From Candidatus Methanoperedens sp. (GTDB lineage Archaea > Halobacteriota > Methanosarcinia > Methanosarcinales > Methanoperedenaceae): DNA of 38,582 bases. The stretch is from contig JAPZAO010000186.1 in assembly GCA_027460615.1 (NCBI GenBank), positions 1 to 38,582 on the forward strand, written 5' to 3'. A program made the translations under genes and the position numbers. The notes under the pieces are model-generated. The model had not been told where the DNA came from and searched no databases. It saw only the letters and a program-made list of their open reading frames with translations. This document shows positions 1 through 38,582 of this stretch, in pieces; position 1 is the stretch's first letter, and every line of letters begins with the position of its first letter.

Positions 1-174
1 GTGGAACGTGTATTTACACCGCTTACACCGGAACCGTTTGCCTGCGATACGGTAGATTTCGTAGCTCCTGCATCTACTGCAGAAACGACGGTAGTTTTTC
101 CAACATAGCTTTCTGAAAAAGAGCCGGGCTGTATTCTCAGTCCTGACAAGGGTTTCAAACGATTTTAGATCCAT
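1..174 (-). CDS. IS1595-type transposase, N-terminal fragment cut by the window edge
   Basis: Reading the minus strand from ATG at 174 gives 58 open codons that run off the window start. The peptide begins MDLKSFETLV and contains a zinc ribbon: CSRC at residues 32-35 followed by CKRC at 50-53, with the GKRFRC segment between them. A short helical N-terminus followed by a CxxC...CxxC ribbon is the usual N-terminus of IS1595-family transposases, whose DDE catalytic domain follows. That catalytic part lies outside the window, so the family call rests on the ribbon alone. Next to the start codon is a perfect 7-bp inverted repeat (174-180/191-197). The gene is too short to judge whether it is intact. 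It belongs to the bacterial left flank. Confidence 0.6.
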   Translation of the reverse strand, partial: MDLKSFETLVRTENTARLFFRKLCWKNYRRFCSRCRSYEIYRIAGKRFRCKRCKYTFH

Positions 175-197
175 GACACCGCCTTAACATGGTGTCA
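174..197. repeat. 7-bp inverted repeat at the transposase start
   Basis: TGACACC at 174-180 and GGTGTCA at 191-197 are perfect reverse complements separated by 10 bases. They overlap the transposase start codon and may be part of the insertion sequence end or its promoter region. The true IS terminus cannot be set without the other end. Confidence 0.4.
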
Positions 198-451
198 GAT
201 CTTTTACAATTACCTAATATTAATGTTCGCGCCAAGGTAACTCAATGAGAATTAAATAGAAGCACATTGGTAGGCATAAGCTACGGATAAAAAAGCCTGG
301 AATCAGCCGCGGGTATTCCGGGTCGGCTACAACGAAATTATTTTCTGACGGAAAAAAGCAGAAAATAATTTCTAACTTACTAATAAAGATACGGGCGATT
401 TATTTTTACAGCGGGGGTTGAAATTTCGGCAAGAGTGGGTTATGGGAAGCA
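198..451. other. Intergenic region upstream of the MFS gene
   Basis: No gene is evident. The stretch holds the 14-bp hairpin listed separately and an AT-rich segment before the transporter start. The boundary between the insertion sequence and host DNA presumably falls here but is not visible. Confidence 0.5.
334..372. promoter_or_regulatory. Perfect 14-bp inverted repeat (hairpin) upstream of the MFS transporter
   Basis: The arm GAAATTATTTTCTG at 334-347 is exactly reverse-complemented at 359-372 around an 11-base loop. It lies about 80 bases upstream of the transporter start, in AT-rich DNA. It could be a transcription-factor operator or a stable RNA hairpin (terminator for something upstream or leader element). 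No T-run follows on the plus strand, so an operator or leader structure is slightly favoured. Confidence 0.55.
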
Positions 452-1780
452 ATGAACAATAGCGGCCAAATCAATCATCGCTCGCGTGCGCCCATTCATA
501 TCCCCTTTCACTATGGTTGGTTGGTCTTAAGCCTGAGTTTCCTTACTACCTTAATAGCCGCGGGTATTCGTTCCCTGCCGTCTGTGCTGATCCACCCCTT
601 CGAGATGGAGTTCGGATGGAGCCGCGTAGCGATTTCCTCCGCCATCAGTGTCAATCTTCTGCTCTTTGGCGTGGCAGGCCCTATCAGCGGTTGGCTTCTT
701 GATCGCTTTGGGCCGCGCCGTGTGATGATCGGCAGTCTCTCCGTGCTGGTCTGTGGCGTAAGCGCGACCAGCATCATGAAGGAGTTCTGGCAGCTTGTCC
801 TTCTGTGGGGAGTCATCGTCGGACTGAGCGCCGGCGGGATGGGTTCCGTTCTGTCAGCGACGGTTGCCAACCGCTGGTTCAAAGAACGCCGCGGTTTAGC
901 CTTGGGCATCCTCAATAGTGCCAGTTCGACCGGCCAGTTGATCTTCCTGCCCTTATTCATGACGTTGGTTGTGTCCGTCGGCTGGCGCCTCGGTTTACTG
1001 ATCATAATTTTCATGGCTCTCGGACTGATCCCTTTTGTTTTCTTATGGATGCGTGATGATCCGGCTGATGCAGGCCTTGAACCGTACGGAGCAGGACGGG
1101 GGGGCATCACGCATACCGGTAGGCACACGTCGTTGCACGGCACTCCGGATGTGGCTCGATCCATGTCCCTTTTAGAAGTCTTTCGCTCATTGAACTTCTG
1201 GCTGCTCGCCGGCAGTTTCTTTGTCTGCGGCGGGACGTCGATGGGGTTAATCGGCACACACCTCATACCGCATACCATCGACCGCGGAATCTCTCAGGTA
1301 ACTGCGGCATACACGGTGGGAATCATGGGTGGGTTGAATTTTGTGGGTAGTTTTCTGTCCGGCTGGATGACCGACCGGGTTGAACCCCGGAGGTGGCTTT
1401 CTTTTGTGTACGTATTGCGGGCCGTTTCGCTTTTTATTTTGCCCTTTGTGACAAACTCCCAGGGTTTGTTGATCTTTGCCATGATTTACGGGCTTGACTG
1501 GTTCGCCACAGTGGCTCCGACGGTCGCGTTAACAGCCGATTCCTTCGGTATAAAGGCGGTGGGCATGGTCTATGGTTGGGTTTTCCTCTTCCATCAAATA
1601 GGGGCGGCTCTTATGGCCTCGGGCGCCGGGGCCGTTCGGGTCTGGCTCGGCGATTACAATTATGCTTTCCTGGCAGGCGGCGGCCTTGCCATGCTTGCCG
1701 CCGGCATGGCCCTGCAAATACGCCTCCGGCATCCGGAGGCCTTGGCAAGGCCCGTAGCCGGGGAAGCAGTGAGCGCCTGA
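452..1780 (+). CDS. MFS transporter, oxalate/formate antiporter or monocarboxylate porter type
   Basis: This is a 442-residue polytopic membrane protein with about 12 hydrophobic segments, the normal length for the Major Facilitator Superfamily. The signature loop between TM2 and TM3 is GWLLDRFGPRR at residues 80-90. A weaker copy, GWMTDRVEPRR, sits in the second half, as expected for the two-fold MFS repeat. Overall character (FHYGWLVL start, RWFKERRGLALG after TM4) matches the OFA/monocarboxylate group that carries small organic acids across the inner membrane. The substrate cannot be read from sequence. The start at 452 is preceded by a GGGAAG; an ATG at 442 is out of frame. The genes that follow (two solute-binding proteins, acyl-CoA synthetase) fit a cluster for uptake and activation of an organic acid, which is inference. 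Confidence 0.8.
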   Translation: MNNSGQINHRSRAPIHIPFHYGWLVLSLSFLTTLIAAGIRSLPSVLIHPFEMEFGWSRVAISSAISVNLLLFGVAGPISGWLLDRFGPRRVMIGSLSVLVCGVSATSIMKEFWQLVLLWGVIVGLSAGGMGSVLSATVANRWFKERRGLALGILNSASSTGQLIFLPLFMTLVVSVGWRLGLLIIIFMALGLIPFVFLWMRDDPADAGLEPYGAGRGGITHTGRHTSLHGTPDVARSMSLLEVFRSLNFWLLAGSFFVCGGTSMGLIGTHLIPHTIDRGISQVTAAYTVGIMGGLNFVGSFLSGWMTDRVEPRRWLSFVYVLRAVSLFILPFVTNSQGLLIFAMIYGLDWFATVAPTVALTADSFGIKAVGMVYGWVFLFHQIGAALMASGAGAVRVWLGDYNYAFLAGGGLAMLAAGMALQIRLRHPEALARPVAGEAVSA

Positions 1781-1858
1781 ACGGAAGGGCCGGCTATCAG
1801 ATCCCTCGATTTCCTGGACATAAACAATCGTTCATGGTATCTCCGGAATGAGCGGGTA

Positions 1859-2257
1859 GTGGATATGGCAGTCATGAGCAACTCATTGAAAGCAGCACTT
1901 CTGTCGGGGCTGGTACTTCCCGGCCTTGGCCAGATCGTTCTAAAACGCTATAGACGCGGCGTTGTCTTGATGCTTATTGCATTGGCATGCTTTTCGGTCG
2001 TCGTGGTGAAAGCAGTGCAACAGGCCCTTGCCGTCCTAAACCAGATGCAATCCGCGGGCGGGATAATCGGCACAGGCGAGATTTCGAACGCTGCCCGGCA
2101 GGCAGCCCTCGCTTCTGACAGCTTGATATTCAATCTCGCCTTGGTATCTCTGGTCTTCTGCTGGATACTCGGAATCGTTGACGCATACAGGATTGGGAAA
2201 AAAATAGACAGGGAGGTACCATCAGCGGGGACTCTTCCACAAGATAGCCGTCGATGA
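1859..2257 (+). CDS. Small membrane protein of the TM2/DUF5683-like type
   Basis: The product is up to 132 residues from GTG at 1859; ATG codons at 1865 and 1874 are alternative starts and none has a strong ribosome binding site. Visible features are an N-terminal hydrophobic segment with the motif GLVLPGLGQ, a basic patch (KRYRRG), a hydrophobic segment, a polar loop, and a last segment followed by DAYRIGKK. A G-x-x-x-P-G-x-G-Q hairpin followed by a second TM is typical of small TM2-like or DUF5683-like membrane proteins of unknown function. It sits 78 bases after the transporter and 36 bases before the solute-binding protein gene, so it could be co-transcribed with them. No function is proposed. 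Confidence 0.6.
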   Translation: MDMAVMSNSLKAALLSGLVLPGLGQIVLKRYRRGVVLMLIALACFSVVVVKAVQQALAVLNQMQSAGGIIGTGEISNAARQAALASDSLIFNLALVSLVFCWILGIVDAYRIGKKIDREVPSAGTLPQDSRR

Positions 2258-2292
2258 TCTAAAGAATATCTGAATTGAATAAGGAGGGAAAA

Positions 2293-3453
2293 ATGAAAAA
2301 GTTGCTGTGGTCCTGTATACTATTTATTTTCGTAGCGTTAATTTTGCCCGGTCATATACAGGCGTCTCCATCACCTGCTGCGTCGAAGACTAAAGCTTCC
2401 GGTACGGCTGCCGCCGCGGGGCAGAACTGGGATGCCATACTCAACGAGGCAAAAAAGGAAGGCATGGTGGTCGTATATAACACCGCCTGGACATCGCAGG
2501 TGAGAGTAGCTCTTTCACAGGCTTTCAAGGAGAAATATGGCATCAACCTTGAATTTTCGCCCTTTAGCCGCGGTGCAGAACTCGTAGCCAAAGTTCAGGC
2601 GGAACAGAGATCAGGCCTCTTTCTTGCCGATTTCTTCGGCGCCGGGGGCGGCACCCTGCTTACATCCCTGAAACCGACGGGATACCTTGGGTCGATGGAA
2701 CCTCTCCTCGTGCTTTCTGAAGTCACCGATGGAAAGTACTGGCGCGACGGCAAGTTCCCTTACCTTGACAAGGACAAAACAGCCGTCGGTATGCTCGCCA
2801 GTGTGCAGAGAAACATTATATACAATACGAACCTCATCAAGAAAGGCGAGATAACGACATATAAAGATCTCTTAAAGCCTCAATACAGAGGAAAGATTAC
2901 CGTGAATGACCCTACCGTTTCGGGTTCAGGAAAAGAGGTCTTCCTGCATCTGTCCCTCAACATATGGAACGTGGAAGAAGCGAAAGCCTATCTGACGCAA
3001 CTGTTAAAGCAGCAGGAAGCGGTAGTTGAGAGGGATAACAGACAACATGTGGAGTCCGTCGCCCGCGGCAAATATGCTATCGGACTTGGTCCGAACCCTG
3101 ACAACCTTGCTGAGTTTATCAAAAATGGCGCGCCGATTGATGCCGTCGTTCTTAAGGAAGGTGTTTATGTGTCGGGGGCTGCGGGCTGTATCGGCGCACC
3201 GACTAAATTGGCCCATCCCAATGCCGCCAGGATCTTCATCAACTGGCTGCTGGGAAAAGAAGGACAAACGGTGTTTGCCAACAGCTTCGGTAATCCCAGT
3301 ATGCGCAGCGATGTCTCCACCGCGCAATTTAATCCGATTTTTATACCCCAGGCCCGGGAAAAAGTCTTCATGGCCAACGAAACATCGATACTGTTCACGG
3401 ATGATGTGACGAAAATTACTAAGCAAATTATGGATGAAGTGTACAAAAAATGA
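2293..3453 (+). CDS. ABC transporter extracellular solute-binding protein (AfuA/iron-type fold)
   Basis: This is a 386-residue exported protein starting at ATG 2293, chosen because AAGGAGGG lies just upstream; an in-frame TTG at 2275 has no such site. A lysine-led hydrophobic signal peptide ends near HIQA (about residue 24). A low-complexity Ser/Ala/Lys linker follows, then the mature domain opening with WDAILNEAKKEG, the usual first helix of family 1/6 solute-binding proteins. Segments such as YKDLLKPQYRGKITVNDPT and HPNAARIFINWLLGKEGQ are characteristic of Fe(III)/AfuA-like binding proteins and relatives that bind other anionic ligands. No permease or ATPase gene is in view, so the ligand is unknown. 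A close paralog follows at 3687, with the same layout and length, indicating a tandem duplication. Confidence 0.8.
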   Translation: MKKLLWSCILFIFVALILPGHIQASPSPAASKTKASGTAAAAGQNWDAILNEAKKEGMVVVYNTAWTSQVRVALSQAFKEKYGINLEFSPFSRGAELVAKVQAEQRSGLFLADFFGAGGGTLLTSLKPTGYLGSMEPLLVLSEVTDGKYWRDGKFPYLDKDKTAVGMLASVQRNIIYNTNLIKKGEITTYKDLLKPQYRGKITVNDPTVSGSGKEVFLHLSLNIWNVEEAKAYLTQLLKQQEAVVERDNRQHVESVARGKYAIGLGPNPDNLAEFIKNGAPIDAVVLKEGVYVSGAAGCIGAPTKLAHPNAARIFINWLLGKEGQTVFANSFGNPSMRSDVSTAQFNPIFIPQAREKVFMANETSILFTDDVTKITKQIMDEVYKK

Positions 3454-3454
3454 C

Positions 3455-3610
3455 GACTTCGTAAAAAGTCCGGATGCTCAAGTTGCCTTCATTCTTCGTC
3501 ATTGCGGCGTACGTCACTGTACGCTTCACTCCTCAGGATTCGCGCGCCTTGCCTGTGGAGCTTTTTACGAAGCCGTCGGATTTGGCAAATTTTTCGACTT
3601 TTTACGAGTC
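3455..3610. repeat. MITE/REP-like intergenic element between the two solute-binding protein genes
   Basis: The element opens with GACTTCGTAAAAAGTC (3455-3470) and closes with near-inverted copies CTTTTTACGA (3561-3570) and GACTTTTTACGAGTC (3596-3610). Internally there is a short palindrome, GCGTAC/GTACGC (3507-3524). It encodes nothing convincing. Terminal inverted repeats around a short non-coding core suit a miniature mobile element, and similar TTCGTAAAAAG intergenic repeats are familiar from deltaproteobacterial genomes (from memory, not checked). Confidence 0.6.
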
Positions 3611-3686
3611 CATAAAAAATAGCGAGGTCAGGTCTTTAATTTTTAACATAGGACCGTTCCTATTTCAACACGGGGAGGTATCAGAA

Positions 3687-4847
3687 ATGAACAAAATGAA
3701 ATGGCAAGCCCTATGCAGTTTTCTGGCACTTTTATTCATTTTTCTGTTTCAACCCTTCGGTACGTTTGCAGCATCTTCCCCGGCCGGGACTTCAACTCCC
3801 GGTCCCGGAACCGCCTCCAAGGCAGCAGGCACCTGGAACGCCATAGTATCCAAAGCAAAGGAGGAGGGTAAGCTGGTCATCTCTACTTCCCATACCCCGG
3901 TAGTTCGTCAGGCCGTCGCCAAGGGCTTCAAGGATGCCTTCGGCATCGACATAGAATATATTGGCGGAGGCAAGGGCGCCGAACTGGGTAAGAAGTTGAT
4001 GGCTGAGCGGCAAGCCGGTATCTACGTGCAGGACGTTTACATTGGCGGCACCACAACAATCCTGCTGGCTCTCAAGCCGGCGGGCGCCATTGACCCGCTG
4101 GAGCCGGCGTTGATGCTTCCTGAAGTGCGGGACAAGAAGCTGTGGATCGACGGTGATTATCTTTGGTGCGACCGGGACAGGACGACAATAGTAATTCTGC
4201 TGATGCCCACAGCCGGCCAGAGTTCCATTATTAATTCCACTCTGGTAAAGCCAGGCGAAATTAGGGTTTTCGACGACTTACTGAATCCGAAGTGGAACGG
4301 TAAGATTGTGCTGAATGATCCCACCGTGCAGGGGCCGGGGCTGCGATTTGTCGGAGGAACAGCCTCGAAAGTCAAGAGTTGGGACTTTATGAAGGAACTG
4401 GCAAAGCAGAAACCGGTTATAAACCGGGAGCAGCGATTACAGGTAGAATGGATTGCCAGAGGAAAATATGCTATCGGCCTGGGCATGCAGACAGACCTGC
4501 CCACGGAGTTCATAAACGCCGGTGCGCCGATCGTGGAAATCATTCCTGAAGACGATTTTAACGCTTCGGCGGGGCCAAACGACCTGGCTCTGGTAAACAA
4601 AGCCGCTCACCCCAACGCGGCAAAGTTGTTTGTTAACTGGATCCTGAGCAAAGAGGGTCAGACGATTCTAACCAAGGCCAGCGGCATGGCCAGCGTTAAG
4701 ACCAACGTTGCGACCGACCACCTAACACCGGCGCGCAGGCTCGATCCGGCCAAGAAATACTTCATTATTGATCACGAGGACTATATCTTGAAAGAAAGTG
4801 AGTATATGGTCAAAGCCAGAGAAATTTTTGCAGACTATTTGAAATAG
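3687..4847 (+). CDS. ABC transporter extracellular solute-binding protein, paralog of the preceding gene
   Basis: The product is 386 residues from ATG 3687, which has GGGGAGG upstream. An in-frame extension to 3474 runs through the intergenic repeat and is rejected as a start. It has a signal peptide (hydrophobic run to about GTFAAS), a Ser/Thr/Pro/Gly linker, then WNAIVSKAKEEGK, matching the paralog's first mature helix. FDDLLNPKWNGKIVLNDPT and HPNAAKLFVNWILSKEGQ match the equivalent segments of the upstream protein. Mature halves are clearly homologous but well diverged, so the two proteins probably bind different ligands. It ends about 70 bases before the convergent acyl-CoA synthetase fragment. 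The family is confident; ligand and partner permease are unknown. Confidence 0.8.
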   Translation: MNKMKWQALCSFLALLFIFLFQPFGTFAASSPAGTSTPGPGTASKAAGTWNAIVSKAKEEGKLVISTSHTPVVRQAVAKGFKDAFGIDIEYIGGGKGAELGKKLMAERQAGIYVQDVYIGGTTTILLALKPAGAIDPLEPALMLPEVRDKKLWIDGDYLWCDRDRTTIVILLMPTAGQSSIINSTLVKPGEIRVFDDLLNPKWNGKIVLNDPTVQGPGLRFVGGTASKVKSWDFMKELAKQKPVINREQRLQVEWIARGKYAIGLGMQTDLPTEFINAGAPIVEIIPEDDFNASAGPNDLALVNKAAHPNAAKLFVNWILSKEGQTILTKASGMASVKTNVATDHLTPARRLDPAKKYFIIDHEDYILKESEYMVKAREIFADYLK

Positions 4848-4857
4848 TAATAGTGGC

Positions 4858-4916
4858 GAAGTCGTAAAACTTGATAATAGGGTAGGGGTGAGGGGAGGGG
4901 AAAAGGGACTTTTTAC
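4858..4916. repeat. Eroded copy of the intergenic repeat
   Basis: GAAGTCGTAAAAC at 4858-4870 and GGGACTTTTTAC at 4905-4916 are roughly inverted and resemble the ends of the 3455-3610 element. The core between them is short and G-rich. It lies between convergent genes. Confidence 0.35.
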
Positions 4917-4917
4917 A

Positions 4918-5390
4918 TTAGCGCAAAGGCATCTTCCCGTCTTTTTTCTCCGCGGCAATCTTTTCAGCGATTTGTTTTGAAAGTACTTTCTTGTCTACCT
5001 TCTGCCCATCGGCGACCCAGGGCAAGTTGTCAACTATTTCGAGCCGCTCCGGTATCTTAAAGGTGGCTATCCCCTTGGCTTTTAAAAAAGAGACCATTTC
5101 TTCCAAGACGACAGACCGGCCTTTTTTGGGAACGATGAAGGCACAAGCCCGTTCACCCATAAGTTCATCGGACATCCCCACTATAGCGACCATAGCGACG
5201 TTTGGATGAGTCAGCAGGAGCGCCTCAATTTCGGCGGGATAAATGTTTAACCCCCCTCTGATAATCATATCTTTTTTGCGCCCCACAACCATCAGGGTTC
5301 TATCCGGCTGGAATTTCCCCAGGTCGCCGGTTCTGTACCAGCCGCCTTCCCATGCTTTTTTCGTTGCCTCAGGATCACGGAAATATGGAG
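4918..5390 (-). CDS. Acyl-CoA synthetase / AMP-dependent ligase, C-terminal domain only (cut at a sequence junction)
   Basis: The minus strand encodes the C-terminal part of an ANL-superfamily adenylating enzyme, which activates a carboxylic acid to acyl-AMP and then acyl-CoA. Core motifs are visible in order: GWYRTGDLG (A7), VGRKKDMIIRGG with NIYPAEIE (A8 hinge and following strand), and near the end DGQKVDKKVL carrying the catalytic A10 lysine. The N-terminal 350 or so residues are missing. Homology ends at PYFRDPEATKK near 5,385-5,390, and the same frame meets a stop codon just beyond, inside the cytochrome DNA. It is therefore truncated by the junction and not by a normal start. Next to an organic-acid transporter cluster it probably activated an aromatic or fatty acid, but the acid cannot be read from this domain. 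Confidence 0.85.
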
Positions 5391-5405
5391 AAGGAACCTG
5401 TCACG
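5380..5405. other. Junction between bacterial and archaeal DNA (probable chimera breakpoint)
   Basis: To the left, minus-strand coding for an acyl-CoA synthetase stays in frame up to about 5,385-5,390. To the right, plus-strand coding for a multiheme cytochrome starts abruptly at about 5,390-5,400. Both genes are cut mid-domain at the same point, with no insertion sequence, repeat or regulatory DNA between them. Confidence 0.7.
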
Positions 5406-7561
5406 CAGCCCCGTATTTTAACAAATCTAAATTCGGAGGTTACTATGCACAGTATGACGATCCTTATGGACCATATAAAAAGTATGATCCACCTCACTGG
5501 ACAGTGCCCATAGACCGCATGCCCAATACCACGGACTGCCTGTTCTGCCACAACCAGAGCATTGGAACAATAAGAAATGGATGGGGCAATGCTTTGCAGG
5601 TAAACGCCAGCAACATGTTCGGGAACAGATATTCAATAAGCACCGATTCGTGCTATGCCTGTCATACCAGGAACCAGGGCATGCCGGTAGATTTCCATTC
5701 AAACGAAGTAGTACTCGGCGGCGGTCCCGGATGCCTTTACTGCCATAACAACTCCAATCCCCAGAACTTCACAGGCCTGAATTACATAGATGGCGCGAAT
5801 TTCAGCATATCCGTGCATGCGAACATGAACAGCAATAACGCTTCGGGCTATGGCATAAACGCAAGCTGCTGGGCATGCCATAACTCAAGCGGCTACGTGG
5901 TAGCTAACAACACCCACCCGGATAAGAGAGACACGCCCTACACCTGCCCGGATTGCCATCTTGCGAATGGCAGCAATGCAGGAGCATACAATGCAACGAT
6001 TATATCCAATCATTACAGGAACGGCACAAATATCAGGGCGCTGGACAACAGGACAAGCGACCTTGCCTCCTGCCTGGGGTGCCATGAAAATGTATCCGGA
6101 ATGATAACAGCAAATAATGATACGGATTATGGCTCATTCGCAAGTGACGGGGTTGGTGTTAACGGAGGAAACATGAGCTTCTACCATTACGGCGCCAACA
6201 GGTCAAGCTTTGGAATGACCGCAGGGAGTTATGATTATTGTATATACTGCCATAGTAATGTTACAGGTGAATTTAACAGCGTATTCCAGGACAATGCCAA
6301 CAGAAGCATCTCCAACCACAGCCTGAGATACAATTCCTCCAACCCGTCATGCAGCGTTAGCGTTTGTCACAATAGTACAAATTCGTCGCTGCATGGTGTT
6401 CAATTAATTAAACCGAACATTAACATCACACTGTATAATAGCTCTTATTGCCTAAGTTGCCATGGACTGAATGTATCAAATGGAGCCACAAATTATACCG
6501 GAGCAGTGACAACCTATAAAGAAATGCACAACAATTCGGTCAATTGCACGGAATGCCATACAGGTCCGGATAAGAAAAATATCCATCCAATGACATATCT
6601 CCAGCCTAATGGCACATATTATACCGGGAACCAGACGGCTGTAAATTGCACCGATTGCCACCAGCAAAATACATTGGATTCACAACTTTCAAAAACGCCT
6701 CCAAAAGTCTCCACAGTCCAGCACGGTAATAGCTCGTTGAATAGTTCTTTTTGGAACGGCACGCAGCAGGGGTATTGGACCAATACCAGCCAGGAGAGTA
6801 TGTGCGATTATTGCCACGGCGACTCAAGGCATAATGCAACAGGCCTCGGGAGACCTTCCAACTGGAGCGGAAGCAATATTATGAATTCATCAATTACCAG
6901 CAATGGCAACTGGTGTGCAGGATGTCATTATCAGGGTTATTCCAACAGCGAAAAGTTCAACATTAACATGACCCAGTCCTTTTCGGGCGTCAATCTTTCA
7001 GTGCCTCCTGAGATTACAAACTCCTCAATCTATTCACCTTACAATTTGAACGGTTATTATAACCACTCCCTGACACCTGATTATAACGATACCACATGCA
7101 AGGGCTGCCATGGTAAATCCCTGTCTGCCGGCACCATAAGCGAATTTATACATAATATTAACACCGGGCTATGCACAAGCTGTCACTTCAGCTACGACTA
7201 CATGAACGGCAGCGTAAACAAACCTGATAAGTATGTCAATTCAACCATGTTCAGTGCGAGCCCACACGGTTCATTGGCATGCGAGGACTGCCACACGAAA
7301 GGGCACAATGATATCGGCGCGAGAAAATCATGCGAGGACTGCCATGCCTACCAGAGTGATCCAAAGAATGAAACAGAAAGGCATAACATAACAAGTAGTC
7401 CAGGCACATATAATTACAATGGAATAAATGTTGTAAATATCACCGACTGCACCGTCTGTCATGATTCGTCATATTATAATAACGCAATAGCCAGTTATGG
7501 CTACAATAAGACTATAGATTGTAACTATTGCCATACATATCCGGACAAGACATATTCATGA
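5391..7561 (+). CDS. Multiheme c-type cytochrome with at least 19 heme motifs, N-terminus missing
   Basis: From about 5,391 to TGA at 7,559-7,561 the frame encodes about 720 residues of multiheme cytochrome. I count 18 canonical CX2CH heme-binding motifs (first CLFCH, then CYACH, CLYCH, CWACH, and finally CNYCH). There is also one CX4CH variant, CSVSVCH, eighth in order. Spacing is fairly even and the linkers are very rich in Asn, Ser, Thr and Tyr, with dozens of NxS/NxT sequons, as expected for a glycosylated extracytoplasmic archaeal protein. The open frame continues upstream to 5,243, but those roughly 48 residues are the antisense of the ligase and are not real, so the signal peptide is lost. 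Two smaller cytochrome genes follow within 8 and 4 bases, suggesting one operon for extracellular electron transfer. Confidence 0.85.
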
Positions 7562-7568
7562 GGTAAAT

Positions 7569-8027
7569 ATGGATAAGAAAATATTGTTATTGTTTGCGAT
7601 TTTCGGGATACTGTTAGCCGCCTCCATGTTTACAACATATGCGATATTCTCAGGAAGCCATACAGTCTATAAAAACACAACGCCAGCAACAGCAGCGGAT
7701 TTCTGCTTCAAATGCCATCCAACCAAAGTATCAATTGTGAATACGAGCGCCCACGCCAATGCGGGATGTATATGCCATGGTTATAACCCGAATATCAATG
7801 AAACATACAATCTTAATGCAGCGCATAACCTCACCAAGCAGATTTACTGCACTAACTGCCACTCAAATTATACTATTAGCACAGGTAAAATCACAATACA
7901 TAATGATGTGGGTCTGGGAGAAATAAGCGGTATTAACCAGTCGGCACATTATATAATCGCAAGTTCCTCGAATAAGACTCCGGTCTATGACAGGGCAAAA
8001 CAATTCTTTGCAAACAGTTCGGGGTGA
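7569..8027 (+). CDS. Small membrane-anchored or exported multiheme cytochrome c
   Basis: This 152-residue protein starts at ATG 7569 with GAGGT upstream. An N-terminal signal/anchor runs from about residue 4 to 27 (ILLLFAIFGILLAASMF). The canonical heme motifs are CFKCH and CTNCH. Between them is CICH, a contracted CX1CH that would need an unusual attachment or may not bind heme. Extra histidines (SAHANAG, AAHNLTK, QSAHYI) could supply distal ligands. The protein has several N-glycosylation sequons, like its neighbours. It starts 7 bases after the large cytochrome and ends 4 bases before the next one, so the three are probably translated from one mRNA and may form a complex. No closer family was recognised. 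Confidence 0.75.
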   Translation: MDKKILLLFAIFGILLAASMFTTYAIFSGSHTVYKNTTPATAADFCFKCHPTKVSIVNTSAHANAGCICHGYNPNINETYNLNAAHNLTKQIYCTNCHSNYTISTGKITIHNDVGLGEISGINQSAHYIIASSSNKTPVYDRAKQFFANSSG

Positions 8028-8031
8028 TAAG

Positions 8032-8823
8032 GTGAACAGGAAAATCATTTTATATTTTGCTTTGATGGTGTTCGGTTTATACGTGATGCCCAACACGGTT
8101 TCTCTTTTTGCGGGTCAGCACACCTTCTATAGCGGTGTTTCATGCGAGAAATGCCATTCCGACGTATTAACGCAGGTTGAACACAGCGGATATGTTTATG
8201 ATAAACATAAAGCTGCGGCGGGAAATACTAATTATACCACATATCTTTCCATTGGCGGGATAAGTTACAGTGCCAATTCCATAACTGATTATAACAATAT
8301 TGTCTGGAACTGGAACATCTCTGAAGGAAAGTGGCAGAACTCAAGCAACCCGAATATAATGGTAAACGTCAGCCTTGATGCGAACAGGAACGGGCAAATA
8401 GATGGCGGCGAGATTTGCATGCTATGCCATAACGCCACTCTCTTCAACGCAACCACGCATACAGGAATAACTGTCATAGCATGCGATGACGACAGGTGTC
8501 ACGGCAACAGGGTTTATTCCTATAACAGCCCGGAGATTCTCGGGAGTTTCCCCAACATTACGGCAGCAGGATACAATTTGAGTCAGTCTAATGTACACCA
8601 GCCATTTTATCTACAGGCCAGCAACCAGTCCTCAAGCTATGTAATAAGCGAGCCATTCGGACGAACACCGGGCAATGCAAACGGCTCAAGCGGTTTCATT
8701 TCAAGCGGATATTGGACATGCGAAGGATGCCACACGGATACTACAGTAAATATTACCATTCTTCCCCCGCCACCATATAATCATTCGGTCAGCAACCCTG
8801 AAAAGAAAAGATACCTGCCATAG
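8032..8823 (+). CDS. Multiheme cytochrome c with four heme motifs
   Basis: This 263-residue protein starts at GTG 8032, preceded by GATAAG. An in-frame ATG at 7987 lies inside the upstream gene and would put 15 extra residues before the signal peptide. The N-terminal hydrophobic segment (IILYFALMVFGLYVM) targets it outward. Heme motifs are CEKCH, CMLCH, the CX4CH variant CDDDRCH, and CEGCH. A DANRNGQIDGGE stretch before CMLCH resembles a calcium-binding dockerin/EF-hand loop (DxNxDGxID type), which is unusual beside a heme site. The protein ends with a proline-rich tail and TAG. It is the last gene of the cytochrome operon and faces dph2 convergently across 109 bases. Confidence 0.75.
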   Translation: MNRKIILYFALMVFGLYVMPNTVSLFAGQHTFYSGVSCEKCHSDVLTQVEHSGYVYDKHKAAAGNTNYTTYLSIGGISYSANSITDYNNIVWNWNISEGKWQNSSNPNIMVNVSLDANRNGQIDGGEICMLCHNATLFNATTHTGITVIACDDDRCHGNRVYSYNSPEILGSFPNITAAGYNLSQSNVHQPFYLQASNQSSSYVISEPFGRTPGNANGSSGFISSGYWTCEGCHTDTTVNITILPPPPYNHSVSNPEKKRYLP

Positions 8824-8932
8824 TTGCCATTTTTGAGGTGTTTGATTTCGTTCACCGCGAAGGCGCAAAGGCCGCAAAGATATGTTTAAAATGTCTGGTT
8901 TTTAACTATAGTATGAAATTCAATTAGGATAG
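8824..8932. repeat. Convergent intergenic gap with a CGCAAAG-type repeat
   Basis: The segment around 8,850-8,880 (CACCGCGAAGGCGCAAAG followed by GCCGCAAAG) resembles the gap at 32,657-32,690 (CACCGCAAAGTTCGCAAAG). Two related non-coding copies in this genome suggest a dispersed intergenic repeat family. No gene is present. Confidence 0.4.
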
Positions 8933-9913
8933 CTACTCTGTCCCTTCCAGTATCTCGTCCATTTCTATGGTTTCCCATTTTCTCTCTCCCAGCACAATCT
9001 CAAACTCTGCAGGCGTCAGTACGGGCACATGAAATCGTTCCGAATCATCAATCGTTATTCTCGGGCATGCCGTATTCACATAAGCATCGGCTTTGAATCC
9101 AAGCAATTGTTCGGGAGTTACAAGGTCCATCATGATAATTTGCGCCGAGATACCGTGCTTATTTGCGATTTCCGCAAGTTGTCTCGCAAGCGTCATCCTG
9201 TCCTGTCCGCTTTTTGTTGAAACGATAATACCAAAGACTTTTGCATCCATCGCTTTTGCGATATACCCGCTTCGCTTGCGAAGGAACTTTTCAGGAGAGA
9301 CCTCTTGTGCCTGGTTCAAATACGGGTCTGCCGCTATCACTTTTTTTCCTGTCGCAATCGCAACTCCAAGAGGGTGGAAAAATCCGCTGCCGATGTAAAG
9401 GTACTCCTCGCAATCAATGCGTGCAGCCGTGAAATTGCATCCCAGGACCTGCCCCGGATAACTAACTCTCAAATCTCCTTTCCCGATAACCGGTTCCCTT
9501 CCATTGTTCCTCAGGAATTTTAAGACCTCATCCAGTTTATGAATATGTTGCACCGTGGTTACAAGACCGATATTCTTCGTCTTTAACAGGGGAATCGCAA
9601 TTTTAACGGCAGGCAGGACATCGATATTTGAACGCGTTTCAATAAAAACCACATTATCGTATTTGCCCATTTTTGAATGCCCGAAGTGGAAAAGCAAATC
9701 GACATATCCAGCAAGGATTGTATCAATATCGCATGCCCCGAAGCAGGGGTTACCTGAAATAATAGTACTTGCCCCGGTTTTTTCTTCAATCTCTTTTGCT
9801 ATTAAAATTCCCTGCCTTTTCAAACCCTCAGGAAACTGGAGGCCGATATTTTTGCATTTTTTATCCTTTATGATTTTAAAAATGCGTTCCAGATCAAAAT
9901 CAAATTGCTCCAT
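8933..9913 (-). CDS. dph2: 2-(3-amino-3-carboxypropyl)histidine synthase (diphthamide biosynthesis)
   Basis: This 326-residue enzyme catalyses the first step of diphthamide formation, transferring the 3-amino-3-carboxypropyl group of SAM to a histidine of elongation factor 2 through a noncanonical [4Fe-4S] radical mechanism. The cluster cysteines of archaeal Dph2 are one per domain. Candidates here are C57 or C61 (NPCFGACD), C159 (VLGCNFT) and C283 (NTACPR), spaced as in Pyrococcus Dph2. [12 protein letters not shown] near residue 24 and TTVQHIHKL near 119 are family hallmarks. The start codon overlaps the stop of the upstream methyltransferase gene (TAATG), so the two are cotranscribed. Bacteria lack diphthamide, so the gene fixes this block as archaeal. 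Confidence 0.93.
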
Positions 9914-10569
9914 TATAACTTCCTTGCAATGATATACGCTTCTTTTTTCTCTGGTTCAAGTACTCCGGTAATTTCTAATCCCATGGAAGAGAGCTTCCTG
10001 AGTATCGGTTCTCTGTCCCTGTCTTTTGGCAATTTAATTACCTGTAAGAGCATTCCGCCGCTTTTCAAGGCAGGCAGCACATTCTCAAGAGCTTTTATAG
10101 AAGATAAAGGGCTTGCGGTGATATCCAGGAGTAAAACATCAAATACAGCAAATTTCTCTTTTCCAACAGGTATTGAAAAAACATCGCCGAATTCCACGGT
10201 TATATTCGGGTGTTCATGCGCGAGTTTTCCAAGTTCACAGCGGAATTCATGGCTGAACTCGATGCCATGGACACTGGAAGCAATCTCTGAAGCGAACAGG
10301 AGAAAACCTCCGGCGCTTGAGCCAATGTCGAGTACCGTATCCCCGTCCTTAATAAGATTTGTCTTCTCCTGAATCTCTTTTAGTTTCCAGTAGCCTGCGG
10401 GCCTGTCAAGCCCCTCTGTTACTTCAATGCTGTCGGAATATGCAACATCAAACGAGGGCTTGGTGATAATCTTACCATTGACCTTCACATCCCCTTCAAC
10501 AACGGCGCGTTTTGCGCGCCCGCGGGAACCAAGATTACTAATCTCAACAAGATAAGAGTCAAGTCTCAT
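9913..10569 (-). CDS. S4-domain FtsJ/RrmJ-type rRNA 2'-O-methyltransferase (TlyA-like)
   Basis: The 218-residue protein has an N-terminal S4 RNA-binding domain (about residues 1-55, MRLDSYLVE...[17 protein letters not shown]). This is followed by a Rossmann-fold SAM methyltransferase with motif I at DIGSSAGGF (81-89). The K-D-K-E tetrad of FtsJ/RrmJ enzymes can be traced: a lysine in YWKLKEI, Asp in LLLDI, Lys in LQVIKLP and Glu in the final strand. S4 plus FtsJ is the TlyA/HemK-neighbour architecture, which methylates ribose in rRNA. The archaeal member's exact target is not established here. It is divergently oriented to tRNA-Ser across 62 bases and sits directly upstream of dph2 in a two-gene translation-related operon. 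Confidence 0.85.
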
Positions 10570-10631
10570 GAATCACCTGATAAGTATTACAAAGGTTAAT
10601 AGCCTACAAACTATATTAAAAACACACCCGT

Positions 10632-10717
10632 GCCGAGGTGGCAGAGCGGACTAACGCGGCAGGCTCGAGACCTGTTTTACCTTCTGGTAAGCTAGGGTTC
10701 AAATCCCTACCTCGGCG
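10632..10717 (+). tRNA. tRNA-Ser(CGA)
   Basis: This is an 86-base class II tRNA. Acceptor arms GCCGAGG (10632-10638) and CCTCGGC (10710-10716) pair fully, with discriminator G at 10717. The anticodon stem GCAGG/CCTGT encloses the loop CTCGAGA, giving anticodon CGA. A long variable arm with paired TTACC/GGTAA is diagnostic of Ser over Arg. The T arm is TAGGG-TTCAAAT-CCCTA. No CCA is encoded. The last 20 bases recur at 31,795-31,814, which makes this gene the probable integration target of the element downstream. Confidence 0.95.
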
Positions 10718-10718
10718 T
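10698..10718 (+). repeat. attL: 21-bp direct repeat at the tRNA-Ser 3' end
   Basis: The 21 bases cover the T-loop, 3' T-stem, 3' acceptor arm and discriminator, plus one base. They are identical to 31,795-31,815 in the same orientation. The flanking bases differ on both sides, so the match is not part of a longer duplication. Confidence 0.8.
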
Positions 10719-11386
10719 AATTTACTGGTAAATTTTTTAGATGGTGGCTCAAGCACGCCTCTCGCTACCTCTTCCGGCGGCGCAATCATAAGCGCGCCGA
10801 TATGCTTGCAAAACCGCCGCTATCGTGTGCGCGCTTGGCAGGGAGTTCAACACAAGCTACTTTCAACAAATCACATCGAAACAAAGATACCCATCAAAGA
10901 CACAACACAAAATACAGATTTAATTTTGAATCTATTGAGTACGATTATTATTTCGCTTCTTATCAAAAGATTTTTCTATGTTATTCACTACAAGAAAAAA
11001 ACAATCCCAAAACAGTGGCAAGAGGCATCTTTCTAATAAAAGCCATCCCTGGATTCTCGGATACTGTCAAGTCTTCGTCAGCCAAAAGGATAGCACTCTT
11101 TTCAAGAAGGCAAACACTACCGATATGATGATTTATATAATATTAACAACCGCAGACTTGATAGAGCCGCAATCCGTAACCAATTTTGCTGAAAAACTGA
11201 CATCTCATAAAACCCTGCATCTATAAATACATCCGCCCATCCTCCGAAATACACACCGAGTTGATTCAGAATAATACTCTTACCGAGAATCACCACCGTT
11301 CATCCCGGAGTTGATTGTTGATAGATAAGCAAAAAGTTTAAGTGAAGTAAAACTTAGAGTTGTATGGTTTAACAAGCTGGAGAGAA
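10719..11386. other. Gene-poor stretch at the left end of the integrated element
   Basis: No convincing gene is seen in these 668 bases. Short open frames exist (one continues from inside the tRNA to 11,036, another covers 10,978-11,226), but their translations match nothing recognised and composition shifts from GC-rich (about 10,740-10,850) to AT-rich. This is where an integrase remnant would be expected; any remnant is too decayed to identify. Confidence 0.5.
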
Positions 11387-14300
11387 ATGGATTGCAATTC
11401 AAAATTGAATGATAAATCTGACATGCGATTATTATCAATAGTTTTGATTATTGCTCTATTAACTGTATTCGCTGGTTGTATAGGGATGAAAAAGGATCAA
11501 ATCCCACCAGAGATGTCTTATTATTTTAATTACGATGATGATGGAAGATTGAGTGGTTATGTTGATGCTGAAGGCAACAGTGTAAGACATACCTACGATG
11601 ATAATGGGCAAATTATCGAAACCAGCTATAAAGACAAGCAGATTCATTATAAATATGATGCGCTCGGCGATTTGGTTGCCGTTAAGGATGGGGAGGGATT
11701 TACAGACTTTCAGTATGATGCTTTTGGCAGGCTGATGGCGGCTAAATATAATCACAGCCCTGAGAGAGAGGTAAAGTTTGAGTATGACCCGTGGGGAAAT
11801 GTTGAAAAGGTGAAAATCCTGGACAGCAGTGAACAGGTAGTCCAGAGCGTAGGTTATGAATATGATCTGCTTTCACGGTTGAAGAGTGTTGAAATACCTC
11901 AGGGTCTTATCAAATATTCATATAAACCAGAAGAAAATAAAATTATTCGTGAATTTCCAAATGGTATTAAGAGCACATTTATCTATTCATCTCAAATGTT
12001 GCCTATCTCCATCAAGCACGAAGATAAGATAGGAAATTTACTTACGGAATATAAATATGAATATGATTCATCTCGTCGTGTAATTCGAGCAATTGAAAAT
12101 TTCCCCGAGATAGGGATACAAGATAATAAATATGAATGGGATAACCGAGGATATCTGACCGGGTGGACAAAGCCCGATGGCATGAAAATTAGCTACACAT
12201 ATAATGCCATGGGAAATAGAATTTCAAAAATTGATTCTACAGGAACATTGCAAAATAATTACGATAATTTTGGAAGGCTTACGCAGACAGGTAATTTTAA
12301 ATTTGAATGGGATAAAACCGGAAAATTAACTAAACAAATAGAAGGAAAGAGCATAACAAAAATCGGATACAATGGCATGGGTTTACCATCTGTCATAAAA
12401 ACGCCTGATATGACTATTCGCTACGATTGGGATGTAGCAGGAAATATGATTTCCAAGCAGCAGGGTGATAAAATAACCCACATATTACCCAATCCATTGT
12501 CATCTCCAGGTTCTGATCTAGCTGAATTTGATAAAATGGGTCATATGACAACATCCTATGTTTATGGAAATAGCTTGCTTGGTCAACAAGATGCCAATAA
12601 TAATATGCAGTATTTCCTTGAAGATGGATTTAGATCTATCCGACAAATTACAAGTATGAATGGAAAAATATTGGGGCAGCGGGATTATTCTCCGTTTGGA
12701 GAGCCTTATGCTGTTAAAGGGGATAATGTTGGAGATTTTTATAGCTCAGGTGTGAGATTTTTACCTGAAATTAAAAAGTACTTTGTTGGAAACAGGTTAT
12801 ATGATTCCTCCAGTGGACGGTATTTATCGCATGACACCGAATCTGGTTATTCAGACAGATTCGATAGTTCCAATGAAAACAATTATTTGATGCAATTGAG
12901 AGATTTGACACAATTAAGACTGACTTTAGAAGAGCACCCAATAGAATGGGCTGGCGAAGAAGGAATCAAAGCCATTTGGAGAAATGCTTTCAGACAAAAC
13001 TATGCCAATATCGGAAGACAGTGGGGGCCACTATTCGAAGGGGGTTATGGAGAAAGTGGATGGAGAATGGGTAGGTCTTTCGGAGATGTTTTTTTTGCAA
13101 CCTTCAGCTTTGGAAATCTTGTTTCCAATGTGGTGGCAGCGAATAGAGAGCAGAGATTGGAAGTAGCGGGAAGAGGAGGTCTCAAATTGATGGGTGAAAC
13201 CTTTGGCGGGAGATTCGGCCCTGTTGGTAGCCTTGCGGGAGGTTATATTGGTATCTTTGTTGGGGAGGGTGCAGCACACGTTGGTCGATTCTACGGTACT
13301 CGCATGGATCGTCCCTATTGGTGGTGGTCTCCAATGAAGTGGATACCCCAGAAAGAATACTTGCAGCGGTTAGAAGAACAAGGCAGGCCGAAGACAACTG
13401 TTATGCCACAGAAAGACAGTACGTACTACATAGGTGACATAAGAAACAATTTCTATCCATTATGTTTTCCTTTCTGTGATGATGGAAATGGAGGGGGTGG
13501 AGGTGGTGCTGGCGTAAACCCACTCCCGCAAACTCCCTTTAGCAACGAAAAAGAACTTGGCGGTATCGAGTTATCGGCAAAAGCGATATTTATCGGCGAC
13601 TTGGGGAAAATCACTGCTACCGTTTACGACTCTGATAACGGAAGCGTAGTTCTGGTTGGTGATGGAAATATTTCTTTACCAACTTTAAGCCAAGAAGACT
13701 TACGTGTTGCTTTGGAACTTGCTCTTGCAGGGAAAGATGCAAAGTTTTCACTCGACCCCGCAGACCCTAAACATCCAAAAGGGGACTGGTTCAAAGCCGT
13801 TTATATCCCTGAAGATATCTTAAAGGGAACAAAGTTTGGAAATGATCTTTTTGAGGCAGACTGGCTTCTCAAGCAATATTCTTTTGGAGTTAATGTGGAT
13901 GAGAACGGTGAGACATCTAAGCGAGTCACAAAAGTTGGTGGTTTCAAAGACATTTTTGATTTGGGCTTCGAAAGTTTCAATGTAGATAAAAAAGAGACAT
14001 GGAATCGGTTCTGGATCGTGAATGACAAAGCTACGCTAAGAAAAACAGACAATGCCATTTATTTTGATACAATCGATATGAAAGTGAAAACTGAAGAACA
14101 GCATTTCACTGGAAAGAATTTAAAAGATACTGGTAAAAAAGATCCTGACGCTCTTAAGTTTGCAGAATTTTTCACCGCTCATTATAATGAGTTTGCAGAA
14201 GAGTCTCATTCCTTAGAAAGATTGAAGGAGATGGCAAAGGCGGTAGCTATGGCAAATTGGCTCGTTAGCTCAGGAATACCAATTGATATGAGTTGGTTTT

Positions 14301-15550
14301 CCGAATCCCAGGTTAAAGATGAGAAATTTGAAGAGTATATGAATGAACTTTCCAAAAGACCCAACTTTAAGATCTCTGAGACAGATAAAGGAAAGAAATT
14401 CGTTGACCTGGTTCATTCATTATCTGAAAATCAGGAAAAGAGGACAGAAACAGCAACCAGAACGATGTATTTATTTGGAGGTGTGGATTTAAAGGTTACA
14501 CCTGATTACATTTCTGATGATGGGCAAACAAAAAGAATAAGGGAAAAAGTTAAAGAAGCTATACGAGAAAATCCTGGTCAAACTAGGTTTGATTTTCAAG
14601 ATGGTAAACAAAAATTTAAAGCAGTGGTTCTGCCAATTACCAAATCAGGTAGATCGCTTTGGGAAGATTCAACTGGTGGAATTTTAGATGCTGATTTTAC
14701 CCGTAATGATGAAGGAAAAATTCAGAGCTTTAAATTTGAAACTATTGATAATTGGATTGCTTCTGCTGATAGGACAAATAACGGTGGTTCTGAATTAATC
14801 ATCACAACTCCCAATAAGCATACATTCCATTATCTGTATGATTCAGAAGGTTATTTACATCAATTGAATGTAGACGGAAAAAAATTCGCGGACTACCAAT
14901 ACAATTCCCAGACCCGCACTACTACTATTGATTATGATAGATGGAAGGAACAAGTCGCTTATGATAAGGATGGTAGAGTGCAGTCATATACAAGAGTGCC
15001 CTTAGAAAAGGGGCAACAACAGTCAGAGACCATCCAGTTTAATTATGATCAGAAAGGACTCCTAAAAGAAATAAATTATGGAGAACTGGAAAAAATAAAG
15101 TTTGAATATAAAGGCGATTTACTGACATCAGCAAAAACCCCATGGGGAGAGTTCGCATATACTTACGATTCAGATAACCGATTTAGAACAATTTCAGAGT
15201 CTGGAAATATTGCGAATTTCCAATATGATGGCAACTCGCTAAATAAAATTGTTGTAAATTCTCAAGGACAAACTGCTGATGCTATTTTTGTAAAGGGGCT
15301 TCTTAACGAAATTCATGGATTTAATGGTGAATATATGAAATACGAATACAACGAAGAGAGGCTTCTTACAAATGCTGTTGATTCTCAGGGTGCGAAATCG
15401 GTATATCACTATGATGATAAACTCCGCCTGCAGCGCATTGAACTACCAGGCGGATCTGCAATAGAGTATGTTTATGGTATGGTTGGAAAAGGCGAAAATA
15501 CTAAAGAAAGATTGCTTAAAACTATTATTTATCCCGTTCGCTCTGAATGA
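11387..15550 (+). CDS. Large YD-repeat (Rhs-like) surface lipoprotein with two YD blocks
   Basis: The product is about 1,387 residues from ATG 11387 (GGAGAG upstream); an in-frame TTG at 11360 is a weaker start. The N-terminus is a lipoprotein signal ending LLTVFAGC, so the protein is probably membrane-tethered and extracytoplasmic. Residues from about 40 to 430 are a run of YD repeats (YFNYDDDGRLSGYVD, YKYDALGDLVAVKD, FQYDAFGRL). An Rhs-type core end follows with DYSPFGEPY and GRYLSHDTES (about 430-480). Next come a glycine-rich hydrophobic stretch (about 600-635), a Gly run near 700 and a unique region. A second YD block occupies about 1,150 to the end. YD repeats normally form a closed beta shell around a C-terminal toxin; here the C-terminus is more YD, and no toxin domain is recognised. 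Confidence 0.8.
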   Translation: MDCNSKLNDKSDMRLLSIVLIIALLTVFAGCIGMKKDQIPPEMSYYFNYDDDGRLSGYVDAEGNSVRHTYDDNGQIIETSYKDKQIHYKYDALGDLVAVKDGEGFTDFQYDAFGRLMAAKYNHSPEREVKFEYDPWGNVEKVKILDSSEQVVQSVGYEYDLLSRLKSVEIPQGLIKYSYKPEENKIIREFPNGIKSTFIYSSQMLPISIKHEDKIGNLLTEYKYEYDSSRRVIRAIENFPEIGIQDNKYEWDNRGYLTGWTKPDGMKISYTYNAMGNRISKIDSTGTLQNNYDNFGRLTQTGNFKFEWDKTGKLTKQIEGKSITKIGYNGMGLPSVIKTPDMTIRYDWDVAGNMISKQQGDKITHILPNPLSSPGSDLAEFDKMGHMTTSYVYGNSLLGQQDANNNMQYFLEDGFRSIRQITSMNGKILGQRDYSPFGEPYAVKGDNVGDFYSSGVRFLPEIKKYFVGNRLYDSSSGRYLSHDTESGYSDRFDSSNENNYLMQLRDLTQLRLTLEEHPIEWAGEEGIKAIWRNAFRQNYANIGRQWGPLFEGGYGESGWRMGRSFGDVFFATFSFGNLVSNVVAANREQRLEVAGRGGLKLMGETFGGRFGPVGSLAGGYIGIFVGEGAAHVGRFYGTRMDRPYWWWSPMKWIPQKEYLQRLEEQGRPKTTVMPQKDSTYYIGDIRNNFYPLCFPFCDDGNGGGGGGAGVNPLPQTPFSNEKELGGIELSAKAIFIGDLGKITATVYDSDNGSVVLVGDGNISLPTLSQEDLRVALELALAGKDAKFSLDPADPKHPKGDWFKAVYIPEDILKGTKFGNDLFEADWLLKQYSFGVNVDENGETSKRVTKVGGFKDIFDLGFESFNVDKKETWNRFWIVNDKATLRKTDNAIYFDTIDMKVKTEEQHFTGKNLKDTGKKDPDALKFAEFFTAHYNEFAEESHSLERLKEMAKAVAMANWLVSSGIPIDMSWFSESQVKDEKFEEYMNELSKRPNFKISETDKGKKFVDLVHSLSENQEKRTETATRTMYLFGGVDLKVTPDYISDDGQTKRIREKVKEAIRENPGQTRFDFQDGKQKFKAVVLPITKSGRSLWEDSTGGILDADFTRNDEGKIQSFKFETIDNWIASADRTNNGGSELIITTPNKHTFHYLYDSEGYLHQLNVDGKKFADYQYNSQTRTTTIDYDRWKEQVAYDKDGRVQSYTRVPLEKGQQQSETIQFNYDQKGLLKEINYGELEKIKFEYKGDLLTSAKTPWGEFAYTYDSDNRFRTISESGNIANFQYDGNSLNKIVVNSQGQTADAIFVKGLLNEIHGFNGEYMKYEYNEERLLTNAVDSQGAKSVYHYDDKLRLQRIELPGGSAIEYVYGMVGKGENTKERLLKTIIYPVRSE

Positions 15551-18500
15551 GATCAATTGGGTAAATCCGTATATCAGAGATTATCGAAGCAATATCATCA
15601 GAGCAATAATTTTTTTGACAATATTATTATTGATCGGGAGAGCAAGTGCTACAACGCTTACCGTGGACGACAGCGGTGGATCTGATTATAGGAGAATTCA
15701 GGATGCAATTAATGCAGCGAGTGATGGGGATACCATTCTTGTTTACAGCGGTACATATTATGAGAATGTAAATGTTAGCAAACAATTGGTGCTGCGTGGA
15801 ATTGGAAAGCCTGTGGTGGACGCAGGTGGGGGTAGTTATGCTATAACTTTGAGCGCAGGAAAAAGCACGCTTGAGGGATTTACTGCTGTAAATGCTGGCA
15901 ACCTGAGTGAGAAAGAAAACAACCTGCGTGAGATTGAAAAGGAGTTAAAATCAGCACCTGAAGGATTTGTTATCAAACTGAAGAGCGCAACGGATGATGC
16001 AGGAATCATGGTGGAGTCAAACAACAATATAATCAGAAATAATACGATTTCGAACAATGAAGAGGGTATCCGCGTGATGGATTCCATCAACAACATAGTG
16101 AGTGACAATACAGCCATAAACAACTTCTTAGGCATCTATTTGTACTATTCCAAAAATAACACGGTGGGTGGCAACACGGTCTCAAATAATATGGGCAATG
16201 GCATCCATCTGTACTATTCCAATAACAACATCATTATAGGCAATTATGTGAGCAATGACAAAATCTCGATAGATGAGTCATCCAATTACAATATTCTCTA
16301 TCAAAACAACCTCGACAGCCATTCCTATGCCTCCGATTACGGCACCAATCAGTGGGATAACGGCATCAATATAGGTAATTACTGGAATTACTATACGGGT
16401 ACCGATGCTAACAACGACGGCATCGGCGACACACCTTACAATGTAAGCGGCGACACCAGAGCGCAGGACAGATACCCACTGATGGTTCCGTATATGGGGC
16501 AGACGCTTCAACTAACCCCTCTAGTCACAGACCCAGCTGAATCAGATGTTCATGTACATAAGGTGAACAAGTTATTCTTAATTAATCTTAGTTTAAATCA
16601 TAATCAACTCTATGATTTTGATACGCTGTGGACTCCAAACGTTTGGAGTGTAAAAAATTTAAATTATGTAATCTTTAAAATCTCTACACCATTAAATTTC
16701 ACGAAAATAGAGAACTATGAAGAATATCAAAACGGGTCAGAGGTTAGTTCTTCTATACAGTATACACATACAGGGAATGATTATGTATGGAATCTGTCAT
16801 TAGTCGATCGTATAGGTTCAAATATTGATTTGTATACCAACGAAATTAACCACACAAAGCCTTGGGCAGATCTGGCAATAATCAAAACTCAAGAAGGTAA
16901 CAATACAAGATTGAATATAACCTATATTCCTGCAATCCCTCTTGACTATAATCATTTAAGAATCAGAGCTGAACGGATTTTGTCTTATACATATCCAAAC
17001 AATCTATTTTCTGTGGCACTTGGTCAGAGCAGATTAGACTTTAGAAGTGATAACCCCATTCAAAACCAGGCATATAATTTTTCGGTTTTGGTAAATAATC
17101 CAGAGGAAGTTAATCTTTGGTTGGATAATTCATTTGATTGGGTTGAAGATCAACCATCAAATCATATCTCACTTCCAGTTAGTGGATTTGGAAGTATTAA
17201 TGTGAGTACAAATGTTCCAGTAAAATGGAATCATAGACCTGTGCAACCGCAGTATGTGCAGGATATAACCATCAATATGAGCGCGTCCACCCAAACTCCA
17301 ACATTTACTCCAAAATATTATTCAGAGCACCCCAAAAATGTTGAAGTAGATGGAGAAATAAATCTCAACAAAAATAATTTATCTTTTGGGGATACTCTGA
17401 ATATAAAGGCTAGAATTAAATTAATCGGCAGCGAAAAAATTTATGGGGCTCCTGTTTTAATACTTTGGAAAATGGAAAAAGAAAACTCAACTGTATCTAT
17501 GGCCGAGTGGCAGCTTACTGAAACTAATCAGGTTATTAAAGAGTTTAAAGATTATGAAGATTATAAATATTGGTGGATTCCACCAAGTAACGAATTTAAT
17601 TTTGATGTTAATTGGAAGTGGGAGAATCCAGAAATTTCCTCTGGTACATACCAAATCCAAGTAGCAATTTCAACCCTCCGTGTACCTAATTCTCCTGAAG
17701 GATGGTTACTTTCAGGGGATAGCCCAAATCCACGAGTTCAACTTAAGGGTGCATATAGTTGGATACCTATACCAACATCTGTTTCTCAAGGTTTGAGTTC
17801 TTATTCAGCAATAATTGGTACAATAATTACGGTGTTGGCAATTTTTCTCATCTTTCTAGCTGTTGTTTACTCTAACAGAATAAAGGATGAAAAACTCATT
17901 ATTCAACGAATTGATGAACTAATTGTCGGTGTAAAAACGAAAAAATTCGATAATAATGAACTAAGGGATAAATTAATTGAGATAAATAAAGAGCTATCAC
18001 ATAAAGAATCCTATGGTACCTCATATAAGGGTTATTTCTTTGCTGTTGCGCTTGTGCTGAGCGTGCTACTGCTGCTGGGATACCTGACGCTGGCACCGGA
18101 GGCTGAAGCGCCTATAAACATGAAATCAATCAACACGCCAGCTCTAACAATTAAAGCAACTCCAAATATAACACAGACTCCTACGGTCACTCCAACAACA
18201 ACTACAACTGCCACACCTGTAAGATTGAAAGTAGTAGAAGATGTATTCAATGGTGATGCATCCGCTGTTAATGAAGCAGGTCTGGAAATATTCGAAAATG
18301 GTTATTATTATGTTGTAGATTGGCAGGGAGATAAATATGTAGCTCTGAAAGGAAAGACAAACAAATTGGTAAAACTGATACTTGAGCAAAAAAACATCGA
18401 GAATAAAGTCCTTACGGTTGGCGAAACTTGGGATGTAGGTGGCGGCTGGACATTAACTGCTCAGGCAATTGATGCGAAAGCATCCCCAAGACAGGTATGG

Positions 18501-19820
18501 CTTGTTCTCAATTATAAAGGTGTCAAGAAAGACGATAGGGTAAGGGGTATGGGCAGCGTGTACACTTATGTCGAGAAGAGTATCGGGGGTGAGTCTGATG
18601 TGCCGCTGTTTGTAACATACATCGCCGATGTGTATGCTGGTGCGACAAGTGATATGGTTCAGCTTCGCTATACATGGGCGGTAGATACAACCATTATTCA
18701 GACCCCCAAGATTACTCCAACAGTTTCCCCGACACCCACTGCAGCTATTACTGAAACTCCCACACCTGAACATGCGGTTGTTGCTACACCGACTGGAAAA
18801 ATTGTTTATGGCAGGGTAGATTATAGAGAGTTTTCGGTTTCAAATCTACAAATATATACGGGCGATGCGATATCATGGAACAATTTTGACGAATACACTT
18901 CGTACACGATAGTGGAAATGGACCAAAAGTTGCCGAACATGACTTTGAGACCATATGGAAGGTTAACTTACGTATTCAATACCACTGGCAACTACAGATT
19001 CGGGCTATATTATCCCCTTATGAAAACAGGTCCACGTATCCAGAATATCACTGTAAGAGTTTCCCCTGCACCCATGATAACATCGATAACAGACCAAAAA
19101 ACCATCACCAACTCTATCGGCATGGAATTCGTGCAGATATCTGCGGGCGAGTTTGACATGGGTTCTAATGAAAGCGTGCTGGGCTTTGGAAAAAATGCGA
19201 GGGTGGAAACTTTTGCTGAAGGGCCCATACATCACGTAAAGATAGCAAATGCTTTCTACATGGACAAATATGAGGTCACTCAGAAGCAGTGGCGCGAGGT
19301 CATGGGAAATAATCCCTCTAATTTCAAGGGCGATAACTTACCTGTTGAAGAGGTATCATGGAATGATGCCCAGGAATTCATCAGAAAGCTCAATGAGAAA
19401 GAAGGCACGAACAAGTACCGCCTTCCTTCAGAGGCGGAATGGGAATATGCGGCGCGAGCAGGAACCACTACAAGATATTCCTTCGGCGATGATGAATCAA
19501 ATCTCGGCGATTATGCATGGTACGAGGCTCCCCCAAGCAGCGAAACCCACCATGAAGTAGGTCAGAAAAAGCCCAATCCATGGGGTTTATACGACATGCA
19601 CGGCAATGTCGGGGAATGGGTGCGGGATCTTTATTATGATAGCTACGACGGCGCACCCACAGACGGCAGTGCATGGGAAGAAAATGATGTCCCCGCCCGT
19701 GTCATTCGGAGCGGCGGCTGGGGTTGCGGCTCCGGGAACTGCCGGTCGGCGGCTCGCAGCGCCAACTACCCCGGCGACCGCAATCGCTACGTTGGCTTTC
19801 GCCTCCTGAGGGTTATGTAG
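15468..19820 (+). CDS. Giant multidomain surface protein: beta-helix, membrane segments, cupredoxin-like domain, C-terminal FGE/C-lectin domain (copy 1)
   Basis: Up to 1,450 residues. In order these are: a signal peptide (IIFLTILLLIGRASA, about 47-62); NosD-like right-handed beta-helix repeats (about 65-345, many NNxxxxN turns); a unique beta-rich part (about 350-620); a segment shared with copy 2 starting EVDGEINLNK (about 625-760); and two TM helices around a charged coiled segment (IKDEKLIIQRIDELI, about 785-880). Then come a Thr-rich linker, a DUF4352-like domain (about 925-1,065), a cupredoxin-like domain without obvious copper ligands (about 1,105-1,200), and an FGE-sulfatase/C-lectin domain (about 1,205-1,450; RLPSEAEWEYAARAG, WGLYDMHGNVGEW, GFRLL). 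No start codon follows the stop of the preceding gene before the signal peptide. The in-frame ATGs (15468, 15474) overlap that gene by about 80 bases, so the true start is unsure. Confidence 0.7.
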   Translation: MFMVWLEKAKILKKDCLKLLFIPFALNEINWVNPYIRDYRSNIIRAIIFLTILLLIGRASATTLTVDDSGGSDYRRIQDAINAASDGDTILVYSGTYYENVNVSKQLVLRGIGKPVVDAGGGSYAITLSAGKSTLEGFTAVNAGNLSEKENNLREIEKELKSAPEGFVIKLKSATDDAGIMVESNNNIIRNNTISNNEEGIRVMDSINNIVSDNTAINNFLGIYLYYSKNNTVGGNTVSNNMGNGIHLYYSNNNIIIGNYVSNDKISIDESSNYNILYQNNLDSHSYASDYGTNQWDNGINIGNYWNYYTGTDANNDGIGDTPYNVSGDTRAQDRYPLMVPYMGQTLQLTPLVTDPAESDVHVHKVNKLFLINLSLNHNQLYDFDTLWTPNVWSVKNLNYVIFKISTPLNFTKIENYEEYQNGSEVSSSIQYTHTGNDYVWNLSLVDRIGSNIDLYTNEINHTKPWADLAIIKTQEGNNTRLNITYIPAIPLDYNHLRIRAERILSYTYPNNLFSVALGQSRLDFRSDNPIQNQAYNFSVLVNNPEEVNLWLDNSFDWVEDQPSNHISLPVSGFGSINVSTNVPVKWNHRPVQPQYVQDITINMSASTQTPTFTPKYYSEHPKNVEVDGEINLNKNNLSFGDTLNIKARIKLIGSEKIYGAPVLILWKMEKENSTVSMAEWQLTETNQVIKEFKDYEDYKYWWIPPSNEFNFDVNWKWENPEISSGTYQIQVAISTLRVPNSPEGWLLSGDSPNPRVQLKGAYSWIPIPTSVSQGLSSYSAIIGTIITVLAIFLIFLAVVYSNRIKDEKLIIQRIDELIVGVKTKKFDNNELRDKLIEINKELSHKESYGTSYKGYFFAVALVLSVLLLLGYLTLAPEAEAPINMKSINTPALTIKATPNITQTPTVTPTTTTTATPVRLKVVEDVFNGDASAVNEAGLEIFENGYYYVVDWQGDKYVALKGKTNKLVKLILEQKNIENKVLTVGETWDVGGGWTLTAQAIDAKASPRQVWLVLNYKGVKKDDRVRGMGSVYTYVEKSIGGESDVPLFVTYIADVYAGATSDMVQLRYTWAVDTTIIQTPKITPTVSPTPTAAITETPTPEHAVVATPTGKIVYGRVDYREFSVSNLQIYTGDAISWNNFDEYTSYTIVEMDQKLPNMTLRPYGRLTYVFNTTGNYRFGLYYPLMKTGPRIQNITVRVSPAPMITSITDQKTITNSIGMEFVQISAGEFDMGSNESVLGFGKNARVETFAEGPIHHVKIANAFYMDKYEVTQKQWREVMGNNPSNFKGDNLPVEEVSWNDAQEFIRKLNEKEGTNKYRLPSEAEWEYAARAGTTTRYSFGDDESNLGDYAWYEAPPSSETHHEVGQKKPNPWGLYDMHGNVGEWVRDLYYDSYDGAPTDGSAWEENDVPARVIRSGGWGCGSGNCRSAARSANYPGDRNRYVGFRLLRVM
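19698..19809 (+). other. Candidate diversity-generating-retroelement variable region in copy 1
   Basis: The last ~37 codons of the FGE domain (RVIRSGGWG...CRSAARS...YVGFRLL) match the consensus layout of DGR variable repeats in C-lectin fold proteins: RV(L/I)RGGSW, NxRSAxR, GFR. The DNA is strikingly GC-rich compared with the rest of this AT-rich gene, as expected when template adenines in AAY codons have been replaced. No template repeat or reverse transcriptase is seen in this window, so the call is provisional. Confidence 0.5.
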
Positions 19821-19870
19821 CTACTTTCCGTTTTGTCCCTCTACTACAAACAAAACATATGCCTTAGCGA

Positions 19871-20002
19871 AGAAAGGATGAAAAACTAATTCAACGAATT
19901 GATAGGCTTATTAATGAATTAGATAATAACCTATATTTAAATAAAAATAAACTCAGGCAAGACTTGATTGAAATATCTCAAGAGTTAGATCAATTGGTTT
20001 AG
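19871..20002 (+). pseudogene. Remnant of the membrane-proximal segment shared by the two giant proteins
   Basis: These 43 codons encode RKDEKLIQRIDRLINELDNN followed by a charged helix and a TAG stop. They are clearly homologous to RKKDEKLIIQRIDELI...NNELRAKLIEINK in both giant proteins (just after their first TM). The remnant is preceded by an in-frame stop and lacks both the TM and the downstream domains. It lies between the two paralogs and is probably debris of a third copy or of the recombination that made the tandem pair. Confidence 0.65.
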
Positions 20003-20079
20003 TAACAATTCAAGCTCAATTACCTTGGATTGATAATCTTAATTGTGGTTGATATAGCATCTTGAAACGACAGGTAAAA

Positions 20080-23000
20080 ATGGTATCGAATAATAATATT
20101 TACAGAAGGCGCATTCTCAGAGCAATAATCATATTGGTAATATTTTTCCTTATAGGAGGTGCAAGTGCTGCAACGCTTACCGTGGACGACAGCGGCGGCG
20201 CTGATTATAAGCGAATTCAGGATGCAATTAATGCAGCGAGAGATGGGGATACCGTTCTTGTTTACAGCGGCACATATTATGAGAATGTCAATGTGAACAA
20301 AAAATTGGTGTTGCGTGGTATTGATAAAGGCGGTGGAAAGCCTGTGGTAGACGCAGGTGGGAATGGCTATGCTATAACTTTGAGAGCTGGAAATATCACG
20401 CTTGAAGGATTTGTGGCTGTAAATGCTGGCAACCTGCGTGAGCTTGCAAAAGAATTTAAATCCGCACAGGAAAGAGGTGTCGAAGGTGTCAAACTGAAGA
20501 ACGTACGGGGTGATGCGGGAATCAGGGTGGCATCAGACAACAATATAGTCAGAAATAATACGGCTTCGAACAGCGAAGAGGGTATCCGCGTGATGGATTC
20601 CATCAACAACATAGTGAGTGACAATACAGCTATAAACAACTACTTAGGCATCTATTTGCACTATTCCAAGAATAACATGGTGAGTGGCAATACAGTCTCA
20701 AATAACATGGCTAATGGCATCTATTTGTGGTATTCCAATAACAACGTCATTACAGGCAATTATGTGGGCAACGACGAAATCGTGATAGATGAGTCTTCCA
20801 ATTACAATATCCTTTATCAGAATAACCTCAACAATGCCAACGATCACGGCACTAATCAATGGGATAACGGCATCAATATAGGTAATTACTGGAGTGACTA
20901 TACAGGCACTGATGCCAACAACGATGGCATCGGCGACACACCTTACAATGTAAGCGGCAACCCCAAGACGCAGGACAGATATCCGCTGATGGCTCCGTAT
21001 ATGGGGCAGACGCCCCAGCTAATCCCAACAGCTTTACCATCACCAAATGTAGAAGTAGATGGGGGGGTAAATCGCAACAAAGAGAGTCTATCTTTTGGGG
21101 ATACTTTGAATATAAAGGCTAGAATTAAATTAATTGGCAGCGAAAAAATTTATGGGGCTCCTGTTTTAATACTTTGGAAAATAGAAAATGATCGCCCGAC
21201 TAAATCCATAGCCGAGTGGCAGCTTACTGAAACTAATCAGGTTATTAAAGAGTTTAAAGGTTATAATGATTATAAATATTGGTGGATTCCACCAAGTAAC
21301 GAATTTAATTTTGATGTTAATTGGAAGTGGGAGAATCAAGAAATTTCCTCTGGTACATACGAAATCCAAGTAGCAATTTCAACCCCCCGTGCATCTAATG
21401 AAGGATGGTTACTTTCAGGGAATGGCCCAAATCCACGAGTTCAACTTAAGGGTGCACCTATCTCGATACCGGCAGTTATGGCAATAGCATCTTCAGTATC
21501 GATAATAAGCGACCAAGACTACATGGAACAGCAATTTGTTTCAAACGGCGTTTTCTCATCAGGCCCGACAGATCTTATTTACAGGATGAGACTGGATATA
21601 AGACCAACATCTGGTAATTTCCAGGTTTCAAAGATTGTAATCTACAATACCACAACAATCGACATTAACAGGACGTACTATCAAATTGATGGCAAAACTA
21701 AGGGAAGAGGGACTATTTCCGTTTTTCCAAACCGCATAGAGTGGCAGGGACTTGCTGAAGCACCTGCATCAGAGTTTGAACTGGGAATACATGCTTCCAA
21801 TCCATACAGGCGCGATATTCCATTTTCATCAACGAGGTCAGTTTCCAAGGACATGTTGAGTGGAGAAGATAGGATCAATGTTTATTTCTCGGTAACTCCA
21901 TCTCAAAACCTGCGATCTCTTGATGTTTCAACTTACGCAGAAGATACGGATGAGATTTATTCACAACTTCTAAAAAATACTGCCACCAATGCCGAATATA
22001 TAGATAAGACAAGTTCGAACGAAGTGGAATGGAAGTTTGAAAATAGTGTTCCAGATAATACCTACACTGGTTCAGTTCAATTAAGAGCAACTCCTAAAAG
22101 TAGTGGAATTACGCGATATTGGCCGTACACTAGGATACAGGTTGACTATGGTAGCGGTTACACATATAAAAGCAGTGGTTTTGGAGCTAAGGTAGTTCGT
22201 TACACTGACACGGTAATTGGAGATGTTGAGATATACTTCGTAAACCCGGTAGAGTATAAGATTTCTTCAAATGGTAAAGGAGTTTATTACCAGCGTTACC
22301 GCCAGTATTCAGAAATAGTAACAAACGGTGAGCCACCTACTATAGAAATAGATGACAATTTCAAGCCTGGAACAAAAACAATCCCAGTAGGCACTACTGT
22401 AACCTGGATAAATAATGATCCAATTTCACATACTATTGTCAGCAACGAAGGAGTCTGGAGTTCTCCTCCACTTGAACAATATCGACCTTTCTCTTACACA
22501 TTCAACACACCAGGAACTTATGAGTATAGTTGCAATATTCATACATCAATGAAGGGAACGATTATTGTAACAAGCACGGGGGGCGTCATTGGAAGTATTT
22601 TGCCGTCAATATCGCCATCACTATTACCATTAAAATCACCATCAACATCACTACCGATATCACCATCGATAATTGGTACTATAATTACTGTGTTGGCGAT
22701 TTTTCTCATCTTTCTAGCTGTTGTTTACTCTGACAGAAAAAAGGATGAAAAACTCATTATTCAACGAATTGATGAACTAATTGTCCTTGTAAAAACCAAG
22801 AAACTCGATAATAATGAACTAAGGGCTAAATTAATTGAGATAAATAAATATCTATCACATAAAGAATCCTATGGTACCTCGTATAAGGGTTATTTCTTTG
22901 TTGTGGCTGTAGTGCTGGGTGCGCTGTTGTTGGGATACTGGATGTTTGCGCCGATCACTCAAACTTTTTCCGAGACACCTATAATTACATCGACGGCAGA

Positions 23001-24594
23001 TCATGTTTCGACCGAAACGCAAAAACATGCGGGCACAAATCCTAACCTTGATGCAGCAATCGTAAAAGTGAAATTTGACAGGGATAATGTTGTAGCCGGA
23101 GAAAAAGTTTTAGCAGAATTTGTGGTGGGAAATACAGGCTTAGAAAAAATCACCAATGAAACCGTTGAAATAAAAGCCAAAGTATTGACGCTTGATGATT
23201 TCCTTGCAAACCTGTATTTAAAAACCATGAGCTATGAAAAGAAAACAGGGACTTTTACAATGGGCTTTGATACGCCGATTGAGCCGGGAAAAAATAATCG
23301 CATTAGCGCAGTTTTCCGCACCGAGAAGGAAAGAAATGGCAGAAGCCTCGCCGGTACTTATGAGGTCACGACCACTCTATTTGTCAACGGGCAGTATGCA
23401 GATACAAAGGTGCTACCGATAACACTCCTATCAGGCACACCCAGAGAATTCACGCCTACTCCGGTACCCACCCCACCGCCGACTCCAACCCCCACACCTG
23501 CTCCTACGCCGACACCTACGCCAGAACCTGTGACTGTAGCCACACCCACAGGAAAGGTTGTTTGGGGAAGGGTACTAAATGGAAAGTTTCCAGTTACGAA
23601 TCTCCAGATAAACGCCGGCGACCAGGTAGTGTGGGACAACCCAGACGAGACCGTGTATACGATAGTCGAGATGAACAAAAAGATTTCCAATATAACCCTC
23701 CCGGATCTTGGAAAGGCAAAATACACTTTCAACACAACAGGAAGTTATAGATTCGGCTTATATTACAAATACATGAGTACCGCACCGAGCATCCAGAACA
23801 TCGCTGTAAAAGTTCCCAATGTTACTAAAACTGTTCCCCCAACACCCATAACCACACCAACCCCACAAAAAACTTTCGCCAACTCCATCGGCATGGAGTT
23901 CGTTTTGATACCTGCGGGCGAGTTTGATATGGGTTCGCCATCGAATGAAGCAGGCAGGTACGATAACGAAGGCCCAGTGCATCGTGTAATAATCTCAAAA
24001 ACTTTCTATATGGGCAAATATGAGGTTACTCAAAAGCAGTGGCGCGAGGTTATGGATACCAATCCTTCTGCTTTCAAAGGCGACAATCTGCCTGTTGGAA
24101 ATGTAGATTGGAATGATGTTCAGACTTTCATCAAAAAGCTTAACGAGAAAGAAGGTACAAACAAGTACAGCCTTCCCTCTGAAGCAGAATGGGAATATGC
24201 TGCTCGTGCTGGCACAACAACGAAGTATTCCTTTGGCGATGATGAATCAAAGCTCGGAGAGTATGCATGGTACTGGGGTAACTCAGGCTCTGAAACCCAT
24301 GAAGTAGGCCAGAAAAAGCCCAATCCATGGGGGTTGTACGACATGCACGGCAATGTCGGGGAGTGGGTGCAGGATAAATGGCATGATAATTATAACGGCG
24401 CGCCCACTAATGGCAGTGCGTGGGAAGTATATGGCTCTCGTCGGGTACTCCGGGGCAATAAGTATTTCTACTTTTCAGGATATGGTCATTCTCGGGACAA
24501 TAGCTGGGGTGCTTTTCGCTCTGCGTCTCGCCAAGACGAAGACGTTATCTTTCGCTTCGATGATCTCGGCTTTCGCCTCGTGAGGGATTTATAG
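20080..24594 (+). CDS. Giant multidomain surface protein with beta-helix, amicyanin-type cupredoxin, CARDB-like and C-terminal FGE/C-lectin domains (copy 2)
   Basis: About 1,504 residues from ATG 20080; an in-frame TTG at 20062 is an alternative. In order these are: a signal peptide ending GGASA; NosD-like beta-helix (about 30-315); the shared EVDGGVNRNK domain (about 325-460); a unique domain (about 465-745); and a type 1 copper domain (about 750-835) with ligand His in SHTIVS and the C-x2-H-x2-M loop SCNIHTSM, as in amicyanin/halocyanin. Two TMs enclose the same charged segment as copy 1 (about 865-975). A CARDB-like domain (about 990-1,115), a Pro/Thr minisatellite linker, a ligand-poor cupredoxin-like domain and the FGE/C-lectin domain (about 1,260-1,504) complete it. 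It is a tandem paralog of the preceding gene with a different middle, and was probably remodelled by domain exchange. Confidence 0.75.
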   Translation: MVSNNNIYRRRILRAIIILVIFFLIGGASAATLTVDDSGGADYKRIQDAINAARDGDTVLVYSGTYYENVNVNKKLVLRGIDKGGGKPVVDAGGNGYAITLRAGNITLEGFVAVNAGNLRELAKEFKSAQERGVEGVKLKNVRGDAGIRVASDNNIVRNNTASNSEEGIRVMDSINNIVSDNTAINNYLGIYLHYSKNNMVSGNTVSNNMANGIYLWYSNNNVITGNYVGNDEIVIDESSNYNILYQNNLNNANDHGTNQWDNGINIGNYWSDYTGTDANNDGIGDTPYNVSGNPKTQDRYPLMAPYMGQTPQLIPTALPSPNVEVDGGVNRNKESLSFGDTLNIKARIKLIGSEKIYGAPVLILWKIENDRPTKSIAEWQLTETNQVIKEFKGYNDYKYWWIPPSNEFNFDVNWKWENQEISSGTYEIQVAISTPRASNEGWLLSGNGPNPRVQLKGAPISIPAVMAIASSVSIISDQDYMEQQFVSNGVFSSGPTDLIYRMRLDIRPTSGNFQVSKIVIYNTTTIDINRTYYQIDGKTKGRGTISVFPNRIEWQGLAEAPASEFELGIHASNPYRRDIPFSSTRSVSKDMLSGEDRINVYFSVTPSQNLRSLDVSTYAEDTDEIYSQLLKNTATNAEYIDKTSSNEVEWKFENSVPDNTYTGSVQLRATPKSSGITRYWPYTRIQVDYGSGYTYKSSGFGAKVVRYTDTVIGDVEIYFVNPVEYKISSNGKGVYYQRYRQYSEIVTNGEPPTIEIDDNFKPGTKTIPVGTTVTWINNDPISHTIVSNEGVWSSPPLEQYRPFSYTFNTPGTYEYSCNIHTSMKGTIIVTSTGGVIGSILPSISPSLLPLKSPSTSLPISPSIIGTIITVLAIFLIFLAVVYSDRKKDEKLIIQRIDELIVLVKTKKLDNNELRAKLIEINKYLSHKESYGTSYKGYFFVVAVVLGALLLGYWMFAPITQTFSETPIITSTADHVSTETQKHAGTNPNLDAAIVKVKFDRDNVVAGEKVLAEFVVGNTGLEKITNETVEIKAKVLTLDDFLANLYLKTMSYEKKTGTFTMGFDTPIEPGKNNRISAVFRTEKERNGRSLAGTYEVTTTLFVNGQYADTKVLPITLLSGTPREFTPTPVPTPPPTPTPTPAPTPTPTPEPVTVATPTGKVVWGRVLNGKFPVTNLQINAGDQVVWDNPDETVYTIVEMNKKISNITLPDLGKAKYTFNTTGSYRFGLYYKYMSTAPSIQNIAVKVPNVTKTVPPTPITTPTPQKTFANSIGMEFVLIPAGEFDMGSPSNEAGRYDNEGPVHRVIISKTFYMGKYEVTQKQWREVMDTNPSAFKGDNLPVGNVDWNDVQTFIKKLNEKEGTNKYSLPSEAEWEYAARAGTTTKYSFGDDESKLGEYAWYWGNSGSETHEVGQKKPNPWGLYDMHGNVGEWVQDKWHDNYNGAPTNGSAWEVYGSRRVLRGNKYFYFSGYGHSRDNSWGAFRSASRQDEDVIFRFDDLGFRLVRDL
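23455..23532 (+). repeat. Pro/Thr minisatellite encoding a linker
   Basis: Short imperfect repeats of the CCNACNCC type encode alternating Pro-Thr (TPVPTPPPTPTPTPAPTPT). This is a flexible, probably O-glycosylated spacer between the CARDB-like and cupredoxin-like domains, and a likely site of length variation. Confidence 0.7.
24439..24585 (+). other. Candidate diversity-generating-retroelement variable region in copy 2
   Basis: The last ~48 codons (RRVLRGNKY...GAFRSASRQ...DLGFRLV) follow the same C-lectin variable-repeat plan as copy 1 but differ at almost all positions between the fixed anchors FRSASR and GFRLV, and are longer. Both genes then share the downstream motif ATGCCTT(A/G)GCGAAG about 40 bases after the stop (19,858-19,873 and 24,626-24,641), a position where DGR homing signals usually lie. 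Confidence 0.45.
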
Positions 24595-24655
24595 ACGCTT
24601 TCCACTTACCCCTTATACCAAAATGTATGCCTTGGCGAAGCCGAAAGCTGGCATA

Positions 24656-25687
24656 TCAGCCGCCAGCCATGTTTAATAACGATTCAATTTTTTTCTTAGC
24701 GCTCATTCTGTCTTTTTGCCTAATATCATCTTTGATTTCTTTTAACATATGCACAATATCTTCTTTAGTAGGAGAAAGTTCTATTCCGTCGACTTTCTCG
24801 TCAATTATAACATTTATATTTCCTTTTAAATTGGGATTATCTGAATTGTATATTATGAAGTTATAATTAAAATTGTAATTATAATTATAATGTAATCTAT
24901 TCAAAAAAAGCAGGGCTATCTCTATGCTCTTGGCCGCAAGCTTTATTGATTGATTTCCATCCAAACACATTTTTACTTTCTCTAATAAAGATGAGACATC
25001 AGTTCTAAGTTCAGTATTAGGTTCGTTAATGAAGTTAAATACAGCATCTATATCGTGTATTATTTTTTTATTATATTCTTTTATATCTTCATCTGCTTTA
25101 TTATAAAATCTTTTCAACGTTGTTGACAGATCAGATTTTGCATTATTTTCATGAACTTTGTATAAAAAATAGCATCTATCATATCTTTTTTTCGATATTT
25201 CACCTGGTTTTTTGTATATATTTAGCTTACTATTTTCTTTCTTCGCTATTAATTCATCAGTCCTACCATCATCGATTTCTAGGTTTACTTCGGATTTTTC
25301 ATCGTTAAGTCTTAGTGAAATATAATTTTTTCCAACAGATACTACAATGGTCTTACCGTTATCGATTTTGTCAATTTTTGCAGTTTTTACCAAACCAGTA
25401 CCGAATTTTTGTATTAGGAATTCTTTGAGTCTCCCACTATCGTTTCCTGGAACATCATCCCAGCTAAACAAATGCGGTTTTTCTGAATCATAATATGCAT
25501 GATGAATTATCTTTGTGTCATCTTTAGATTTATAGATTGCAAGATCTGGTAATTGCTGCATTTCTATTTTTATTCCAGATTCATCCAGTCTGTAACCCAT
25601 TTCTTTCAATGTTGTCTTTTCTTTACTATTCAAACGAGACAAAAGAGAACCAGTACTATCAATTATTATTAAAGACTCATCTATCAC
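24656..25687 (-). CDS. Soluble protein carrying the shared WDxPG module; last gene of the tubulin/GTPase operon
   Basis: This 343-residue protein has no TM or signal. It starts at GTG 25687, overlapping the stop of the upstream GTPase gene as GTGA, so it is translationally coupled. Residues 1-73 begin MIDESLIIIDSTGSLLSRL and may be a small alpha/beta domain. Residues 74-160 are the module common to all four operon proteins (FSWDDVPGND, then alternating strands ending KLNIYKK). Residues 160-260 are helical and charged, and a Tyr/Asn-rich stretch (YNYNYNFNYNF) lies near 275. The last helix (about 300-343) ends SLLNMAGG. No known family was recognised; it may be an adaptor for the other three products. 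Confidence 0.7.
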   Translation of the reverse strand: MIDESLIIIDSTGSLLSRLNSKEKTTLKEMGYRLDESGIKIEMQQLPDLAIYKSKDDTKIIHHAYYDSEKPHLFSWDDVPGNDSGRLKEFLIQKFGTGLVKTAKIDKIDNGKTIVVSVGKNYISLRLNDEKSEVNLEIDDGRTDELIAKKENSKLNIYKKPGEISKKRYDRCYFLYKVHENNAKSDLSTTLKRFYNKADEDIKEYNKKIIHDIDAVFNFINEPNTELRTDVSSLLEKVKMCLDGNQSIKLAAKSIEIALLFLNRLHYNYNYNFNYNFIIYNSDNPNLKGNINVIIDEKVDGIELSPTKEDIVHMLKEIKDDIRQKDRMSAKKKIESLLNMAGG

Positions 25688-27222
25688 TTACCAACCTCAT
25701 CCAGCACCGCATCATATCCAAAAATGATAAATCCAGTTTCGTTCCTTTCAGGAGCATTATTTTTTTCCAAAACCATAACTGGAAGTATGCCTTTAGACTC
25801 TCTTTCTATAGTTTTAAAATCTGGATCCTTTCTAATTTCGTTGAGTACACATTCTTTAAATTTTTCATAGTTTTCCCTAGAATTGCCACATTCACTCAAC
25901 TTATCGCATTTGGTCACGACAAAATAGTATGGTTTTTTTTGTCCGTTTTGTTCCAATACGTCCAATAATTCTTTATAAATATCAACAATATAATTATCAC
26001 TGAATATATACGGAAATTTCACAGTTAGTTCGCCAATTTTATCAATTTTTCCATCAATGTTTTTTAAGTAAACATCAACCTTATTATTGTTAAGATTTAG
26101 CGAAACAGATTTCTCATTATCAGATACATTTATAGTTTTGTCATTGCTTTTATTAATTTTAGTATTTCCTAAATCTAAACCATACTTCTCACTTAGAACG
26201 TCTTTGAGTCTTATGTTATCGTTTCCTGGAATTTCATCCCAACTAAACAAATACTTATCAGGGTCGATCAGAAATATCAACCTGCTTGCATTCTTTATTC
26301 CGTCAGCAACTAATCTAATTTGTACTATGGGCTTATTATCAATATTAATTAGGTTGTTGCCATTGAGAACATTTATAATATCTTTGATATTTGTGTCTAA
26401 TATGTCTCCTGCATAATCAATATCCATATCAACCTCCTTTGTAAAAATCCTCCCATGTATATATTTGAGACCGACTTGGTTCTCTACCTTAGTTGCATCT
26501 GGCCATTTTCCATGCAATTCTGTATAAATACCAGAAAGATTCTTGTTAGGATTACCAATAACCCTTTTTTTCTTTCTTGCTTCTTCATAAAGTGCAGCAG
26601 TAAATACTGTTTTCCCAGATTTTCTAGGTCCAACAATGAATAATTTACACTCACTTTCTGCATATACGGCAAACATATAAATAACCACACTAAATAACAA
26701 TGCAAGCAAAATGTAAATTATGGAAGCATTAACTTCCGACCTACCTGCAATATAGTTTAAAAGAGTGAGCCACACAATAGCACTGGAAACAATTGCAAGA
26801 ATCATCAGAGATGTTTTGCAATTGATGTAATCTTTTTCTTTTCTTCTGGTTATATGGCTAATAAAAGCACCTGCGATTAATCCACTGAAGAACATTAAAG
26901 GGCGAAGAATAACTATATAAGTATATGCAACAACGATAATTAAAGAAGCAAAAAGGATCATATAACTCTGTTTCCGCCTTGTCCAATCATAATACCCAGC
27001 AATTATAGCGATGCCGTAAAACAGACCAAAACAAAAAGTAAGAAAACTTAACCATAATTTCTTAATAACCATATAAAATGCACTTGTACTCATATATCCA
27101 AAATCTCGTGAGTCAGTAAACAAATTCTTTAGGCCAAAAGAAATTAATATAAGTAATGCACAGTATAATATAATAATATAATTATCATACTTTTTTTCCC
27201 ATAATTCTATTTTATTTAACAT
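25684..27222 (-). CDS. Membrane-anchored P-loop GTPase with the WDxPG module inserted in its G domain
   Basis: This is a 512-residue protein with about six hydrophobic helices in residues 15-185, then a cytoplasmic G domain. Walker A is GPRKSGKT at 198-205, a probable G3 DxxG is DYAG at 269-272, and G4 is TKCD at 437-440. Between the strand RLIFLID (about 314-320) and G4 lies the shared module (about 326-400, FSWDEIPGND...). The GTPase fold is thus apparently interrupted. AGGAGA sits a few bases before the ATG, and a 74-base AT-rich gap upstream may hold an internal promoter. The specificity motif argues for GTP. It is probably the membrane-bound switch or anchor of the tubulin-like protein encoded just upstream; that role is inferred from context. 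Confidence 0.75.
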   Translation of the reverse strand: MLNKIELWEKKYDNYIIILYCALLILISFGLKNLFTDSRDFGYMSTSAFYMVIKKLWLSFLTFCFGLFYGIAIIAGYYDWTRRKQSYMILFASLIIVVAYTYIVILRPLMFFSGLIAGAFISHITRRKEKDYINCKTSLMILAIVSSAIVWLTLLNYIAGRSEVNASIIYILLALLFSVVIYMFAVYAESECKLFIVGPRKSGKTVFTAALYEEARKKKRVIGNPNKNLSGIYTELHGKWPDATKVENQVGLKYIHGRIFTKEVDMDIDYAGDILDTNIKDIINVLNGNNLINIDNKPIVQIRLVADGIKNASRLIFLIDPDKYLFSWDEIPGNDNIRLKDVLSEKYGLDLGNTKINKSNDKTINVSDNEKSVSLNLNNNKVDVYLKNIDGKIDKIGELTVKFPYIFSDNYIVDIYKELLDVLEQNGQKKPYYFVVTKCDKLSECGNSRENYEKFKECVLNEIRKDPDFKTIERESKGILPVMVLEKNNAPERNETGFIIFGYDAVLDEVGK

Positions 27223-27296
27223 AATTTCTCCTATTAATTATAAGATATTACCATTAATTATGCATACGCATACATATTTTATATGTGTTTATATAA
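27223..27296 (-). promoter_or_regulatory. AT-rich spacer with TATA-like boxes before the membrane GTPase gene
   Basis: On the minus strand the gap holds ATTATATAAAC, then CATATAAAATATG, with ACATA/TATGT inverted arms at 27,272-27,286, and finally AGGAGA at the start codon. This is the only sizeable gap in the operon and could carry an archaeal internal promoter with an overlapping operator. Confidence 0.4.
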
Positions 27297-29861
27297 TCAC
27301 AAACTATTTTCTAAATTATCCAAATCTCCTTTTATCAGATGCAATATATCTTTCAATTTATTGAACACAAGAATATCTTTTGTTTGTTTATTACTGTCTT
27401 TCTGAAAAACGTCATTATTTATTAGTTTTTCAATATTAGAAGAAACATCTTTAATAAATTGTCTAATATTATTCTGGTATATGTTTAAATTATTTCCTTC
27501 AGTCTTCGCAATAAGTTTATCAGTTTTTTTGTCATCTATTCTTAGGTCAACCTTTGTATTGTTATTATTAAGCTGTAGCGAAATAGACTTTTTACTATCA
27601 TCAGTTGCTACTATAGTTTTATCATCGATTTTCCTAATATTAATTGATTTCCGAGCTAAACCATAACACTTATTTAGAAAGGATATGAGTTTTATGTTAT
27701 CGTTTCCCGGGATATCATTCCAGTTAAACAATAAATCACCCTCCATTCTTGCAACTATATTCCCCCTGAAAGGCTGGTTTATCCAAGCTAAAATATTTTT
27801 CTTTTCTTCCTCTAGATTTTTTTTATATTGATTTAATGTAGATAATACTCCCTTTAACTCAGTAATGATTTTTTCACTCTCTTTTTCTTCTATGAATCCC
27901 ATTATTTTACACACTTCTTGATCAATCTCAGCAAGAGTTATTGGAATTTTTAAAAATGGATCCTCACAATTATAATTCTCCCAGAAAGAAATCACTGTTT
28001 CAGTGCCTTCCTGATCTGTATTTCCTATTGATATACCTGTTAAATTTTCGAATGCGTTAGAATCCCCTAAGAACAAAGAGTGATGCATAGATAATATGGA
28101 GTGATTTTTGTTATATTCTTGTTCTAGAGTATCTATGTTTCTGAGAGCCCATGGATGCAATCCTATCCATAAATTATATAAATCGACTTTAAATTCTTCT
28201 CCATTTTTATAAGGAAACATTTGAGCTTTTTCAGCAATATCTCTTGTCAAATTGACTCGAGCATTAGCAAAATTGAGTTGATTTATATTGCCTATATTAT
28301 CCTCTGCCGTACAAAGTATAGAAAGTGCACATTTCATCTTTTGTTTAGTTATAAAATCCCGCTTTGACAGTTCCGCCCGAACATCTTGATCTGGTGCTCC
28401 AGGTGAATAATTATAATCAAGAAGAATTCTGGTGAGATCATTTAGATTTACAAATGGTCTTTGTACGGCGTCAAAGATAACCTCTGGTCTATTCAGAAAT
28501 TTATCGCCCATGGCTTGTTGAAAAGAAACAGGTAATCCTTTGTCCTTCAATAATTGTATTTCATGGTTACTTAGTGTAATAATTTCTCTATGATCTTTAC
28601 ACTCAGGTTTTAATATTTCTTTATGAAGTGTTTGTACATATGTATTACTTTCGTTATATATATCAACTAATACCTTCATCTGCTTCACGTGCTCTTCTAA
28701 CTTGCTTTTTAAACGTTCGATTTGTTCTTTAAGCGATTTTGCCAGAGTGTTATTGTTGTTCACATCATTAGAATTCTTCAAATCTCCCATACTCTTCTTA
28801 ACAACAGATAACTTTTCGTTTAAAGCTTCAATGTCTTCATGTATTTTAATATTCGAATAGTCATTTTTTTTCAGAGCTTCCTGAAGTTCATTTATCTTGC
28901 CCTTATTAATCAACAGATCTTTTAAAAAGTTTTCAATCACTTGAATATTCGTCTCCATCTTATAATAATCGTCTATTTTCTTTTTAGGGAACTCTGTTGA
29001 TTTGTAACCTATTGTTGAAAATGAATTGGTATTACGGCTCAGAAAATAAACCAAATCATTAAAATCGAACCACTTATTTTGATGGTCTGCATCATTTCCT
29101 TGAACATTAAGATCTCCTCCCATCCTAACAAGATCTGAAAGAAATTTGATTATTGTTTCTTCCAATGTATGATCTTGTAATTGTCCATTTCTATCATCTC
29201 TAGATGCAAGGGTTAACAAATGAAATGGATTAAAGTATCCATTTCTTTCATTATCTATCGATAAAAGAAAATTCAACTCTTTTAATGCGGCCATGGCATT
29301 TATTTTGCTCTCATCCGTATCATCTCTGGACGGAAGTATTCCAAAGCCAAATATTATTGTGCCGGGGAAGTTATTTCTCATCCATCTTTTTATATCAAGT
29401 GATAAATCAGGAATTAAACCCGAACCTGTCCCTCCCCCTAAAGCACAGAATATGACAATCAAAAATTGGTTAATGTCAGGATTTCTTTGTCGTAATTCGT
29501 TTACAATATTTATTAGTTTATTTTCAATACTCGTTTTATAAAAATCATAATAAGCTTTGCTAACGGCTCGGCGCGTTCCTACACCATTTAGAAACAAAGT
29601 TTGAGCTGTATTCTGTGTTATCCAAGCATGATCCGTGAAGTAAGCATCCGGAGGTTTTTCAAGAAAGAAATCTTCCTTTATTACATTGGGCTGTTTTATT
29701 TTACTCCATAATTCATCAAGATCGTTTTTATTACTATCTAAAAAAAGGAAGGCTTTTTTTCCGTCTATACCTCCATGTGAATCAAGATATTTAGCAAAAC
29801 TATTAACCATTTTGCACCCAACTTCTCCAAGACCAATTATTATCTGGTTTACCTCTGGCAT
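27297..29861 (-). CDS. Large tubulin/FtsZ-superfamily GTPase with coiled-coil extension and C-terminal WDxPG module
   Basis: The protein is 854 residues from ATG 29861, chosen for the GGAGTGA eight bases upstream (an in-frame TTG at 29885 is inside the preceding gene). The N-terminus IIIGLGEVGCKMVN is the first nucleotide-binding loop, and GGGTGSG at 142-148 is the tubulin/FtsZ signature. WFDFNDLVYF (about 264-273) resembles the T7 loop that completes GTP hydrolysis in the next subunit. Residues about 340-425 form a long coiled coil; a large helical region follows. The shared module occupies about 712-796 (FNWNDIPGND). This is more than twice the size of FtsZ or TubZ. It recalls the large FtsZ-like families proposed to act in membrane remodelling, rather than cell-division FtsZ. 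Confidence 0.8.
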   Translation of the reverse strand: MPEVNQIIIGLGEVGCKMVNSFAKYLDSHGGIDGKKAFLFLDSNKNDLDELWSKIKQPNVIKEDFFLEKPPDAYFTDHAWITQNTAQTLFLNGVGTRRAVSKAYYDFYKTSIENKLINIVNELRQRNPDINQFLIVIFCALGGGTGSGLIPDLSLDIKRWMRNNFPGTIIFGFGILPSRDDTDESKINAMAALKELNFLLSIDNERNGYFNPFHLLTLASRDDRNGQLQDHTLEETIIKFLSDLVRMGGDLNVQGNDADHQNKWFDFNDLVYFLSRNTNSFSTIGYKSTEFPKKKIDDYYKMETNIQVIENFLKDLLINKGKINELQEALKKNDYSNIKIHEDIEALNEKLSVVKKSMGDLKNSNDVNNNNTLAKSLKEQIERLKSKLEEHVKQMKVLVDIYNESNTYVQTLHKEILKPECKDHREIITLSNHEIQLLKDKGLPVSFQQAMGDKFLNRPEVIFDAVQRPFVNLNDLTRILLDYNYSPGAPDQDVRAELSKRDFITKQKMKCALSILCTAEDNIGNINQLNFANARVNLTRDIAEKAQMFPYKNGEEFKVDLYNLWIGLHPWALRNIDTLEQEYNKNHSILSMHHSLFLGDSNAFENLTGISIGNTDQEGTETVISFWENYNCEDPFLKIPITLAEIDQEVCKIMGFIEEKESEKIITELKGVLSTLNQYKKNLEEEKKNILAWINQPFRGNIVARMEGDLLFNWNDIPGNDNIKLISFLNKCYGLARKSINIRKIDDKTIVATDDSKKSISLQLNNNNTKVDLRIDDKKTDKLIAKTEGNNLNIYQNNIRQFIKDVSSNIEKLINNDVFQKDSNKQTKDILVFNKLKDILHLIKGDLDNLENSL

Positions 29862-29868
29862 TAAATAT

Positions 29869-30714
29869 TCACTCCAAAATATCAATTTTTTTTATATATA
29901 TTTTTAGTTTATCGTTATCCTTGTTATCCTTGATCGCTATCAATTTAGGAATCAATTCTTTATTACCGTCTTTTTTATTTTCTTTTTGTAAAATAACTTC
30001 ATTATTTTTAATTCGTAAAAAAAGTTTTTCATCATCATCAATCGTAACTTTTATTGTATCTTTTCCAGTTTTTACTATTATTGCAGTTTGTAATGAATGA
30101 ATATTATAGGTCCACTTCAGAAATTCTTTGAGCTTTTCTATTTCTTGAGGGCTTCCTGGAACATCGTCCCAGCAAAATTTTTCATCACAATACTCTTTTA
30201 TTTTTTTATCGGACTCTTCTTTTTTTTCATCCAGACTTTTTGAAATTTCGGAAAGTTCGTTTTCAATGTTTTGAAGATTATCTTTAATATCATTCTTCAA
30301 TATTTCTTGTCTTGCATCGTTTGCTCGGTAGTTTTCACTGTCCAAATGTCTTTTTGAAAAAAAACTACCTAACGTGCTCATCAGCCCAATAATAAGCAAA
30401 AAAAGAAAATCTGGTTGTGAATCTAAATCATACATCTCAAGCAACGTGAGCAAATAACCAAACAATCCAATCATAAAAATAATTATGCTTAAAACCATCA
30501 ATTGAAAAAAGCGATCTGATAAAGCTTTATTATTTTTAATCTCTTTTTCTTTCCTTTTCCCGGAACTCATAAATAATATTAGAATTGCAATCCCCAGTAA
30601 AAGAATTGCAAGAAACGACTCCTGAGTAATGATCTCATTGTAGTACAAGAAACCAGAAAAAATTGACAAGAGAACTCCTGCAATTAACCATCCAATAATT
30701 AATATGCTAGCCAA
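29869..30714 (-). CDS. Four-TM protein with coiled coil and C-terminal WDxPG module; first gene of the operon
   Basis: The product is 281 residues from TTG 30714. No in-frame ATG or GTG precedes the first TM, and an in-frame stop lies just upstream. Hydrophobic segments lie at about 4-24, 33-50, 71-90 and 99-120. A coiled coil (about 125-175, rich in Glu/Lys, with NIENELSEISKSLDEKKEE) follows, then the shared module from F180 (FCWDDVPGSP) to near the end, with an insert after the strand ILQKEN. It ends 7 bases before the tubulin-like gene. Layout suggests a membrane receptor or anchor that presents the coiled coil and module to the cytoplasm. No named family was recognised. Confidence 0.7.
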   Translation of the reverse strand: MASILIIGWLIAGVLLSIFSGFLYYNEIITQESFLAILLLGIAILILFMSSGKRKEKEIKNNKALSDRFFQLMVLSIIIFMIGLFGYLLTLLEMYDLDSQPDFLFLLIIGLMSTLGSFFSKRHLDSENYRANDARQEILKNDIKDNLQNIENELSEISKSLDEKKEESDKKIKEYCDEKFCWDDVPGSPQEIEKLKEFLKWTYNIHSLQTAIIVKTGKDTIKVTIDDDEKLFLRIKNNEVILQKENKKDGNKELIPKLIAIKDNKDNDKLKIYIKKIDILE

Positions 30715-30751
30715 AGAGGGTCACATAACTGACATGATTATTGATTGATAT

Positions 30752-30775
30752 AAGGATTTCTATATAGATATTTCA
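30752..30775 (-). promoter_or_regulatory. Probable archaeal TATA-box promoter of the tubulin/GTPase operon
   Basis: On the minus strand AAATATCTATATAGAAATCC contains a good TATA box (centred near 30,764). With the usual spacing of about 25 bases, transcription would begin near 30,738, giving a leader of about 25 bases before the TTG start. Confidence 0.45.
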
Positions 30776-30916
30776 AATTATTCGACTCGCCTGCGTGCAA
30801 ACCTCGGAATCCGAGTCATCGTGTTGTACCCACATTGGTATCGGAATAGTCCTGCACAAAAGCATAGGGTAAAAGTGCATACGATACAGCAGCATACTCA
30901 CGGCTGAACTGATATC
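30776..30916. other. Unassigned DNA upstream of the tnpB remnant
   Basis: No open gene is seen. It may be more heavily decayed tnpB sequence, because it directly precedes the recognisable tail and is less AT-rich than the neighbouring operon. Confidence 0.35.
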
Positions 30917-31025
30917 GAATCTTCTACTTTAAAGTCCCTAGAATACCTCAACAGTATCCAATACGTTAAAGCAAGTTCGGTCTATGAATCAGGAAGCTTC
31001 ACAGCTTTAGCGTGATGTAGTTCAC
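30917..31025 (+). pseudogene. 3' remnant of an IS200/IS605-type tnpB gene and its right end
   Basis: In frame from 30,917 to TGA 31,013-31,015 the translation contains ESSTLKSLEYLNS and ends ASSVYESGSFTALA, a typical TnpB C-terminal tail. An in-frame stop lies just upstream and no zinc finger or RuvC part is recognisable, so the gene is decayed. The TTCAC at 31,021-31,025 matches the usual right terminus of IS605-group elements. The 3' end of such genes commonly overlaps the guide (omega) RNA, so a vestige of that RNA may also be present. Confidence 0.6.
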
Positions 31026-31102
31026 GTCCATCTCTTAATGCGAACTTCTTGAATGAAAAAAGAGCGTGGACGATGAAATATTTTGCATATCCATCTCCTT
31101 TT

Positions 31103-31351
31103 TTATTTAACAAACCGTGCAGCAAAATTCCGTATTTCTATATCGCCAAAGGCGGAATGCTCACGCAGAAAATTTATGACATGCCTGACCTTAGGTCCAT
31201 TTCCTTTTTTCCCGATTGTGGGTCTTACCCCGGCTAACACTGCCTGCACTTTGTATTGCTCGGTGATTTTTCCGTAGAGTTCTTCTATAAACTGATGGTC
31301 ATCTGGTGTTACGCATACAACTTTTTTTTCTACATCTCGTTTTAATTTCAT
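31103..31351 (-). CDS. Hypothetical small protein (82 aa)
   Basis: This 82-residue protein starts at ATG 31351 with GAGGAAG upstream. It is charged, with no TM or signal: a basic N-terminus (MKLKRDVEKK), a strand VVCVTP, a helix DDHQFIEELYGKI, a middle GVRPTIGKKGNGPKVRHV, and a last helix/strand segment. The mixture of basic residues and a GKKGNGPK loop would suit a nucleic-acid binder, but no family was recognised. It lies alone between the tnpB remnant and attR, on the same strand as the tubulin operon. It is probably real because of its ribosome binding site and balanced composition. Confidence 0.5.
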   Translation of the reverse strand: MKLKRDVEKKVVCVTPDDHQFIEELYGKITEQYKVQAVLAGVRPTIGKKGNGPKVRHVINFLREHSAFGDIEIRNFAARFVK

Positions 31352-31704
31352 GCTATCTTTCTTCCTCTATTTCCATTCCGTTTTACCAAAGTTTTTATCC
31401 ATCCACAAACATATTGTATTTTAGAGTACGGCGGGGACGTTATAGCGTCCACCTTGGCGTGTGCCTGCTGATGCTATGCGGTTCCGTTTCAGCCGCATGT
31501 TCTTCCTCCAGGTATACGCACGCACTCAAATTAATATTAATTAAAACACTTGTATATATTCTTAAGGTAAGCAGTAGTGAAAGTGCAGCCCTTTTTTGAG
31601 AACAAATTTGGCAAGATTATAAATATCTTGTTGATATTAATTAGAAATTGGCATGTTAGAAATAAATTGCGCACCGGATAAAGAATTGAATCAAACTACC
31701 AAAG
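31352..31704. other. Intergenic stretch near the right end of the element
   Basis: No confident gene is present. Features are a 14-base palindrome AATTAATATTAATT (31,530-31,543), TATA-like TGTATATATTC just after it, and TATAAATATC near 31,618. These may be promoter or operator sites for the small minus-strand gene or for a lost integrase. Confidence 0.4.
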
Positions 31705-31896
31705 ATGCCTTTTTCAAATATCGACAGCAGCGAACCTGCAGGTCAAGAACAAAAACAGAAAATTTCAGACAGTGTACGGGCGTTATACAAATTTTTCAAA
31801 TCCCTACCTCGGCGTCAACTAATTCCTATAATCACGGCTCGTTTTTTTCACATATCGATGAAAAGAGATTATACTTATAAAAAAACCAAACCTTAA
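31705..31896 (+). other. Open frame running outward through attR (possible fragment of a lost gene)
   Basis: The 63-codon frame begins MPFSNIDSSEP and reads through the att repeat as FKSLPRR. At attL the same repeat is read in the same frame and remains open to 11,036. In the excised circle the two would join into one frame of about 143 codons (37 plus 106). The joined product does not look like a recombinase to me, so this is only a hint that a coding gene once spanned attP. Confidence 0.25.
31795..31815 (+). repeat. attR: 21-bp copy of the tRNA-Ser 3' end
   Basis: This is an exact same-strand copy of 10,698-10,718. The rest of the tRNA (D arm, anticodon arm, 5' acceptor) is absent here, so it is not a second tRNA gene. 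Confidence 0.8.
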
Positions 31897-31924
31897 ATAA
31901 TTCCGCCGACAACAAACAACACAC

Positions 31925-32653
31925 ATGAACCTCCGCGAACTCATCCCCATCCTCGAATCCATAGCACCTCCAGCCCTTGCAGAAGACTTCGACACAGGCA
32001 GAATCGGACTGGTTCTTGACCGCGCCGCTGACATCCGGAAAATCGCAGTGGCGCTTGACCCGACCGACTACGTTCTCAAAGAGGCGGCGCGCCTCGGCGC
32101 AAACCTGCTTATCACGCATCACACGCTGATTTTCGACCCTGTAAACATTATTTCAAAAAGATTATCCGATACTTTGAAAATTGCTATCAACAGCGATATT
32201 TCCATCTATACAATGCACACCAACTATGACAAAGCAGAAGGCGGCGTGAACGATGTGCTTGCTGAATTACTTGGATTAAACAACATTACACAGCTTGCGC
32301 TGGGAAGGATTGGCGAAATAGAGACATTCAGCGCGCCGGAATTTGCATCGTTCATTGCAAAAAAGCTAAATACACATGTGCAATACACTGGAAACCGGGA
32401 AATAAGAAAGGTCATGGTCGTAGGTGGGAGCGGGTTCCGCAGGGAATACATCGACATCGCCCTTGAACACGGCGCCGAGGCGCTTGTATCCGGAGAACTT
32501 CGTCATGATGCGCTCCGTTATGCGGGGGAGCTATGCCTGTTTGATGCGACACATTATGCCACAGAAGCGCCTGCTATGAAAAGATTGTGCGAAAGATTGC
32601 CAGTCGAGTCGGTTTTTATTGAGGATAAGCCTGCGGTCAAGGTGGAACCGTAA
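31925..32653 (+). CDS. Nif3-like dinuclear metal-centre protein
   Basis: This 242-residue protein belongs to the NIF3/YbgI (DUF34) family. Metal-ligand motifs are visible: THHTLIFDP with H65 and H66, MHTNYDKAEGGVND with H98 and D102, and near the end DATHYATE supplying the remaining His and Glu. The N-terminal signature usually reads EDWDNxGL; here it is EDFDTGRIGL. Archaeal members are single-domain proteins of about this size that form hexameric toroids. The cellular function is unsettled (GTP cyclohydrolase-like and metal-handling roles have been proposed). It lies 110 bases after attR and is the first chromosomal gene beyond the putative element. Confidence 0.85.
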   Translation: MNLRELIPILESIAPPALAEDFDTGRIGLVLDRAADIRKIAVALDPTDYVLKEAARLGANLLITHHTLIFDPVNIISKRLSDTLKIAINSDISIYTMHTNYDKAEGGVNDVLAELLGLNNITQLALGRIGEIETFSAPEFASFIAKKLNTHVQYTGNREIRKVMVVGGSGFRREYIDIALEHGAEALVSGELRHDALRYAGELCLFDATHYATEAPAMKRLCERLPVESVFIEDKPAVKVEP

Positions 32654-32656
32654 AAT

Positions 32657-32720
32657 TTCACCGCAAAGTTCGCAAAGAGCGCAAAGGTTGCGTTAATATC
32701 GGTCTTTGCGTTTCCGCGCG
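32657..32720. repeat. CGCAAAG-type intergenic repeat with inverted arms
   Basis: CACCGCAAAGTTCGCAAAG and GCGCAAAGG are followed by the inverted TCTTTGCG. It sits between convergent nif3 and elp3 and resembles the copy at 8,850-8,880. It could act as a bidirectional terminator or be a dispersed repeat. Confidence 0.45.
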
Positions 32721-32727
32721 GTTTATT

Positions 32728-34335
32728 CTATAATTTCTTCGTCATATACGGACCCTCGCGCCCGTATCCGAACTTCCTGTAATAATCCCGGACACCGATG
32801 CCACTGGTCACCGCAATCCTGTCATATCCTGCAGCGTGTGCAGTCTCTTCCGCATGCGCCAGAAGCTCCTCCCCGTACCCGCGATGCTGCCACTGCGCCT
32901 TGCCCGCGCTTTCACCAGGCGGGACCATCGAGCCGTAAACATGAAGCTCGCGCACCAGCGCCGCACCGAGAAGCTCCTGCCGATGGGGCGCGCATGGGAA
33001 GCGAAGTCTTAAGAACCCGACCAATACCTCCTTTCCTGTATCCTCGAATGAAATGAAATGCTCTTTTCCACCGCACGCTGCATATTCCTCCACGGTCAGT
33101 TCGATGTTCTCTGGTTTTGCGCCTTCAAGCATCCTGTGCCCCACCTCCCTGCACCTTATACAGTTGCACTTCCCCCCCATTTCCCGGAGCCTCTCCTTTG
33201 CCAGCTGCCTTATATTGCTCTTCCTTATCCCGGCAAGCACCTGGTACGCAGGTATGTCGCGCTGTATCCTCTGCAAGCGAACCCACTTCGGTAAAATGGA
33301 TTTGATTTTTGCAAGCAATTCCACTGCATCCAAAACCTCAAGCGGCGCATAATTCCCCAGTTCCCACATTCCGTGAAGCCGCGTTCCTTCGGTTACCAGT
33401 GTAGGGTATATCTTGAGATAATCCGGCTTGAATCGCTCATCCTCAAATAATGTCCTGAACATGCGAAAATCCGAATCCACGGAAGCCCCAGGCAGCCCGG
33501 GCATCATATGAAACCCGACTTTCATTCCGCTGTCGCGAAGCCTCATATTCGCAGCCGCGCTCTCCGCCACGGTATGACCGCGCTGTATGCCTGCAAGTAT
33601 GAAATCGTATGTGCTCTGTACCCCTATCTCCACCTTCGTCGCGCCAAGCTCAAGAATGGTATCAATATGCTCTTTTTTTGTCCAGTCGGGTCTTGTTTCT
33701 ATTGTTATCCCCACATTCCTGATTCCGGCGCTCTCGTTTGCGGATTGGACTTCTTCTATTGAAACATAATCCCTGCCTTTTCGCCATTCTGTGCCGTAAA
33801 AATCATTCATCGCCTCGATACAGCGTTTCGCGAACCATTCCTGGTAACATAGCGAACGGGATGTATATGTCCCGCCCATTATTATGAGTTCTGCCTTTTC
33901 TATGGGGTGACCTATCTGCGAAAGCTGTTTTAACCTGGATGAGACCTGCAAATACGGGTCAAAATTATTCTCAAATGCCCGCAGGGCCGCGGGTTCTGCT
34001 CCCATATAGCTCTGCGGCGAATGGAATTTCGATTCAATGCCGCCGGGGCACGGGACGCAAAGACCATGAGGACATGGCGCCGGGGAAGTCATGGCAGCTA
34101 TAACAGCCACGCCTGATATCGTCCTGACCGGTTTTAACTGGAGGAGTTCAAGAACGCGTTCTTTTTCATCTTCGTCCCTTGCAGCCGCAAGTATCTGGGA
34201 ATTGCCCATAAGGGATGAAAGTTTGTAGCGGATGCTTGCCGCTTTTTTGGCTGCGTTCAATCCTTTTTCATCTGTTATATCTTTTCGCAGGAGTTGTTCG
34301 ATAATCTCTCTGGCTGCTGATTGGATGGCGGTCAT
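32728..34335 (-). CDS. elp3: Elp3, tRNA wobble-uridine carboxymethyl-forming radical SAM/acetyltransferase
   Basis: The product is 535 residues from ATG 34335; a longer frame to 34,428 would run into the upstream gene and adds nothing conserved. It modifies wobble U34 in tRNAs (cm5U). The radical-SAM cluster motif is CPHGLCVPC with C88, C93 and C96, the C-x4-C-x2-C spacing specific to Elp3. The segments MGGTYTSR and GLPGASVDSD and the cysteine-rich CNCIRCREVGH (zinc site) follow. The GNAT acetyltransferase domain ends the protein (GYGEELLAHAEETAHAAG, GVRDYYRKFGYGREGPYM). Length and layout are those of standalone archaeal Elp3. The stop of the preceding mrr gene is 13 bases upstream. Confidence 0.93.
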   Translation of the reverse strand: MTAIQSAAREIIEQLLRKDITDEKGLNAAKKAASIRYKLSSLMGNSQILAAARDEDEKERVLELLQLKPVRTISGVAVIAAMTSPAPCPHGLCVPCPGGIESKFHSPQSYMGAEPAALRAFENNFDPYLQVSSRLKQLSQIGHPIEKAELIIMGGTYTSRSLCYQEWFAKRCIEAMNDFYGTEWRKGRDYVSIEEVQSANESAGIRNVGITIETRPDWTKKEHIDTILELGATKVEIGVQSTYDFILAGIQRGHTVAESAAANMRLRDSGMKVGFHMMPGLPGASVDSDFRMFRTLFEDERFKPDYLKIYPTLVTEGTRLHGMWELGNYAPLEVLDAVELLAKIKSILPKWVRLQRIQRDIPAYQVLAGIRKSNIRQLAKERLREMGGKCNCIRCREVGHRMLEGAKPENIELTVEEYAACGGKEHFISFEDTGKEVLVGFLRLRFPCAPHRQELLGAALVRELHVYGSMVPPGESAGKAQWQHRGYGEELLAHAEETAHAAGYDRIAVTSGIGVRDYYRKFGYGREGPYMTKKL

Positions 34336-34348
34336 TGTTTCGACTGTG

Positions 34349-35263
34349 TTAGTCCTCAATAAAATAATCTGTGTCGATTTTTTTAAGTTCGAATGTTTCC
34401 ACTTTTGAGACACCAATATCATAATCAATCATAAGGTCAGCAAGTTCATTTCCATCAATCAACCTAATTTTGGCATCTATACTTTCAGCATAATCTCTGG
34501 CATCTTTGGAAAAATTGGAGGTTGTAATGAAAATTCCCTTTTTTGCCCTTTGCCCTAATAATGCTCCCGCAAATTTGTGTATCTCAGGTCTACCTACTGT
34601 TCCGTCCCATCTCTTAGCTTGAATATAAATGACATCCAATCCTAATTTATCTTCTTTAATTTTCCCATCTATGCCTCCATCTCCACTTTTTCCTGTAATT
34701 TCTCCAGCTTCTGGGAGATAACCTCCATATCCCATTTTTAATAATAAATCTATCACAAGTTTCTCAAAAAAGTAGGGCGAGGTAGTTTTAACCGAAGTTA
34801 ATAATTCTTGAGCCAGATCATGTTTAATCTCCTCATATGCCTGTCCCAATATTTCTTCGGGTGTCTGTTGATTAAGTTGCTGTTCCTTCTCTAAGTCTGG
34901 ATTTTCTATCTCACTCCTTTTTAAAGTTATAAACTCTAAAAAGTCAGGGAATTGTTCGAGATATTTCCTATCAATTTCTTGTGGATTCTTTTTCAAAACC
35001 TCCACTCCCTTATCCGTAATTTTAAAAAATGACCTTTTAGTAGTCTCTAAAAGTCTGGCTTTCTTAAGATATGTTCTAGCCCATCCAGTCCTATTATTAA
35101 TGATTGGTTGTTGTCCGCTGGGTAACAGTATTCTTTTTTCTTCTTCACTTAAACTGAATAGTTTAGAGATATAATCAATTGCCTCTCTTATCGAATGTTC
35201 TTTTTTGTCTTCTGCAAATTTCAATAATGGAAGCATTATTTTTTGATAATCAGGGATTGCCAT
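34349..35263 (-). CDS. Mrr-type restriction endonuclease (probable type IV, methylation-dependent)
   Basis: This 304-residue protein has an Mrr N-terminal winged-helix domain (about 1-95; KEHSIREAIDYI, GWARTYLKKARLLE, FKITDKG). A charged helical linker follows, then the Mrr catalytic domain (about 165-285). The PD-(D/E)xK core is GDGGIDG with D199 and YIQAKRW with Q215 and K217, the typical D...QxK form. Mrr proteins cut DNA bearing foreign methylation. No adjacent methyltransferase gene is present, consistent with type IV. It is immediately upstream of elp3 on the same strand, probably without functional link. Start at ATG 35263. Confidence 0.88.
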   Translation of the reverse strand: MAIPDYQKIMLPLLKFAEDKKEHSIREAIDYISKLFSLSEEEKRILLPSGQQPIINNRTGWARTYLKKARLLETTKRSFFKITDKGVEVLKKNPQEIDRKYLEQFPDFLEFITLKRSEIENPDLEKEQQLNQQTPEEILGQAYEEIKHDLAQELLTSVKTTSPYFFEKLVIDLLLKMGYGGYLPEAGEITGKSGDGGIDGKIKEDKLGLDVIYIQAKRWDGTVGRPEIHKFAGALLGQRAKKGIFITTSNFSKDARDYAESIDAKIRLIDGNELADLMIDYDIGVSKVETFELKKIDTDYFIED

Positions 35264-35609
35264 AAATCATTATTAAATTTTATTAACTTTATACCTTATG
35301 CTATTGGGCTTTGATAATTAAGAAAGGTGAATACGACCTTGATAAAATATGGTTCATACGTCATCGGTTAAGAGAAAAAAATGGGATGGAACACGGATTC
35401 CACGGATAACACGGATTGGCACGGATGATAAAATATCCGTGGGTACCCGTCAAATCCGTGCCATCCGTGTTCTATTTCAACTAAGGATTGAGAATCATAA
35501 CTATCTTTCGCATTTCGAAAAACGATATGCATTAAATCAATCAAACTCCTTAACCGATCAATGAAATATGGTCTAATATATCTGCGTTTATCCGCGTTCA
35601 TCTGCGGTT
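35264..35609. repeat. Intergenic region with ACGGAT repeats and a large imperfect hairpin
   Basis: No gene is seen. An 18-base arm at 35,409-35,426 is reverse-complemented with one base missing at 35,454-35,470. Inside are ACGGAT/ATCCGT (35,421-35,426 and 35,435-35,440) and the palindrome GGGTACCC (35,441-35,448). A further tract at 35,577-35,612 (TCTGCG, ATCCGCG, ATCTGCGG) is low-complexity. This is a dispersed-repeat type of spacer. Confidence 0.6.
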
Positions 35610-35813
35610 TTATATCCTTTTCACCGACTGGATTTTCACGGCCACGATCTCGGTGATGTCGGCCATGTTCTTGGCCTCGATCCTGACCACCACGTCGTAA
35701 GGGCCGGTCACGTAGTCGGCCGACTTGACGCCCTTGATCTTGAGGATGTCGCCCCGCACGTTTTTCACGTTTTTACCGGGGACCGTTTCGGTCAGAACAT
35801 AAGCTGATACCAT
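35610..35813 (-). CDS. Lrp/AsnC ligand-binding (RAM) domain protein, C-terminus cut at a junction
   Basis: The 67-residue frame starts at ATG 35813 with AAGGAGG upstream. It encodes a stand-alone Lrp/AsnC C-terminal domain: MVSAYVLTETVPGKN, VKSADYVTGPYDVVVRIEAKN and ITEIVAVKIQSV. This is an alpha/beta ferredoxin-like fold that binds small effectors. Stand-alone versions are normally about 75-80 residues, ending with a GVxxTxTxxV strand. Here coding similarity stops at QSV and the frame ends four residues later in AT-rich archaeal spacer. The last strand is therefore missing, matching a sequence junction at about 35,622-35,632. Confidence 0.75.
   Translation of the reverse strand: MVSAYVLTETVPGKNVKNVRGDILKIKGVKSADYVTGPYDVVVRIEAKNMADITEIVAVKIQSVKRI
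35615..35640. other. Second junction, archaeal to GC-rich bacterial DNA
   Basis: Left of about 35,625 the DNA is AT-rich spacer like that around 35,300-35,600. Right of it the DNA becomes abruptly GC-rich and stays so to the window end. The Lrp-type gene loses its last strand exactly here. Confidence 0.6.
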
Positions 35814-35912
35814 ACCCTGATCCTCCTTGTGTTGACTCGGTCTCCTTAGCTATATAGCTTATCCGGCCCGCTTTCGCAAGCCCCCGCCGCGGTTTGCTTT
35901 TGAAAAAAGCGG

Positions 35913-38213
35913 ATGGTAACATTGCGGTATTCCATGAAATCCCAATCCCCCACCGCCCCGGTTTCGCCCTGGGGCCTGCTCTGGAAACTGGGCCTCAACG
36001 CTTACCTTTTGTCCGCGGCCGGGGTGGTCATGGCCCTGGCTTTTATCCAGTCCGCGCTGCGCCTGTCCCCGGCCCAATTGCTGGAGGGCTTGATCGCCCT
36101 GGTGCTATTCGGGATTCCCATGACCCTCATCAATTTTCTGAACGGCCTGGTTTTGATCCAGCCCATCTATCGTTTCCTGGACGACCTGAAACAGGGCAAC
36201 CCCCCCTCGCCTCCCCAGGCCATCGCCGTCCACCAAGCCGTGTTTCGCTTCGCTTTCGCCTGCTCGATCTTCTCCGCCGCGCTCTGGTATCTGGGCGCCG
36301 CCGGCATCGGCCTGTGGGCCTGGTTCCGCGCGGACCTGGACGCGCTCCAAAGCGTGGGCTTCATCATTGCCGGCGCCTCGATCGGCTCGCTCACCTCGGT
36401 CTTCAATTTCTTCTCGGTCCGGCGCACCCTGCGGCCGGTCCAGGTCTTGCTCCGGGAATACCTGCCGAGCGACGATCCCGGCCTGCTCGCCCGGCCCATC
36501 ATGTTCCGGCGAAAGATGGCTTTCAGTTTCACCTACCTGATCGTCTCGGTCCTGGCCAGCATGACCTTCGAGCTTTACTACTTCCAGCATTGGGCCTTGT
36601 TGGACCAGGGTCTGGAGGAGGCGCGAAAACTGGTAGCCCAGGCCAACCAGGACCAGCCGCCCGGCCAGCCGCCCGCGCTCGACACCCGGACCGGCTTCGG
36701 CTTCCGCGTCCGCCTGTTCGCCTGGGACGCGGCCGGCCAAGTCACCGCCCCGGACTTGATCCCCGCCGAGCTTGCCCGCCTGCGGCAATCGCGCTACCTG
36801 CTCGGCCGCCGGGCCGACGCCGAAGCGCACCCCCTGACCGCCCGGATGACCGGCTGGTTGCAACGCCTGGTGCTGGACCCGGACCATCACCTGACCCGGG
36901 TCGAGGGCCAAGCCCTGGACTACCTTTTGCCGGCACCGTCCCCGGACGGCCGCGGGATCGGCGCGGTGGTCGAGTTGCTGCCTTCCGCGAGTTCGCTCCG
37001 GCGATACCCGTCCGTGATCCGCCTCCTGATCAACTATCCCGGCAGCACCCTCGCGGCCTTCATCCTGTCTTGTCTCGCCTTCACCCTGATCCTGACCTAC
37101 CTCATCATCGGCGACGTGGCCGGCCCGCTCCGCCGCCTCCAGGCCACGGCCCGCGCGATCCGGGAGGGCGACCTCAACGCCCGCTGCCCGGTCGAGACCA
37201 ACGACGAGATCGGGCTTTTGATCCTGGATTTCAACCGCACGGCCGACCGCCTGGCGGCCAAGGTGAATGAGTCGGAGCAATTGGTGGCCGCGGTGCGGGA
37301 GGCCACCCGGCAACTGGGGAGCAACTCGGGCCGCATCGTCGAGATCGCCACCGATCAGGCCACCGGCGCCACCGAGCAGGCGGCCAGCATCCAGCAAGTC
37401 AGCTCGACTTCCGAGCAGATCGCCGCCACCCTCAAGCTCATCTCCGAAAACGCCCGCTCGGTCGAGCGCGTGGCCGGCCAGACCCTGGAAGCCTGCCGGC
37501 ACGGCAGCGAGGACATCGGGGCCATCGTCGCCGGCATGGACCGGTTGAATTCCCGGGTGCGGGAGATCGCCAACGAGATGCTTCGCCTGCAGGAGCACGC
37601 GCTCAAGATCGAGACCATCCTCGACCTGATCCGCGAGGTCTCCGAAAAGACCAACATGATCTCGCTCAACGCCTCGATCGAGGCGGCCGCGGCCGGGGAG
37701 GCCGGCCGGCGCTTCAGCATTATCGCCGGGGAGGTGCGCGAGCTGGCCGAGCAGATCGGGAGCTCGATCCGGGAGATCCAGGAGATGATCTCGCTCTTGC
37801 AGCAGGCCACCAACCGCGCCATCATGGTGACCGAGGAAGGCACCAAGCAGGTGGACCTGAGCCACCGGGTGGTGGGCCAGGTCGGCCGCTCCTTCCAGAA
37901 CCTGACCGCCCTGGCCGACGAGACCGCGAGCGCGGCCAAAGAAATCTCGCTCTCCTCCTCGCAGCAGACCTCGGCCGGGGAACACCTGGCCGCGACCATT
38001 GCCGAGATCAATGAAGTGGCGCGCAGCTTTGTCCAGAGCGCGCGCGAGATTGAATCGTCCACCCTGGAGCTTAACCGCCTGGCCGAGCACCTCCGCCAGA
38101 TGGTGGGGCAGGACGGGAACCAGGCCGGAGGCGCGCCGGACTTCGTGCCGCGCTTTTCCCCCAGCCCGGCTCGCAAGGAGGACTCCCATGACCAACAATC
38201 AACTCAGTCGTAA
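35913..38213 (+). CDS. Methyl-accepting chemotaxis protein with several membrane segments
   Basis: The product is 766 residues from ATG 35913 (a second ATG at 35934 is possible; neither has a clear ribosome binding site). The N-terminal half has about six hydrophobic segments, an unusual number: near 25-45, 55-75, 110-135, 145-165, 205-225, and a last one near 375-395. The last precedes a HAMP linker (IGDVAGPLRRLQATARAIREGD...). The signalling domain follows, with the hairpin tip EKTNMISLNASIEAA and GEVRELAEQI (about 575-605), which contacts CheA/CheW. It relays an unidentified stimulus to the chemotaxis kinase. A 26-base overlap links it to the next gene. The whole region is visibly GC-rich, unlike the archaeal block. 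Confidence 0.85.
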   Translation: MVTLRYSMKSQSPTAPVSPWGLLWKLGLNAYLLSAAGVVMALAFIQSALRLSPAQLLEGLIALVLFGIPMTLINFLNGLVLIQPIYRFLDDLKQGNPPSPPQAIAVHQAVFRFAFACSIFSAALWYLGAAGIGLWAWFRADLDALQSVGFIIAGASIGSLTSVFNFFSVRRTLRPVQVLLREYLPSDDPGLLARPIMFRRKMAFSFTYLIVSVLASMTFELYYFQHWALLDQGLEEARKLVAQANQDQPPGQPPALDTRTGFGFRVRLFAWDAAGQVTAPDLIPAELARLRQSRYLLGRRADAEAHPLTARMTGWLQRLVLDPDHHLTRVEGQALDYLLPAPSPDGRGIGAVVELLPSASSLRRYPSVIRLLINYPGSTLAAFILSCLAFTLILTYLIIGDVAGPLRRLQATARAIREGDLNARCPVETNDEIGLLILDFNRTADRLAAKVNESEQLVAAVREATRQLGSNSGRIVEIATDQATGATEQAASIQQVSSTSEQIAATLKLISENARSVERVAGQTLEACRHGSEDIGAIVAGMDRLNSRVREIANEMLRLQEHALKIETILDLIREVSEKTNMISLNASIEAAAAGEAGRRFSIIAGEVRELAEQIGSSIREIQEMISLLQQATNRAIMVTEEGTKQVDLSHRVVGQVGRSFQNLTALADETASAAKEISLSSSQQTSAGEHLAATIAEINEVARSFVQSAREIESSTLELNRLAEHLRQMVGQDGNQAGGAPDFVPRFSPSPARKEDSHDQQSTQS

Positions 38214-38582
38214 AGTGCTGGAGCTCCTCTTCGAGCAAAAGAAGCCGGTCAAGTTCCGGGCGCTGGCCGAGGCCATCCAGGTGGACGTCCGCACCTTGTT
38301 CAAGAACCTGTTTTACCTGGAGGAACACGATACCGTGACCCTGTCCACCTCCTATCCCACCGACGCCGTTTTTCCGCAAATTCTGTTCGCGCGGCTCACC
38401 GACGCCGGCCGGGACCTGGCCGGGAATTCCGCCCGCCTGGAAGAATTGTTCCCGCTCGCCGACACCACCCGCGACCATGCCCCCCACCTGCCGCCCGACC
38501 TGCCCGCGCCCAGGAAGAAGACCTCTTACGCGGCGGTCCTCGGGCAGTTGGCCGAAGAAGTCAAGGCTTCGACCCGAGACCC
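38188..38582 (+). CDS. Winged-helix-like hypothetical protein, cut by the window end
   Basis: From ATG 38188, with AAGGAGG seven bases upstream, at least 131 codons stay open to the window end. The N-terminus (LSRKVLELLFEQKKPVKFRALAEAIQVDVRTLFKNLFYLEEHD) has the helix-turn-helix pattern of a winged-helix domain, followed by a strand-rich part and a proline-rich linker. It overlaps the chemoreceptor gene by 26 bases, indicating translational coupling. A DNA-binding or protein-interaction role in the same signalling unit is possible but not shown. Confidence 0.65.
   Translation, partial: MTNNQLSRKVLELLFEQKKPVKFRALAEAIQVDVRTLFKNLFYLEEHDTVTLSTSYPTDAVFPQILFARLTDAGRDLAGNSARLEELFPLADTTRDHAPHLPPDLPAPRKKTSYAAVLGQLAEEVKASTRD

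Follow-up and report, generated by a model that had tools for sequence, protein, structure and literature searches.

A domain-encoding MITE with IS66-type ends in Candidatus Methanoperedens and its relatives

A module marked by the motif WDxPG interrupts a membrane GTPase of Candidatus Methanoperedens, and with a probability of about 0.92 it is the translated body of a ~262-bp non-autonomous MITE that is mobilised in trans by an IS66-family transposase and adds a domain to the protein into which it inserts. The window, the whole stretch of DNA analysed (38,582 nucleotides; contig C186 of source genome G000), has four copies in a single operon. Elsewhere copies are dispersed among unrelated genes, sites that are filled in some genes are empty in their homologues, the copies have terminal inverted repeats and 8-bp target-site duplications, and an IS66 insertion sequence with matching ends is present in a sister species. 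In the mechanism proposed, the IS66-family transposase would supply mobility in trans, an insertion in the sense orientation and right phase would give the host protein an extra ~87 residues forming a self-contained alpha/beta domain, and insertions into tolerant surface loops would survive. For the GTPase, P0001, the tolerant site would be the beta4-alpha3 loop, module-free relatives being intact.

An interrupted GTPase within an operon with four copies

Four genes form a run in the order P0004, P0003, P0001 and P0002, and each carries one copy of the element (Table 1). As the copies are located at unrelated places in the four proteins, four insertions into one operon is the simplest reading. 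The copy in P0002 is clearly young.

Table 1. Genes, element copies and motifs of the operon, with positions in the window
Feature	Position	Strand	Remark
P0004, small membrane protein	29869..30714	minus	operon's first gene
Old diverged copy in P0004, aa 178-273	29896..30184	minus	recognised by profile alone
P0003, tubulin-like	27297..29885	minus	Pfam Tubulin_2, E 1.8e-18
Element copy in P0003, aa 718-803, 259 bp	27477..27735	minus	duplication 4/8 only
P0001	25684..27222	minus	multi-pass membrane protein, C-terminal Ras-like GTPase domain interrupted by module
G1 / Walker A GPRKSGKT, P0001 aa 198-205	26608..26631	minus	motif position check
G3 DYAG (DxxG), P0001 aa 269-272	26407..26418	minus	motif position and homologue alignment
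Strand beta4 RLIFLIDP, P0001 aa 314-321	26260..26283	minus	final host stretch ahead of insertion
Element inserted in P0001, aa 324-402	26017..26254	minus	5′ end GTATTTGTTTAG intact 12/12; 3′ end eroded
G4 TKCD, P0001 aa 437-440	25903..25914	minus	motif position
P0002	24656..25687	minus	operon's final gene, bears young copy
8-bp target-site duplication, 5′ side of P0002 copy, GAAAAACC	25476..25483	minus	7/8 match to 3′ side
Element copy in P0002, aa 72-158, 262 bp	25214..25475	minus	starts G CATTTGTTTAGC, ends CTAAATATATAC
8-bp target-site duplication, 3′ side of P0002 copy, AAAAAACC	25206..25213	minus	7/8 match to 5′ side

The motifs of P0001 (512 aa) lie exactly where a first-pass annotation had placed them, and its proposal of a discrete module nested in a Ras-like G domain, with G4 after the module, is borne out by homologue alignment, a structure model and VIA-align. 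G1, G3 and G4 are conserved between P0001 and five sister-species homologues, all five of which lack the module, although one of these ORFs (L079) is cut short. The segment with no counterpart extends from residue 324 to ~402; a foreign segment is thus present as predicted, but within these limits rather than 326-400, and with the 3′ end eroded the right limit is uncertain by ~10 residues. A blastp alignment with the homologue at locus L078 pairs residues 68-324 with 67-328 and 402-510 with 327-444, leaving a clean extra stretch in P0001.

AlphaFold2 folding of P0001 with the five homologues gave a weak model (mean pLDDT 58, pTM 0.50); alignments that mixed GTPases with module fragments were misaligned and left out of folding. 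On this model, VIA-align matched residues 188-512 to Rac, Cdc42, Arl, SsGBP and YcjX with Z scores of 12 to 13.8 and, among the matches listed, 153 to 219 residues aligned. The Foldseek list, which supplied the chains compared by VIA-align, is rich in GTPases, none with E < 0.001, and the Pfam families DO-GTPase1/2 remained below cut-off (E 0.11 to 0.16; 11.7 and 12.6 bits versus 27). The structure prediction that had been proposed as a check returned, at low confidence, a Ras-like fold over 188-512 in the order strand 314-319, module, helix 411-425 and strand 432-436, with TKCD directly following. RLIFLIDP had correctly been taken for a G-domain strand, but it corresponds to beta4 in Ras numbering and the module is, as modelled, an excursion between beta4 and alpha3.

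It had also been suggested that such nesting could couple the GTP state of P0001 to binding by the module. The insertion does occupy a Ras-fold loop adjoining alpha3, and the G motifs are retained. However, they are also all retained in the five homologues without a module, the P0001 copy is eroded, and the module occurs in non-GTPases as well: its copies, which bear transposon ends and target-site duplications, are placed arbitrarily within hosts of 69 unrelated groups. Coupling is unsupported by these results and appears very improbable.

The run of a membrane protein, a tubulin-like protein, a membrane GTPase and a fourth protein (24656-30714 in the window) is recurrent, being found also at L076, L078, L079 and L080. 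At L078 the order is the same and the proteins have 283, 1066, 452 and 326 aa versus 281, 862, 512 and 343 aa in the window, with only the GTPase and tubulin-like genes matched by sequence. The module is absent from every gene at L076-L080. PADLOC gave only weak matches to the operon proteins (best E 0.0013), NCBIfam gave none above cut-off, and no Pfam family exceeded its cut-off in the module frame of the four window proteins. Neighbouring genes of the operon (5243-7561, 15468-19820, 20062-24594 and 34349-35263) encode a multihaem cytochrome with an MtrC/MtrF-like domain, a pair of giant NosD / FGE-sulfatase proteins of which one has an S-layer domain, and an Mrr restriction endonuclease.

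Element ends, target-site duplications and a probable IS66 partner

At its termini the element carries inverted repeats, GTATTTGTTTAGCT / GTATATGTTTAGCT, 14 bp long and identical at all but one position. When the flanks of 94 non-redundant copies were compared, bases -9 to -2 on the left matched bases 0 to 7 on the right at frequencies of 0.48 to 0.59, versus 0.30 to 0.47 expected, on this one diagonal only and with background values on both sides; in 85 copies the diagonal is 8.5 sd above shifted controls. At least six of the eight bases match in 26 of the 94 copies (in 70 shifted controls the mean is 0.86 and the maximum 5) and all eight in five (control mean 0.01), and the duplication score is higher the more intact the ends are (rho 0.49, p 5.5e-7). 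From these flanks, the first base of the element is the G before TATTTGTTTAGCTGG, and it ends with CTAAACATATAC. Among 118 copies, 62 and 61 retain at least 10 of 12 consensus bases at the one end and the other, respectively, 38 do so at both, and 262 bp is the commonest length (67 copies). Inverted repeats match slightly better within a copy than when swapped (8.68 vs 8.45 matches), a small difference that may reflect composition.

Together, the element and its duplication measure 262 + 8 = 270 bp, or 90 codons. The reading frame is open from one end of the element to the other, and both inverted repeats belong to it (YLFS ... LNIY). An in-frame insertion therefore adds a domain of ~87 residues. 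The consensus of 132 near-complete copies, YLFSWDeIPGNDn.RLieFLkqnfgIDWVktAkIEKiDdgkTIkvstekNsLSL.LNdeKTkVnLkIDDgRTDEFiVK.ENGkLNIYk, describes a single domain of 94 columns, predicted in a four-copy model to consist of a strand, a helix and six strands (pLDDT 77, pTM 0.63). Foldseek found no known fold for it (best E 0.12); VIA-align gave a best Z of 5.2 to a PH-like domain, followed by frataxins at ~4, and no fold was assigned.

Not all copies conform. Counting against a transposon origin, the P0001 copy has no recognisable duplication at any of several right limits tried (the best, 6/8, looks like chance), the P0003 copy is imperfect at 4/8 and the P0004 copy has neither a recognisable 5′ inverted repeat nor a duplication (1/8). 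Outside the genus, perfect 8/8 duplications flank two intergenic copies (L181, L285) and, in another family of the same class, a copy in frame in a TPR protein (L277, CAACCGTC on both sides). Many other copies outside the genus are decayed.

The 14-mer GTATWTGTTTAGCT has 44 matches in 22 of 31 genomes, and its reversed control none. Sorted by the next 30 bases, 29 are clear module ends, 8 are clear IS ends and 6 are ambiguous; one match was left out. Two of the matches, in genome G004, bound a 1615-bp element (L243) that lies between genes and has inverted repeats GTATTTGTTTAGCT, the 8-bp duplication AAAAAAAC on both sides and a transposase assigned to DDE_Tnp_IS66 (PF03050; E 4.7e-29, score 102.1 versus a cut-off of 23.1 bits). 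The module ends match those of L243 at 14/14 bp (5′) and 13/14 bp (3′); beyond the ends there is no clear similarity to the L243 interior, and the module has no transposase. Two relatives of L243 (53% identity), for which ends were searched independently, have ends GTATTTGTATAGCT or GTGTTTGTATAGCT and 8/8 duplications GCCTTATT and GATTTTTT. L243 and these two are the only ones among 24 IS66-type loci from relatives for which both ends were found; L319 and L323 have one such end each. Inverted repeats of IS66 elements begin GTAA, those of L243 begin GTAT and those of its two relatives GTAT or GTGT, perhaps identifying an unusual IS66 subgroup. The IS66 family generally produces 8-bp duplications (PMC3916326).

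An IS66 transposase of this kind presumably moved the module copies. Against this, a search of the source genome at E 1e-20 found no transposase of the matching type, and its one IS66 member (G000:C18) does not have such ends. The source bin, with 5.19% contamination, may be a mixture of two species, in which case the window contig is not necessarily from the main species: a second, partial rpoA1 (G000:C188:201-548) is 93% identical to that of G017, and the main copy (G000:C167) 88%.

Host proteins and the fate of inserted copies

A profile of the four window copies identified ten good copies in the source genome and has matches in 47 of 60 genomes, the source included. With a broader profile, 90 of 237 genomes from the class contain the module, as do 48 of 392 genomes from the phylum (21 of 136 genera). 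Viral contigs, plasmids and phages gave no match, and an origin from these was rejected. Closer analysis covered the window and 97 regions, the latter selected from the best-scoring matches and not at random; in all, 141 copies were found in 113 ORFs, which fall into 69 host groups by module-masked BLAST. The module occurs at all relative positions within host proteins. Hosts recognised by Pfam include RNA polymerase subunit A′, Cdc48, an XPD-like helicase, a presenilin-type protease, patatin, DprA, TIR, KAP, NB-ARC/TPR, Baseplate_J, Tail_P2_I, alanyl-tRNA synthetase, T2SSE and TPR proteins; several of the hosts scanned have no Pfam match.

Empty sites are found for several hosts. RNA polymerase A′ carries the insert in four genomes of the genus (G011, G013, G017 and G024) and lacks it in 53 of 60, in which residues 1-168 and 267-974 adjoin directly or lie only a few codons apart; three were not scorable (no match in G028, site uncovered in G029 and G032). 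In family f11 (L290, L291) the module of RNA polymerase A′ precedes the K(F/Y)EKPTTY motif instead of following it, and this is, therefore, a second independent site. Host ORFs of ~1050 aa and equal length, with the module, are present in L290, L291 and further f11 genomes, ~ten genomes in all; the one scanned by Pfam, L290, is RNA polymerase A′, and this suggests an old and inherited insertion. Homologous Cdc48 proteins have the module in D1 (L178, L179) or in D2 (L090, L132). The Baseplate_J proteins L133 and L099 define an empty site with flanks 77 and 65% identical, and empty sites are also apparent in the paralogue pairs at L114 and L108.

Contractile-injection or tail-like operons (L087, L088, L089, L099, L101, L133, L163 and L297) carry the most copies, as many as six in three adjacent genes, and contain, where scanned, Baseplate_J, Tail_P2_I and NHL. 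Six loci in two families (L117, L130, L137, L139, L141 and L175) encode homologous small proteins of 228-247 aa with the module at the extreme N-terminus. These are a possible standalone or domesticated form; the one from L117 has no Pfam match. A further copy (G017:C4:4065-4337) is located inside an open frame of ~7200 codons.

The youngest copies in different hosts have dN/dS values of 0.96-0.97; in the closest pair (L086, 95% identical) differences are equal at all codon positions and dN/dS is 0.97. Pooled pN/pS is 0.58 for 22 module pairs in unrelated hosts and 0.33 for 29 pairs in homologous hosts, and in old pairs the first and second codon positions are more conserved than the third. 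Fresh copies therefore drift, and copies that have settled come under constraint as components of a working protein. Fusion proteins are probably made and functional, with most insertions likely to be near-neutral passengers, but given the pN/pS of 0.33 in orthologous hosts pure neutrality is an incomplete story. Nearly all copies are in frame within ORFs, an excess beyond random insertion that also counts against the transposon reading: the 29 clear module ends identified by the frame-blind 14-mer are all from in-frame copies inside ORFs, and only two clear intergenic copies were encountered. Survival bias may be responsible, if only copies locked into ORFs keep their sequence, as may a benefit to the host.

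On a rival reading, the module might be a functional adaptor: the copies in an operon would bind one another or a shared partner, and selection would have placed one in each subunit of the membrane / tubulin-like / GTPase system, possibly by transposon delivery, and kept it for its function. All four operon genes have a copy, four of the ten in the source genome fall within ~5 kb (chance probability 5e-6 under random placement), operons with multiple copies recur, and both the constraint in orthologous hosts and the almost exclusively in-frame retention are in keeping with this. Resemblance between copies is, however, not greater within an operon than between genomes (median 0.35 vs 0.40), a like operon in sister species is without any module, the hosts RNA polymerase, Cdc48 and alanyl-tRNA synthetase have no common pathway, and the youngest copies have dN/dS near 1; an adaptor role is considered unlikely. 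The presence of inserts in essential genes, including RNA polymerase A′, could alternatively indicate that the insert is removed before or after translation, as an intron, by translational bypass or as an intein, restoring the host protein. This is hardly credible in view of the conserved globular frame, the greater conservation of codon positions 1 and 2 than 3 in old pairs and the finding, for 40 copies, of no RNA structure beyond that of synonymous shuffles (mean z -0.68). An RNA hairpin or bypass element was rejected on the same absence of a structure signal.

A mobile MITE thus remains the preferred explanation, and it has a bolder version, somewhat short of even odds, in which selection, acting on how well the transposon lineage itself spreads, led it to encode an insertable domain that folds by itself and makes landings in essential genes survivable. 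Some copies would then have been fixed in core machines, namely RNA polymerase A′, at two independent positions in two families of archaea, and Cdc48, in each of its ATPase domains. If so, the in-frame excess would mean that translated copies are actively favoured and not merely spared. Many proteins contain nested domains, and how these arose is mostly inferred with no mechanism in view. In this case a DNA mechanism by which a complete protein domain can be inserted within other domains is traceable, with empty and filled sites, and the sequence itself shows the vehicle, a MITE with IS66-type ends, the 8-bp scar and the length arithmetic of 262 + 8 bp, or 90 codons. In annotating genomes of Methanoperedens and relatives, WDxPG modules in common should not be taken as proof of a functional link between proteins.

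Comparison with known systems

No description of the element was found in a search of the open-access PMC literature, a scope that excludes subscription papers. P0001 has the G1, G3 and G4 motifs and the fold of Ras-like / TRAFAC GTPases, and differs from them by the interruption between beta4 and alpha3. With IS66 insertion sequences the module has in common the 8-bp duplications and the 14-bp end of L243, but it lacks a transposase and any clear interior similarity.

Rickettsia palindromic elements are palindromic, with a strong RNA hairpin. According to the review PMC10969869, which covers the work of Ogata et al. (2000, 2002), they measure ~150 bp, and the review considers a similar process conceivable in other prokaryotes. 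They are, like the module, small mobile elements with a conserved open frame, present in frame in many unrelated genes, whereas the module is 262 bp long, unstructured as RNA, a whole folded domain and archaeal. The module also differs in having clear inverted repeats, 8-bp duplications and an identified transposase family. It works like a Rickettsia palindromic element but is not one of them. PARCELs, according to PMC2996958, are likewise protein-coding repeats that have spread into ORFs and have an association with mobile elements; they consist of 25-residue amphipathic tandem repeats, often in membrane proteins, in contrast to the single domain with transposon ends described here.

Prokaryotic MITEs, archaeal ones among them, have according to PMC3119063 inverted repeats and a duplication length in common with a full transposon that supplies transposase in trans, are too short to encode a transposase and have an interior unrelated to the transposon. 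The Haloquadratum MITEs treated there are non-coding in four of five families, or of the ISH2 type with their own ORF, whereas the module is read as part of host proteins, with nearly all copies in frame. The module has inverted repeats of the parent type, is short and without a transposase, and its duplication length of 8 bp is also that of the three IS66-type copies for which both ends were found. The element of Ca. Methanoperedens and its relatives thus has the testable defining features of a MITE, as set out for archaea in PMC3119063, and belongs among the MITEs as one that encodes a domain.

Follow-up and report, generated by a model that had tools for sequence, protein, structure and literature searches.

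Copies of one MITE-like element encoding a protein module, very probably inserted in all four genes of an FtsZl1-type operon of Candidatus Methanoperedens

In this study, a 38,582-nt stretch of DNA from Candidatus Methanoperedens sp. (contig JAPZAO010000186.1, positions 1–38,582; hereafter the window) was analysed. The window very probably carries an operon of the FtsZl1 membrane-remodelling type, each of whose four genes has been invaded by copies of one MITE-like element. A stretch of about 86 residues (LFSWDxxPGND...LNIY), called the module here, was common to all four operon proteins. The element is 262 bp long, ends in a terminal inverted repeat (TIR) of ~14 bp (GTATWTGTTTAGCT) and duplicates 8 bp of its target. 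Since 262 + 8 = 270 nt is exactly 90 codons, a correctly phased insertion would preserve the frame, adding 270 nt with no frameshift and no stop. The single open frame of the element is predicted to form a compact alpha+beta domain with its first and last residues in strands; with both termini so placed, a host loop could take up the module while the host fold stays intact. Mobilisation would occur in trans by a putative transposase. In-frame copies may survive because hosts tolerate the domain and not because they benefit from it, and the module would then be a passenger in its hosts.

The tubulin-like protein, its operon and its setting

The tubulin-like gene was correctly located at 27297–29861 in the initial annotation; its strand is minus (ATG at 29861, stop at 27297), and the plus strand across this interval is full of stops. 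The operon runs on the minus strand in the order P0004, P0001, P0002, P0003. Its proteins and the motifs of P0001 are as follows.

29869..30714 (minus): small TM protein P0004, 281 aa; 34% identical to the module-free 189-aa protein in the same place in genome G022
27297..29861 (minus): FtsZl1/Tubulin_2 protein P0001, 854 aa; identified by Pfam, Foldseek and orthologs in genomes G022 and G067
29418..29438 (minus): GTP-binding loop GGGTGSG of P0001, residues 142–148; invariant in 13 aligned homologs
29049..29075 (minus): candidate T7 loop KWFDFNDLV of P0001, residues 263–271; kept in the two closest orthologs
25684..27222 (minus): TM P-loop GTPase P0002, 512 aa; full-length alignment with ten GTPases, which come from FtsZl1 loci or are relatives of such GTPases
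24656..25687 (minus): third operon protein P0003, 343 aa; placed by gene order and alignment, with weak homology to other third proteins

Judged by its sequence, P0001 is a member of the known FtsZl1/Tubulin_2 family. The profile check for the tubulin superfamily was positive, with a score against Tubulin_2 (PF13809) of 67.4 bits (E 1.8e-18; cut-off 27) and a second Pfam match to Tubulin (PF00091, E 3.9e-11). The AlphaFold2 model of P0001 had useful confidence in the N-terminal ~220 residues only and was poor beyond; Foldseek on this model returned CetZ, TubZ and FtsZ at E ~1e-8. P0001 was the only Tubulin_2 match found in its genome, which holds seven other FtsZ/tubulin matches. Among 60 relatives, only the G022 protein was full-length (36% over 4–652), and a third protein of this type was found in G067. 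Beside the FtsZl1-type tubulin, both G022 (L048, 13985–16461) and G067 (L252, 11813–13027) encode one or two further small GGGTGSG proteins of 404–424 aa, which suggests multi-tubulin loci.

The GGGTGSG loop was found as annotated, at residues 142–148. The stretch WFDFNDLVYF (residues 264–273), proposed as the T7 loop, is a plausible match, and both GGGTGSG and KWFDxNDL are common to the P0001, G022 and G067 proteins. This region is modelled at a pLDDT of ~30, so that the T7 match is unproven. Since, in addition, the T6-H7 region of the FtsZl1 family is not confidently identifiable (Makarova & Koonin, PMC2875224), a catalytic T7 acid in P0001 is only plausible from the sequence. The second T7-like stretch (residues 466–475) exists, but it is not conserved in the orthologs. 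The long coiled coil of the initial annotation agrees with helices predicted at 293–417 and 638–739, at low confidence (pLDDT ~50 or less).

FtsZl1 operons include a P-loop GTPase, membrane-associated in archaea (Makarova & Koonin 2010, PMC2875224), and the protein plan is an FtsZ-like domain, a coiled coil and a helical C-terminus (PMC2875224). The window operon shares with these a GTPase domain with GGGTGSG, a TM P-loop GTPase and membrane proteins; the long coiled coil and helical C-terminus of P0001 are predicted at low confidence. As in other genomes with the family, FtsZ is also present. Loci in ten other Methanosarcinales genomes encode, in the gene order of the window, a small TM or secreted protein, a Tubulin_2 protein (~1050 aa), a TM GTPase with a GPxxSGKT-type P-loop and a third protein. 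The GTPases aligned with P0002 nearly all adjoin Tubulin_2 genes. A large FtsZ-like family of the membrane-remodelling type, preferred on first reading, was supported, as P0001 belongs to FtsZl1 and adjoins a TM GTPase in a pairing that recurs in these ten loci; the family itself has been proposed for membrane remodelling (Makarova & Koonin, PMC2875224). Its family and operon suggest that P0001, together with the membrane GTPase, most likely assembles into GTP-dependent filaments. The window operon differs from other FtsZl1 operons in the mobile module in all four genes. None of the four proteins had a Pfam match to a vWA domain or a protein kinase; genes for these are common neighbours in the family but not universal.

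A segregation filament like TubZ or PhuZ, carried by a plasmid, a virus or another extrachromosomal element such as a Borg, is very unlikely. Borgs each encode one tubulin-like protein (PMC11208441), and the modelled fold of P0001 resembles TubZ. Against this, P0001 is a Tubulin_2 protein with an FtsZl1 operon, the operon of relatives is found on chromosomal contigs of large size (for example 3.05 and 4.56 Mb), and housekeeping genes (Dph2-like, NIF3-like, Elp3) flank the operon here. The earlier placement on a putative mobile element was thus not borne out: there is no demonstrable mobile element around the tubulin gene, and what moves is the module, a copy of which sits in each of the four genes, not the operon.

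The contig is part of a 2.39-Mb MAG. Its GC content is 0.29–0.45 across most of its length, 0.67 at 36001–38000 of the window (chemotaxis receptor) and ~0.50–0.53 in 1–6000 (MFS transporter, solute-binding proteins); the contig may be chimeric towards its ends, or these may be foreign DNA. Three successive multiheme c-type cytochrome-like ORFs lie at 5243–8823; the first has MtrC/F-like and cytochrome c7 matches, and the others have CxCH-type haem motifs. At 15468–24594 there are two paralogs of ~1450–1510 aa, each with a NosD/beta-helix part and, at the C-terminus, an FGE-sulfatase-like domain that Pfam matched in the second paralog, adjoined by an RHS/YD-repeat protein at 11360–15550.

Ends, target duplication and window copies of the element

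The operon module of the initial annotation was recovered: the P0001 module is shared with the proteins of the three neighbouring genes. The copies and the best-preserved target duplication are as follows.

29896..30177 (minus): C-terminal module copy of P0004, diverged; HMM 54 bits; absent from the G022 ortholog
27477..27731 (minus): module copy in tubulin P0001, residues ~711–795; HMM 95 bits
26035..26250 (minus): module copy in GTPase P0002; HMM 77 bits; 3' end degenerate
25476..25483 (minus): upstream target duplication of the P0003 copy, GAAAAACC
25214..25475 (minus): module copy in P0003, best preserved in the window, a full 262-bp element GCATTTGTTTAGCT...AGCTAAATATATAC; HMM 126 bits
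25206..25213 (minus): downstream target duplication of the P0003 copy, AAAAAACC

The two duplications of the P0003 copy, GAAAAACC and AAAAAACC, match at 7/8 positions. The P0001 copy is old; its ends are recognisable and its target-site duplication (TSD) matches at only 4/8. In P0002 the module sits in the GTPase domain, flanked by the LIFLID strand and the TKCD motif, at a place where homologs lack any residues.

The modal length of the element was 262 bp. Aligned copies had conserved ends, GTATTTGTTTAGCTGGGA at the 5' side and GGTAAGCTAAACATATAC at the 3' side, beyond which conservation stopped. The ends (GTATWTGTTTAGCT, ~14 bp) form a 13/14 inverted repeat. They were compared with a coding null, in which codons were redrawn from host usage and the residues were kept. 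End matches were 9.05/13 observed against 7.00 ± 0.12 under the null, a figure that is not a tally of independent events because the copies share ancestry. For one ancestral copy, at least 12/13 end matches were reached at P 0.0018 under the coding null. The TIR alone is thus good but not overwhelming evidence, and the TSD carries the case. The end codons were strongly un-host-like (TTG, AGC, CTA, AAC, ATA, TAC). Overall, codons at the ends were not clearly more conserved than those of the interior (0.62 vs 0.60).

Immediately outside GTAT...ATAC, the flanking bases gave a direct duplication of 8 bp (z 13.7; 93 distinct sites), the best among the lengths and registers tried. It was perfect at 6 sites against 0.064 expected, and matched at ≥7/8 at 14 sites against 0.57 expected. 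The mean TSD match fell from 5.3 to 2.8 with element divergence. The element therefore shows the features of a MITE: it has TIRs and a TSD, is short and multicopy, and contains no transposase gene. An autonomous element or transposase with the same ends was not found in the four genomes searched for ends.

Comparison of orthologs pointed to gain of the module by individual hosts. Cdc48 is ~733 aa in most of the genus and ~822 aa in three genomes, where the module lies in the AAA lid region; the host sequence beside the insert also diverges. Patatin relatives run from RAVxID straight to YWDGLFSQNPP, and five genomes carry the module there. In at least three Methanoperedens genomes (L255, L256, L257), RNA polymerase A' has the module inside Rpb1 domain 1 and reaches 974 aa through this insertion. 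Copies nested in copies were found at L061, L058 and L127, and two copies in adjoining genes of one contig were 95.7% identical in DNA. In these comparisons, no insertion was seen to be polymorphic within a single species.

Hosts, fold and selection of the module

A module profile was built from 44 copies. The module was found in all 31 Methanoperedens genomes searched, with up to 29 copies per genome, in 78 of 185 genomes of the order, and elsewhere in the phylum. Named records included Methanoperedens, Methanothrix, Methanosarcina, ANME-1/Methanophagales and Altiarchaeales. Three matches, each on a contig shorter than 4 kb, came from bacteria-labelled records and may reflect misbinning. The module was not found in viral contigs, plasmids or phages. 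No internal stop occurred among the matches listed in the genus, order and phylum searches.

The hosts formed 82 unrelated clusters, and 93 of 105 full copies were flanked on both sides by at least 20 host residues. The hosts included RNA polymerase A', Cdc48, an RFC-like clamp loader, HsdR, a Cas3-like helicase and patatin, as well as signal-peptide peptidase, RadC, T2SSF, S-layer, multiheme cytochrome, ion channel and IS-type transposase proteins. Nearly every detected copy was in frame, young ones too, and there were a few short frames of 108–118 aa. No out-of-frame or antisense copy was detected by nhmmer in 0.48 Mb of loci, where such copies are under-sampled because the loci were picked by protein matches. 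In several genomes (L056, L057, L058, L059 and L050), adjoining genes are rich in module copies; a single protein of 1840 aa has as many as five copies or fragments.

The AlphaFold2 model of the module, built with the 44 copies, had a pLDDT of 92. It consists of a helix followed by antiparallel-type strands, with short strands at both ends. The module region had no match in Pfam or NCBIfam and no convincing sequence match in the PDB. Structure matches were weak and none reached E ≤ 0.001 (frataxin-like matches in Foldseek; a top VIA Z of 4.9, against actin capping protein), so that the module was not assigned to a known domain or fold.

The dN/dS of the module was mostly 0.15–0.5, and ~0.9 in two orthologous pairs. 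The module is therefore under constraint, presumably to fold, and this purifying selection is weaker than that on most hosts. In orthologous pairs the module usually changed faster than its host; in RNA polymerase, dN was 0.035 for the host and 0.28 for the module.

These results bear on whether the module might instead be an accessory domain that benefits its hosts through binding, regulation or tagging, that was distributed by ordinary domain shuffling or recombination, and through which the four operon proteins interact. Its dN/dS is below 1 in nearly all orthologous copies, all four operon proteins carry it, and insertion is almost always in frame, as expected of such a domain. It is nevertheless improbable: shuffling makes neither an 8-bp duplication nor an inverted repeat in excess of what coding requires, evolution is usually faster in the module than in its host, the hosts share nothing, and a motif scan of ten other FtsZl1 loci found no module. 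An operon-specific interaction domain was rejected as the main reading, since the module has 82 unrelated host clusters and was not seen in the other FtsZl1 loci; the operon-specific interaction that it hinted at probably does not exist.

A second alternative is that the module, like an intein or intervening sequence, is removed after translation or transcription and is absent from the mature protein. In the essential proteins RNA polymerase A' and Cdc48, the module does interrupt conserved domains. At 86 residues, with no recognisable intein or splicing motif, no Pfam match, a well-predicted stable fold and purifying selection, it gives this alternative hardly any credibility. Insertion of a mobile element whose product stays in the host protein is the preferred reading.

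Comparison with known coding elements

A transposon with a ready-folded domain that keeps the frame would offer a route for new domains into existing, even essential, proteins. Dozens of hosts have insert-free relatives, so that the effect of sudden domain insertion is directly testable. For annotation, the element is a warning that a shared 'domain' need not mean a shared function.

We tentatively propose, at slightly less than an even chance, a class of 'protein-resident' transposons. Their sole cargo would be a self-folding domain, their length plus TSD would amount to whole codons, they would reside in proteins, even RNA polymerase and Cdc48, across archaeal phyla, and their targeting possibly favours in-frame sense insertion. 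In-frame coding elements are already known from Rickettsia, Wolbachia and Methanocaldococcus (PMC10969869, PMC2996958); new here is a domain that is predicted to fold, is bounded by defined transposon ends and occurs in different archaeal phyla. No description of the element in Methanoperedens was found in the openly accessible literature, and no record of the insertions in RNA polymerase A', Cdc48, Cas3 and RFC-like proteins was found in the literature searched.

The Rickettsia palindromic elements (RPEs) of Ogata et al. are palindromes of ~150 bp that add short peptides (PMC10969869, PMC2996958). Like them and their Wolbachia equivalents, the element is multicopy mobile DNA that enters unrelated, even essential, genes in frame and adds a conserved peptide. 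It differs from RPEs in being archaeal and 262 bp long, in having an inverted repeat at its ends only, in its 8-bp TSD and in encoding a domain of 86 residues that is predicted to fold alone. An RPE-type palindrome over the whole element was rejected, since the consensus folded no better than shuffles (z −1.07) and the ends alone pair. The palindromic coding elements of Methanocaldococcus jannaschii (FEBS Lett 2005, cited in PMC2996958) are, by their description in the citing paper, likewise archaeal repetitive DNA with coding potential inside genes. PARCELs (PMC2996958) also have coding capacity, show dyad symmetry in their DNA and spread from one protein to another. They are tandem 25-residue repeats, unreported from archaea in that paper, whereas the module is one globular domain. 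Prokaryotic MITEs (PMC10969869) are, like the element, short, non-autonomous and multicopy, with TIRs and target duplication. They form ORF fusions occasionally, whereas almost every detected copy of this element is a long in-frame fusion.
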